Part shown: piece by piece, positions 1 through 64,000 of the stretch
Layout: each line of letters begins with the position of its first letter
Numbering within the stretch: position 1 is the stretch's first letter
NCBI GenBank assembly: GCA_900073065.1
Contig: FJOG01000008.1
Location: forward strand, 2,158 to 66,157
Length of the DNA: 64,000 nucleotides
Origin: Phialocephala subalpina
Lineage: Eukaryota > Ascomycota > Leotiomycetes > Helotiales > Mollisiaceae
Direction: 5' to 3'
Notes under the pieces: generated by a model
Seen by the model: only the letters and a program-made list of their open reading frames with translations
Databases searched by the model: none
Told to the model about the DNA's origin: nothing
Position numbers and translations under genes: made by a program

Positions 1-2990
1 TTAATTAATTAAATAATATAAAACGCTTATAATTATAATTCGAATATTAATTAGTTTTTAATTATAATATTTTATTGAAAATATAATACGAGAATTATAT
101 TATAAAAACTTAAAATTTATTTAAAAGGTTATTTATTTCTTTTGAAATCTAAAGAATTTTTATTAAAATATATAAGGGTTTTTATATTATTTTACGTATA
201 AAAAGAATAAAATATTATTTTATTTATTAATTAGCGAAATAATTATTATTATAATTATTATAAAAATATAATAAACTTTTACTCCCGATTTTAATTTACG
301 GGAAGATTTTCTTATTTATATATTCTTACGATATATTATCGGCAAATTACTAAAGTCGATTTATCGATCTAATAAAAACAAATTAATTAAAAAGTATTTT
401 TATTTTGTATTTATATAGTTTGAACCTTATAAAGAATATAAGGGCAATAAAAGTTTATAGCGATTATTACGAAGAATTAATAAGGCTTATAATAGAAATT
501 TGATACTAAGGATAATATTATAAGAAAGGGGAATTATATTACATATTAAATTAAATATTTTATTAATATAATCTCTAATTGATTTATAGTTACTATTTAA
601 GGCTACGTAGCTTTTATAATTTACGTAAAGTTCGCGTAAATTTACGCGTAATATAAAAGGTTTTACGGGGATTATACGGTTATTATTCTTAGGTTATTAT
701 TTTTTATATAAGGGCCCTTTGAATCTTTGGTCAAAGGATAAAAATTAATCTAATATTAATTTGATTTATTATTATTTTCTTTTATTTTACACTTTATAGT
801 TTACTAATAACGGCTTTTTTTATATAAATCTTATTATTTAAATAATCGAATAATTAGTATTTTAATATATTTAATAAATTATAATACAAAAAAAATTATT
901 ATTAATTTTAATTAAATTTTTCCGTTTACAATCAAAAGTAATAACTTTTTGTATTATAATATTTAATATAATTTATATATTATAAGTTCAATTTAAAATT
1001 TAATATTTATTAAAATTTAAAAATATTTAAATAATAAATTTTGGTAAAATAAAAAAATTTGAAGATTTAAAAATAGAAAAAAATATTTTAAAAAGAATAT
1101 CAAAGAATTAACTTGGATAAAATAAAAACTAATATAAATAAAGATTAATAAAAACGAAAAACAAATAATATTAAATTCTAAATATTAATGCGTTTATTTC
1201 TCTTTTATATTAATCTCGCGTATATTAAATATTTTTAGAGTAATATTATCTTCTTGAATTTACTTGAAAAAGTATAAATATTATAATATTCTAAGAAGTA
1301 TTAAATTAAACCTCGATATATTATATCCTTTTTTAATTACCTTTTTCGAATTAAATTATAAATCTTTTATTTTCTTTAGATTATTAGATTCCTATTATAT
1401 AAAAAATATATTAAAGTTTTATAATAATTTAATCCCTTGGAAAACGTTATTTTAATTTGTTTTCATTATATTTAAATAATATAATAAATTAAGTAATAAT
1501 ATAATTCTTTTCTCGATAAATTTTATCCCGTAAATAAAATTAATTAAATATAAATAATATTATAATTTCCCTTATAAGAAAATTATTCGATTTGATATTA
1601 CTTGCATTATATAAAGTAATATAATTACTTGGGCCCCGCTTTAAATTTTTCCTCGTAAATATTTTATTATTTTACTTAGAAATAAATTAAATTTACGTAT
1701 AATATTAATTTTATATTAACTCGAGTATATTTTATATTAATAAAATAAAATATTTAAAGGAATTAATTAAATATATAAAAATTCCTTGCGTAATAATAAA
1801 TAGGCGTATATAGTTTATTATATTTTACTAATATAATTTCGTTATTATACAAATATTAAAGTCCTTAGAAAAAATATTAAACCGTTTATCTTTTAATAAT
1901 TATTTTTATTGCAAATATATAATTAATATAATTTTACTTTATTATATAATATATAAATATACTTATTTAATAGTAAATAAATATATATAGTTTATTATAT
2001 TCTCCTAATACAATTTCGTTATTATATAAATATCGAAATCCTCGGAAAGAATATTAAATTATTTGTTCTTTGGTAATTATTTCTATTATAATTATATAAT
2101 ATAATTTTACTTTATTTCGCGTTATATAAATATACTTGTTTAATAATAAGTATATACGCGCAATTTATCGTATTTTCTTAATATAACTTTATTATTATAT
2201 AAATATCGAAACTTTTAAAAATAATATTAAACCGTTTATTTTTTAGTAATTATTTTTATTATAAATATATAATTAATATGATTTTGTTTTATTATATATT
2301 ATATAAATATTTTAATATTTAAGAGTTATACTTTTATATTAGCGTAATTTGCGATAATTTTATTTTATTTTATTTTGTTTATTTATATAATTCTTTTGAT
2401 TTTTTATTAATAATTTAAATAATACTCTAATAATTTATATATCGCAAAAATAATATAAAAATTATTAATTATTAAAACTATTAATTTTTGGTTTATATAA
2501 TATATAAAATAAATTTACTTTATTTTACTTCTAAAAAAACTTTAATATATATTATATTTTTTATATAATTTTATATTTTTATAGTTTTTATAAAATTTAA
2601 ATATATTAATTATTATATTTATTATAATACTTGGTATTATTATAGCGGTATATTAGGCTAATATTCGATGATCTTAAATAATATATTATTAAATATAATT
2701 ATTAAAAGTTATATTATTCTTATTTAACGCGAATTACGATTAAAATAATTATTTTTTGATTTGTTTAATAAATCGTAAAATGCCGAAAATAAACTTATAA
2801 CGAGTCTAATTATTTGTAATATTTTATTATTATATTAAAAAAAATAAAGTTATTTATATAAATATTATTAAATTTTAATATTTAGTAAATTATAAGATTA
2901 AAAATTAAATTATATATAATTATAAAAATAAAATTTAATTTAAACTTTTTAGTAATCCTTGTATAATTATCTAATTTTAGTTTAAATAGT
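1..2990. other. AT-rich RIP-type island, no genes
   Basis: The stretch is almost entirely A and T, with stop codons in every frame and no reading frame with recognisable coding character. Scattered CpG-containing islets such as cgcgta remain between long A/T runs. This is the usual appearance of repeats degraded by repeat-induced point mutation (C to T) in ascomycetes. The island ends abruptly near position 3000, where base composition becomes balanced. A tandem repeat is visible inside it (see 1795-2315). I could not recognise the parent transposon. Confidence 0.8.
1795..2315. repeat. Three tandem copies of a ~175-bp AT-rich unit
   Basis: Three consecutive segments share the same order of landmarks: tagtttattatatt, then ttcgttattata, then aatattaaaccgttt or its variants, then taattatttttatt, then a run ending in aaatatactt. 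The first landmark recurs at about 1811, 1988 and 2161, giving spacings of 177 and 173 bases. Differences between copies are mostly transitions and small indels, as expected for a RIP-eroded satellite or internally repeated element. The outer limits are approximate. Confidence 0.7.
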
Positions 2991-3501
2991 AGTAACTATA
3001 ACCAAGAAATCGAAATAAGCCCCCCGCTTTCTCTCGCTTAAACTTATTATGCTTACCTATGCTTACCCGTACTTACCCGTACTTACTTGCCACTGTACCC
3101 CACTCACCTTAGCTCACCCAGTAATACCGATAAAGTAGCCTTACTTACCTTTCTAGACCGAAACAGATTCTTTTAATGTTAGGATTAATGCGTGATAACC
3201 AGCTGTTACCTGGATTATACTACCACCGAGGTTCAGACGTTCTTAAAGTATTCATGAAGTCCGACCTCAGACAAATAATTTCTCGCACTTGCGCTTTAAG
3301 GTCAAAACATTCCACACATATTTTCCCCTCATCGATACCGAACACTTTCTGGCTTCTCAATTTCATCCCACATCTATTTTTTACAGAAAACCAGTATGAA
3401 TAGATTGAAAAATTCCTTCCCACCGAAGCCGCATTTCACAGAGAAGTCGATAAACAGCCAAGCTAGGAAAGTACACCTGGACATAATTAGCTCCCAGTGC
3501 A

Positions 3502-4640
3502 ATGGACAAACAGCTAACAGTCCCAGGTCTTCATAGTGACTGGTTCATAAAGCGGTGTTGGGAAACAGCTGGCCCAGATTCTCTATTCTCACGACACAAC
3601 AGCTTACATCGCCGCACGATCTATAGAGAAAGCGAACAAGGCGATCGCAGACATCCAAGCTGCCTTTCCAAAGTCGAATGGCGAGCTCATCTTCTTGTAC
3701 CTCGATTTTGACGACCTGACAACGGTCAGCAAGTCCGCCGAGGACTTTCTTTCGAAAGAGACAAGATTAGATATGCTCTGGAACAATGCTGGCGTCATGA
3801 TCCCGCCTCAGGGCTCAAAGACAAAGGAAGGCTACGAACAGCGTTAGGCACCAACTGCGTCACACCTTTTCTCTTCACCCAGCTTCTCATTCCTCTTCTC
3901 GTGAACACCGCGAGAAACGCCGCTCCCGGCTCTGTTCGTGTAATCCGGGTATCGTCGTCAGCCATCAGGCGGTCACCACCTGGTGGGGTAAATCTCAACA
4001 ATATGGATTACAACAAGGACGCTAGTGGGTGGACTAAATACGGCATCAGCAAAGCTGGGGACTACTACTATGGAATACAGTTCGCTAAGCTGCACAAGAA
4101 TGATGGCGTTATTAGTGTATCTCTCAACCCAGGAAATCTAAAGACTGACCTCCAAAGACATGTTCCACGCGCGCAAATGCTTGTCATTAATATGTTAGTT
4201 TATCAGCCAATTAACAGTGCCTACACTGAATTGTTCGCTGGTCTCTGCCGAATATCACTTTGGAGAAGAGCGGTGCCTGGATCGAACCTTGGGGTCGCTT
4301 CAATGCTCAGAGGGTTATTAGTTGCGGAAGTAGTCAGGGCAAAAGGAATGATATTGATGTCAAATCTGCCCTTCTATCTAAATGGAAAAGTCTCCTTAAT
4401 AAAGTACTCTTACCGGCTCATCCGGATCAGGCTAAGTTGCCTAGAAAACCAATGCGTAACTGATGATGGGGCTTCATGCCAACATACGACGTTTTCCCCA
4501 CTGCATCGCCACCGATTATGAGTCCTCAAATGACATCGGCCGACTTAGAAAACGGCTCAAAATCCAAGGCGGAGGGCGGAACTGGCATCGCAGAGAAACT
4601 TCGAAAGTGGTCCGAGGAGCAAATCAAGCAGTATGCTTGA
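3502..4640 (+). pseudogene. Broken short-chain dehydrogenase/reductase (retinol-dehydrogenase-like)
   Basis: An NAD(P)-binding SDR can be read only by changing frame. The Rossmann start reads VFIVTGS-stop-SGVGK, with a TAA at 3548-3550 inside the TGxxxGxG motif. Next come a DFDDL segment, the NNAG motif (MLWNNAGVM) and the YxxSK active site (YGISKAG, near 4050). Frame shifts are needed near 3843 (after EGYEQ) and near 4245 (after ELFAGL). The family's C-terminal end (EGGTGIAEK, ending at 4640) is separated from the body by about 230 extra bases at roughly 4311-4540, which contain a dispersed repeat. A nonsense codon, two frameshifts and an insertion together make this a pseudogene rather than an intron-rich gene. 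It lies 0.5 kb from a RIP island. Substrate unknown. Confidence 0.82.
4386..4545 (+). repeat. Dispersed repeat, copy A
   Basis: This stretch resembles 36137-36300 at roughly three quarters of positions by eye. Shared landmarks include gtctccttaataa, aaaccaatg, ggcttcatgccaacat and ccaccgatta. It sits inside the extra sequence that splits the end of the short-chain dehydrogenase pseudogene, which suggests it arrived by insertion. No terminal repeats or coding potential are apparent. Confidence 0.65.
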
Positions 4641-5671
4641 AGGTTGAATCAGTTACATACGTCAATCGCACTGAAGGGATTGGGCCTCTGAAGCTTTTTG
4701 TCCTTCCTTGATAGCTAACAGATTGTGAATTTGAGTATATATTCTATAAGTCGCTGTATGATCTTTGCAATGCATTCACCTTGTTTGAGGCCGGATTACT
4801 AGTTCATGGATCATTATATATTTTATGTGGTATGAGACCTTCCCCGCAGTGAATGATTTATCCGGTGTTCTATTCCGGGCATCTCGTTAAGCGCTATTGC
4901 GGATCAAATAGAATCACTTCATAGACTACACCATCAGTTCGTCGATTCATATAACCTGAAAAGTGACTGACTTCACCCTGTTGCATCTACAGCCTCCATT
5001 TACTGGTAGGTGTATACAACTCGAGTTCAATTTTCTTACTAACTCGGGTAGGTGATTTGAGGACCCAATTAAGAGTATACTAGCACGTCACCGAGCAGTC
5101 ATTGGTGCAAATACGGGGTTTAAACCTTACTGAACACTGTATAATAGAGATTTATACCTCATACTACCCTGTTTTCAGGTAAAAGCAGTGATTTCAGGGT
5201 GGCGGGACTGGTGGCTACGAAAATGCCACATAAGGCTAGTCCGGCATGATAATACCAGCGGATAGCGATATTATGATAATACGGCACCAAGAGTAGAAAA
5301 CTCAAAGCGAAATGAGATGCCACGACTGATTATTGTCTCTTCTTCACACGTAATCAAGCGATCGGTTACCGACTTGGCTGGCGATTGCTGCCTGGAATTA
5401 GCGACAGGATTGCTGAGATTGGGCGTCCAGGTTGCCTGAAGCTGATGTGCTGCACTGCACTGGTCTTCTGTCAACCGCCTTCGATTAGTGATCCGCATGG
5501 CCCAAAGTGGCCTAGAAGCGATACACACCCCAACTCTTCTCATATATTAGGCTTCCCCTCTCCGACATCGCCCGCCACTCTTAATTCTACGCAATCCTGA
5601 AGTGCTTACATCTCAATTGCTTCAACAGTTCATTCCTCCTTGAAGAAAATCAGTTAATATCACTCCGTACC
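4641..5671. other. Intergenic, nothing recognised
   Basis: Balanced base composition with only short chance reading frames on both strands. No RNA gene, repeat or protein homology seen. The last 100 bases are presumably the promoter and leader of the glutathione S-transferase gene. Confidence 0.5.
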
Positions 5672-6564
5672 ATGGCGGACGAAGTAATTCTCTATGACAT
5701 CCCTAGCAAACCACGCTGCCATGGCTGGTCGCTAAACCCATGGAAAACTCGTATGGCGCTCAATTACAAGAAAGTGCCTTACAAGACAGAATGGATAGAG
5801 TTTCCCGACCTGGCGCCAAAATTCAAGGAATTGTAACTACGCCCTTCCCTCCACCTCATGCAATTCTCCGAAATTGAGCCTGCATAAAAATGCGAAAAGC
5901 ATCGATGGTTAACAGCAGATATAGCGGCCTTACTTCCAATGAACAAGGCCGACCATACACTTCGCCCGTAGTCAAGTTTGACTCCTCAACCTACATCATG
6001 GACTCCGCCAAAATCGCCCCGGAGCTGGAGAAGCGGTACCCTGAACCGTCGCTGCACTTGGACTCACCCTTACTGCCCAAGGCCTACGCCGCAGTTAGCG
6101 CTATTTTGGAGGTCAGCCGTCCTATGTTGATGCGCAAAGTTCTCCCCAATCTCCTCAATGAGAGGAGCGCTGATTACATCTCTCACACGAGAGCGGAGGC
6201 ACTTAGAAAGTCGCGCGAGGAGTACGCAAAGGAATCCGTTGTAGAGGAGGTGTGGAGGAAGTTAGAGGTACCGCTGAAGAATTTGGCGGAACTGAGTAGG
6301 GGGAATGAGGGGCCGTTTGTTATGGGGAAGACTCGTAAGTTGTTTCTGTTACTTCTGACAATGCTGAAAGGGGATACAGTGGTAAGAAAGGTGGCAAAGG
6401 CTAACAAGAGACATGCAGCATCGTATGCGGATTTTGTGATTACCAGTTTCTTATACTATATTCGAAGGATTGATCGGAAAGATTATGACAGGATGGTTGC
6501 AGTGGACCCTGCACTTTCCGAGATTTTTGAAGCATGTAGACCTTGGTTTGAGAAGGATGACTGA
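5672..6564 (+). CDS. Glutathione S-transferase-like protein
   Basis: Three exons are proposed: 5672-5832, about 5925-6334 and 6419-6564, giving a protein of about 240 residues, normal for fungal GSTs. Exon 1 carries an N-terminal thioredoxin-like start (MADEVILYDIPSK) and the helix residues NPWKTRMALNYK, as in Ure2-like/GST_N_3 proteins. Exon 2 reads GLTSNEQG followed by SPVVKF and the helical C-terminal domain. Exon 3 begins TPSYADF, a conserved fungal GST motif reached only by splicing GTAAGT at 6335 to CAG at 6418. The first intron starts with GTAACT at 5833. Its acceptor could be 5918 or 5924, a difference of two residues. The enzyme would conjugate glutathione to electrophiles in the cytosol; substrate unknown. 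The reading frame is intact. A transposon lies 90 bp downstream. Confidence 0.85.
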
Positions 6565-6655
6565 GACTATTTAAGGATGACTAGATAAGGAGCGTCGAAA
6601 AATTATTCAAGCGCCGGTCAAACAACTTTGACATATCGCTTGAACTTCTAATCTA

Positions 6656-6689
6656 CGAAGGCGCGCGGCATTGAATTTGACCCATATTT
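6656..6689 (+). repeat. Left terminal inverted repeat of the transposon
   Basis: 34 bp from cgaaggcgcg to gacccatattt, preceded by TA at 6654-6655. It is the exact reverse complement of 8178-8211. Confidence 0.92.
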
Positions 6690-6759
6690 AAGCGAGGCTC
6701 AAAATATGCACCACTAAAAATACATGGAATTACTATCTAACTCCACCAAAATCTAAGTA

Positions 6760-8076
6760 CTACCCGTGAAAATCATTTTTACCCTCATACTCAATTATGA
6801 GGGTATTAATAGCAGCTATTCTAACTACAAGAGCTCTAATTTTTGCCTGTGGAAAGTCATCCCAAGTACCTCTCTACGCTCTATTTGTCCATTCTAAAGT
6901 ATAAAGAGCACCCTATTATTGAGTTATTTGAATCCTCATAAGCATTTAAGCTCCTTTAATAGCATTCATATCAAGTGAGTTACTTATATACTCTAGCAAT
7001 AGAATACTCGCTTTCTTAAGGAGGCGTAGAATCTATTTACTCGCATGTAAAAGAGCATTATCTTATTGAAATAAGAACTTAAGTTGATCACACTCGAATA
7101 TATCTAAATTATGCCTTTGTAATATGATTTCCTTGTAAAAAGGAATCAAGTAAGGCACAATCACTTCGTATAAGTAGCGTATATTATCTACACCTCCTTT
7201 AAAACGCTTATCCCTCCTCTATTGATAATTCTTCCAATAAACCTCTTAACTTGCCCTTTTAATCGGAAACTTTTGCCCTTTGGCTGTCCATTTAGCCTCT
7301 TTAGCCTTCTTTTGCTCTATAAACTCTTCTCTACATTCCTCTTCTAATTCCTCACTATTAAGTATTTTAATCGCATTTTCGTAAGTCTATTTTTGATTTA
7401 TAGTCTCGAGATAATAAATATAATAAAAGCTTTTGTGATCGTAAATAAAACATCCCTAAAACATCGCTTTTAAGTAGTTATTATACCGGCGTTCGATGCA
7501 ATCGGAATAATAACGCTCATCAAAATATCGAGATATATTTTAGTAGCCACGTTTAATAGAGATAATAATAGAAGCTTCGTCCGAAAATATAATTATCCTC
7601 CACTCTATAAAACTCTAATCCTTTCGTGAGAGTGCTACTTCATATCTTTATACTTCTTGTATATCTATAAGACTTAATTTCTTAGTACTCTTAGCTCTGC
7701 GGAGGCCTCTTTCCCTCAACTTCTTCTCGATTGTACGGCGGTAGTAATCGAAAAATCCTTCCTCTTTTGCGACTATATGCCATAGCTTTTTCCTTTGCTT
7801 CTTATTTAGTGTACATGACTCAAATAGACTTGTAACTTCCTCAATTGAAGTCTGAGGCTTTGCACTTAATCCAAGCTTCCTGCGAACTTACTCTTCTATC
7901 GTAAGAATGGGGAGTCCAGCTTTTGCACACTCGACTAAAAAGGCACCGACTTTAGCCTTAATCTTCTTAGCCGTATTAACGTTGATTCCAGCTCGTCGAG
8001 CAGCTTCTACAGAGTGGACGTATTGTAAGTGAGTGAGATATTCGATCTTTTGGCCATCGGTAGGCGGTGGAGCCAT
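6760..8076 (-). pseudogene. Degenerate Tc1/mariner DDE transposase
   Basis: Read leftwards, the frame starts MAPPPTDGQKIEYLTH with a helix-turn-helix-like segment (EAARRAGINVNTAKKI). It continues through KKLWHIVAKEEGFFDYYRRTIEKK and reaches an IFSDEASI segment containing the first acidic catalytic residue. The C-terminus near 6760-6885 reads GTWDDFPQAKIRALV and ends in NDFHG before a stop. Stops interrupt it, for example TAA after LTIEE near 7888 (likely from CAA) and TAG within the RA-stop-RGTWDD block (likely from TGG). In fungal Tc1-like transposases these sites are normally Gln and Trp. The protein is therefore not made in full. Confidence 0.85.
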
Positions 8077-8177
8077 CAGTACTAGCTCACTAATTGGATT
8101 GCATTTCATGAATACTTTGTGGAGAGAAAATTTTGGTGGGGTTCGCTAAGAAAAAATCTACTGACAAAGTACCCGTG

Positions 8178-8211
8178 AAATATGGGTCAAATTCAATGCC
8201 GCGCGCCTTCG
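8178..8211 (-). repeat. Right terminal inverted repeat of the transposon
   Basis: 34 bp ending in ccttcg, followed by TA at 8212-8213. It is the exact reverse complement of the left end at 6656-6689. Confidence 0.92.
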
Positions 8212-8213
8212 TA

Positions 8214-9255
8214 ATCAGTGATGGCCTCTTCCTACAACCGGCACTTATGTTCTCTCGTCCCAGCTCAACAAAATCCTCATGTTGTGGGCATGGCATTCAC
8301 ATCACTAATTCGAGTAGATGATGCCCCTATATTTAGTATATTTTACGCATTATGAATTTTATCTCTTACTTAGGTGACACTAGAGGGAGCTGCAAAACTC
8401 GCGGCTCCGACTTAGCTTCTCAGTATGTGGAACATTTAGGGCCACCTACTCCCAATCTCAGGTATGTTGAAGGGACAATGCTCTTACTCTAGGAGGGAGA
8501 GCCGAAGATCGGTTGCTATAGTTTCGTCAATATACTATGAGCCACCGTAGGGTCCAAAGCCCTTGAAGTGACCTAGTTGAGTTGAGGATGGTTATAATCG
8601 AAGGGGAGTTAGAGTTTGGCTCTGAAGACTATGAAACTATGCTCGAATGAAAAATTATCCAGCAGAGATATTCAGAGTCTTGATTTATTCGGTTTAAGTT
8701 ATTGCAGACATTGTTCTTTTCAAGATAGGGATATACACGTCGTAATGATATTCACCGGGCACAAAGTGTCTATTCAAGCACTCTGTAGATAAGCAACGGA
8801 TCAACAAGATATAATAGAAATGCAAGCTAAGGATTGCAGCCCTTAAGACGGCCTTCAATGATATACCAGAGGCGATTATCATACTGGCGCTCTGCATAAT
8901 TGAGAAAGTGCATTGAAATAGCGGTGAAATTTTCGTGAGGATAGCCAAAGCCCTTCCCGACAGCTCGATATGCTGGTCTCGGACGTGTCTCTTCACGGCG
9001 AGAACATATTTGCTCCTTCTTCGTTGCTTTTCATGGTGAGCTCCCAAATATAGAGCGTGGCGATGTGGCGATATAAGAATGGGGTTTACGACCCTCATGC
9101 CTTAATAAAGGCTTAAAAGGTTATCAAACTCATGTTTTATATTACTTTTGGTCTACAATTCTGGCCTCGTATAAAGTTGGTATTAGGTATAACTAATAAG
9201 TAACTGCTTTAACTAAAGCCGTAGATAACAAACACTCCAACTTTGTATAAAATCT
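8214..9255. other. Intergenic, one weak minus-strand frame
   Basis: Mostly unremarkable sequence. An open minus-strand frame at 8694-9098 encodes 134 residues with a hydrophobic stretch, but I see no domain, splice partner or codon signature, so I do not call it a gene. Bases 9100-9250 become AT-richer next to the end of the Zn2Cys6 gene. Confidence 0.4.
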
Positions 9256-10999
9256 TTAGATTTCCAACATAGCTTTACGAGCAGCTAGTATATTTAAATA
9301 TGCTTCTAATACCATGTCATTCAGAGAAGGGACATTATAGATAGGAGATAATATCCTACCTGATGCAAGCCACCTCTGAGTTAGTACCTTTAAGGCCTCT
9401 TGCAAAAGGATTAGTGAATTGGTATCCTCCGCTCTAAGCTCTCGCGATGAACTGGACAGGATGATGCAACCTTGGTATAACAAATGTAATATAAATGGCG
9501 AGACCTCTGCTAAAGGGATGGAGCCACCTGGCAGGAAGTTTTGAGACATCCGGGCCGACTCTCTTGAGATCACATCAGGTTCAATTGTTGGATAATCACC
9601 AAGCTGACCGCCAACCGGCGCCTCGAGTATCAAAAGTGCGCTACTTCTCATGAGTACACTTGAAAGGAAATACGTTACGTCTCTCTTACCAGTAGCACAC
9701 TGCTGTCTGTGTGCAGAATTCAAGTCTTCTCGTCTCTGCTTCAGATTGAGAGAGGTGGATGAGAGCATGAAGAGTGCGATTCAATTGTGCGGCCTCTTGT
9801 TCGTAGAAAGCATCGTCCCTTGGCTGATCAGAGACATGTCTGAAAACTTGTCCTAAAAGATATGTTGCCTGAGCGAATCGTGCAAATCGTCCCATTTTCA
9901 GTTGCGATTGAGAACCTATGGTCGAAGGTTCGCTCGATGGTAAAAGCTGAATAATCCATCAGATTGCGAAATATTAACGCGGAGCCTAATACCTACCCCT
10001 CGCTCCCATGGCGTGTCATCAGCTGGCAGAATGTCACCAGTTCCTGGGTCAGTAGTAGCTAACATACGCGGTGGATTCCCCAAGTTCATGAACCTTAGGA
10101 ACATGTCAGCTTTCCAAATCACCCCTTCGATAAATGTATAGATGGGATGTAAGCCACTTAGCAATCGACAATTGAAGTGCGTACCGGTCAAGGATCACAA
10201 TCGCCCACCAGACCCTCCTTCTCTCCTCTACTTTATCCCATGAAAGTCCCGTGGTGTTACCTTGTTTTATGTCCTTGTCAAACCCCAGTGCTACTGCTTG
10301 TCTAGCGCATGTGCCAACAGACATGTACGCGGACGGATAAATGCAGTGCCCAAGCTCGTAAAGCAGTATCAGAAGCCCTGCTTGTACAACTCTAATGCTA
10401 AAGCTGCCAGCGGTCTCTAATTCGAAGAAAAACTGCTTTGCTGCTGTATACATAGGGGTCTTAGGGTTTGCAGATGCCGACGGTATCCAATTGATTAATT
10501 GAATCGAAAGGAGGAGCAGTGCAGAATCCGCGTGGACTGGAGATAGAGGACTAAGGAGGTGCTTGTAGGCCCAAGTCTTTGATATAAATGGCATCCAAGG
10601 ATGGATAGTGCTAAAGAAGGTTATGGCCATCTCCCGTACCTTGCCATCCCCACCAAGGAGGTCGCTAACATACAATGGAACTGTTAGGCCGGGCCGCGGA
10701 AGCTCTAATTGGGCCTGACGGAAGATATCCATATCTAGAAAGAAGGCGGGTGGGAAGGATTGCTGCACAACTTGCTGCTGGGTGTGGAGGGCAGTCAAGG
10801 AGCTGTGCGCAGTGGATGACTGAGAGGCACTTGGGTACTCGCACAGTCCGCCGTTTCTGTTGAGTGTGAGCCTTCAGTTGCACGTACACGGCGACGGGAG
10901 CAGGCAGACAGACCTTCGACAATGTCCGCATTGTGGCAGAGCTTTGTCACATTTACCCTTCCTCTGCTTGCATCTGCCGCAAGCAAATGGAGCAAGCAT
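9256..10999 (-). CDS. Zn(II)2Cys6 transcription factor with fungal_trans domain
   Basis: Five exons on the minus strand: 10914-10999, 10185-10856, 9997-10093, 9690-9946 and 9256-9643, giving 499 residues. The zinc cluster near residues 7-37 has the canonical spacing C-x2-C-x6-C-x6-C-x2-C-x6-C (ACGRCKQRKGKCD, then CGHCRRNGGLC). Its last part is completed by the first intron, which supports that splice. The middle homology region follows, with TIHPWMPFISKTW, VGTCARQAVALGFD and the diagnostic ERRRVWWAIVILDRFMNLGNP, where a second intron (branch point GCTGAC) joins VILDR to FMNLGNP. Intron lengths are 57, 91, 50 and 46 bp, and phases agree throughout. It should bind CGG-type DNA sites in the nucleus; target genes are unknown and no biosynthetic cluster surrounds it. 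Confidence 0.88.
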
Positions 11000-11179
11000 C
11001 TTCTCGACGATGCCTCGTGTGTGCCCTCGTGTGTGCTTTGGCGTCTTCCCGCATGGGCGCCTGCTTGCGGATCTTTCGGACCCACGGCCGTGGCGGCGAC
11101 TGCGGCAGTACTTATAGAATATCGGCCGTGATTACGAATAAGGTGGGGCGCACATTAGTTGGGCGCGAATAAACCCCGA

Positions 11180-12860
11180 GCTCTATTTATTTAGTTTGCT
11201 AATATAAGTAGCACTTGTTAACGCTAAATGAGATTACTATCAAATCCAATTATATAATATATTTATTTAATTCTTTTTTAAAAAAAAAAAATCTTTTTCG
11301 TTTATTATAATATTTAATTTAATAAAATTAATTAATTTTTTATTTTTTATTTTTAATATTATTATAATATAAAATTATTATATTATAAATTTTAAAAATT
11401 ATTATATTAAAATTTTATTCGTTTTATTATTTTATAATTATATAATTATTAAAAGAAATTCCAATGGAATTCTTTTTAATAAATATAAATTAAGAATTCT
11501 AAGAAAAATTCCTTTGGAATATTATAATTAATAAAATATTTAAAAGTTTGAAATTAATTATTATACCAAAAGATTTTTATTTTATTATAAGTTTTATTTT
11601 CTTTAAATTTTATTATTTTTATATTCTTTAATAATTTTAAATTAAAAATATATTATAAATAAAAGATTTTATAATTCTTTATAAAATTTATAAAAAAATA
11701 TATATATTAAAATAAAAAAATAAAAACAATAATTTATTAGTTTATTTATTAAAATAAAATTCTTTTAAAAAGAAAAAAATGTATTGAATTATATATAAAT
11801 TAAAATTTCGAATTTCGAATTTCGAGATTTAATTATTTAATATATAAAAATAACCTTTTTTTTTTTTAAATATTATATAAGAAATTTATATTTTAAATTT
11901 TAAAAATTAAAATTAAAATTTTTAATATTAAAATATTATATATAATAATTATATATTTTATTTTATTATTTAATATAATATTAAATTTTTATTTATTAAA
12001 AATTATATAATTCAAATATAAAAATTCAAATAAATTAAAATTTAAAATTTATTTCGAATTTCGAATTTAAAAATTAAAATATTTTAAAAGAAATTATCTT
12101 GATTTATTCATTTTTAAATTAAATTTTATATTATATATATTAAATTAATTCTTTATAATTTATAAAATATAAAATAAAAATATTTCTAATTTGCGATTTA
12201 ATTAATCGAAAAAAATTAAAATAATAATATTTTAATTATTATTTTATAAATTTATATTATATTTATTCTTTTATAAAGTTTTACGATAAATTTATATATA
12301 AAATATTTATATAATTAATTATATTAATTTTAATTAAAAAAAATTAATTTAAATTTAATTATATAAATTATTTTATTAATTAAAAGTTTTTATATATAAA
12401 TATATTATAAAATTTTATAAAATATTTTTTAATATAAAATTTTAATAAAATATATTAAAGTATAAAAATATTTCTTTAAATAATTTATTTTAAATATTAA
12501 TTAATATTAATATAATTTGAAAATTTATAATTTAAAAATATATTATTAAATAAAAAAATTAATCCTTTGTAAAAGTATTTTTATAAAGTTTAGAAAATAA
12601 AATATTAAAATATAAAAACAAGAAAAAGTAAAAAGTATTTACGAAATACGAATTATATTAAACTTTACTTGAACGAGGAATAAAATTATAATATTTTAGA
12701 ATTTATTATATTTATTTGTTTCCTTGTATTATTATATTAAATAAATTTATATAATATATATATTACTTGGCGATTATTATATATACGAGCTTCAAATATA
12801 TCAAATAATAATAAGGAAATATTTTAAATTTATATACGAAGTAAAAGCCTAATTGGTCTT
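11180..12860. other. AT-rich RIP-type island
   Basis: About 1.7 kb of nearly pure A/T with stops in all frames, bounded on the left by GC-rich sequence (11050-11160) and on the right by the HSP31-like gene. Short near-palindromic bits such as gaatttcgaatttcga occur. No element ends or coding remains were recognised. Confidence 0.75.
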
Positions 12861-12897
12861 TTATCCTAGTACTATCATATCTGAATTGCAATTTGGA

Positions 12898-13764
12898 TTA
12901 ATCATAGTCGCCTATATCGGATCTTTTGAGCTCTGTCTTGGCATTTGAAGCCTTGAGGAGAGAATTCTTGATTGCCTCAGCAAAACCCGGTGCACTAGCT
13001 GGGTTCTGTCCAGTGATCAGACGACCACCATGCGCAACAGTGACATGTGCCTTGAACGCGACTTCCGACTTCTCGAATATCGCTCCCATCTTGACCAACT
13101 CTGTCTCGACAAGTACTGGGCATACATCAGTCAACCCGGCCTTATCCTCTTCTTCATTGCTGAACCCCGTAACAGCTGAATTTGCAACCAGGTATTCGCC
13201 ATTCGAGAGCTTGACGTCCTTGAACACAATTACACCGTGGCAAATTGCTGCAACGACCTTGCCAGCCTCATAAACATCTCTAATCAGACTCTTCAGATCG
13301 TTATCCTCAGCTAGGTCAAACAATGCTAGAATAATAATCAGCCAATCTGCTACCACGATAAACCGCCGCGACATGTGACATACGTGCGTGGCCTCCAGGG
13401 CAGCAGAGGGCGTCGAAATCCTTCTCTTTTCCAACAAAATCGCTGATCTTGCCAGTGTTCGTCCATATTTCCTCTCTGTCTCGTAGGAAGGAGTGAGAGA
13501 CTGTATCGGTTGAGGCCGTGTTATTGACGGAGCCTGGGTCCACTTGAGAGTGACCACCCTTCGGCGAGACGACTGTAATATCGGCAATTTCACTCAGGAC
13601 CGTATATGGGTGTGCAAATTCCGCTAAAATTTCGAGTCAGATAATTCTTAATCCCCTTTTGATACGGGTGGAGGCTTACGAAGGTACCATCCTGTTGGCT
13701 TGCCGGTCATCGTGAATTTTGTGGCCGATGAGAGGACCATCAATACCCGGAGTTTTGATGCCAT
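12898..13764 (-). CDS. HSP31-like DJ-1/PfpI family protein (glutathione-independent glyoxalase III / chaperone)
   Basis: Three exons: 13680-13764, 13384-13623 and 12898-13325, 250 residues, the usual length of yeast Hsp31-type proteins. The start reads MASKLRVLMVLSSA. Intron 1 joins WYL to PEFAHPY, giving the conserved GWYLPEFAHPY with the acidic residue of the active site. Intron 2 (GTATGT to CTAG) joins PGGHA to PLFDLAED. The nucleophile elbow AAICHG carries the Cys-His pair. The family converts methylglyoxal to lactate without glutathione and protects against carbonyl and oxidative stress in the cytosol. The frame is intact. The gene directly follows a RIP island, so its expression may be affected by heterochromatin (inference). 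Confidence 0.9.
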
Positions 13765-14280
13765 GGCTGATGCTTAACTCAAATAGCTGATGGGGATTAG
13801 GGGGCTGTTGAGATTGATGACCGAAAGAAATGAAGACTTTATGCTCCCGGCGTGTCGTAGAGGCTTTCTTATATCCTATCAAAAGAAGAAGGTATTGATT
13901 ACACATCTGATCTTGATTATGGGGTTTGCTTTATAATGATGATACGATGGGTGGTGATTATTGTGCTAGGGGTGCGTATCATTATAGATGCACTAATACG
14001 TATTCAACATTCAATATTCTATATTGCTATAATTGATGAACCTACTTGATAACTTCTATTTTAGCATGGTAATACAACCACGTATTGTATATATATAAGG
14101 TTATAGCGAAGACATAAATCATTGGTCGATCACGCACCAGTTAAGAGTGGACATAAAGTTTCCGGCTCTGAGACCGGCTTTGTCCACTCCAGCCCCGGCT
14201 ACCTCCGAGTGTAAGCCGCCCTTCAAGTTCGCGGTCGCTGCATTCTCCTGAGCCAGTACGGCGGCCGTCTTCGGGTCCCT
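13765..14280. other. Intergenic; GC-rich patch from ~14150
   Basis: No gene recognised. AT-leaning sequence gives way near 14150 to a GC-rich patch that leads into the short tandem array at 14281. Confidence 0.4.
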
Positions 14281-14355
14281 TACGGCCGCTTCCGTGTTAA
14301 CGGCCGCCTGCGGGTTAACGGCCGCCTGCGGGTTTTACGGCCGCCTGCGGGTTTA
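14281..14355. repeat. GC-rich tandem repeat, 18-19-bp unit
   Basis: Three nearly perfect copies of taacggccgcctgcgggt (14298-14315, 14316-14333, 14334-14352), preceded by one degenerate copy at 14281. Each unit contains the palindrome cggccg. The minus-strand reading frame through it would encode an Arg-rich RRRPLTR repeat, but no gene support exists. Confidence 0.85.
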
Positions 14356-14703
14356 CAGCAGCGCATGACGACGGATGAGGAACCCCCTATTGGCGCAGGC
14401 CCGAGTGTACCCATTAGAACAGGGTATAATTGACAAAATAACGGCCAAAACAATCTGCGGGCTTTGTCATAAATCACATTGGCCATAAAGCAGACGCAAT
14501 TACACAATCGAGTGCAGCTCCTTGGATCATTCCCTGAAGTCATGATCCCAAGTCAGAACTTGAGTAATATTAGCGTTTCAAGACTGGCCCGAGAGAGTGC
14601 GCAAGCAATCATATAAGCTACTTGTAATATTTGCAGCTATAGTTCATTGTAGTATGTCCTGGTAATATAGCTCTATAATGAGCGATACAATATATTAACA
14701 GCC

Positions 14704-15251
14704 TCAGATGTCTTTGAAGTCTTCGCGTTCTGAAAGTTCCCTTATGAGACCAACGAAGTCTTGATTTCCCTGATCCGCGAGTCTTTGAAACTCTGCCTTA
14801 TGCTTAACCAACCATTCATGCTCCTCACCGACCTTCAAACACATTATTATCGTTAAATTATAATACCTGTAAGGGATATACGAACCAGTGGCCTTGGAAA
14901 TCCTGCCTCCATGCCAGCTGATAGGGCACCCAAGATCCAGACGGCATGGATACCATTTTGCGGCCCAGAGCCTATGGTTTTCTCCCAGCACTCAATAACT
15001 GCTTTACAGTGTTGGTTGAGGACTTCGGATGTGCGGTTCTCGGATTGGCGTGTTCGTAGGATGGCACGATTGTACTTAACTAGCCTTCCACTACGAAAAA
15101 CCTTCATATCGCTAACATCGGTGAAGCGTACGTTGATAAAATAAGTCGGGGTGTGAAATCTATCCGTGTGGGCTTTGGTGAGGCCATTAGCAAGCGCTAG
15201 TTGCTGTTCATCCGTCAGCGGAATGACGTGTTCAATGTCGTATAGTGGCAT
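14704..15251 (-). CDS. Tautomerase_3 / cis-3-chloroacrylate dehalogenase-like protein
   Basis: Two exons, 14886-15251 and 14704-14832, encode 164 residues. The mature N-terminus is Pro (MPLYDIEHVIPLTDEQQ), the catalytic Pro-1 of the tautomerase superfamily. An early His (residue 28 counting Met), the FINVRFTD strand and a downstream Arg-rich loop match the cis-CaaD-like group (PF14832). The intron at 14833-14885 joins GFPRPL to VGEEHEWL and keeps frame. It ends LSEREDFKDI. Fungal members are small, probably cytosolic, with poorly known physiological substrates; tautomerase or hydratase chemistry is the family inference. No operon-like partner is present. Confidence 0.85.
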
Positions 15252-16295
15252 AGTAATAAAGAAGTCGCAATGTCAAAAATGGTTCAAAGTCAGACTGCTG
15301 GAATGCCTGGGATCACCTCAAAACCGAGAAGAACTGACAGACTTGCGTCTTTTATAGAGCATATGCCCCGTCACAGTTATTTCCGCTCATTCAATTGCCG
15401 CTTGTTAGTGGAGGCATAGGGAACTATCGGGTGTCGAGATAAGCACAATGAATTCGGTTTCCGACGTTGGGATGGGGTCGAGCCGAAGGTGTTGGTGTTG
15501 ATTGGACTAACATGAAGAGGCGAGGATTAGTCGGAGGCTAATTAGTACTATTTATCCATTCCAAGGATGTCAAACAAGGGGCACAGGGCGTACAAAAATC
15601 CATGAGGGACCAGAACTCCAGTTTTAGCCCACAATGGGCCGATTACGAACATGGGTACCAGTAAGCAGGTAGATCCAACCCCCTTTTCAAACCTCGGCAA
15701 TTTCGAACAGGGGTTTGATATCACGAAGAAATTATTTCAACTGATGAATGGCGACATTTTGCACGGCAGAGATATATCATAGTTGAGTTGAGCGAAAGAA
15801 GTTTCTCCTCGCGTCTAATTACACAGTTACCTTTCAACAGCTTCCGGAGGCTAGAAAAGGAGAAGATCTGTCAGTTGAGGACTCGTAATCTGTGACGATG
15901 GTCTCAATGCGATGGGGAAATTGTAGCATGTTGGCATGAAGCCGCATCATCAGTTACGCATCGTTTCACTAGGCGGTTTGGCCTAAGTCCGATGTTCCAG
16001 CAAGAGCACTATATCAAGCAGACATTTCCACTTAGCTAGACAGACAGATTTGACATCAATACCATACATTTTGCCTCCAACCGCTCCGCAACTGATAAGA
16101 TCCTCCAGCTATGTAGAACGTGAGGGTTGCTAAATGCAATGCGGATGTCTACCGAGAGCTCTGTCCATAAAACACGATAGTTCCCTTCGCTACCTGCTGC
16201 CATCTGCTATTGTTTGCGGCCTGCCATGTATTGAGAGCCAATCGCATATGTGCGCGGTTGTAAGGGTGCAAGATCAAGAGTAACGGCAAGACCTG
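15252..16295. other. Intergenic, nothing recognised
   Basis: About 1 kb of balanced composition with no reading frame showing family features, no repeat and no RNA gene recognised. Confidence 0.45.
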
Positions 16296-17264
16296 CTACT
16301 CCTCTGAAGGTCTTTGTGTTGCATCGCCAGCCTCAGCAGTATCTCCGAGTTCGATAGCCAGGACATTCTTGAAGACTTTGCCGCTAGGGTGGGACGCGCC
16401 AAAATATCGAGTCATGTCAGTGAATCGAATATAGGCATTCATAACATTCTCATCAGGCTCCTGCCAGGCGTAGACTTGTCTGCCGAGCCTAACACTAGAT
16501 AGACCTGCTTCTGAGCGAGTCCCAAGACCATGCTTGCCCTCAACAATCACCACCTCATCCGCGAATGACTTGAATTACCATAGATGAGAGACATGGTGAG
16601 TACCACCTGGCATATTATACTCGAAGATAATAGTCTTGAGCAGACGGTCTGTGGGAGAGGCCATGAACATTAATCCACATTGACGCCGGCTGCGTTCGGA
16701 GCCGCTGCAGAGATCTCCATTGCATGTTTCGCAAGAGAAGTATGGGACGTCGCAGGAATGGTCGAGATATATGATAGACGAGAGATCTTGTCGAGTCTGG
16801 AACGCAAGCTCGTACCATCTTAATGCGACCTGGCGAGACTCGGAACAAGCATGAAGAAGGGCTGGGACTTTGGCTGGGGAGTAGACGACTGGTAGTCCTG
16901 GTTGCTTTCTCTTGGTGATTCTGACGATACGGGCTACCGGGCGCGCAGCTTCCCATATCTTGAGGCGCAGCTCCGGTACAAGCTTCGAAAAGAGGCGGAA
17001 GGTCGGGCCGTCGTTGGCTTCGATGATATCGTCGGCATCATTGACATCATTGGCATCGTTGACAAGAGCCGAAGGTGACGCGGCGCCGAGTTGCAATCCT
17101 TGAACCGCATCATTCAAGGCGTTGATAGGAGTATCAGAAGTTGAAGACCTGGCATCTGGTTAGCAACAATCCAGGTATGCACGCAAGAAAACTCACAAAT
17201 TCTCCGCGATTGCGGTATCAGGACTCTCCATGGCTTTGACATCATCTTGCGCATTTGTCGACAT
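16296..17264 (-). pseudogene. 2EXR domain protein with one in-frame stop codon
   Basis: Exon 1 (17197-17264) starts MSTNAQDDVKAMESPD. A 48-bp intron leads into exon 2 (16296-17148). The reading frame contains the 2EXR signature FRLFSKLVPELRLKIWEAARPVAR near residues 60-82, then ALLHACSESRQVAL, a four-Cys patch (CDVPYFSCETCNGDLC) and a YNMPGGTHHVSHLW segment. A TAA at 16575-16577 follows, and the same frame then continues with FKSFADEV and about 90 more residues to a stop at 16296. The total of about 305 residues is typical of 2EXR proteins only if the TAA is read through. No splice pair removes it in frame. Either a C-to-T nonsense mutation (CAA to TAA), a base error or readthrough. 2EXR function is unknown. 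Confidence 0.75.
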
Positions 17265-18720
17265 TGCAGAACTTTTAGCGCGTCTATTTGTTTGAATCGG
17301 GTTGAAGCACGTAGGCATTCAAAGATCTTCGAGGATCTTGATGGGGAAGGATTGAACCGCAGACGTTTGGAGTTGTAGGGCGCCTTGTTAGATTTTTCAA
17401 GGTTGTGTCGAAGTTGAGAAGGCACCCGAAAGGGAAAGCGCGAACAAAACTGGAAAGAAGACTCGAGGGCAAGCACGCCAACGCGACCTCGCAATGAAGA
17501 GCCGCTAGCTTCAAGGGAAAATGGGACGAAAAGGCGAGGACCGCGAATTATGGGAGGAAAGCAGATCAAGTGTACCCACGTGACTGAGTCAATGTTGGGT
17601 TCTTTCATCATTGCTCTCTCAGCTAGTGTGGTTGTGCTCGCATACCCCGATGCTGGATTCCACACCCTCGCTGACGGTAGCAACTTCACTGCGAGAGATG
17701 CCGCTAGATCTATAGATTGGACATACCAGGGAGCCAATAGTTGGGGGCTGATCCCAACCTAGTCAGTAGCCAGAACCCCAAGAACAAGAATGAATGCAAA
17801 TACTAGGGATGGGTCGCTCATTTGGTGTTCATACAATATCAACCCGTAGTCATACTTGCTCTTCCCATCAACATAGATGAGGGAACTAGCACAGCCCTAG
17901 ACAATGAGTTCCTCGCGCAATTTGTACCACGCATTCCTCCAATCCACCCACCAAACAAATCCCGACAGCATTACGTTTTTGACCCCTACTCACTCTAATA
18001 ATCTATTTCCAGAACCGCTGGACATACATGGGGAGCAAGACCCCCCCCCTTGCAGCGAGAGCATTAGATTATACGTCAGCGGAACACCGCTTCTAGCAAG
18101 CGATGCACAATAGAAGCAGACACTCAATACGAGAAAGTATTCAGCGAGATCTATACAACGGATCGGAAGATAAGCATTTGGGCTTCCGGTTGCAGCTCCG
18201 ATAGAAGAACCCGAGTTTCAATGTGACAAAACGATCGCAGAATTCGCCACGTTAAATGCCAAGTTCAGTACTGAGCAGGAGCGAACGGCTCAGCCAGATG
18301 AAGCTCTTGTCAGTCTGGTAGGTTTGCAGCTTTAAAGCGCAAAGTGCTGTAATCAATTGGAGATTGGACCTGGTACAACTAATTATGTGTATGCTTTACG
18401 TGAGCAAAAGATTTTCATATTTCATTCAAGAGAGATGGAAAAACAAATTTTGAACGAAAAGGTGAGAGCTTTCAAGAGAAATACAGCACGTTAAATAGCT
18501 GCGGTGAGTTTGATACTAACTGCATACTTCCAGAATCCAGCTTGGGACGCCAGCAGGAATGCCTTGTTGATTCGCCTCGGCTGCATGCAAGCCACGAGAT
18601 AGCCAACACCTTGAGCTCAGCCTCGCCATCTACAACAAATCTTCCTCTCACTTCTCTTTTCATCAACAATTCAGTCAAGCCCATCAACAAAATGGGTTCG
18701 AGCATAAGAAAGAGAGAAAT
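17265..18720. other. Intergenic, nothing firm
   Basis: Several overlapping open frames (17284-17762 on both strands, 17904-18113 plus) have no domain or splice support. A C-run (nine C) at about 18042-18050 is notable as a slippage-prone site only. Confidence 0.35.
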
Positions 18721-20353
18721 ATGTCAGTAGGTTTCGGCTTTTCAGTCGGCGACTTCATCGCCGCTATCGAGCTCGTGGGGACAGTGATCGATGCCTTGCG
18801 CTCTAGCGGTCAGGCTGGGAGCGACTACCGGGAGCTTGTAGGGCAGCTTTTGAGCCTGGAAACTGCCTTGATCCATGTGAAGGAACTCGAGTTCGAGGAA
18901 AGCCAATACGCGGAAGTGATCGCGCTCCGTCAGGCGGCTGCGCAGTGTCGGAGAACCATAGATAATTTCTGGGAGGATGCAAAGAGATATCAACCTGCTT
19001 TGACAGGTAGTAGCTCAGGTTCAAAGGTGCGGGATAGGTGGATGAAGATCAAATGGGCTGTTTGCAAAAAGGACGATTTGGCGAAATTTAATGCGGATTT
19101 GGTGGGGCATACTGAATCTATTCAGCTTTTGCTCACAACGGTGCAGATGTAAGTGCCCAGTACCAAGTTAGACCGATTGAAGTAACAGAGTCGATCCTTA
19201 GGAGCAAGGCAGATCTTCAAGACAAGCGACAAGAACAGCAGCAGAAGACCCTTGCTGGAAGATTGCAAGCTGGGTATTTTGACTGTATGCAACGGCTCAC
19301 ACTTGTATTGAGTCAAGGAAAGCAGGTACTTGACATTACTTCGTCCGTGCTGTGAGTTCCAAACTCTGTCAAATAGCAAGACTCTGACTGATGTGTGCAT
19401 AGTCGTACAAACGTCAAAGTCTTTCAAATGGTCGTGCAAATCCACCAATTTATCACAACGATTCCTGGCCAAGTTGAGCGTCAACAGCCTGTGTACATGA
19501 TAGATGCATTGGGTAAAGCGAGCCCATTCCATCTAGAGTTTGTACGATCTGCCGAGGTAGGAAGTATGATATCACCTAAGAACTCGTCACTGATTTCAAC
19601 AGGCTCTTGTGTCTGTGTTGCAGATCAACTTCAGGAAATATGGAAGTGGAGAAGAAAAGGTTGCTCGAGGCGATTTTGCTATCCAGGATGTTGCTACTAA
19701 GCGGGATGTCGATTTGAAAGCTGATTGGGAACTCTGCTTCTTTCCTGGACAGCGGGTTGTGATGAGTATTATCCTCCATAGGTCTTTGAACAACAAATGT
19801 CCGAAATGCAAAAACCCTAGCCCGGGGAGTTTCCCTTTCGACGGAGACTCTGAAATTGATTGGTATAAACCCTGATTTCCTCAATTAGTAACGGCTGATA
19901 AAAGCATCCAGTCTAGTTTGTGGTTTAAAGTACAGAGGGGTAGTCGAAGAAAACGGCTCAATACCCTGGCGCTGGGGCAACTCAAGCAACGTGACAACTC
20001 CACGCACTCTCGAACACCATGACAGCAATGGCAACAGAAATTCATCGACATCAGCGGCCGCGTTGAGAGGTTCAAGGGCTTTGCCGAGGCGGGAGACTGC
20101 CCAGGAAGAAGTTGGAGCCTTTCGGCATGTGAGAATTCAAGGAAACGCCTCGCATCTTCCATGCAAACTCTCCTTCATAGGATGCGAGGTGATTTTCCCT
20201 CCGAATAAGTACAAGGACTGGATCCGACACAGCCTGTCTCATTTCGAGAATGGAATGAAGTACGAGAATATACGGCCGGACTTCTTCGTAGTTGAATACA
20301 TGAGAGAGGAAGGTCTGTTGAGTCAAGCAGACTACCAGTTCGTTAGGTGGTAG
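18721..20353 (+). CDS. Fungal head-domain protein with ubiquitin-like (ULD-type) region and zinc-binding C-terminus
   Basis: Five exons fit by phase: 18721-19148, 19202-19327, 19403-19556, 19603-19862 and 19912-20353 (469 residues). The N-terminus MSVGFGFSVGDFIAAIELV is the head domain seen on many fungal NLR-like proteins. The block GQVERQQPVYMIDALG, then PFHLEFVRSAE, FAIQDVATKRDVDL and DWELCFFPGQRVVMSI matches the ubiquitin-like region of a large fungal family. Splicing exon 4 to 5 joins CPKC to CLVCG, making a plausible zinc ribbon; further on comes a C-x6-C ... H-x3-H pattern (CKLSFIGC, HSLSH). Exon 2 contains five A's at 19319-19323, which throw the expected segment VLDITSSVL out of frame. 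The intron chosen here (donor 19328) omits it. Function unknown; possibly signalling or self-recognition. Confidence 0.75.
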
Positions 20354-21505
20354 GGGGAGGGACCAAGAGTGAATAAATCAGTGTCAAGGGATTTCAAGAC
20401 GCCGAAGATGCGCAAAAGATATGAGGGGAGAACAGTGATTCGGGCCTACGACAAGGAGGATCGTCAGCCGTGGCGGGACAAGAGAAGACGTTAGAGTAGA
20501 AGAGAATAGAAAGATCCAACACCCAAAAGCAATTATGTGCGCCACTTCTCTTTGTCCCAGCGCGAGCATCGAGATCAACACTTCATTCAGAGTGTTGTAT
20601 CACAAGACTGAATACCCCAGTGAAAATCTAGAAACCTGCAATTTGCAAACAGAAATCTGAGCCAAGTAGCTCTGTTCCCTATCGCATACTATAAATGTGC
20701 AACGGTTACTTCTCGTGCCTTGAGAGCCGTTTCTATTTCGCAGAGACTGTGAGCAAGACCAATCTCATCCACGACAAGACATGAGTGAGACTTAAAGCCT
20801 TGATACCCGAGAGAAGCCCTGTTTGTCTTTGGGTGATTTTAGTAGATCACAAGTAGGGATCTCCAGCTGTTTCCTCTGCTGGATCACTCTAACGGAGGCG
20901 AGACTACTCGTAGGCTATGGAATTGTTTTAACCCCTCGTAAATTTAGCCTCTGGGCCGACGAGTATCTCCAATCGTGCAACTCACACAGCCAAAAAGCAG
21001 ACTCTCTGAAATATCATGAATGAAGCATCTTGCAATGAATATGCCGACGATCGGAAAGCATCGAGCTTTCCCCTGTACCTCTGGTCTGACAGGGCTGGCC
21101 GTTCGGAGAGGCTAAAGATCTCCGGCGCGGCCCATAACAAACACCGGAACACGGACAAGGCAATGAACAACAATGCAAGCTCAAGGCAAGGAGGTCAGTG
21201 AATAATTGCAATCATTCTCCAAGACGAGAAGGGACTTTCAACACCAGAAACTCGGCCTTGGACACTGAAGTGCTTCCTGCTCTATCCCACTGATTTAGCC
21301 AGCCACTTAGCAAGCCGCAAGCAATCTACAAGAAGTGAATTTAGCAGACGTCCCAATCATGATTCATCGGACAGGTACATAATATGGTGAAATCAATCGC
21401 AAAGTCTTCCTTGCCAATCTATCATACTCTTATCATACAATTCCTACCCCAAGCGCCAGCAATGTCCCAACCCACCATCTTACCCAACGCCGTTAAATGC
21501 TAGAA
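20354..21505. other. Intergenic, nothing recognised
   Basis: About 1.15 kb separating two convergent genes. Only short chance frames; no repeats or RNA gene seen. Confidence 0.45.
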
Positions 21506-24081
21506 TCACTCATCATTCTTCCAAGCATCTCTCTTCTTCGCCTGTTCCCTATGCAACTTCTTAAAGAACGCACTACTCTCCCCCTTCTTCTTCTTCAAGT
21601 CCTTGTTCCGACTCCTATTCTGCTCCATATACGCCATATCCTGACCACCCGCCAAATCACTAAGCGTACCAGCCGTTCTTCTCGCGCCCTTCTTCTTCTT
21701 CATCAGACTCTTCGAACCAGTACCATCTCTATCTACACGATGGAACAGATCATCAGTATTCTCGTAGTCATTGGAGATGTCGGTTTCGAGGTGGATCATG
21801 ACGTGCTGGAGGAGTTCTCGGCGCTCGACCGGGGTGGTGAATGCTAGGTCGGGGAGGGACTCGATGCCTTGGAGATGGGTGATGACTTTGAATGCGTAGC
21901 CTTGGTCGACTAGGAAGGCTTGGCGTTTAGAGGAGTAGACCATCTCGGTTGTGTCTTTGGAGACGAGGGAGTAGAAGAAGGCGTTGAAACCTTCGTCGTT
22001 CCTACGCTTGGCTCGGAGGATACGACCTAATCTTTGGGCTTCCTGACGACGAGATCCGAAATGTGAAGATATCTGGATGAGGCATGTGGCTTCGGGTAAA
22101 TCGAGAGAGGTATCGCCGATCTTGGAAAGAAAGAGGGTGTTGATGTTCTCGTTATGCTGGAAATTCTCAAGAATTCGAAGTCGTTCCGCATTGCTCGTCT
22201 CACCGTAGATGAATACTTTCCCAAGCTTCTGAGCATACATCTGGAGCGCATAGACGTTATCTGAGAACACGATGATTTTGTCGCCACGCTTCTCGTGGTA
22301 GTCGATGAGAAATTGACACGCTTGAAATTTTCGAGGATTCATGATCCAGAGTAAAGATCTTTGCCGGCTGTCCTTCGTAAGATACTCCGTATAGAATTCG
22401 GTCGTCATAGGACACCAAACCTCAGCACATTGAACTCTTGCAATGTGTCCTTGCTCGGCCAACTCCATCCAGTTGGCTTCATATAGCTTAGGACCAATCA
22501 AGAAGTTGAGATCGCTGATCTTGTCATCCTCACGAAGCAGTGTCGCAGTCAGTCCCAGTTTCGAGTGAGTCTTGATGATAGACGTGACTCTTCTGAACAT
22601 ATGAGCAGGTGCAACGTGAACCTCATCCAGAATCATAAGACCCCATTCTCGCGAAGTCAAGAAATCCATCATCTTTTGGGAGTCATAGGATCGCTTGCCC
22701 TTTTGCGCAACCATGTTGTAGGTCGTAACGATGATACCGGTATTGCCAGTGAACTTTTCCTTATTATCGGAAGTAAAGACGGCGATATCATTGGGGTTGA
22801 TATTCGACCACTTGAGGAACTCCTGCCGCCACTGAACAACGGACATCGAACTAGTGCAAAGAATGATCACACCCTTCTTGATTGTGCAAGCAGCAGTAAT
22901 CCCTACCAAGGTCTTACCGGCTCCACAAGGAAGAACGATGAGACCACTCTTTGCTCTGCCGTTACCAAACATCTTACTCAAGCTCTTCTCTTGGTAATGT
23001 CTGATCTGTGCAGCAGGCTTTAAGTCGATTTCGAGATTTGCGTTGGCATCGTCATTTCGGAAGTCATATTCCTCAAGGACAGGCAATCCTAGCTCCAAGC
23101 ATCGTTTCTGGATGGTTTCGACAGCATCATCGGCAATCTGGAAAGCATGGACAGCGTCTTCCACATCGTCGTCGTCATCGTCTTCGTTAAGGGTCGCATA
23201 TATGTCCGGTTCATTGGCATTTTCGTCTTCTTGCACCTTTGGTTTGTCCCCAGCTGTTGCTTGCTGCACACCAGCTGCATTTTTGGTACCAGGAATGACC
23301 AACGCGCCCATCTTTGGTGCTGCAGTTGTAGTGATATCCTCTGTCCCCTGGACTCTGAGAGGACCAATGATCTCATCTCTCAATAGGCGCTGCAACATTT
23401 CTGGATCGGAGCTTTCGATGTAGTGCTTTGTGTGCTTCAGCACCAGCTTCACCTTACCATAGCTGTGCGTACAACCAGTGATGAATTCTCGAATACTGTC
23501 CGGCACTGGGACTTTCGATAATCGATCCAAGACCCCAATAATATCTCTCGGATCCAATCCAACAGAGACGGCTGCATACAAACTGTGTGGCGTCAAGGAG
23601 TATTCGTGCAGAAACTGTGGTCGAGATTGCGGTTCAGCAACCGTAGTTAAGAAGTCCTGCGCCTGCGAAGCCAACGGCGAGAAGCTCTCAAGAATAATCC
23701 TTCCCTTCTGCGGATCTATCCATAAAGGCCGATTCTCATGATCCGGCTTGAGCGACAGGTAAGAGAAATCGTTGTTGCCAAACCAATGGCTCGCAGAATC
23801 CCTTCCTTGCACTGCGCTCTGCTTCTTCGCTTGGTATTTCCCGACCGTAAGGTTTGCCTTGACATTCTTTACCGTCTCTGATTCGGGCTCGGTTTCTTCG
23901 GACTCGTACTCATCGCTGCTGCCGATGCTTCGAGGGGTACCTGGGCCTGGGGTTGAGGCGATTGAGCCTCTGCCAGCCTTGGTGTCGCCCTTGACGTCTG
24001 TGAAGAATGTTAGTGATCATTAGTTTGGTGAGCAAAGCAAGGAAAGCTCATACTTGATGAAGCTTTTCTTTTGGCCGGCAT
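21506..24081 (-). CDS. SSL2: TFIIH helicase subunit XPB / Ssl2 (Rad25)
   Basis: Two exons, 24054-24081 and 21506-23997 with a 56-bp intron, give 839 residues, close to the 843 of yeast Ssl2. Order of parts: basic N-terminus MPAKRKASS, acidic Ser/Glu patch, the N-terminal damage-recognition region beginning [20 protein letters not shown], an acidic linker with six consecutive Asp near residue 285, Walker A PCGAGKT near 365, DEVH box (LDEVHVAP) near 464, the RED motif (LREDD) and helicase domain 2 ending in QRLGRILR. It is a 3'-5' SF2 DNA translocase in the TFIIH core that opens promoters for RNA polymerase II and acts in nucleotide excision repair. All key motifs are intact. The start lies 243 bp from the divergent CHY zinc protein gene. 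Confidence 0.96.
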
Positions 24082-24324
24082 CTTGACGGTCTGCCAGCAG
24101 ATGATGCGGTGATGGGGAACAAAGAAGAAGAGTTGGAAGTTGAGGCGAAGATATGCACAAGGCTGATAGAGTCATCAGGCGCTAGTCTGGATTGGTCAGC
24201 CGCGTTGACCAAAGCCGAGTCGCGTGAAATATTTTGGACGAAATCCAAGAAGTCGAGAAAGCAAGCCAGACAGCCAGAAGACCCTCACAGACGTGTTTTT
24301 TGCGGGGTAGAAGGGCTTGCCAAC
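24082..24324. promoter_or_regulatory. Divergent intergenic promoter region (SSL2 / HOT13-like)
   Basis: The 243 bp between the two start codons must contain both promoters. No clear TATA box was recognised. An open plus-strand frame from 24110 runs in frame into the CHY gene's ATG, so part of this space could be coding (see findings). Confidence 0.4.
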
Positions 24325-24788
24325 ATGTGGTAAGAGTTATGCCTCATGGACTCGAGCAAAGCTAAGTACATCACAGCAAACACATTCTCAACGCACAGGT
24401 CTCCATCCGATCTCCCTGCTGTAAGTCTACAACAAACCTTAACAAGTATCTCACTCAATACTCTCCAGGCAGGAAGTGGTTCGACTGCGCAGAATGCCAC
24501 CTCGAAACCGAAGACCACCCCCTCCTCAAAAGGACTGAGATGGTATTCGCCTGCAAGAAATGCAAGAAAGCCTTCCGAAAGGACTCCGAAACCTTTGAAG
24601 AGAGCGACGAATACTGCCCGCACTGCGATAATCACTTTGTGATCGAAGCCAAGACAGCGAAACCTATATTGCAATTTGAGGGAGAGGATGCGAGGGTGGA
24701 TAATAGGATGATTAAAGATGAGAGGATTAGAGGGGAGGAGACGAGGACGATCTTTGATGTTAAGGAGGCGCCAAATAAGTTGGGTTAA
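24325..24788 (+). CDS. HOT13: CHY-type zinc finger protein, Hot13-like
   Basis: Three exons: 24325-24329 (only ATGTG), 24377-24420 and 24469-24788, 122 residues. Splicing gives MCKHILNAQVSIRSPCCRKWFDCAEC, then ACKKCKKAF and CPHCDNHF, the paired CxxC metal ligands of the CHY zinc finger. Yeast Hot13 helps the Mia40/Erv1 oxidative import route in the mitochondrial intermembrane space by removing zinc. The conserved C-terminal part (VDNRMIKDER, APNKLG) is present. The tiny first exon is supported by the conserved MCKH start. The same frame is open upstream to about 24110, so a longer N-terminus is possible but looks non-conserved. Confidence 0.85.
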
Positions 24789-25039
24789 GGTGTGTTATTG
24801 GGAATTGCTAGGCGTACTTGGGATCTATTTAGCGGCATAGATCTCGTGGGGAGTTTATGATTTACGAAGGACAAGATGTGATGATGTTCTGGGAGCAGGA
24901 CGGTGAAGCAATGGTCCAGGTTTCGAGACAGACGGGCATTGGAGAAAAGTGCATGCGGCCAAAGATCGTTTTTCGTCGCTCATTGCTACTGTACAGAGGC
25001 TCTATGAGATGATGCAAAATCAACGAAGCAGCCTTTCCT

Positions 25040-26041
25040 CTACTCGTCCGAAGCTCCTGCTCTGCTTGGCAAGGTTGTGTTACCAGTACCAGATCGTCCA
25101 CCCTTCTTCTTAGCTGCCTCCTCAACCTTCTCCTGCTCAATGCTCTTAACATAAGCCTCGATATCCTCCAGTGGCAACATCTCGAGCAGCTTCCCTGGTG
25201 CCATGATAGCAATCTCGATATTCTTTGCTCCCGTCTGTACAACCTCCAGTAATGACTTGATGGTCAACTTGATCGTAGCCTCTCTATCCATATCATCCTT
25301 GTGGTTTCGCTCGAGGAATTCGCGGACTGTCTTGCTTGATCGACCAATAGCATTTGCCTTCCTGAAAATTTGTAAGCTCAGCACGCCTCACAGCCTGGAT
25401 CTCCTTACCATGCCGAGTAGATTCCAGATGGCTCAGTCTGGTACAGTCTTGGGGTCTTGTCATTGGGGTCGAATCCAACGATCAATGTGCTAATTCCAAA
25501 TGGTCTAACACCACCACTCTGCGTATATCTCTGCTGAACACCTGCGACGTATTTCGTGATGTATTCGATCGTGACGGGATCTTCGACGGTCAGACGGTGG
25601 GATTGAGCTTCTAATCTGGCCTTGTCGACTAGGATTCGTGCATCGGCGTTCAGTCCAGCAAAGGCGAGGCAGACGTGGGTATCGACGAGACCAATCTTCG
25701 AGGGCGTAATTCGGGTATCTTGTAGCTTCATGGCGGATCTCTTTTCACATCCCAATACCACGATATCGCTACCCTTGACTCCAACCGCACATGTACCTGA
25801 GAGACTTTAGCTGTTGTTGACCGACCCTTGTTTGTCTTCCGTACCTCTCTTCACAGCCTCCAGCGCATATTCGACCTGGAACACATGTCCATCGGGACTA
25901 GGATTGATTGTCAGATGTCTCTTAAAGCGTAATCTGTGGTGATAATGTACCTGAAGACTGCAGACAATTAGCAAGGATCACCAGAGCTGTTGACAATGGA
26001 ACCAGCTTACCTGAAAGAGCTCTATCATATCCTGAAGCCAT
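25040..26041 (-). CDS. PRE6: 20S proteasome subunit alpha-4 (PSMA7/Pre6 type)
   Basis: Five exons: 26011-26041, 25951-25957 (seven bases), 25845-25897, 25409-25796 and 25040-25361, 266 residues. The alpha-subunit signature [29 protein letters not shown] is restored only if the 7-nt microexon TCTTCAG is included; it has AG before and GT after it. Later motifs are [55 protein letters not shown] and [24 protein letters not shown], diagnostic of alpha-4. The subunit forms part of the outer alpha ring that gates the proteolytic chamber and is non-catalytic. Introns are 47-53 bp and phases agree. The Lys/Glu-rich C-terminal tail is intact. It diverges from a dehydrogenase gene 297 bp away. Confidence 0.95.
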
Positions 26042-26338
26042 GATGTATGGTTTTTCGTATTATGGAGGCAGAAGTGCAGCTTCTAAAGGATCGAAAAGAA
26101 CTGAGGAGATGGTGGTTTCGTTGCTTTGGAGGTTGGTCGTTTCTGAAGCTTCCAGCAGGCTGCATCGCGCGTACGAAGTCGCGAGCTCCAAAAACCTTGC
26201 CGCTTTAAGATCCGAGCCGCAAAGCACGCAAGGCTGACAATTTTCCAAAGTCACCGAATTCGGCAACACCCCGCCTCGTCGACTGTTTCTTTTCTTCACT
26301 TTTCACCAGAACATTGTCCATCCTGGCGACAGTAATTC
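26042..26338. promoter_or_regulatory. Divergent promoter region (PRE6 / D-2-hydroxyglutarate dehydrogenase)
   Basis: The 297 bp between the two ATGs must hold both promoters. I looked for the yeast Rpn4 proteasome element (GGTGGCAAA) and did not find an exact copy. No TATA box stands out. Confidence 0.4.
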
Positions 26339-28036
26339 ATGATGTCCAGTCGTTCAAGGATAAGTCTCGCTCTGCGGAGAGCACGAATTGCCCAACCAAT
26401 TCGTCCACAACACCTCCGCCCACTCTCACAAATCCGATGGCAAAGTACAGCCAGCACCGAAGACAGCGAAGGCGTCGCAAAAGGTACAACCGGGACCTCT
26501 AAAATCGTCAAATTCACATCCGAAACATACCCAGAAATCAAACGAGACTCGAGATTCGCAGAGATCACAGAAGAACATGTCAAGCATTTCAAGGAGCTAT
26601 TAGGAAAAGATTCCGCGGTGATTGATGGCGTTACGAAAGATGCTACGGATGACATTGAGCCGTTCAATGGGGATTGGATGAGGAAATATAGGGGGCATAC
26701 AAAGTTAGTGCTGAAGCCTGGGTCGACGGAGGAGGTTAGTAAGGTACTGAAGTACTGCAATGATAATATGCTGGCTGTGGTGCCGCAAGGAGGGAATTCG
26801 GGATTGGTTGGGGGGTCGGTGCCGGTTTTTGATGAGATTGTTATCAATATGAGTCGAATGAACCAGATTCGGTCTTTTGATGAAGTCTCTGGAACACTGG
26901 TTGTGGATGCTGGTTGCATTTTGGAAGTGGCGGATGGATATCTTGGAGAGCGTGGGCATATCTTCCCATTGGATCTTGGTGCGAAGGGGTCTTGCCATAT
27001 TGGAGGCAATGTTGCCACAAATGCTGGAGGATTGAGACTATTACGGTATGGAAGTTTACACGGAAACGTCCTTGGGCTTGAGGCAGTATTGCCAGATGGA
27101 ACCATTGTGGACGACCTATCCAAATTACGGAAGAACAACACCGGATACGACCTCAAGCAATTGTTCATCGGCGCTGAAGGTACGATTGGTATCATCACCG
27201 GCGTCTCGATCATCTGTCCCCAACGTTCGAACGCTATCAACGTTGCATTCTTCGGCCTCGAATCATACGAGAAAGTCCAAGAAGCTTTTAAGGAAGCGAA
27301 GGGACAACTCTCCGAGATTCTCTCCGCTTTCGAACTCATGGACAGCTTCTCGCAAGACCTCGTCCACAATGTCACCAAAAACAAGAGACCATTAGAAAGC
27401 GAGTATCCCTTCTACTGCTTGATCGAAACCAGTGGCTCAAACAGTGAGCACGACAACGAGAAGCTCGAGAAGTTCCTCGAATACGTTATGGAGAAAGAGA
27501 TCGTGCTCGACGGCGTAGTGGCCCAAGACGAGACACAGGTCAAGGCATTATGGGGCTGGAGAGAAGGTATCCCAGAATGTCTAGGACATTGGGGCGGTGT
27601 GTACAAGTACGATCTGTCGATACCAATCAACGAGCTCTATGATCTTGTCGAAGATACACGAAAGAAGATTACCGACGCCGGACTTATTGGAGAAGACGAG
27701 GCACGCCCAGTGGTTGGTGTAGTGGGATATGGACATATGGGTGATTCGAATTTACATCTCAACGTCGCCGTAAAGCGGTACGATAAAAAGGTCGAGAAGG
27801 AATTAGAACCATTTGTTTATGAATGGGTCGCGAAACGAAATGGCAGTATCAGTGCTGAGCATGGGTTGGGGCTGGCGAAGAAGAACTATATCGGGTATAG
27901 CAGGAGTGGTACGATGGTTGCTTTGATGAAACAGATCAAGAACCTTTATGATCCGGTAAGTTTGATGTCCTCAGCTCCAAAATTCCCTGCTAACACATCG
28001 CAGAATGGCATCATGAACCCATACAAGTATATATGA
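26339..28036 (+). CDS. DLD2: D-2-hydroxyglutarate dehydrogenase / D-lactate dehydrogenase (Dld2-type), mitochondrial
   Basis: Exon 1 26339-27955 and exon 2 28004-28036 give 549 residues. The final intron (GTAAGT to CAG) joins NLYDP to [10 protein letters not shown], the conserved family C-terminus. Residues 1-40 are Arg/Ser/Ala-rich without acids, a likely mitochondrial presequence. The FAD-binding PCMH domain shows [20 protein letters not shown] and [18 protein letters not shown]. The cap domain and the substrate/metal-binding [11 protein letters not shown] and [12 protein letters not shown] follow. The flavoenzyme oxidises D-2-hydroxyglutarate (and D-lactate in some members), passing electrons to the respiratory chain or to pyruvate. 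Two ATGs are adjacent (26339, 26342), so the start could be one codon later. Frame intact. Confidence 0.94.
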
Positions 28037-28220
28037 TGGGAGACAGCCTTACAATTCTTGTACATATAGATGGTAGATACAGCACACATCGTCCAGCTGG
28101 ACTTTAAATGAACATCATTGGGTCCAGCGGGGCTCCAATCCAGAGTTCTGCAGCTAAGCGAGAGCTCTCCTTATTCCCCCTTCATATCTACATACGGAAA
28201 TATCCATCTCTCGTATTTGC

Positions 28221-28640
28221 TGTCTCCTCTCTCTCTCTCTNNNNNNNNNNNNNNNNNNNNNNNNNNNNNNNNNNNNNNNNNNNNNNNNNNNNNNNNNNNN
28301 NNNNNNNNNNNNNNNNNNNNNNNNNNNNNNNNNNNNNNNNNNNNNNNNNNNNNNNNNNNNNNNNNNNNNNNNNNNNNNNNNNNNNNNNNNNNNNNNNNNN
28401 NNNNNNNNNNNNNNNNNNNNNNNNNNNNNNNNNNNNNNNNNNNNNNNNNNNNNNNNNNNNNNNNNNNNNNNNNNNNNNNNNNNNNNNNNNNNNNNNNNNN
28501 NNNNNNNNNNNNNNNNNNNNNNNNNNNNNNNNNNNNNNNNNNNNNNNNNNNNNNNNNNNNNNNNNNNNNNNNNNNNNNNNNNNNNNNNNNNNNNNNNNNN
28601 NNNNTATTTTGTTCTGTCTCTCTCTCTCTCTCTCTTCTTT
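28221..28640. repeat. CT microsatellite containing an assembly gap
   Basis: A pyrimidine run ending in (CT)n reaches the unknown bases at 28241, and a second (CT)n run starts soon after them at about 28613. The gap is therefore probably an unresolved long CT microsatellite in the 3' flank of the dehydrogenase gene. Confidence 0.8.
28241..28604. other. Assembly gap, 364 N
   Basis: 364 unspecified bases. True length may differ. Open frames spanning the N run are artefacts. Confidence 0.99.
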
Positions 28641-29229
28641 TTTACTTCTTTTTCTCACTCTATTTTTGTTCAATGTGAAACTTGGTACTTCGTATACAAG
28701 CAACGATCTGCTTGGCATTTTCGTGGCTTATCTGGGTCGGGGCCCTACCTCACGTGGGCGGATGTTGCTATTTAGATCTATATGGATTTGATTGGGTGTG
28801 GGGAAGAAGGGGCAATTGGGCTTGGGTTGAGCCGAGTAGAACTTGAAGATGAGGCGTAAACCAAGGCAGAAGCTTAGCGTGGAGGGAAGGGGTTCGGTTT
28901 TGATGGAGGGGACCGGGTTTTGGGCACGTAGCGGGGAGATTTTATAGCTTCGTGTTGGTAGTTTAGGTCGGGGTTTCTTGCGAGATGTCCATTCTTCTCA
29001 GGGGCAACTTCCTGGGCAGAGATATTGACTTGATGGCTGCAAGCAATGAAAGGGGACGCATAAATGGATCACAAGGTTGAGAGATGCAGCATTAGTTCCA
29101 GAAAATTTCATTTAAGTTGTGATGCATACTCCAGGTGTGCCTTCTGAACCCCCGTCAATACGCCAATGACCCACCAGATTCCCATTATCCATCCCTACGC
29201 CAGATCATTTTTCATATAAGTTCTCAATC
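28641..29229. other. Intergenic, nothing recognised
   Basis: G/T-leaning sequence downstream of the gap with no coding frame or RNA gene recognised. Confidence 0.4.
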
Positions 29230-30855
29230 TCAATTCCAGAACCAACCTTTCTTCTCGCTCTTCTCATCATTCTTGGCCTCGTTGGCCTCCTTCTCCTCTA
29301 CTTCCCGCCAGTCGTATTCCGGCCCATCACGACCAGGGTCTTCTGTATGATGTGTCATAGTGGTCGTTTCACGACCGTCGCCATATTGCTTCCAGACTGT
29401 GACGCAGGTTTCTACTGTACCGTCTTCGTGTGTTGTTCTCTCTGTGGTGGTGCTTGTTGATACTATTCTTTCAGTATCAGATGCGTTCTTGGTGGCTCTC
29501 CCATCTGTGGATTGTGATTTTTCTTCTTTAGAATAGGTCCGGACTTGACTCTCCTGGGCGTCACGAATTTGCCGAGATTCGAGTTCTGCTCGTCGTCTGG
29601 CTTGTTCGATCATCTCTTCCAAGCCTGAACCTTGACTATCCCATTCCGGAAGTCCAGAGAACAAAATATCGAATACTTTGTGCCATTGCTTCTGTTCTGC
29701 GGAGCTTCCTCCCATTAGCCCAAACTTATGCTCAAACATCTCGAGCTCACTCCCCGGGCCTGCGTTGGGGTCATCGATGATTGTAGCAGCCAGTGCCGAC
29801 ATTGGTGATAGCCATGTTACTGGTGTATACGGCACCGATTGCTTTTGTTGCAGTAACCCACGGAAGTACAGATTAGTGATCCATGTCCAGTTATCATATA
29901 CAGTCCGGCCCGCTTTCCAAGGTGACGTCCGAGTCCATGACGACAATATCAAGTCCTCACGTTGATGGCCCACTTTGCTACCCTCTGATGTTTGAATGAG
30001 ATCTTCGAACGCAGAACAGTACGGGAATTGATCACGCGTGCGTGTATCTGGTACTCGAGCATCCGCAGAGAGCTTGAGCGGAGAGTACGGCGAGAATAAC
30101 AGGTAAGGCAAGAGAGAATAATCCGCACGGTAGAGAGGACTTTTCTGGAGAAAACCGAGCGTCAAGTGGCGTGTCGCTTCCAACGGCTCGTGAGTAGCGT
30201 CCCGCAAAGAGAATGAGGAGTTCAATTGTTTGAGATGGTCGAAGAGCTCCAAGGTAACGGGAGAGAACAGCGGTAAGTCTTTGACATTGGGGTCGTTCTG
30301 CTGCTCGGATTCAATATTCTGCTTGCTTCCATCTGAAGATCCCCAATAAGGGCGAAGTTGATCTGGAGTCTGCGGCGCCCGCTGTTGGTATGACTTCTTG
30401 ACCGGTATCTCTACTTCGTCCACCGCATGTTCCGCTCTCAATCGCTCCTGCTTCTCTCTCGCCATCATCTCCTGCTCTGCACTCGCCATCGACAATCTCT
30501 TCTTGTTTTGCTGCTCCAAGAGCATCACCTGCATCTGATAGTCTTTCAAAGTATGCTGGGCGTCCTCGGTATCGGCTGGTTCAGACTTTGTAGAATCCGC
30601 CTCGCTCAATTGCTTTCTCAGCGTTTCCTGCCTCGCCTGCTGTTGATCGCGGCGCCGCAGATCCTCGTCTATATCTGCCCATCTATTGTCATCGCCGGAT
30701 CTTTTCGAAAAGGCAGATGGGAGGCCGATGATTCCCTGGAGCAATGAGCTGACCTGGGAATCAACAGTCCGGCGAAATTTGACGAACGGGTTCTCGGGTT
30801 CGGGGTCGGAAGAAGAGGACTTCGGGTCTCTATCGCGTCCCGAGGACGGATCCAT
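29230..30855 (-). CDS. Conserved fungal protein of unknown function, charged, Ser/Glu-rich
   Basis: A single exon encodes 541 residues from ATG 30855 (MDPSSGRDRD); an in-frame ATG 19 codons upstream is less likely. No catalytic motif recognised. Parts visible: a short N-terminal segment ENPFVKFRRTVDSQVSSLLQ with a hydrophobic LLQGIIGLPSAF stretch, a Gln/Arg/Glu-rich probable coiled coil (about 70-160), a better ordered middle with NWTWITNLYFRGLL and PYTPVTWLSPMS, then a Ser/Thr-rich tail containing TVWKQYGDGRETTTMTHH and ending KKGWFWN. The aromatic tail and VWKQYGDGRE pattern look conserved in filamentous fungi, but I cannot name a function. It is divergent from the gene at 31136. Confidence 0.75.
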   Translation of the reverse strand: MDPSSGRDRDPKSSSSDPEPENPFVKFRRTVDSQVSSLLQGIIGLPSAFSKRSGDDNRWADIDEDLRRRDQQQARQETLRKQLSEADSTKSEPADTEDAQHTLKDYQMQVMLLEQQNKKRLSMASAEQEMMAREKQERLRAEHAVDEVEIPVKKSYQQRAPQTPDQLRPYWGSSDGSKQNIESEQQNDPNVKDLPLFSPVTLELFDHLKQLNSSFSLRDATHEPLEATRHLTLGFLQKSPLYRADYSLLPYLLFSPYSPLKLSADARVPDTRTRDQFPYCSAFEDLIQTSEGSKVGHQREDLILSSWTRTSPWKAGRTVYDNWTWITNLYFRGLLQQKQSVPYTPVTWLSPMSALAATIIDDPNAGPGSELEMFEHKFGLMGGSSAEQKQWHKVFDILFSGLPEWDSQGSGLEEMIEQARRRAELESRQIRDAQESQVRTYSKEEKSQSTDGRATKNASDTERIVSTSTTTERTTHEDGTVETCVTVWKQYGDGRETTTMTHHTEDPGRDGPEYDWREVEEKEANEAKNDEKSEKKGWFWN

Positions 30856-31135
30856 GGCGAATGTTTGCGTCGTATATTGGCTTTGGTGTTGTTTGTATGT
30901 CGAGATGTACAAAAATAAGCTCGTACGTTGCGATGGAGGGGAAGTTCAATTCAGCCTAACCAAAGGCGGACTAGATCAATCTGGGGAACGAACAGGGAGT
31001 CGAACACTTCACTTCGCATCTGCGCGCCTCCAGAAGAAAATATCTCGAGCACTGGCAATGAAACACGCACCCTCCGCCATGCAATTGCTTCCAGAATCAC
31101 AAACAATGTCTTTTCGCTCAATCTAGATCCACAAT

Positions 31136-32518
31136 ATGGCAGTGGAACATACTCTCAATGGCTCTACGCCCAGGGCGTTGCCAACGTTCAATCACCCCAC
31201 CCTGAGCAAGGCCAAAACTGCTCAATCTGCCCCAGATTCACACCGACGACACTCACTACCCCTCCATTTCCTCCCGCCAAGTCTCTGGAGTGCGAATACT
31301 TCGAGTGCGAGCCTGGTAGAGTCTGAAGAGGCAGCTCGCGGAGAACATATCCTCGACGAGGCGACTGTAGCCCACAGAATATCAGCCCTTCGGCAGCTGA
31401 ATGGTGCGACAAGGTCTCGTCATCGCTATGCAAAGTCAACCGGTGCACGTAACAGCACATTCAGTCAGCCGGTGATTGTCCGAACATACTCTGGAACCCC
31501 TCGACCGCGTTCTGAACAACGAGATCTTGTCACAGTGAGGAGAGACGACAGGTGGTCTGCCATGACTTCAGGAAAGATGGAATTGAAGCTCCCACCGGTC
31601 GAGGCCTTCTCTTTCAAGGGCATAATGGATGAGATAAGACATGGAGTGACAGAAGATCTTGAGAGGATTGCAGAAATTTGTGCCAGGAGCAAGTACAGTC
31701 TCAGCAATCAGTACGAGGTCCATATGCCGCCTCATGGTCGTGGAGAGCCAATTGCACACAATGTCGGTCTGGGAGTTAGACCTCAACCCACTGGACCAGG
31801 GCCAACACTTCAAGCTATTCCTTCGGACGATGAACAACCCCGCCAAGCGGTACGAGGGCCTAGGAGGAGAACGAAGTCTGCTGCATACGGTACGTTGGAG
31901 ACTATCATGTCATCTTCCAGATCTTCCGACGAAGACAAGTCGAAGAAGAAACCTGCCGCAGTTCTCGCTGAAGAGGTTCGTGGAAGAGCTGTGAAGAAAG
32001 AGCTTCAATTGACCAAGGCTGCCGAAGCAGAGGATACAAAGGAAGCGGGTCCAGCACAGGAGAGACCAGCGAAGCATGTTCGGTCCAAGTCGGCGTCGTT
32101 TGCTGCGGTAATTATCGACAATGCACAAGGTTTCAAGAACGACACGCCTTCACAAGCCTTCTCTCCCACATCATTGGTCAGTGAGCCAGCACGACCTCAG
32201 ACCTCAACTGCAACCATGTTAGAAACCGTATCGGAACTCGGGCCAGAGTACAATTCTCCCACGCTCCAGTCATTGATATCTTCCAAGCCAGCATTGATTC
32301 GCAACGAGTCAAGAGCTGCCACACTACCCAGCCCAGGAAGCCAGTCCGTGTTGGGTAGTCTCACCTCCTGGTTGCCGTGGACCAAGCCTTCCCCAGCGCC
32401 TTATCGCGTTCCTTTCCAGAGAATGAGAAGTGCTTCGCATGCTGAAGGAAGTTTGCGGGAGTTGTTAAAAGCCACCGATGTTGACAGGAAGGGAAAGGGA
32501 ATTGATCGCACTGGCTGA
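31136..32518 (+). CDS. Hypothetical protein, disordered, Ser/Pro/Lys-rich
   Basis: A single exon of 460 residues from MAVEHTLNG. Composition is Ser/Pro/Ala/Lys-rich with many phosphorylatable SxR/RxxS patches (RSKSASF, RRRTKSAAYG, RMRSASHAEG), suggesting a largely disordered, regulated protein. One ordered-looking segment lies near residues 140-190 (VEAFSFKGIMDEIRHGVTEDLERIAEICARS), an amphipathic helix. A hydrophobic VLGSLTSWLPWTKP lies near the C-terminus. No known domain recognised. The gene diverges from the minus-strand gene ending at 30855, with 280 bp between them. Confidence 0.7.
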   Translation: MAVEHTLNGSTPRALPTFNHPTLSKAKTAQSAPDSHRRHSLPLHFLPPSLWSANTSSASLVESEEAARGEHILDEATVAHRISALRQLNGATRSRHRYAKSTGARNSTFSQPVIVRTYSGTPRPRSEQRDLVTVRRDDRWSAMTSGKMELKLPPVEAFSFKGIMDEIRHGVTEDLERIAEICARSKYSLSNQYEVHMPPHGRGEPIAHNVGLGVRPQPTGPGPTLQAIPSDDEQPRQAVRGPRRRTKSAAYGTLETIMSSSRSSDEDKSKKKPAAVLAEEVRGRAVKKELQLTKAAEAEDTKEAGPAQERPAKHVRSKSASFAAVIIDNAQGFKNDTPSQAFSPTSLVSEPARPQTSTATMLETVSELGPEYNSPTLQSLISSKPALIRNESRAATLPSPGSQSVLGSLTSWLPWTKPSPAPYRVPFQRMRSASHAEGSLRELLKATDVDRKGKGIDRTG

Positions 32519-32825
32519 GTAGCTTGAGTTATCGAATCTTCCAATAATAACCGCCTCGCACAAGCAGGTCGTGACTACCAAATCACCTAGCTCAAAGTGT
32601 GGGTTCTCATACCATTACGACTTATTCCATAAGGGTCTTAAGTCATGCCAACTGTCTTCAAAACGAAGATGGACAACCAGTGTCTAATCAATGGTCATGA
32701 CGAAAGTATGTCGCAATCAAGAGCAATTGCGAATATGTCAATGGTTCTGTGAACCACAAGTTTCCCACATCAAGCAAAGGAAGTAGAATGAGGGGCGGAA
32801 GGTTATTGAGAAGACGTGGGATATC
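32519..32825. other. Intergenic leading into an 18-bp repeat array
   Basis: No gene or RNA recognised; the array at 32826-33072 starts at its right edge. Confidence 0.4.
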
Positions 32826-33072
32826 ATGGTGGCGAGGGACATCAAGGAAGTGAGAAACATCGATAGGAGAAAGGACGTTGGATGGAGAAGGGACATTCAC
32901 GAGAGGAAGGGTATTGAGGAGCCGAAAGATAGTCAGCGGCTGAAGGTCGTCGTGGAAACGAGGGATATTCAAGACAGTAGGGATGATAAAAATAGGAGCG
33001 GCACTGAAGAGAGTAGTGATATTGAGGAGAGGAAGGATACCGAAGCGAGGAATGACGTTGACGACAAAACCT
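32826..33072. repeat. Degenerate 18-bp tandem array (about 14 units)
   Basis: Units close to ggatattgaggagaggaa repeat every 18 bases, for example starting near 32877, 32895, 32913 and again 33018-33054. Because 18 is a multiple of three, both strands stay open. The plus strand gives a hexapeptide repeat of the DIEERK type (82 codons), while the minus strand gives a Leu/Pro-rich LLNIPxL-type repeat within a 145-codon frame (32688-33125). No splice or start context supports either as a gene. Confidence 0.75.
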
Positions 33073-33689
33073 AGACAGCCAGGATGATGGTGAAAAGTCA
33101 CAGGAGAGGATGATTCTGAGCTCATACACAGAACTTTATCGAGGATGAGAGATTATAAGTTAGGTAATGAGAAATGTCCATTTTCAAGTTGAATTTGCCA
33201 TCAATTTATGGGCGTTACAACCAAACTCCCTGCCTTGCCTTGCTTCACTTCCTGTCAACCTGACCTTCAAATCCTCAGGCCATGCGGCGCACACAGCCTT
33301 CGTTGAAGTCATCGAAGGCATAGGCCGAACTTTTATATGGCGGGAGTAACTGCCGAACACAGTATCGAGCTTAATGAAGTTTATATTGGGGAGGTTACTT
33401 GAGCTGAAGGGGTGAATGTCGTTTAACCAGAGGAACGAGTGCCTGCCACATTTAGCTTAGCGCAAAACCTCTCTACCACCTTCAACCCTCCTCCTCTCGT
33501 TTCTCCTCTTCAACAACACAACCTCTCCCACACTCTTCACTTGCAGTCAATCAACAACGGTGTTGACCCAAATCATATCTAAAGTTCTAGACCACCTTCA
33601 TCAACTCGTGGTAAGATGTTTTTCGTTCCTATCAACCTTGAAAGTCTAGTCTTCGAACCTACGCTTACACAATTCACCACCACAGCATC
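33073..33689. other. Intergenic / leader of the first BTB gene
   Basis: No gene recognised. Pyrimidine-rich sequence at about 33480-33600 (cctccttctctcg type) looks like the promoter and leader of the BTB gene beginning at 33690. Confidence 0.4.
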
Positions 33690-34736
33690 ATGTCTTCTTC
33701 CGCCCTTGACCTTAACCAACCAAGACGCCCAGTCAAACGACCTAACCCCGATATCGCGATCCCTTCCATTGAGCTGTTCGTCAAGAAGCGCCGCGTCGAA
33801 GACGAGTCTGGTCATCTACCAAGCCTAAAAAAGAAGGAAGTGGTTCCCAGTGTTGGACTTCATCCTCTGATACATACGTCAGTATATGCCGATTTCAAAT
33901 CGGACGACGAGTTGAGCTTGTTGCTGATGAAGTATCCAAGCCTCCTCGAAACTGGCAAATGGCCCGACCTTGTCATCAAATGCCGCGGCAAGGAGTGGAA
34001 GGTCCACCGCGTTGTCGCTTGTCTTCCCTCGAAAGTGCTCTCCACTATAGTTGATAGTGGCTTTCTTGTAAGTCTCTCTGCTTAAATTTTTCAACTTAGT
34101 ACTTGTCAAGACCATGTAAATATCTGAAATCCCCATCACTGCGTCTGATATGCTGGTGAGATCCAGAAGATTGTCGAGACTGACTTTCAAGCTTCTGTAC
34201 AGGAAGGTACGACAGGTGTCATTGATCTCAGTGCCAGCGAGCCTGACATCGTCGACTGCATGATTCGCTTCCTCTACACCAACGACTACTCCTACACAGA
34301 GAAGGCAGAATCCGTCCCTGTGGCCAACACTGGCTTCTTCCATCGAATCTACTCAGGCGAAACCCTCGTGACCAACGCCAAAGTCTACGTCTTAGCAGAA
34401 TTTCTTGATCTTCCAGCATTGAAGAAGACTGCAGCAGAAAAATTCGCCAGTCATCTCGCCCGGGAAGGTCTCTCGCCTGGCTTCACGGAGAGCTTGCGGA
34501 TTATGTACTCCGAGACTCCAGAAAGTGATCGAGACTTGAAAGACTTGGCTCTCGGCTATGCTCTCCAGCATGCTGCTGGCTTGCTCGAGAGAGAGGACTT
34601 TGCGGCGTTTTGCAAAGACAAGGAGTCAAAGGAGTTCACATTCGAGATGCTCAAAGCGACGACTGAGAAGTCTTCAAAGCCTGTCAGGGCCCGTAAAGGC
34701 ATTCGAAAGTATACTTACCTGTCAAAGCTTGGGTAG
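33690..34736 (+). CDS. BTB/POZ domain protein (array member 1)
   Basis: Two exons, 33690-34067 and 34203-34736, 303 residues. A basic nuclear-signal-like patch (VKKRRVEDES) lies near residue 33. The BTB core begins LLETGKWPDLVIKCRGKEWKVHRVVACLPSKVL and, after the intron, GTTGVIDLSASEPDIVDCMIRFLYTNDYSY, then the conserved YVLAEFLDLPALKKTAAEKF helix. The intron starts GTAAGT at 34068. I chose the acceptor at 34202 (GFL then EGTTG); an acceptor just upstream (AG before ATTGTCGAG) would add 11 residues. Fungal BTB-only proteins often dimerise or act as Cullin-3 adaptors. Unlike members 2 and 5 it lacks a C-terminal zinc ribbon and ends KYTYLSKLG. Confidence 0.85.
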
Positions 34737-35234
34737 AATGGGGAGGAAGTGATTCATTTATCGCTATGCTGCGTTTATGCATGACATTTTCCATCTATGC
34801 AATATCATTTAATCTTACTGCGGTGTTTTGATAAAAGGGAATGATATTCAATCGGGGGAAGGATATTGACACATAGCTGCATCTTCGTCTTTCAAGGATT
34901 ATTCGGAAAATAGAGTGCGTTGCCGTCATTCAAGAACAGACATTCGAGTGTGATCTGATGCTTTCTTACTCTTCTCGGTTGGCCTGCTCGCTTCTCCAAC
35001 CATGACCTTCAGCCTTTGAAGGTGAGTTGCTGAAGTCGCACTACGCAATAAAACCCCCAACTTTCCTCCTTTCCAACCTCAACTCAACCAGAACTGGAGT
35101 GAGCCTGAGACCCACTTTCCCGCTACGACCAACTCTCCCACTGCAATCAGCCTTCTCACCGCCGCGTGTCCCTACATCTGCAGCTCAAGTAAGTACGGAG
35201 AATGGGATCAAAAGTCCTGCGACTATAGGGCCTT
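34737..35234. other. Intergenic, nothing recognised
   Basis: Balanced sequence between the first BTB gene and the AT-rich island. A short open frame at 35027-35266 has no support. Confidence 0.4.
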
Positions 35235-36133
35235 ACAGCCTATCAAGCCCTGTAGGTGGAAATTAGAGCGCTTGGGAGCACTGGTAGGGTTTAAGCCTAT
35301 AAGCTAAACTTTGGCAATTATTATAATATAATTCCAAGGGCTTTAACGAACCAAAAAGTAAAGATATATTTAAATTATTAAATACGAATAAATTCTTGAT
35401 TTCTTTTATCTTTTTTTTTTAATTTAAAAATCTTTTTAATTCAAATTTTAATTTTATTTATTATTTGGTTTTTCTAATATTTTAATTATATTTCTTTTGT
35501 AATTTCCTTTTTATTAAAAGTATTCCTTTTAATAATATTCTTTTTTATTTAGAATTAAATAAATTTAATAATACTAAAATTAAAAGAATATTCTAATTAT
35601 AAAAGTTTTAATTTTTGAAAGAAATTAAGAAATTCTTATTAATAATAAAATAAATAAATCTAATTATTAAATTTTTAATCATTATATTTCTTAAATTATT
35701 TATATTTTATTTTATTATAAATTTATCAAATTCTAAATTTTATTTATATTATATAATTTTTATATAAATTATTAAAATTAGAAAAAATTAGAAAAAGAAT
35801 TATTAAAAAATTCTAATTTATTTTATTTTAAATTAAAATTAAGATTAAAATCAAAATCTTATTTAAAATTAAAATAATAAAAAGAAAAAAGTTTTTATTT
35901 ATAAAAGTTATCAAAATCTAAGGAATATAAATCGTTTAATAGGTAATAATTTATTATAATGATAATAATAATAAAGATAAAGAATAAATAGAGTTTATAA
36001 GGAATTCTAATGATTTTATATCTCATTCTAAGGTGGAATTACCTCTTATAGACTCACAGCCCCCAAAACTACCCCTCCATTTAGACTTGAGACTACTAAG
36101 GGACCCTTGTAGCTACAGGATTTGAGAGCCTGT
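35235..36133. mobile_element. Possible RIP-eroded element (AT island with imperfect inverted ends)
   Basis: The interior (35290-36060) is nearly pure A/T with no coding frame. The balanced flanks carry an imperfect inverted repeat: 35235-35255 (acagcctatcaagccctgtag) against the complement of 36113-36133, matching at 17 of 21 positions by eye. No target duplication was identified, so this is only a candidate element inserted in the BTB array. Confidence 0.4.
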
Positions 36134-36136
36134 GGG

Positions 36137-36300
36137 AATGTCTCCTTAATAAGATGCTCTCACTGACTCATTCCGATCAGGCCAGGCTGCCTAGTAAACC
36201 AATGAGCCATAGGTGACGTGGCTTCATGCCAACATGTGACTCTTTCCCCCATGCATCTCCACCGATTATAACTCTTCAACTGACATCTCTCTCTACCGAA
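36137..36300 (+). repeat. Dispersed repeat, copy B
   Basis: Resembles 4386-4545 along its length, with the same order of gtctccttaataa, cctag.aaaccaatg, ggcttcatgccaacat and ccaccgatta. It lies between the AT island and the ATG of the second BTB gene (59 bp upstream), so it may now form part of that gene's promoter or leader. Confidence 0.65.
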
Positions 36301-36358
36301 GGAACAATAATCTAAATCGAACGCGTTCTAGCCGATATCACCACCGAAGTCACTCGAG

Positions 36359-37206
36359 ATGTCTTCCACCGCGAAGGATAAAGGTCCCATCAGTGGCCTC
36401 GCAGCCGTCTCTGCTTCGTTGGTGCCCTCTTCCCCCGAAACGCGCCTGTACTAACAAATGCCAGGCTCCTTGAGACTGGCCTCTACTCTGATCTGACGAT
36501 CAAGTGTCAGGGTAGAATTTGGAAGGCCCACCGAAATGTCGTCTTCCTTCAAAGCAAGCCTCTCGCTGCTCATCTGTCTGGAGCTTTCAAGGTACCTCTT
36601 CATGTCCCTTTTCAGCGAACGGCAATTGATGTGTTGGTCTTGCAGGAGAGCGAAACCGGCGAAATTGACCTTCCCGATGATGACCCAAAGACCCTTGACC
36701 GCCTCATCCAATTCCTCTACAAGGAGACTTTTGATGACGAGCCCACTTTCACTGGCGTACTAGCTGCGAATCAAGACAGTCGCCTAATTACTTGCACCAA
36801 GGTCTACATCCTGGCTGAAAAATATGACATTCCGGCTTCAAAGGAGTTAGCTAAAAGCAAGTTCGAGAAGGCTATTGCTACGGACTGGAACGACGGTTCC
36901 TTAGCTGCCATTCTGGAGATGATTTACACCGAACTACCTGAGTTTGACTGTGGCCTCAAGGACGTTGCGCTTAAGGCTACTTCTGAGCATATCGAGGAGC
37001 TCGTTGATAGAGGAGAATTTGCTGATGTCTGCAAGCAGAATGGAGAAATTGCATTTGATGTTATCAAGGGCTGCTTGGAGGGTAAGAACTTGACTAAATC
37101 GATGGGTATCTGTCCTCAGTGCGGACAGATTCGTGCTTCCAGTGTTTCCTGGCAATACAACACCAAGAAATTCTACTGTGGTCAGTGTGGTCGGACCTTT
37201 GCCTAG
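36359..37206 (+). CDS. BTB/POZ domain protein with C-terminal zinc ribbon (array member 2)
   Basis: Three exons: 36359-36417, 36465-36591 and 36646-37206, 248 residues. Intron 1 has a classical branch point (CTAAC) before CAG. The BTB core reads LLETGLYSDLTIKCQGRIWKAHRNVV, then ESETGEIDLPDDDPKTLDRLIQFLY and VYILAEKYDIPASKELA. The C-terminus carries CPQCGQ and, about 20 residues later, CGQCGR, a compact Cys4 zinc ribbon. Exon boundaries match members 3 and 4, showing common descent. The BTB fold should mediate oligomerisation or Cullin-3 binding; the ribbon may bind nucleic acid or protein. Intact frame. A dispersed repeat lies just upstream. Confidence 0.88.
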
Positions 37207-37573
37207 GTATGGAGCGGAATATGCAACGAGTGGTTGGGCTACGGTAGGAGTCCTGTAGGACGTAGTGAACATATGGTGCCAGGATGAAGTGTGGAAATGA
37301 AGATGCGCTTCTTCAAACCTGAACCTCTCCGTACTTCGCTGATCAATAAACTTATTTGCTCCTGATGCATGCTTCCTTCTGCGAATGCAATAAACGCTTT
37401 ACAGATTAGACGTACTGTACAACTTAAAGACACGGAAGTGACTTCAGCACAGCCTCCGACATTTTTAAACTGTTCAGCATTGGACTCGAGGCCCTACTTC
37501 CGAGTATAAAATCCAGCCTCGCCTCTCGATCTCTTCTCAAACTCAGGAACTCCAACAAACATCACCATCCAAA

Positions 37574-38601
37574 ATGTCAACTAAGCGGCCCAGATCTTCG
37601 CGTTATCTTCCTCGGAAAACCATATCTCCTGCCAACGTAAGTCGAACCTCATTGACTTCTGTTCTGTGGTACTTCGTATAACTCAGAAGCTGACATGCTT
37701 TTCACTTCTAGAACAAGCGCGGCTTCGACGAGATGACGGGTTTCTCTCCCATAGCCGCCTCGTAAGTCTTAGAGACCACATCACCTTTGAACGGTCCTGA
37801 CTCGATCTTCAACCTTCTAGATACCGGAAAGTACAGCGATCTCATTATTAAGTGCAAGGGCGATGTGTTCAATGCCCATCGCAGTGGTAGGTCAAACTTT
37901 GCCCAGCTCCCTTTCCTGCGAGCTCCATTCTTCGACCCCAAATATCCAGCAAGAACAGTACTGATAAATTCCCAAAGTGGTCTGCATCCAAACCCCCGTG
38001 TTTGCTGCCATGGTGGATGGGAAATTCCTCGTAAGTCGCTGCTACACCCCCCTCTTAGATTCTCAGGAAGTCGTTGATTCTATGCAGGAAGCAAGCACTG
38101 GAGTGATCGAACTTGTTGATGACGATCCGGAAGTCGTCAAGCAGGTCATAAACTATCTCTACAAGGGAAATTATTCCGATTACAGTGGATCAATGAACGA
38201 AGAAACGAAGAAATCGGCAGCTTTGGTCATGAATACAAAGGTCTACATCTCGGCGGACAAGTGGGACATTCCAGCTCTGAACGCGCCCGCGGCCAAGAAA
38301 CACGAGACGGCCCTGGCTTTATGGGGCTTGACGGAAGGTTCACTGAGAGTCTAGGGATGATTTTCAAGGATCTTCCACAGAGTGATATAAAGCTCAAGGA
38401 GGTAGCTCAGGGCTTGCAGGCAAGGAGTATCGGTAGTTGGTGAAGAACCCAGATTTCTCGGCATTATGTGAACAGCATGGTGCGGTTGCGTTTGCGGTTC
38501 TCAAGGCAGTCGCCGCAGTACCTTCAGTGGCAGCACCTTCTGCTTACAACTCGCCCTATATTGTAGCTTGGCTAGACGTTGCTTTTAAACAGAGACTTTG
38601 A
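37574..38601 (+). pseudogene. Decayed BTB/POZ gene (array member 3)
   Basis: Start MSTKRPRSSRYLPRK at 37574, a GTAAGT intron, then NKRGFDEMTGFSP. The frame meets TAA at 37763-37765 unless spliced, and no in-phase acceptor was found. BTB blocks follow: LLDTGKYSDLIIKCKGDVFNAHR, (after an intron at 37887-37977) VCIQTPVFAAMVDGKFL, then EASTGVIELVDDDPEVVKQVINYLY and VYISADKWDIPALN. A one-base loss near 38335 shifts frame (LTEG, then FTESLGMIFKDLPQSD), and a second shift near 38430 is needed to read LVKNPDFSALCEQHGAVAF to a stop at 38599-38601. There is no zinc ribbon. Two frameshifts and a stop mark it as a pseudogene. Confidence 0.82.
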
Positions 38602-38796
38602 ATTCTATCTCGTACGGGGCAGCTGTTTGCAGCACGTCTAGCTGTAACACCAGTCTTCAAATGAAAGACATGCCTAGAATGGAGTTCCCAGTTTGAAAAT
38701 AATGTGCTTCTTGTATGTTTGAAGGAAATCACAAAAGCCAGTAGAAGCAATACAAAGAGTCCATACTTTCCTAATTTAACAAGGCCAAAGTAGTGA

Positions 38797-39347
38797 ATGA
38801 GACGTTCGCAGGGCCGCGCCTTCCTTCAAAGACCCGACCTCGCCTATTTTGAAATCCAACCACAACCACACCTTTCACCTCAACCTCAACCTCACCAGGC
38901 TCTTCCCACAATAACGACAACAGGCTCAATATTAAACACAGGAGAAAATCCCATCACGCGTAGAGCATTGTTGACGCGTCGAAGAGAGCCAGTAAACCCG
39001 GCCCCGCAATGGTATGTTGCCGTGGCCCCGCGCGCTCCAGCATCCAACTTCGATGATAATGCGTTCAAATGCCGACCTTTCTCTCACCTTCAGAGCAAAC
39101 GCACACACGACGAGATGTCAGCTGGGTCCCAAGAGACAGGTTTCCCAACCCTGACGGCGGAGTGCGTCCCCTGATCGCGGCATCAACAACCAAACACGCG
39201 CAATGCTGACACGATGACAGTCTTCTGACCTCTGGAAAGTTCTCTGACCTCCAAATCAAGTGCCAGGGACATGTATGGAATGCGCATAGACTGGTCATTT
39301 GTCTGCAATCGAAGCCTCTCGCAGCTGTTATTGATGGTGCATTCTTG
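38797..39347 (+). pseudogene. Truncated BTB/POZ gene (array member 4)
   Basis: Exon 1 (38797-39161) encodes a Pro/Gln-rich N-terminus with a PQPQPH patch and ends LTAD after splicing. Exon 2 (39221-39347) gives LLTSGKFSDLQIKCQGHVWNAHRLVI and PLAAVIDGAFL, then a GTGAGC donor. The downstream half of the BTB fold (the xxTGxIDL and VYxLAEKY blocks) does not follow; an acceptor near 39408 leads to only a few codons. It is a 5' fragment of a BTB gene, probably non-functional, although a short protein of about 165 residues could be made. Its exon limits match those of member 2. Confidence 0.7.
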
Positions 39348-39791
39348 GTGAGCATGTCCTCTTGCTCTGATTTTCGCTGCTATCTTACTTCAAATTCTCA
39401 CCTGGCAGCTTGGAGATGGGTTATTCTGAGGCTTCAAAGCTTGAAGGCTTATGTGTTTAGAAATATCTAGAAGAGAGATGGAGTTTCTGCCCCTGAGGAG
39501 CAGAAGAGCTAGCGACCAGGCTAGTCCCACTTCGCCTAGCCTGTCGGCAGACGTTCATCGACCCCGATTGGCTGGGAGATACGGTGCCTCCAATCATAGA
39601 TTTTCTGCCCAAGTTAAACTTAAAACATTATCACCACTTCACGTACATCATGGCTCGACGTTAAGCCTCTACGCCGTAACAAAGGACCTCAATATGCTTC
39701 ACCTTGTGGTCGCACACAATTGGGTCATTGGAGAGATATTTTGCTGTCACAAATGCCGTGGTGCAATAGAACGCCTCTGCATGCTGGCAAG
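39348..39791. other. Intergenic; breakpoint side of the truncated BTB gene
   Basis: Where the second half of the BTB gene is expected, unrelated sequence follows. No gene recognised. Confidence 0.4.
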
Positions 39792-41792
39792 ATGACGACT
39801 CAAAATGCCTCGAAGAAGGTTTCAGAGAACAGAAAGCGTGCATCCGCGCCAAAGACCAGATCAGGATGCTTGACATGCAGGTAAGTGTCCTTTGGATTCA
39901 CTTCCTCGTCCGTGTGCCAATAGTAGAAGGCTGAGCAATCTGTATGGCGGGCATAGTTGTGGCGGCTCGCTGGACGGAATATCAGGCTGATTGCATTCTT
40001 CAGGAAACGGCGGGTCAAATGTGATGAACAAAGACCTCGTGAGTATCTTTCTTCCCCGAGCCCATCGATTTATAATAAGGACCGATCACTGACCCACATC
40101 ATAGAATGTGACAGGTGCATCAAAAGCAGCTTCTCATGTGACGGCTACCAGACCCCCAAACTACGTCGGAAAATCCAGGAGATATCCAGTTTACCAAAGC
40201 TGGCTCCCAGATTGTTCGTTTCTCCAGAGTCAGACACGAAATCAAAGTCGATACCAATTCCCACCCTGCACCAGTGGAATACTAGCGGAGGTCTGCTTTT
40301 GCTGCAACCACGAAACACCTTGTTCAGGACAGACCAAGAAGCTCGCTACTTCCGGCTGTTTTGTGACAAAGTCACCATCCAATTGACTGGATTCTTCGAC
40401 TTGCCTCTTTGGAACCGACTCATTCTTCAGACAGCCGAGCAAGAAGAGTCTGTTCGTCTTGGCATCATCTCAATCGGCGCACTTCAACAAACCATCGACT
40501 TAAGGAACAGTCAAGATAGTCGATACATCGCGCCTTTTGCAGCCTTGGATGAGCACCATCGTTTCGCTGTCCAAGAATATAGCAAAGCTATCAAGCAGAT
40601 GAGAGTTGCAATTTCTACACAGAAACATAATCTCAGGACTACCCTACTCACCTGCTTGCTCATCATTTGCTTCGAAAGTTTACACGGAAATCACGAATCT
40701 GCCATTGCACAGATGCAGGTTGGTATCCGCCTCTTGGAAGACTTCATCGCGAGTAGACGAGAGTCTCTTTCCGTCCTAGACACTACCAGCTCAATCGATT
40801 CAGCTGTCGCTGAGAGTCCCTCCTTTGCACTGCATTCGCCTGCTCCCGACATTATCGAAGATGATCTAGTTCAGGCTTTCGCACGACTCGATATGCAAGC
40901 AAATTCTTTCATCGATTCAAGACCGATCGATTACCATCTGGAGATGAGGTACCATGGTGCAGACTGCATCTCCCGCATGCCTGCCAGTTTTTCTAGCATA
41001 CCCGAGGCGAGGAGATACTATGAGCTCGTCACGCGACGTCTCATGCACTGGATCAGTTCAGTATTCCACCGCCGTACTTGTGAAAACGGTCAAAGTCAAG
41101 GTAGTCAACTGCTCAGTCAGATTTCTCCTAGAAATCAGCACCAGGCGCCTGATAGCGAATGTGGCGGTATACTGAACAGAGAGAACCCTATACATCCTCC
41201 ATCTTCTAGCACGTATGCAGAGCAGCAATTCCACCTGGACGAACTCGAGCGCTGGCGATGTTCATTTACTCCCTTATTGAACAGCTATCGCGATCAAACT
41301 CAGAGCAAAGAATATCTAGCCGTCACAAGCCTTCAAGTCCGGTTCATGTCATCACGATTTGCGCTTTCGGCAAATCTCAGTACCGATCAACTCATTTACG
41401 ATGATCGAATCGAGGAAGTCAGAGAGATCACCCGTCTCGCTAAGATCTTGCACTTGCATCCATCTACAAAAGGAGAGTTTGCATTCGATCTAGGCTACAT
41501 ACCTCAGCTCTACGTCATCGCCATCAAATGTCGAGATCGGAGCCTTCGGCGTGAAGCTATTCAATTGCTGCGGTCTAGATCGTGGAGAGAGGGCGTATGG
41601 GACTCGAAATTGGCTGCCAGCATGGCGGTAGCCCTTATGGAGATCGAAGAGGAGGGACTACATGGGGATTTTTTGCCGAATGAAGCGAGAGTTCGGGGAA
41701 CGAAGATGAAATTCGATCTTCAGAAGAGGGAAGGTCATTTGACGTGCTTCATGGCCGGTGGAGAAGTCAAGGAGCGGACAATAAGGTGGTGA
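39792..41792 (+). CDS. Zn(II)2Cys6 transcription factor
   Basis: Three exons: 39792-39880, 40004-40038 and 40105-41792, 603 residues. Two introns interrupt the zinc cluster, which after splicing reads [29 protein letters not shown], with spacing C-x2-C-x6-C-x6-C-x2-C-x6-C near residues 27-54. A basic N-terminus (SENRKRASAPKTRSG) precedes it. The C-terminal region (RYFRLFCDKVTIQLTGFFD, then ESVRLGIISIGAL, HRFAVQEYSKAIKQMR, TTLLTCLLIICFESLHGN and IAQMQVGIRLLED) matches the fungal_trans_2-like regulator class. It is a nuclear regulator of unknown targets. It lies beside a truncated BTB gene, with no metabolic cluster adjacent except the UstYa-like locus 7 kb away. Confidence 0.9.
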
Positions 41793-42548
41793 GGCTTCCC
41801 ACGGAATCTGCGGATTTGAGACTGCTCTTTCAAGCTCCCAGCCTTGCCTGGATATGATACCTCGGTTTTCTTGACCGGCATCCTTCGGTGGCCGGGTCAC
41901 CAGGCGACTAGATGGCATCCCATTCCAGTTCCTGGAAAGCTTGAGCCAGGTCTGTGCTGGGAAGTTGAAAGAGCCCAATTGGGGAAGTTGGTGTCATCTG
42001 TCAAAAACGCCAGGCCAATGCTTGAGCTCGGATTTCTGGGCGTTGAAACGCCGCCCTCGAGGTCATGTGATGAGGCCACACACCGTGTTATGAAGGCAAG
42101 TATGGCCAGCTAATGCGTTGTCAAGCTCTCATAGGCCACTTTCCAAGCGGGTAGTGGAACGGGCTAAAAGAGCTTCATCCGCCTTCTTCCATATTTACTT
42201 CACGATCGATGTTTTGAGAAACCCAGCCTCACCCAAGAGTCTCGATCAATCATCCCATTGCCGCACCGCCTTTTTGTTTTTGCCAAAGATAAGACAGGTC
42301 TCCAGTTTCTCTACCAAATCCGCCGTACTGGACGGTGACCATGAGTTGCAATTACTATCCGACTATGAATGCTTCTAGGATTGAGACAAGTTCGACTTTG
42401 ACATGATGCGCATCGACAATCAGCCTACTGACGATCCACAGCCGATGGGTCAGAATACAAGTAAGCATGATAAGCCCAGGTCTTTCGACTTTATACTTTT
42501 GGGGCAGACTACAAGCAAAGATGAGGAGCCTAGGCCCTACTCACACCG
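41793..42548. other. Intergenic, nothing firm
   Basis: Several short frames. A weak internal similarity exists between the segments around 42450 and 42510 (GQNTSKHDKPR / GQTTSKDEEPR in one frame), possibly a small duplication. No gene called. Confidence 0.35.
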
Positions 42549-42975
42549 ATGGACGCCTCCTATTCGCACGATTCCTATTCGTACGACTCGTATCAGCACG
42601 ATTCTTACCAGAACTACGCGGGCTACGGCACCTCTTTTCAGCAGCCAACCTCGGAAGAAGCTGATGAGAATAGACCAGCGCCAAAGAGTCTTCAATGGAC
42701 ATCATGCACACCTCTGCTGAAACTCTATGAGTTTTTGGTCTCCAAAGGGAGAGAACCACATCTGGAGCTGAAACAGGGAAACGAAGTGACAGAAATGACG
42801 CCTGCAGTATTGTATTTGGACGCTCCAGAGTAAGACATGGCATTTGACCTATTCGTGCATCATACTAACCTGCTTCAGAAATCCAATCAAGGGGCAGCAT
42901 CCATGTCGATTACCAACTCCTTGCACCAACCAGCGAGCGACCTTCTCCAGGGTGGACTTGGGATATTTCTTCTAG
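42549..42975 (+). CDS. Small hypothetical protein with Tyr/Ser/Asp repeats
   Basis: Two exons, 42549-42829 and 42879-42975, would give 125 residues. The N-terminus repeats a short motif (HDSYSYDSYQHDSYQNY). The rest contains LQWTSCTPLLKLYEFLVSKGREPHLEL. The intron has a GTAAGA donor, a CTAAC branch point and TTCAG, which is the main support. There is no signal peptide and no known domain. It could equally be a chance frame or a fragment. Confidence 0.45.
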
Positions 42976-43177
42976 CGCGGACATGATGTCCTTACCGGTA
43001 ACATGTACGGAGAGTGTGGGGTCACAATAGAAGCACTTCACACTTGTATGAGGGCCTCACTGTCTGTCTTCTATATATTGTCCGAAGAACATCACGCCCG
43101 CCTTGGTAATACCAGTGATCAAAAACCCAGACCAAGTCTTTAGAGTTATCCTAGGAAGTCATGGCAGCGCCTACTAT

Positions 43178-46100
43178 TTAGAACATGAAATATCTAGCCT
43201 CTTTCGCAGCGCAAAGAATCGGCGCAAACTCGTCCCGTATCTCAAATTCGTCATCTCTTGGCTCATTCAGCAGTCGACCAAGAAAACACGGGTACGGAGA
43301 CGGCTTCCAAACGCCCAAAATCCACCTTGGAATGTCCCATCCATCTACAATATAACCCTTTGTTCCTACCTCTCCAGAATGATTCTCAACCCACACTTTG
43401 TCGTCGATTAACCAGTTCAGATGCTCCAAATCCAGCCATGTCCCGAATCGAGAGCTTAAAAGTTGCGGGATTTTGACATCTAGCATCATTTTGGGCCATG
43501 TCTTCATTGAATCCGAAAGTGGAATCTGTTTTGCTACTAGTTTCAGGAACACTTTCGTGATCATGCCACGTGCTTGTATAATTGGTGCTGTGATTTGGGC
43601 ACCTGCATCAAAGAGCATTTTTGCTACAGGAAAATTCGGACAGTGTAGAGCTGTCATCAATGGTTGCATTGAGTTGTAACTCAGCTCTTCAGCCTTTGCT
43701 AGGATTGGAGAAGGCATGTCAATGTCTCCTCCAGCTTCCAGCAGCGAGGCTATAATTGCCTTGATAATTGCCATCTCTGGACTGGTATATGGCGTGTTGA
43801 TTTTCACAATTAAGGCTTGAAAAGCCATCGTCATGTCGGCGTTAGGAAGCGAGTCGTCGATGCGACCAAAATGGAGTCGGGTCTTGCCTTCAGCAACCAT
43901 GCCCTTCACGGCGTCCAGGTCGCGTGAATAACAAACGTGCCATACGATGGGTCGCCAGCATGTGTTCGATGATACATATTTAATGGCAGCTCCGGTTTCC
44001 AACATGATCTTTCTCCTCAAATCCCAATCGGTTTTCCAACATATATTCTTAGCCAACATCCTGTTGCCTTCGAGGGTTCGGAACCATTTGAGGCCAAGTT
44101 CTTTGCCATATTTGCTCACATACGGCATTGTAGCATTCTCGATGACCGCTTGGAGGGTCCTCGCATACGGACTCTCTGAGCCATCGTCGAACTCCAAGTA
44201 GTGATCCTTGGGTACTGATAAGTAATATGATCTGTGTAACATAGAGGCAATCATTCTGATTGGATCTTCTCCTGTTATGAGGAGTCCAACAACCTCAGTA
44301 TTGCAGGCACGAATTGCGCACTCGCAAGCTGTCCAGTTGTACGCCAATGGTCTGATCCTTCGACTAGGATCGCCTCCTCGATCGAGAAGCATTTGCACGA
44401 TATGCGGCGAAGAAAACGTTGCAGCGTAATGAAGTGGGGAACATGCTAGAAGATTTTGTGACATCGGAGGATTATCCATTTGCCATATAGCTTTGCTGGA
44501 CCGAATGAGAAGAGTGCGGTTTTGAAATGTCCATTTCCTGTCGTCTCGAAGAGTGTTGACTCTCAAGTCTTCAGCGGTGAGGTGCCGTATCAAGGATGCG
44601 TTGCCATAGATGACTGCGAGCTCTGCGACACCGCAGAGGAGTGGAAAGAGTCTGTGAGGTAGCTGCTCCCGCTCGGGGTCAGGAGAGACTGGTCTGGCAG
44701 CTTTGCAGATCTGCGTGTCACTTGTAACTATGCATGACCTATCCTTAGTCAATGTTCTCTATTTAGATAGCCTGAGGGAAGGGGTTCTGTGGCTTGTACT
44801 TCTGAGTTGCCGTGTATGAGACTGTGAATCTAGGATTTTCGCAGCTTAAGTTCGTGCTCACTTACCAGCAAGCCCCGTGATCTTCAATGGACGAAAACAG
44901 CCCAGCGGCTGCTCAATGATAGCTAGTGTCGCACAAATATCATAAGTCCAGTAATAAATGCATTGCAGCTTCTCTAAGTCACTGGCGTTAGATAACTCAG
45001 GATATAGGACCGACGCATTGGCGAACAATGAGCTGGCCATTAGTTGATCCGACCTATCTTCGCATAAGAACAGGGTAGCAGAAGACTGGGCAAGGAGGAG
45101 AATCTCCGAAGGCGCAGAAATGAACTCAAGACAACGCCGATTGTCGCATGATGCTAGAATACTTCTGACGGTTTCTTTGCTGCAGGACATAATAGTAAAG
45201 AGTAATATCATGCCATGCAGAAAAGAGTGGTCTCCTGGAACCCCCTCGATCGTCTGGCAAAAGAGAATCCCTCGAATTACGGCAGACAGTTCGTCCAGGT
45301 CTTCTGTAGATAATGAGAGCTCAATTGTACCCAATCGGATTCTGTCAATACCATTACCCAAAGATTTGAGACAATCAGCAGTCTCAGGCTTCAAGTACGG
45401 CCAACTGTTCAATTTATCATTCTCGTTACCACCGGGAAGTCCTCGTCCCTTAATAATGTCGAAGTCGATCCTCGAGTTGGTTAGCTCCGAGCCTTCTTGG
45501 TTCTGCACGACGATCCTGGCTTGAGAGATATTCTTCTTAGAAACCAGGACCACAATCATGCATTCTTCGGGATGCACTTCATGATTATACGTGAATGTAC
45601 CAAAAGTCTGGATCAAGCTTTCCTCAGTATGAGCATCCCAGTAAACGGACCCTACAGTGGCAACATTTGGCCAAAGTTGCATAGTCTGACCAGGTTCCGT
45701 CCATATGCGCAGATCTGCTTGTCGGACTGCCTCCATGTTGGGGAGAGCGATTCCTCTGGCTTCAATGGAATGCAGTTGAGATCGAAGCATGCCAGCCAAG
45801 TGCTGGAATACTACATATTCTTTTGTGGGATCCCAGAGTCTGATTGAAGGGTGTCGGGGAAGTATATCGAGCAGTATTGATGAAGCCTTGAGGAGATCTG
45901 CGTAGAGCTGGATTGCTATGGTGGCGCCTGTTTGTGCTTTGGACAACCGATTCTGAGATGACATCAACCACCACCTTCCGGCACGTACCCACTCGTCGAA
46001 GCCGTATGAGAACCATCTCCGACCCTCTCTTTCGACCTCAATAACGAATAACTCTGTCAAAGGACACTGAAAAGACAGGGCTGAAGCATCTGAAGGTTGG

Positions 46101-46683
46101 TGGGTGAGTAGTGCCATCATCCCGTTCAGCCTTTCAATATCCTTGATGATCTTATGGTCCATAGTCTCCACTCGCTGCAATGAAGAGCTAATTATCTGTC
46201 AGCTCTCTAATGACGGCGACAAGAGGATTGGAAGTCAATATACCATCCAGCTGAGGCAAGGATCAAATTAAGCTTGCCATTCTGACATTGCAATTTTGCT
46301 CGAAGTGCGTCAATTTTGGGCATCTCCAAAGCGAACTTAGTCTTATCAAAGGCAGATTTGATTCTAGCTAGGGTTCCAGCCTTGCGATCAGTGAAATCAA
46401 ATGCTCTTGCGGTCTTCTCCAAGTCACCGAGAAGGTCTGTCGTCTCTTGCAGGACCAAATTGACCAACTTGACCTTTTCCTGGCCACTACGAGCCAAGAT
46501 TGTGTCCTTGTCATTGACCTCTATAACCAGGAGGTCAATAGATGTCTTCAAGGCTGCCACCTCATTCTGAAGGCTTGAAAGCTCTCTTGTTGCGTGTCGA
46601 GCTACTTGAATGATATCTTTGTAAATTCGGCCAGCAAACTCCCCTGCGGCGATGAAATCGCCGACGCTGAAGCCGAAACTCAT
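43178..46683 (-). CDS. Fungal head-domain ankyrin-repeat protein
   Basis: Three exons: 46244-46683, 44866-46187 and 43178-44727, 1103 residues. The N-terminus MSFGFSVGDFIAAGEFAGRIYKD is the fungal NLR-type head domain, like the one at 18721. A long helical region follows with IEVEREGRRWFSYGFDEWVRAGRWW (near residue 195), a block typical of fungal ankyrin proteins of this architecture. Exon 3 carries ankyrin-like units (SPLHYAATFSSPHIVQMLLDRGGD; PLMTALHCPNFPVAKMLFDAGAQ) separated by diverged spacers. No NACHT P-loop is visible. Introns are 56 and 138 bp with matching phases, although the second acceptor (CATAG at 44728) is only the best of several. Likely a cytosolic sensor or scaffold; specific role unknown. 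Confidence 0.78.
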
Positions 46684-46791
46684 ATTCGTCGCAATTCGAA
46701 GGAATGGAGATAGATAACGGTGAAGGGTGAAAGTCGGATTTGTTTCAGCATTTCAGGCAGCCTACCATCGCTTAGCGATACCAATAGATGA

Positions 46792-48087
46792 TTGCGAGGT
46801 GGATGCGAAGGGCGCACTATAGCGGCCAAAAGCGACGTTTTAAATGCCACGAACGCCGACGGCTCAAAGAAGTACCTTAACTTCACCCTCAGCATAACCT
46901 CCTTCCCCACGAAGATCCTGTTCAACACCACGGGCAAGCTCAGTGCCAAGCCGCGAGCCATCGGTGTTGAGTGCCTGTTCGGCCAGAGCATGTATGCCGC
47001 AGATCCTCGCTACAACGCCAGCAACCCAGGAAAGAAGATGCAAGCATTCGCCAGGAACAAAGTCATCGTCGCCAGTGGTACATTCAATACACCACAACTC
47101 CTAAAACTCAGCGGCATCAGACCAAAAGCAGAACTCACAAAGTTCAATATCTCCGTCCTCGTCGACCCCAGGTGTGGGAAACCAGAGTAGGTCAAATTTC
47201 GCATTTCCTTTGAAGAGACATTCAGAGCCGAGCTTTTCGAGAGCACTGCGGACTCACCTCCTCTCGGCTCCTCGACTCCGCAAGCCACACTTCAATTCGC
47301 ATACTGATTCATCTATAGTGCAAGACAACACCAAATTCGGATCCATTGCCCAAGCCGCCACAGACTTCGGCGACATTTCCCAAGTCTGCACATACGGGGC
47401 ATCAGGCGACCCCTGCCTCGCGGCCTGGCACCAAGGCAAAGGACCCTACACCGACGGCCCACTCGATTCCCTAATGTACAAAACCTCCAACGCAGCCATG
47501 AACGAACGCGGCATCTTCTTTGGTATCCCAGGCGCGAACCCATTCCGTGGCTACTACCCCTCCGACACAGTCAACACGATCTACAACGACCCACCCAGCA
47601 CCTTCGACTGGTCCATGATCAAATCCATCCCACTGGCCGTCTCGGCCCCTGAATCTCGTCACTTCGAACCCCCGCGATGTTCCCGACGTCAAATTCCGCT
47701 TCTTTGAAGACGCAGACGCAGATAAAGACATCTCCGCCATCGCCGAAGCCGTCAAATTCAGACGCAAAATCTTCAACAATCTACCGAAAGAAATGCAGCC
47801 GTGGAAAGAAGTGCTTCCTTGTGACGGCACCACGACCTGTGATATGAAGACGGTGATTAAGGAGCAGGCGTGGAGTCATCACGCTACGAGCTCTGCACAG
47901 ATTGGAGCGGATAATGATCCGATGGCTGTACTTGATGGTAAGTTTAAGGTGCGCGGAGTGAGTGGGTTTGAGGGTTGTGGATGCGAGTGCGTTTCCGAGG
48001 ACACCGGGTGGTTTTCCTGTTATTCCGACGTTCATGTTGGGGATGAAGGCTAGTGAGAGTATATTAAAGTGGGTGATGGAGGCTTAG
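46792..48087 (+). pseudogene. Decayed GMC oxidoreductase (glucose/choline oxidase-like), 5' truncated
   Basis: The fragment starts mid-protein at RTIAAKSDVLNATNADGSKKY and lacks the N-terminal FAD-binding GxGxxG region. Recognisable blocks are VIVASGTFNTPQLLKLSGI (second GMC signature), FFEDADADKD, EQAWSHHATSSAQIG (catalytic His region) and, in another frame, DASAFPRTPGGFPVIPTFMLGMKASESI at the C-terminus. Frame changes are needed near 47172, 47665 and 47968 (an extra T before GAGGGTTGTGG). With a missing start and three shifts it cannot be expressed intact. It sits tail-to-tail against the UstYa-like gene and head-to-head with the ankyrin gene, whose start (46683) may mark the truncation point. 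Confidence 0.82.
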
Positions 48088-48239
48088 ATGTGAGCGCCAC
48101 ATCCGGGTGAGGGGCTTTAAGTCTGGGCCCTCTGTCATCTGGTTGGAGTAGGAGATTTCCCCTTGTTCTTCCCTTCCAAAAGTCACCTGGACATACATCT
48201 TCACTTCTCAAGCAGTATATATGACAAATGCACATACAT

Positions 48240-49425
48240 TCAGGCTTTCCTTTCTCCCTCCCCGCCCCCCTTCTTATCTTCCTTTGCTTTCTCCTCCTTC
48301 TCTTTCTGCGCTTTCATCTCGTGCTCATGCTTTAATAACTCTTTGATCCCTTCACTCGGCGGTATCTGCCTCACCCCCTCCGGCTTTTTCATCTATTTGA
48401 CAACTTCATCAGCAATCCAAATCACGTCAATCTCGTCTGCAGTGGGGTTCTACTCACCACAACCCATTTATCAATATCCACGCCCTCCCTCTTCCTCCAC
48501 TCCACCAACGCATCAAAATCCCTACACTGATGATTGATATTAAAATCCGGAAACGGATACCCCTGAGTCTCCATCCAATTCAAGGTATAGAGGTCGGTGT
48601 TACTAGTACACATCAAATTCTGCGCCAACACATCCACACAATGATTCAAATGCACAAACCAGAGATCCGGATGACGTATTGTATCCGTCGAATAATTGTA
48701 ATACTCAGGGTAGATTAGTTTAAGAAGTTGGTTTAGGCAATGCATTTGATGAAAAACGTCAACTTGCGCCATATAGGCATCCCCTCCTAATCCCCAATAC
48801 CCGTCATCAAATTTGGCGACGATTCCGGGGTCTTTCCCTAGTTTTAAGACGTCTTCTCGCGAAATTGGGATGGTGCGAAGGAGTTCTAGGTCATCCCACC
48901 AGGCGTCCGTCTCGGGGTTTGGGTGTTGGCAGGCGTAATGTGGGGAGGGGCCCGGGTAAAGGGCTGCATTCATGAGCTTGACCGAGGTTTTGATGTCTAG
49001 GCGGTCGAGTATGGGCGCTGGAGGCAGGAGTGAGTGAGGGAAGGGAGATTTGGAGGAGATTGGGACGGGGTAGAGGGAAGGGGGAGAGGGACGAACAGTA
49101 GAACGAGGTTGCTTTCAAGAGGGCGTTTCGGCCGTGTGGAGCGTTGAGAAACCATGTTAGGAAGAGTGTTATCGAGGTAATGAAGAAGATTGCGTTCAGG
49201 ATGGGGAGGAGGATGAAGTGCTGCTGATATTTTCGTGGGATAGATTCATGTTTTGCGGTAGGGTGGTAAGGTTGTTGCAGAGATTCTGAGAATGAGTTGT
49301 CTTGATGGAGGGGTTTTGATTCTTGGTCATCAAGAGCTTGGTATTTTTGAGATTTTGAGAACCATATCTTGGAAACTCTTAGGCGTAAAGATGGTTTAGA
49401 GAGAGACCGAGAGGAGGAGAGACAT
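48240..49425 (-). CDS. UstYa-family (DUF3328) oxidase-like membrane protein
   Basis: Exons 48240-48392, 48458-49017 and 49097-49367 fit by phase. The start is uncertain: ATG 49425 spliced through a 40-bp intron (MSLLLS) gives about 333 residues, but the frame is also open upstream to about 49487 without an ATG. A single membrane segment (FILLPILNAIFFITSITLFLTWFL) is followed by FYSPILDRLDI and the two diagnostic HxxHC motifs (DVFHQMHCLNQL and VHLNHCVDVL), with YWGLGGDAYMAQ before the first. The tail (KPEGVRQIPPSEGIKELL) is Lys/Glu-rich. UstYa-type proteins act in the secretory pathway and perform oxidative cyclisation or other modification in dikaritin and other toxin pathways. A repeat peptide gene lies divergently 1.2 kb away. 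Confidence 0.85.
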
Positions 49426-49487
49426 TGAGATGTTGGTCTACTGCACGAAGTCGCGGTCACGTTGATGGAGCTCCAGATGAAAAGCAA

Positions 49488-50624
49488 GTAGGAGATGACC
49501 TTCGGCGTCTCGCAGTCACCACCCTATCATTTCCTTAAAAGATCAACAAATGTGGAACATCTTGCGAGGAAGGGTGCGAGTCCTTCGACATGTAGACCTT
49601 CCATTTTAGTCTTGGTCGGGGAAGAGTAGTCTGTCACGAGCAACACTACGCGAAAAGGGGGAATAAAATTGAGCATCAATAAGTATAGCGTGAGGGAACC
49701 GAGACCGGAGGAGTTGTAGTCGGTTCGCGATATCATGCTGGAGGGGCAGGTGCAGACCAGATAATGGATGATCGGCAGTTGGAATTAATCCGAACCAAAA
49801 ATCGTACCTGCCTCGGAATGCAAATATATGCAGGTTTGCTGCACGAGTGCTGATTGACAGCCGGAAGCTTCGGTTTGAATAAGTTTTGATCGCACCTTCT
49901 GATTTGAGAATGATAAATGTCAGAAGGATACAAGTGAAAGGTGCATGAGGTGGGGTAATGGAGACACTGTAGGTTCCTCATTCTTGACCAACGCTAGAAA
50001 TTGTCCAAGGAGATGATATGTTACAGAGAGAAAAAGTCGAATTGCGGTGTAAAAGGGTAATTTAGGGGAGAGGGTAGCTACTTCATGCTGAATCACCGTA
50101 TCGCGAAGTTTTATTCGAACTTTGGTGGGGTCATCCGTCGATCATTCCCGATGGCGTGGGCAATCAAGCTTTCAGCCACCCGCCTGGGCGACTTGTACGC
50201 TAGTTTCTGCGTGACGCCAAAGACAATGGCGTATCATTCGTCCGCTCGGTATAAAGCGCCGTTCAAAAATCCACACCACCGCTTTCGTAGGGAGAGATCT
50301 TCAAGTTAATCGCCGGCATCTGCATCCTTCTCCCGATGGCAACCCATCAACATGACTTCTTCAAGGTTTGGGCGCTTTCGAGGCCAGACTTGTGATACAC
50401 TAGACGATTTTGATGACATTCGGGTGCAGATTCGTCATATAGCTTCGTATAGCAGGCGGAAGAGGCCCTCAATAGAAAAGAGAGCGACAAATTCGAGCTC
50501 CATTCAAAGCGTATAAGTCATTACCACACCATATATTTTAACCGGAAGCCATCTTCAATTCGCCATTAACTCCTCAGATAGCACCTGATACCAATCGTCC
50601 ACCATTCTTCCTAACATCAATATC
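49488..50624. promoter_or_regulatory. Divergent intergenic region between the UstYa-like gene and the repeat-peptide gene
   Basis: About 1.1 kb with no convincing gene. A TATA-like tcggtataaag lies near 50247. Being flanked by two outward-facing genes, it probably holds both promoters, which would allow co-regulation; no regulator-binding site was identified. Confidence 0.4.
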
Positions 50625-50945
50625 ATGAAGTTCCAAATCCAAATTTTGGGTCTCCTTGCAGCCCTTCCATGCATCCTATCCGCCCCGGCAGCTGCACCAG
50701 AAGGTAAGTCTTCTTCTGTCGAAATAAGCAAGAGCATCACTGACAACTGTAGCCAACGTTGCGCGTGCACCGGAAGGTGATGATACCTTATATGAACCAC
50801 TCGACTATGTCTACGTAAGACCTCAGCCATCTTTCAGTCGCACACTTTCGTGCCGTCAAGGAACGTACCTGAAGACGACAATACTTTGTACGAGCCATTA
50901 GATTATGTCTATGAAGGCAAAACATCGAATGTCAAGCGCGAGTAA
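50625..50945 (+). CDS. Small secreted repeat peptide, candidate dikaritin-type RiPP precursor
   Basis: ATG at 50625 opens a signal peptide (MKFQIQILGLLAALPCILSAP) followed by an APE stretch. An intron at 50704-50752 (GTAAGT, branch CTGAC, TAG) leads to a first repeat ending TLYEPLDYVY at 50814. A second copy, again TLYEPLDYVY, continues to EGKTSNVKRE and stops at 50943-50945. To read both, 23 bases (50815-50837, GTAAGA to TTTCAG) must be skipped, an unusually short intron or else a frameshift; unspliced, the first frame stops after 20 or so unrelated codons. Repeats are preceded by single Arg residues, and a KR pair (KEX2 site) occurs only near the end. The pattern (signal peptide, Tyr-rich repeats, nearby UstYa homologue) fits dikaritin precursors. 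About 80 residues in all. Confidence 0.68.
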
Positions 50946-52082
50946 GGATATTCTCTTGGCAAGGCGGGTCAAGCGAGGGGGTGAAATAGGGGCTCGCTTA
51001 GGAGAACTGCAATGCATGAACATCGAGACGAAGAACTTTGCTATGGTATTTTTCCGGGATTTCTAGTGCTCGTTTTGCGTAGTCTTGAGTTGCGAATCGT
51101 TGCTGCGCACCTTCTCTTGCTCAATCCTGCTTTGCATCTAAACACAAAGGCAAGTGTGCTGTTCAGCAAATCGATCCCCAAGCTCAACGGGTACTCAAGG
51201 ACACGGGCTAGGTTACGATACTACATATAACACTCTGACAAGAAGATCAGTCATTGGTTGTCTTTCCTTTGAAACTCTGCGCCGAGAAAGTCCGGGCGAG
51301 GCTAGGGAGCAACGTGATGTCTACCAAAGCGGAATGCTTAGAGGCTCCGCCCCGCTCCGCCCATCTTTCCGTGTCATATGCATTAAAAGTCTCATTCAAC
51401 AGAAGACTTGCAATATCTTAGTTGCGCATCGAGCTGAGAACCTCTACTATTTGGCAAGGCTGAGGCGAGGCTAAAGCTGGCAAGAACCCGGTTTCGTTGG
51501 CCTCACGTGATCGGACCCTCCCGCTCCATGACGCCGGGACGCCCATGATCTAGTGATGACTGGTATATGTCACCCGAAAGAAATTTCGAACACCTTACAA
51601 AATCTGACACAACTTCCCAACTCGACAAGCTTTCTAATTGAGACAAAACTCCCCAAGGCGTTTCTCAACCAATATTTCTCTAGTAAGTGTAGCCCAGCAC
51701 TCTTTTCTACGGTAATTTCGGCGTTTTAGTTATTGCTTATCCTTACGATTCATCTGGAGATTGTCTGGGGACCGCTCAATCCACTCCTGCAGGGTTACAC
51801 GATATGCTTCATTGAGAGATGTGGCTGAGTCTCGTGATACAAGGCAGCCAGTGGCTGAGGTGCAGCATGCAGGCCACATTGAGGCTCACGTTACACGATC
51901 GTGTTTGTTTCTCCAGCCTTGTCTCACAATTTCGCCGTAGGCAACAACTTCATTATTCCTTTACATGTTCAACTTATTATTGGCAACTTCTACATGTATA
52001 CGATTGCTTACTCCTCGGACTCGAAGTAACAAAGCCCCACTTGCCTACTTTTAGACTTATTTCGGTCCCTCTCTGTGACAGA
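50946..52082. other. Intergenic, nothing recognised
   Basis: No further precursor-like repeat, tailoring enzyme, RNA gene or transposon was recognised between the repeat peptide and the next BTB gene. Confidence 0.45.
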
Positions 52083-53542
52083 ATGGCTTTCTTCAGCTCC
52101 GGCTCCAACCTTCCAGTCATCACTCCATCGGCAGCTGAGAAAGCAAGCAATTCCTCTCCGAATCCCATCGCGCCAGAAAGCCATATGGCAGAGGCTCTAT
52201 CCTCGTGAGTCCAAACCCTAATCTCATGTTTTGTATATGCTAACTTGAACTTCAAAGCATTTTTGCCAGTGGCAAGTACTCTGTATGTGAGATGCCATTG
52301 ATTAATAACCCCCTTTCTGATTTGAAGTAGGATCTTGTTGTCAAGTGTAAAGGTCAACAATGGCAAGTGCACAAAGCTGTTGTGTGCATGCTATCGAAGC
52401 CTATTGGTGCAGCTTTTGATCGGGGTTTCATGGTGAGTGGAAAGCTCTACTGCGAGGAATCTGTGAGCTATTCTGACGGGACTAAGGAAGCTAGCACGGG
52501 TGAGATTGACTTAGAAGATGACGATCCCAGAATCGTTCAGTTGATGTTGGAATACATGTACAAAGGCAACTTGAACATTCAAATACCAATTGCAAGGATG
52601 TCGCCTCCCGCCCATACTGTGGAAGGAAACGCCTCTCAATACGGGTTTCCGCCGGCACAACAATCGACGGTACTTCAACCACTTTCTGGAACCACTACCT
52701 TCCCAAACTTGATGGCATACCAGATGAGGATCAATAACCCTTCGAATATATATTCAAACCCTAGTTCCATGACATCGGTATACCAGCCTTACAGTTATAT
52801 GGCGTACCCGCCACCTTACACTTCTGCATCAACGATGATGATGTACCCGACGCCTGTCAACGCTATTTCGAGTTCACACACGGGTTCTGCGACTGTGGGA
52901 CTTGTACAGCCGAATGCCGCAAATAACGCTCTCGGCTCACCCTCGAATCCAATCGTTGTAGGCAACACCAGCTTGAATGACATATCCAATGGAAATGTTC
53001 GTCTTGGACCAGCCTCCTCCCCTGCCGCACAGCCTTCTACGGATGACTTGTCTAGAGGTCTGATTACGGCCGCAGAGGTGTACATTTTAGCGGACAAATA
53101 TGATGTTCAAGGCCTGAAAGTGCTTGCGTGCGACAAGTACAAGGCCCTATGTGAATACTACTGGAACAATGAGCACTTTATCGAAAGTTTAAGCATAATC
53201 TTCGATAACACACCAGATACCAACGAGACAGACATACTTCGAGTAGTTACACTCGATACAGCCTCCCTACATACGAAAGAGCTGCTTAGAAAGGAGACCT
53301 TCCAGGAGCTATGCCAATGTCGTGGGGACATTGCAACTGCAGTTCTTATGGCATCTGTCGAGATACCGTCTTCGCCGAGCAACAATAATGGAAGGAGTTT
53401 CTCGAGTGGAGATGGAGCGATGGGATCTGGGTCGGTAACTCACTTCTTCTGCCCCGTGGATGCTTCCCACAACTTTCAGATCTGGGCAATGCCAGACCAG
53501 TATTACTGTCATCAATGCGGGGTTATTCGAAGGTTGAATTGA
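52083..53542 (+). CDS. BTB/POZ protein with a long internal insertion and C-terminal zinc ribbon (distal paralogue)
   Basis: Four exons: 52083-52204, 52258-52282 (25 bases), 52331-52432 and 52487-53542, 434 residues. The BTB core reads IFASGKYSDLVVKCKGQQWQVHKAVV, then EASTGEIDLEDDDPRIVQLMLEYMYKG (to about residue 110). A low-complexity Ser/Pro/Tyr/Asn/Met insertion follows (about 112-270) before the fold resumes at AAEVYILADKYDVQGLK. The C-terminus has FFCPVDASH and YYCHQCGVI, a Cys-based ribbon resembling that of the member at 36359. The last intron is 54 bases with no stop, so an intron-retained form with 18 more residues is possible. It is a paralogue of the 33.7-39.4 kb array. Confidence 0.87.
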
Positions 53543-53953
53543 AAGTGATGGAATGAAGGTTCGAACCGTTCGGGAGTCGGAAAATTGTATAACGGTTGAA
53601 ATTATTTTTCGTTCCATTCCCTTCGGAATGTTGGGTCTTATCTAAGACTACAAGCACTCTGGACCCAGACACTCTCTAAATTGACAGACCTTTCTCTTTG
53701 ACGTAATAAAGGAAACTGAATAACTTCACGCGGCTGGTTTCAGCAATCGGTACAGTACAATGCGCCAATCAACTGAAATCCCAATGGCCAGAAGTTCAGG
53801 CCTCTTCTTGGCTCTATTATTTGTTGCGATTCGCGCTCTTTCCCCAGAATTGCGCGCATCAAAAGTCGACGGCCTGCGCTCCAAAGTTCCCCCAGCTCGT
53901 CTAGTATCCGCCCAATCCCAAGCTCTACGACAACGAATACCATTTCTCCAAAC
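53543..53953. other. Intergenic, nothing firm
   Basis: 3' flank of the BTB gene. Overlapping open frames on both strands (53740-54068) show no domain. Confidence 0.35.
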
Positions 53954-54304
53954 ATGCCTAGCTTATCGACTTCTCATACCATATCAAGTTCCACTACAAG
54001 GAGTATTAATTATCAAATCACCTCTCTTTCTTCCGGGTTCAGCACACTATCGAGCGTTACGAGAGTGAGCACAATACCTCGAAGTATACAAGTCTCTACT
54101 TCCAGCGCATCAACGGCTTATATTAGTACAAGCACAGCCAACTTAAATACACCTATATCGTCGAGTTTCCATACACCATCGAGCCCTTCGGGAAAGAGTA
54201 CAACATCTCAAAATACGCTTCTTTCGTCGGCTTCCTCCACAGTAACAGCAAATCTCACATGGAAATTTTCTCGTGGCATTTTCCATTTCCGTCTCTGCAC
54301 TTGA
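53954..54304 (+). pseudogene. Possible fragment of a Ser/Thr-rich surface protein
   Basis: A 116-codon open frame is strongly Ser/Thr-rich, as in fungal mucin-like or GPI-anchored wall proteins. No signal peptide in frame, no domain and no splice partners were found. It ends just before a repeat-element region. Similar composition recurs at 63278-63871. Could be chance. Confidence 0.25.
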
Positions 54305-54463
54305 GCTGCTGCTGCTTTAGCCTGAGCTATGGGTGATCAAGCTTGAGCCGAGGGTGAGCCTTCCTAAGCACGGCCTGAGCACATGCTAATTAAGTCTAAG
54401 CATACATCAAAGAGCTATTTTAGTATCCACTGGGGCTCATTTTGACTCCCTTGAGGCCCAGTT

Positions 54464-55257
54464 GTAAGAGTTGGGGCCATAGCTCGTGGACCCCCCTAAG
54501 CGAGAATATCAATATTTCAAAATTTTACAATTTCATGAACCTTTTATAAAAATTCTTCAATTTAAGCTCTCGTATAAAGAAGTAAAGAGTAATACTTAGG
54601 ATTTAATTATATTTTCAGATTCATAATTTAAAATCGAAATTTAAATGAATTTATATAAGAGTATTAAAATTATATTTTATATTATATTTAATTATAATTA
54701 TTTTAATTAATTATTAATACTTTTGAGTCTTTATAAAGATATATTAATTTTTAAGTAAATATTTAGTATAAAATTAATTTTGACATTAAAATATAAATTT
54801 CTTATTTTATTATAAGCTTTTGAAAAGAGATTAAAAATTGAATTTTTAGTATATTTCGCTTAAAAACTCTATTTTTATACTTGCTTAAAACTTTTATATT
54901 AATACAAAAAATAAATATTTTAATTTCAAATTTGGATATATATTAAAACTTTACTTATTATTTTATATCTTTTTTTAAAAAATAAGAAATTATTCATTAT
55001 TCATTATAATAATCGGTTTCAAATAATATAAATCTTTAAAATTTTAATATTTTCATATAAATTCGCTTAAATTTAAGCTTTGACTTATAAATTTGAAAAT
55101 ATAATTAAAGCTTATTTATTATTTTCTATTTCTTTATATTCATCTTTAAGTTTAAAAGGAACTATCAGAATTTGGAAGAGTTATAAAATATTGAAAACAA
55201 AAGGGTTTTTGATATTCTCGCTTAGGGGGGTCCACGAGCTGTGGCCCTAACTCTTAC
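54464..55257. mobile_element. RIP-eroded DNA element with ~40-bp terminal inverted repeats
   Basis: The left end starts GTAAGAGTTGGGGCC and contains GCTCGTGGACCCCCC, then taagcgagaatatcaa. The right end (55215-55257) is its reverse complement with only two mismatches over about 40 bases. The interior is nearly pure A/T with no coding frame, consistent with RIP. At 794 bp it is too short for a full transposase and may be a MITE-like or internally deleted element. Target duplication is not clear (short T-rich flanks). Confidence 0.75.
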
Positions 55258-57589
55258 TTTCCTTGTTTTACAGGATCCTATTTTGGCTCCCCCTCTGACA
55301 GAGATTTCTCTGGGGCCGATTTTGGATCTAAACTTGCTTATAGGCACGTGGCAAAGATCTCAGCCTCCTTGATGTTTACAAAGGCGATGATAACATGAAG
55401 TTTGATAGTTTTGAATTGATTTTTATTTTTATTTTTTATATCCTTTGGAGGATCGTATTAGTACCTATCTCCTTGACTAGTGCGATGCCCACCAGCGATC
55501 TTTCTTTGATCACGCCAGGTGGCATATTTTCTAAATCCTTTATCTCTCCATCTAATTCTCTGTGCCACATATCCCCAGTTTTCCTGTATGGAAAGATCGC
55601 CTGTGGCAAGTTCTGAATCTCGTAATGCCACTGGGAATTGGCATGCCCCTGAAGCCAAGGCTGCATGAATTTTACCTCTAATTGACTACCGTTGATCTTC
55701 CATCGCCTTCTGACTTGATCCTATTTGTGAAGCTCCTGCCAATACGATCGTAGCTTGCATGGAGTTACAGGTCTTTCCCAATGCTACTAACTCTTAGTGA
55801 GACTCCTGCTGGACATGTCCTTGCCATTGCATGAATCTCAAATTCTGTTTGGCCCCTACCTGGCTGATCCTGCGCCCTTTTATCAGTGGATGGTGCCGTT
55901 GGTGTGATTCTACCTTCCAGGATTTAGAGGAGTCTCCAGTGCCACTAGCCTTCGTGTGAATTCTTCTGGACATGGTCTTGCCGTCGCATGAATCTCTACC
56001 TCTGTTTGACTTTGACCTCGACACAGGACGCTGGCGACCTTTGTGCCGCTGATATGATTCTACCTTGCTAGGATTCATAAGAACTACACGATAGCACTAG
56101 CCCCTGATAGGACTTCTAAGAAGTGCTATCAATGCGGTACGAATCTCCACTCTTTATTCCATGTCTACTAGCTGAGCCTTTACTCTCTTCGCTCGTCCTA
56201 CTTGCACCAAACATTAGTGTGACTCCCCCCTAACGCGGCATTACTACAGCAGAATATCCATTATTCATGCAAGAGGGGTGGAGATCTCAGCTGAGGTTGA
56301 TTCCATGTTTAGGAAAGTGTTAAGTAGTTCCAGTGGCTCTGGGAAAATCATGCAAACCGTTACGAAGCAGTGATCACATCATTTGCTGGAATTGAACAGC
56401 CAAAAGGGGTAGATGTTCAGCTAAGTAGGGGCCAAACGGAGATAGATATCCATGTATTAGTAATGTAGCGTCCTGGTGGAACTACGATGAGGCATAATCC
56501 GATACAAGCATTATTGTATCAATAGTGGCTCCAAAAGTATACTAGTAGGAAGGAAATTATGACTCCCCTTGCCATGTGACCTCTGCAGCCGTGTTTGGGG
56601 TAAAAAAAGAAGCAAATCTGCCTTGCTGAGGACTTGCATAAATATCTCTAAGCCAGTGATCTTCCCAAGTATGACTCTCCTTTCATTGTGATCTCTCGAC
56701 GGCTGATACAAAAGTGTCAGCTGTGCATCGTTCCGATTCTTGGTAATATGTACCGTCGCCCCACACATATCATGATAATCACAAGCATATCAATCCTGAG
56801 CTGTGGCGTTTGAAGCTAGTCGTACCCCTTCCATGCGATCTCTTCGATGTATGAAGCTAGCTAAGATGAGACACACTGAATGATGAAGATGATCTAGCCA
56901 AACTAGGAGGCGGCAGCAGCGGTACGCTTAGCATAATGTGAGACACCGAGGCAATTCAGCTCAAAGAGCGGCCGAGAGCATTGTAACTCTCAAGTCCGCG
57001 TTACTAAAAGCATGTGAGCGACGATGCTTGGCAGTCGAAATACTCCCGTGCAACATTTTGCCTTGAAAATTCACAAGTGCAGAACGCGAGCACATCCACG
57101 GCAAGCGACTGCCGAGCTGGCTTAGTGCTACAATACTGATGTTTCGAAGCGAAGAACGTTTGTCGCAAGTAGGACAGCTCTAGGAACATCAGAAGTTGAA
57201 GTACAGAGCTTTGAAATCTGAAAGATTATTAAGGAACAGCAAAGCATATCCGTTGCATAAAACGGGCTGAGACATTTTATTGATCTTTTCCAAATTCCTT
57301 TCCTTCTTGGTAAGGACTCAATGGGAAACTAAAGGGAATAAGAAAGGTTGAGGAAGTCGCACAAGGCAAGTAGAATAAGAAAGAGTCCTCACTTGTACAA
57401 GCAGCGTTTTGTACAAGTAAACTATAGACTTGAGAGTAAAATATATAGATGTTCTAAAGCTGCGACCAAATGAGAATGATATTTTAACTTGTATGGCCAT
57501 GCTCTCATATGGAGAAATTATCTTCCTTAAGCTCAAGCATATTTTCTCTCGACCTTTCTCTCATTCCTAAGAACTCCAAGTATAGTTTT
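55258..57589. other. Gene-poor region with degenerate repeats
   Basis: No gene recognised in 2.3 kb. An imperfect direct repeat is visible at 55796-56107, and weaker relatives of a tgactccccttgccatg-like motif recur near 56557, 56688 and 56825. Short open frames (55395-55616, 56511-56768, 57004-57189) have no support. Confidence 0.45.
55796..56107. repeat. Imperfect tandem duplication, ~157-bp unit
   Basis: Two units share ctggacatg, cttgcc, gcatgaatctc, tctgtttg, gattctacctt, aggatt and cactagcc in the same order: unit 1 at about 55796-55952 and unit 2 at about 55953-56107. A weaker third unit may follow (cggtacgaatctccac near 56140). Confidence 0.6.
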
Positions 57590-59685
57590 TCAGTCGTCAC
57601 CAGATGAAGAAGATCGACGAATCCAGCCTCGTCTCCTCAACCTAGCGGTTTCTGCCTCAGAGAGGGGCAGAGAAAGGTTTCTTTGACATCGCAATAATAG
57701 CCGCTGATCGCTAGCTCGCTCAGCATCTTCGTACTTACGCCGCAGCTTCCTTCTTGTATGTATGGTAGCAAAGCTTATTGGAAGCCCAGGAATTTCTTCG
57801 ACCGTCACAATTTTGCTAGTAGTAATGATTATTTTCAGTGACTTTGGAAACATCTTCACTAATTCTGACAAGCGCTGCACGACGTTCTTTCCTCTGAATG
57901 CTTTTGCATCTCTAGAACATAGATCAAGACGATCTATGATGAGCAATACCGGGCCTAGACGCTGGATTATTAAGGTCAAAAGTCGAACCGTCGACTTAAG
58001 TGTCTGCGCTCGACGGAAAGCTCTGATGCCAAAAGCTTCAGGCTCCTCTAGGCTCAAGCTTGGATTTAGATGAAGCAATTGACAAATAAGATGCTTGAGC
58101 AACATTTTAGAGTCCCACTTCACGCCGTTCGGACGATCACAAAGGGCGAAACCTATTATCTGCCCTTGGGTCTGACAGAGACGTATCAAATCGAGGGAAA
58201 ATTCGGTCATCCACGACTGTCGTCCTTGATCTTCGGAACAGATCCATAGGATGGAGTTGGAGGAAAGATCTCTCCATTTGGTAAGGCAAGGCAGAATTCC
58301 ATTGGAAGTCCAGTGATCTCGCTGGGCAGTAGAAAAGTGTAGTTTTTGCCAAGACTGAAGCTCATGTTCGATATCGCCGACTTCATCATTCCAAACATCC
58401 AACAGTTCTGAAACGTGCCGACGGGCCATTGCATGATCTGAAACTATAATTAAGAGTGAGCAGCTCCCATAAAGCTATCGCGGAAGACTAATTACCTTTG
58501 CGATTATTTTCAAATCTATCGATGTGCAGACCCAGAGTCTGAAGCTCATGCGCGTGCACATTAAGTAGGGTCTGAATCTCAACATGAAGTGCTTTGATTT
58601 CTGAGAGAATGTTAGATTAGGTCATATGTATGCTCTGGGTTTAGCCACTTGCCGGAATCCGTGCTTTCTACCAACTTCTTGATTGACCGCTGCTCCGCAA
58701 CATGACCCGCATCACACAAGTTCTTTAGCTTGATTGCGGTGGCCTTGATAGGCGCAGTGTATTTCACAAAGGTGTACTTCTGGCGAGGAAACAGAGCATC
58801 GCCAAGTTGGGCTTCGAATAGTTAGCCATCTGCTGATTGAAACGGTGAAGAAAGTACCAAGAAATCCGAGGGAAGAGTACTTTGCAAGCCGCCAAAGTAG
58901 ATCCAAGGTCTGGATATAGAATGAAACAAGTGTGACTTTCATTTCAGTCGTCGGGAACATCTCTTTGTAGAATTCGAAGGCTGGCACGTCATCAGAGAGT
59001 GTTCTCATGATCTCGAAAGCAGCATCTTTCTTATCCCTCCTAGCAATTGACCCCTGTACTTTGTCAGCCTATTCACCTAGCTGCTGCTTTTGCAAACGTT
59101 TTTAGAGGGAGCAAACAGTGAAGATTAGCATCAAACACCCATATGGGAGGGTATATTCCAAACTTTGGGGCATGAGAAGGTCGATTGTGGGCTTCAATTT
59201 TGTTGCAACGCCTGCGATCACGTATCCAAGATCTGCACATTTTTTCTTCCATTCAGGCTTTGAAGATTTCACCACCTCAGCCTTCTCCAATTCTTTCGTG
59301 ATGAGATCTTTTACCATTTGGTCGGTGAACTCCTGGGGTTTGACCAGTCGAATAGGTGCGTTCTCAATCAGCTTCCTGCTCACATGTCCTTGCTCAATAT
59401 CAAAAGATCCCAATTTCAAATCTTCATTGGCCTCACGACAAGCACGTCGTGCCCTTTCGTAAATAACGCTATCGGCTCGTGTTAGTGTACTATATATTTA
59501 AGAAGAGAGAATCCGTGCTGTCACCTGTCATTCTCGTTGCCAGCTTGGTACCATTTGTTCCAAGGGAAGTCCTGGAGCGAAGGATCCTCGAGTGAAGGAT
59601 CCCCCCGCCAGTTGTTCATCCACCCCGCTCGCTTTGTGTCTAGCCTCGCTGGTTGTTTCGTACTCGACATTGTTGCTGTTGCCAT
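57590..59685 (-). CDS. DUF7708-type fungal protein with a STAND-like but P-loop-less C-terminal region
   Basis: Six exons: 59525-59685, 59117-59468, 58858-59053, 58653-58811, 58496-58600 and 57590-58437, 606 residues, all phases consistent. The N-terminal half has the DUF7708 pattern (CADLGYVIAGVATKLKPTIDLLMPQSLEYTLPYGCLMLIF; YIQTLDLLWRLAKYSSLGFL; FPRQKYTFVKYT). The intron between exons 4 and 5 begins GCAAGT, a GC-AG intron. The C-terminal half resembles the start of an NTPase domain: ILWICSEDQ where a Walker A loop would stand but without GKT/S, then a Walker B-like VLLIIDRLDLC and LKIIITTSK. It ends in an Arg/Ser-rich tail. DUF7708 proteins often carry NACHT or ankyrin parts; here the protein is short. 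Function unknown. Confidence 0.78.
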
Positions 59686-59931
59686 TATCGGTGCGATATC
59701 ATCGCCATATGGGAGATCACTGGAAGCTACAGATGCCAACAAAAGAGCCAAGATAAAGACACACGATCTGATGCAGGGATTGCGGATTATGCCGTCAGCT
59801 GAAAGCGACGCGCGTCGCGAGGCTGACTCGATGGATGTATAGCCACATTGCAACCTGCGATATTTGGCGACCTCGAAAATGAATCAGCTAAATGTGCCAT
59901 TCCCACGAATATATCACTTGAGATCTAGAGG
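59686..59931. promoter_or_regulatory. Divergent promoter region between the DUF7708 gene and the AAA+ gene
   Basis: The two ATGs face away from each other across 246 bp, so both promoters must lie here. No TATA box recognised. Confidence 0.4.
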
Positions 59932-62482
59932 ATGGTAATTGATACCATAGACACGCCGAACACGCACCTGAGAAGACTACCACTTGTCACACCCGGCGAA
60001 TCAGGGTCCACGGATCCATCTCGTTGGTCACAGATGGAATCAGCAAAGGCTGCTCTAGGTGATGAAGAAACTGACCCTCTGATCAAGAAGTTGGTTCAAA
60101 CTCTCATCGCTGCTTTGGAGAACCATAATGCAAATTCCAAATCGGAGGTCAGAAGCCGATCCTCTTCGAGCGCGAACAGCCGTTCTAGTCGTGGCAGCAG
60201 CGTTAACAACGATGAGCTTAAATCGAGCAATAGAGAAGAGCAGAGCAGCTCATCTCTCGAATCCTCCAAGATCACCGTTAGAGAGGAAGCCGTGATCGAG
60301 TCGTTCAAGAACAGAGTTGGTAGGATGCTACAAGATGGTAATGGCGAATGGATGACACAGCAATTGTGGGAAGTCCGCATGCCAATCCAGAATATGGAGC
60401 CATCAACTTCATCAGAATCACTTGCTGTCTTATTCTGGTTCCATAAGAATAAAAAGTGGTTGTGTATTCAGTCACCGTCCTTGGTTGCAGCCTACCAGAA
60501 AGTCAATAAGCATTCTCGACTGTCGATGGGCCAACACCCTACGAAAATTACTGAAAGCGATCCCTGTCCCACTCTGTTCTACCATTTAGAGGATATGCGA
60601 TCCGAAATCGAGTCATCTGGCGATGAGTCAGCTAAGTTAGATTTCCAGGCTCTGGAGTTCATCTCAAAGGAATTCAAGCCAAGATGGCAAGATGCGAGAG
60701 AGGAAAATTTCGACAATGGTCTTTGTAATTACGGTCTACTATGGAGGCTGTTCAACCCCGGAGACCTAGTTGTGCGAAGAGATGAGCTAGGAAACGAATG
60801 GCTTCTGGTCCTTGTAGAGTTGAAGGAACACAGTCAAATCAGACCAAACCCAGAGCCCCCAGTGGAATACACCGAGTTCGTTACGTGGGGCCTATCATTT
60901 AGCACGATAGATTCTGCTCTAGTACGTAGAGTTCTCAGATTTCGCCTCTATTCTTTCACAGACCGACGCAGAATAGCCTCGCTTCCGGTTTATCCGTTGA
61001 ATCAGAAAGGGGAGGAGAAGGAAGCCTTCGTGAAAAAGTGCTCAGAGCGCGGTCGGAAGTGGCAAGCGCTCATGACTGCCACCCCAACCTGCGTCACTCA
61101 TGATGGCTTTGCAATGTCAGAAGCAGCCTTTCACAATATGGACGAGACCAAGAACCAAGTCGTAAAGGGAGTTCGCAGAGTGAGTTACTTCTTAAACACG
61201 CGTTTCCACTAAGGATTAATGATCTTCTAGGTGAAAGAGAGAATGATCATCGACGAAAATTCGAAGAAAGAAGAAGTTCAGGATATATTGGGACTAGGTA
61301 AACCACTAGGAATACAGCAGCAATATCAACCCGTGCCGCCTCCGCCCGGCCAGCCCATGCGACAAGAATCCGCGGCGGACTTGGACGAAAGAGAGGACTA
61401 CCAATGGGATCAATTACCCCTAAACACCATCTTAACAGACCAACAAGCCCAGTTGTGCCCGGCGGTTATCAGATGTGTTTCCATTTCTACTAAGCACGAT
61501 TTCAACGTAAGCGTGGAAACCCTCGAACCAATATCATGGAATCGTGAGGCAATCGAGCTTCTTGTGCTTGATGAAAATAAGAAAGATCTATTGAAGGGCC
61601 TTGTAGCACAACACTCACATCGTACCAAGACCGGAGAATTTGGAGATTTGATAGAAAACAAGGGTAAAGGGCTTGTCATTTTACTGTATGGTCCTCCGGG
61701 TGTAAGTAACAATCAATGACTCTTGGAAAGTGCATAGCTCACCAGAAGGGCCGCGTTAGGTAGGCAAAAGTCTCACGGCAGAGAGCATTGGAGAATGGGT
61801 GGGGAAACCGCTGATTGCTTTAAGTATTGGGGATCTGATTGTGGATGAGTCGCAACTTGAACGACGGCTTCTCGACGAATTCGAAAGAGCCATAAATTGG
61901 GATGCCATTCTTTTGCTTGATGAAGCAGACGTTGTGTTGGAAGCTAGATCCTTTGAAGATGTCCGCAGAAATGGTATTGTCTCAGGTCCGTTTATTCTTT
62001 CCAATTACTAAACCCAGCTTTAACGACCTTTAGTTTTCCTCCGCCAGTTGGAATACTACCAGGGCGTCCTTTTTCTTACCACAAACAGAATTAGTACCAT
62101 GGACGTGGCGTTTCAGTCCCGCATTCAAGTCGCTCTCGAATTCGAAGACCTGAAACCGAAAGGCCGCTCCAAGATCTGGAAAGGACTGCTGGAGAGTCGC
62201 CGCAAGACCATCGATGCCGACGCATTCGAGCTCATTGAAAAGAAGGTGGGTTCCTTAGCAAGCGCTAATTTGAATGGAAGGCAGATCAGAAATGTGCTGA
62301 ATATTGCTGAGGGGTACGCTTTTAATGAGTTTGGCAAGCCGGGAATGATGAAACTTTCGCATGTCCAGAACGCGGTTAAGGCAGCGCTGGAGTTTCAGAA
62401 GTTCTTTGAAAAGGCAAGGGAGAAGAGTAGAAGTGATAATAGTGTTTGGGCTCCGTATAATGGGGAAAGTGATTCAGATTAG
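59932..62482 (+). CDS. AAA+ ATPase with N-terminal DUF7025-like region
   Basis: Four exons: 59932-61179, 61231-61701, 61760-61985 and 62034-62482, 797 residues. A Ser-rich low-complexity segment (about 70-115) precedes a conserved region with LLWRLFNPGDLVVRRDELGNEWLL, typical of the DUF7025 head of fungal AAA proteins. The ATPase core has Walker A GPPG/VGKS, split by intron 2 (near 570-577), Walker B AILLLDEADV near 625, the sensor LTTNRIS and the arginine-finger region FQSRIQVALEF. A helical lid (NGRQIRNVLNIAEGYAF) follows. All key residues are present, so it should hydrolyse ATP and remodel an unknown client. Introns are 48-58 bp. Confidence 0.9.
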
Positions 62483-63277
62483 AAAACAGAGAACATATAT
62501 AGAGCCCAATATAACGGGACTTCAAGGACTGCAGCCGTCTCCTAATTTCCCATATTCATATCACAAAGACACAACCCCCTTCACCACCCTAAATTGCGAC
62601 TCAAATTCAAGAACAGAAAGGGTATAAGGAAGCTGGATGCTCAAAACCCCACAAAATGCGACCTCTTCGGCCGAGGGAACACCTGGAAGCTCACCTCACG
62701 TACACTAATCGATCATCGTTCGTATCTCTTACCGTTAGTGGCTTTACCCGCTAGACGGAATAGTCACACATTATTCTCCCCAGTACCTTCCTCATCTGGC
62801 TCACCAAATAGGTCACTTGTAATCAGCTTTGCCAGTCCCTCACCCGGCTTCTCAACTGCAACATCCAATGTAACCGCACTCGGATTTCCAAAATCGGGAA
62901 CGGATATTAGAAGTAGACCACTAAATTGCAATCCTCCCAGTCAGCAAGCGTTCTCCTGTCTCAAGCTCCATCCCAGGCGTGAACTGACCTGAGCCGAAGA
63001 CGAGCCTAGCCTGAGCCAAGCCTGAGCAAAGGCAGCGCTGCTCACGTGATACAGAGGGCTGGGAAAAGCAAACATTCCTGTGGGGGAACACGCTAAACAA
63101 ATACTATCTATCTTTCCAGCAGCCTCCTGAGCTCTTCTCACACATCTCCTGTCACATCGTCATCACCGATAGCAAGCTCTTCCTCGGGACCCAAGTCTTC
63201 AAGCTCAATGGCGGGGATAGTTTGCAGCAGATCTAGGACAGAAATCAAGCTCTCGAGCAACGATTATATCTTCACCT
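62483..63277. other. Intergenic, nothing recognised
   Basis: No gene recognised. A patch at about 62988-63030 repeats gcctgagc-like octamers, as does 54315-54390. Confidence 0.4.
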
Positions 63278-63871
63278 GTGGGGCGGCAAGATACTTCCAC
63301 CTCAAAAGCGTCGCTTTCAGCTTCAACAAATTCAACTTCCCTGCAAAATATAAGCACCATTTATGGTCTTATTAACACAAATATTATTAGAAGCTCTCAT
63401 GTCCAATATACGTCATCGTCAACATTGCAACATCAGCCAGCTCCTAGCTCTGCCTCTATGGGTACCAGCAGCAGGATTCTACCATCCCCAAGCCCACCTA
63501 CTAAAACAAGCACTTCTTCGTCTTACCAGGCCGATAGCTCTTCCTTGCTCCCAGATCCAATCTCACCAACTCAAAAACAGCAGCTTTCAACGAGCTTGGC
63601 AGCCTTGTGGGCAAATACCTCCCGCTTAGTTGAAAATCCTAGGACCAGCCCATCTACTCCGTTCGCAGCTGCCTCAGTACTCACAAGTACCCGTCTTCCT
63701 CCTGTAATTAGTGGCACTTCCCTCTTGGATACCTTTAGTTCGACACCAGGCATCAAAAATCAAGCCAGTAGCACAAAATCAATCGAACGGAGTAGACCAA
63801 GCGCATCCATCCCCACAACAGCAAACTTCGACAACCGGTTTCAGGGCTACTATCACCTTCGTTGTGAATAA
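63278..63871 (+). pseudogene. Ser/Thr/Pro-rich reading frame at the window edge, partial or broken
   Basis: A 197-codon frame (no ATG at its start) is Ser/Thr/Pro-rich. After it closes at 63871, the neighbouring frame continues with the same composition (SSTSSVSPSTSTTTDT) to the window end. This suggests a mucin-like wall protein split by an intron or a frameshift, truncated by the window. No domain recognised. Confidence 0.35.
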
Positions 63872-64000
63872 CAATCCCTCAACTTCTGCCATCTTGCTGT
63901 CTTCTACGTCGTCAGTATCCCCTTCAACGTCTACGACAACAGATACCTTATCAACAATGCTTAGGCCTCAATCTCCAAGCAGTCCTACTAAGAGTTTTCT

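Follow-up and report, generated by a model that had tools for sequence, protein, structure and literature searches.

The closest described systems to the locus reported here are the dikaritins (ustiloxin, phomopsin and asperipin-2a) and the Kex2-processed repeat proteins (KEPs) that have a DUF3328 neighbour. A survey of 1,461 strains collected 7,878 KEPs; in the portion of that paper considered here, 22% of the KEPs had a DUF3328 neighbour within 15 genes, most often the next gene, and Phialocephala was placed under KEP types G-2, G-3 and G-9, with G-3 occurring mostly with DUF3328 neighbours (PMC7329392). The presence of two HxxHC motifs has been used as a criterion for UstYa proteins, with single-core precursors allowed, in the relevant section of PMC12048977, and nine such clusters are given for Venturia inaequalis in the corresponding section of PMC9632046. 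For P. subalpina UAMH 11012, a genome obtained by 454 sequencing at 25x, a mean intron length of 80.2 bases is given in the main text of the genome description, which makes no mention of DUF3328, ustiloxin, dikaritin, Kex2 or PAC_06227 (PMC5148876).

We analyzed a stretch of 64,000 nucleotides from P. subalpina (contig FJOG01000008.1, positions 2,158 to 66,157), hereafter the window, in which a first-pass annotation had proposed a new and very small dikaritin-type locus. The dikaritin-type reading of the gene pair found there is well supported by sequence comparison. Our preferred reading, to which we assign a probability of roughly 0.57, is that it is a decaying dikaritin-type RiPP locus with an apparently undescribed precursor family.

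Results

The UstYa gene and its start

The UstYa/DUF3328 oxidase gene is located on the minus strand at 48240..49425, where our working model encodes 333 aa (exons 49425-49408, 49367-49097, 49017-48458 and 48392-48240). The catalytic part lies in the open frame 48422..49114 on the same strand, which matched PF11807 with 172 bits (E 1.9e-50) and carries two HxxHC motifs, HQMHC and HLNHC. Across 25 aligned sequences, the window ORF plus 24 relatives, the first motif never varies and the second hardly does. A hydrophobic segment was recognized by eye in the exon preceding this frame, and the predicted model of P0004, the closest relative of the oxidase, shows a transmembrane-length helix at residues 45-75. 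The oxidase had been described beforehand as a DUF3328 protein with two HxxHC motifs and a membrane segment, and this description holds. P0004 had no sequence relative in the PDB (E up to 1) and its model (pLDDT 78.9) gave a best fold match at E 3.9, so that the mechanism is not readable from structure.

Among the best 120 of 140 UstYa matches, the nearest relatives came from a Mollisiaceae sp. (77% identity), Claussenomyces (56%) and Drepanopeziza (70% over 62% of the length), and P. subalpina was named in none of these 120, many of which carry no organism label. The two closest full-length relatives, P0004 and P0005, start with MWFS, and the window has WFS at this place without the ATG. The start of P0009, MKLLW, falls near that position, and P0007 and P0008 start otherwise. 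Because no in-frame ATG was found at the conserved start or upstream in that open frame, the working model begins with a mini-exon followed by a 40-base intron, both of which are hypothetical; the donor of this intron, GTCTCT, is weak and unusual by the standards of fungal donors. Past the first exon, the oxidase contains no internal stop and reads through GT-AG introns. This open remainder, together with the 77% identity to the closest relative listed, counts against an old decay, and since the remainder of the oxidase reads open we regard the decay as recent. A 5' mini-exon or a non-ATG start could serve the oxidase, which counts against decay.

Layout of the locus and the surrounding window

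The peptide gene has its ATG at 50625 on the plus strand and is divergent from the UstYa gene at a distance of 1.2 kb, as the first-pass annotation had it. The same annotation had found no second UstY gene, and a six-frame search of the whole contig of the window (E up to 0.001) likewise gave no second UstYa match. Overlap filtering left 66 window ORFs of at least 100 aa, and 46 of these were scanned with Pfam for further cluster genes. The domains found were BTB, ankyrin, GMC fragments, NACHT-like, helicase, proteasome, FAD oxidase, transcription factor and GST, among others. None of these 46 ORFs matched a tyrosinase, methyltransferase, P450, peptidase or transporter domain.

A remnant of a GMC oxidoreductase gene adjoins the locus at 46792-48053 on the plus strand. 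It matches part of GMC_oxred_C and only the end of GMC_oxred_N (profile positions 150-206 of 218), and its N-terminal part seems to be missing where an open frame of the opposite strand lies. The window also contains AT-rich stretches (1-3000, 11000-13000, 27000-30000, 34000-37000 and 53000-56000) between more GC-balanced blocks, with a GC content of 13% at 1001-3000; perhaps these reflect repeat-induced mutation.

The peptide gene and its two cores

Exon 1 of the precursor (50625..50703, plus strand) encodes the signal-like N-terminus MKFQIQILGLLAALPCILSAPAAAPE, which is hydrophobic, ends in SAP and resembles those of P0002 and P0125 (all judged by eye). It is followed by a 49-base intron 1 (50704..50752, GTAAGT..CTGTAG), which agrees with the annotated gene PAC_06227 and whose position appears to be shared with P0002 and P0125, as judged from read-through residues in the predicted proteins. 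Exon 2 (50753..50814) carries core copy 1, TLYEPLDYVY, at 50785-50814. Core copy 2 and the C-terminal part occupy 50883..50945, with the core at 50883-50912 and EGKTSNVKRE plus the stop codon at 50913-50945. Copy 2 starts 98 bases after copy 1 in a different reading frame. Just 5' of copy 2 we noticed an apparent spacer relic, VKER (50855..50866), followed shortly by PEDDN leading into the core, which can be compared with NVKERAPEEDD of P0003; core 1, the relic and core 2 lie in three different frames. The protein PAC_06227 (P0001, 101 aa) is the letter-for-letter translation of 50625-50703, 50753-50814 and 50902-51066, and its last exon (50902..51066) results from joining 50814 to 50902, which skips copy 2, so that only copy 1 is included. 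Of the short gene with a signal peptide and two TLYEPLDYVY copies that had been proposed, both copies and the signal-like N-terminus are thus real, but the copies do not share a frame.

Between the two copies, 8 of 30 bases are different, all of them silently; the probability that eight random substitutions would all be silent is about 7e-6, with a transition bias assumed. TLYEPLDYVY is also the sole identical decapeptide pair at a spacing of 30-300 bases on the plus strand of the window. Its minus strand contains two identical decapeptide pairs, one of them with 4 differences in low-complexity sequence. The silent-only differences and the lack of a comparable pair on the plus strand suggest that a chance repetition is very unlikely and that the peptide was likely under selection in the past.

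We then considered splice models that would place both cores in one chain. Among 5,888 GT-AG models with one or two introns, 33 did so, all of which need an intron no longer than 38 bases; if the published intron 1 is kept, the intron that joins the cores has 20, 23 or 38 bases. From the splice models of at least 50 aa, the 40 longest were taken out of 2,232 (introns of at least 20 bases) and out of 1,097 (introns of at least 40 bases). Genome-wide, an 82-aa model and P0125 matched only this locus (E up to 10), revealing no paralogue of the peptide.

Two relatives of the peptide carry several dibasic-bounded cores

When relatives were sought among 5.8 billion proteins, the initial query gave three matches among 5 candidates (P0001-P0003), and a hybrid query gave four among 886 (P0124, P0001, P0125 and P0002). 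Beyond this gene, the motif LYxPLDYVY was seen in four public sequences, namely P0002, P0003, P0124 and P0125. P0124 and P0125 are Kex2-type repeat precursors, each with three cores in one translated chain and dibasic sites at the boundaries, compared with one core in PAC_06227 and two cores in different frames in the window. In P0124 the cores are followed by EDKRLNVKEKR, EDKRLNVKEKKR and EGKRLNVKRE, respectively, and the C-terminal end is EGKRLNVKREVESKE; the corresponding end is EGKRLNVKEST in P0003 and EGKTSNVKRE-stop in the window. In P0125, KR-DxD stands before each core, and EGKK or GEKK and LDTKK come after it. P0003 has one core with EGKRLNVKER before and EGKR after it, and P0002 has one core preceded, as in the window, by VAR. 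Across ten copies (two from the window, one each from P0002 and P0003 and three each from P0124 and P0125, leaving out P0001, which repeats window copy 1), 8 of 9 core positions are invariant, including all three tyrosines, giving the consensus LY(E/Q/I)PLDYVY.

Pfam gave no match for P0124, P0001 or P0002 and only lines below the cut-off for P0125 and P0003, and NCBIfam gave none for P0124, P0125 or P0004 and a single chance-level line of 12.7 bits for P0001. P0124 bears the precomputed label PF27581.1, although the Pfam copy that we scanned gave no match for it; our guess is that PF27581.1 may represent repeat precursors of this kind in a more recent model. A text search of the literature, covering main texts, did not find the core strings in print, the lone match being a plant meiosis paper. 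To our knowledge, LY(E/Q/I)PLDYVY is unlike the cores of ustiloxin, phomopsin and asperipin-2a. The earlier view that the core differs from published ones agrees with this literature search, but the core is found in the four public sequences named above.

Kex2-type sites around the window cores

Core 1 is preceded by a single R (VARAPEGDD) and not by a dibasic pair, where P0125 has NKR. P0002 shares the VAR, so the missing KR before the core may be a usual feature of this group. Following copy 2, the window reads EGKT, whereas in P0003, P0124 and P0125 residues 3-4 past the core form a dibasic pair. No dibasic pair lies within 7 residues of either window core, in contrast to the Kex2-bounded cores of the relatives. 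The first-pass annotation had counted only one KR pair. A single KR is indeed present in the frame of copy 2, at residues 8-9 past the core and one residue before the stop codon, but PAC_06227 in addition has RR and KR 21 and 24 residues past its core, so that some processing is conceivable.

These sites bear on whether the locus could still work as a minimal dikaritin locus. In that case, translation would cover one or both cores, either in the PAC_06227 form or with a very short intron. Release would occur at the single R, at dibasic sites further away or through a different protease, and a UstYa made from a 5' mini-exon or a non-ATG start would do the crosslinking. Consistent with this, both cores are conserved at the protein level, the annotated PAC_06227 has its downstream RR and KR, an intron of 20, 23 or 38 bases would put the cores in one chain, the HxxHC motifs are kept and the divergent layout is as in other pairs. 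We nevertheless consider it unlikely, given that the dibasic pair next to the relatives' cores is missing, the copies lie in different frames, the conserved oxidase start has no in-frame ATG and the mini-exon would depend on a weak donor. Introns of 38 bases or less are also unlikely against an average of 80 bases (PMC5148876).

The same defects might be sequencing or assembly errors in an intact gene pair. Sequencing by 454 at 25x makes an error at the locus possible, and PAC_06227, which agrees with the window, may derive from the same data and provides no independent check. Homopolymer runs are the usual weak point of 454 reads; the differences at the locus are several and none is in such a run, which makes this explanation very improbable.

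Other UstYa neighbourhoods in the genome

The genome (68.1 Mb, 119 contigs) contains 56 UstYa exon matches, which we grouped into 33 neighbourhoods: that of the window, 20 that were analyzed and 12 that were left out. Nineteen of the 20 spanned 9,901 bases and one, at a contig end, 7,337. The repeat tests covered single open frames of at least 40 aa, and the control for the repeat scan was this window only. The first scan yielded 37 repeat ORFs, none of them from the window, and a stricter script flagged 8 of the 20 neighbourhoods (L013, L020, L022, L023, L024, L025, L030 and L031). Two more, L015 and L017, were added by eye from the first scan, so that repeat-precursor-like ORFs were present in 10 of the 20. 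Of these ten, L020 is the least certain, being alanine/glycine-rich and of low complexity, and the ORF flagged in L025 by the stricter script is antisense to the likely precursor from the first scan. L016, with a two-copy ORF and one dibasic run, was left out of the ten. The window locus, with its cores in different frames, was flagged by neither scan; the stricter scan of the whole window gave one match, an arginine-rich stretch at 14283-14552 that looks spurious.

The precursor-like ORFs lie 0.6-2.3 kb from the nearest UstYa match, and in 8 of the 10 neighbourhoods (9 of 11 with the window included) a UstYa match within 3 kb is divergent. This test used the 25 of the 56 matches that lie on the contigs concerned, with distances taken to exon matches and not to gene starts.

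The individual ORFs differ in their repeat units. L022 has a seven-copy ORF at 7925-8272 (C112:1343424-1343771; ADADTATLYKTNKR) with a divergent UstYa match at 1.8 kb, and L013 a three-copy ORF at 6986-7252 (C43:1614485-1614751; DVGIYSYYAxPRKDKDKR) with a divergent match at 1.5 kb. Divergent UstYa matches also accompany five GMSF(H/Y)K(E/A) repeats in L031 (2962-3459), four LEYNDNNAVE(D)KR repeats in L024 (4844-5113) and GFAYK repeats in L025 (3323-3568). The ORF of L030 (3328-3549) is in tandem to its UstYa match and has EEAINWIKR repeats, with Trp instead of Tyr. FWYKTGRSIE units in L015 (4984-5295) and ADLSALVDDELYASYDK units in L023 (9742-9900, cut by the end of the stretch) are likewise near a UstYa match, as are ORFs with di-histidine units in L017 (7242-8006; REPHHTEAQIAAKKAKAGARD) and L020 (7774-8235; RRHHKGAGG). 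The latter two can be likened, by description only, to the di-histidine type G-3, which includes Phialocephala in the portion of the survey considered here (PMC7329392).

With UstYa genes as numerous as this, the window pair might be chance neighbours, the UstYa serving another function and the peptide being an uncyclised small secreted protein. UstYa relatives occur in many fungi where no relative of the peptide was found, and a figure of 22% of KEPs with a DUF3328 neighbour within 15 genes, as given in the portion considered here, means that most have none (PMC7329392). We regard chance as improbable, however, because half of the other neighbourhoods analyzed have precursor-like repeat ORFs at short distance, mostly divergent, and because the core has three invariant tyrosines and the relatives have dibasic-bounded repeats. 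The relatives' repeats and the recurrence of the same layout are what makes the dikaritin-type reading well supported. Thus, the dikaritin class assigned in the first-pass annotation stands, while its working, very small locus is the less likely form, given the missing Kex2 sites, the out-of-frame copy 2 and the absent oxidase ATG.

Discussion

Taken together, these data lead us to favour a decaying dikaritin-type locus. In related fungi, several LYxPLDYVY cores are found in one predicted secreted precursor. If ustiloxin, asperipin and phomopsin are a guide, these cores would be freed by Kex2 at the flanking dibasic sites, and the tyrosines would then be crosslinked by a UstYa oxidase. P. subalpina retains the divergent pair and both cores, but the Kex2 sites adjacent to the cores are missing, core 2 lies out of frame and the oxidase has no normal start. 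These three defects suggest that the pathway is probably off, or yields at most a poorly processed single-core product. The retained HxxHC residues, the preserved cores and the divergent layout seen in other pairs count for this reading. The adjoining GMC oxidoreductase, which appears truncated at its N-terminus, counts for degeneration, as do the omission of core 2 from PAC_06227 and the lack of a match named P. subalpina among the best 120 UstYa matches. From sequence comparison we infer processing, cyclisation, the action of this UstYa on this peptide and the loss of function. A fuller proposal, in which LY(E/Q/I)PLDYVY marks a dikaritin family not yet described, possibly with a new multi-ring scaffold, intact in some fungi and decaying in P. 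subalpina, is tentative, and we hold it at somewhat less than an even chance.

If true, the loss of one RiPP among many would be traceable within one endophyte species complex. As a product source the window copy is less useful than as an illustration of how a pathway decays; the relatives' precursors, with an apparently undescribed core motif, are the candidates for cyclisation. The pairing of many repeat-precursor-like ORFs with UstYa in this genome also offers a reservoir of candidate cyclic peptides from a widespread endophyte of tree roots.

Compared with the dikaritins ustiloxin, phomopsin and asperipin-2a, the window has comparable elements: a UstYa oxidase carrying two HxxHC motifs and, next to it, a precursor gene with a signal-like N-terminus and two Tyr-containing core copies in its DNA. 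The dibasic-bounded cores of dikaritins are matched by P0124 and P0125, whereas the window copy has no dibasic pair next to a core, and the 46 of 66 window ORFs scanned differ from dikaritin clusters in having no tyrosinase, methyltransferase, P450, peptidase or transporter domain. Against its closest relatives, the window is without the boundaries that enclose the three cores of P0124 and P0125, but the core is common to all and the N-terminus is similar in P0125. Finally, the window pair belongs to the same gene class and neighbourhood as the KEPs with DUF3328 neighbours described in the portion of the survey considered here (PMC7329392). PAC_06227 differs from these KEPs in having one core, suggesting that it would probably escape a search for tandem repeats among annotated proteins.
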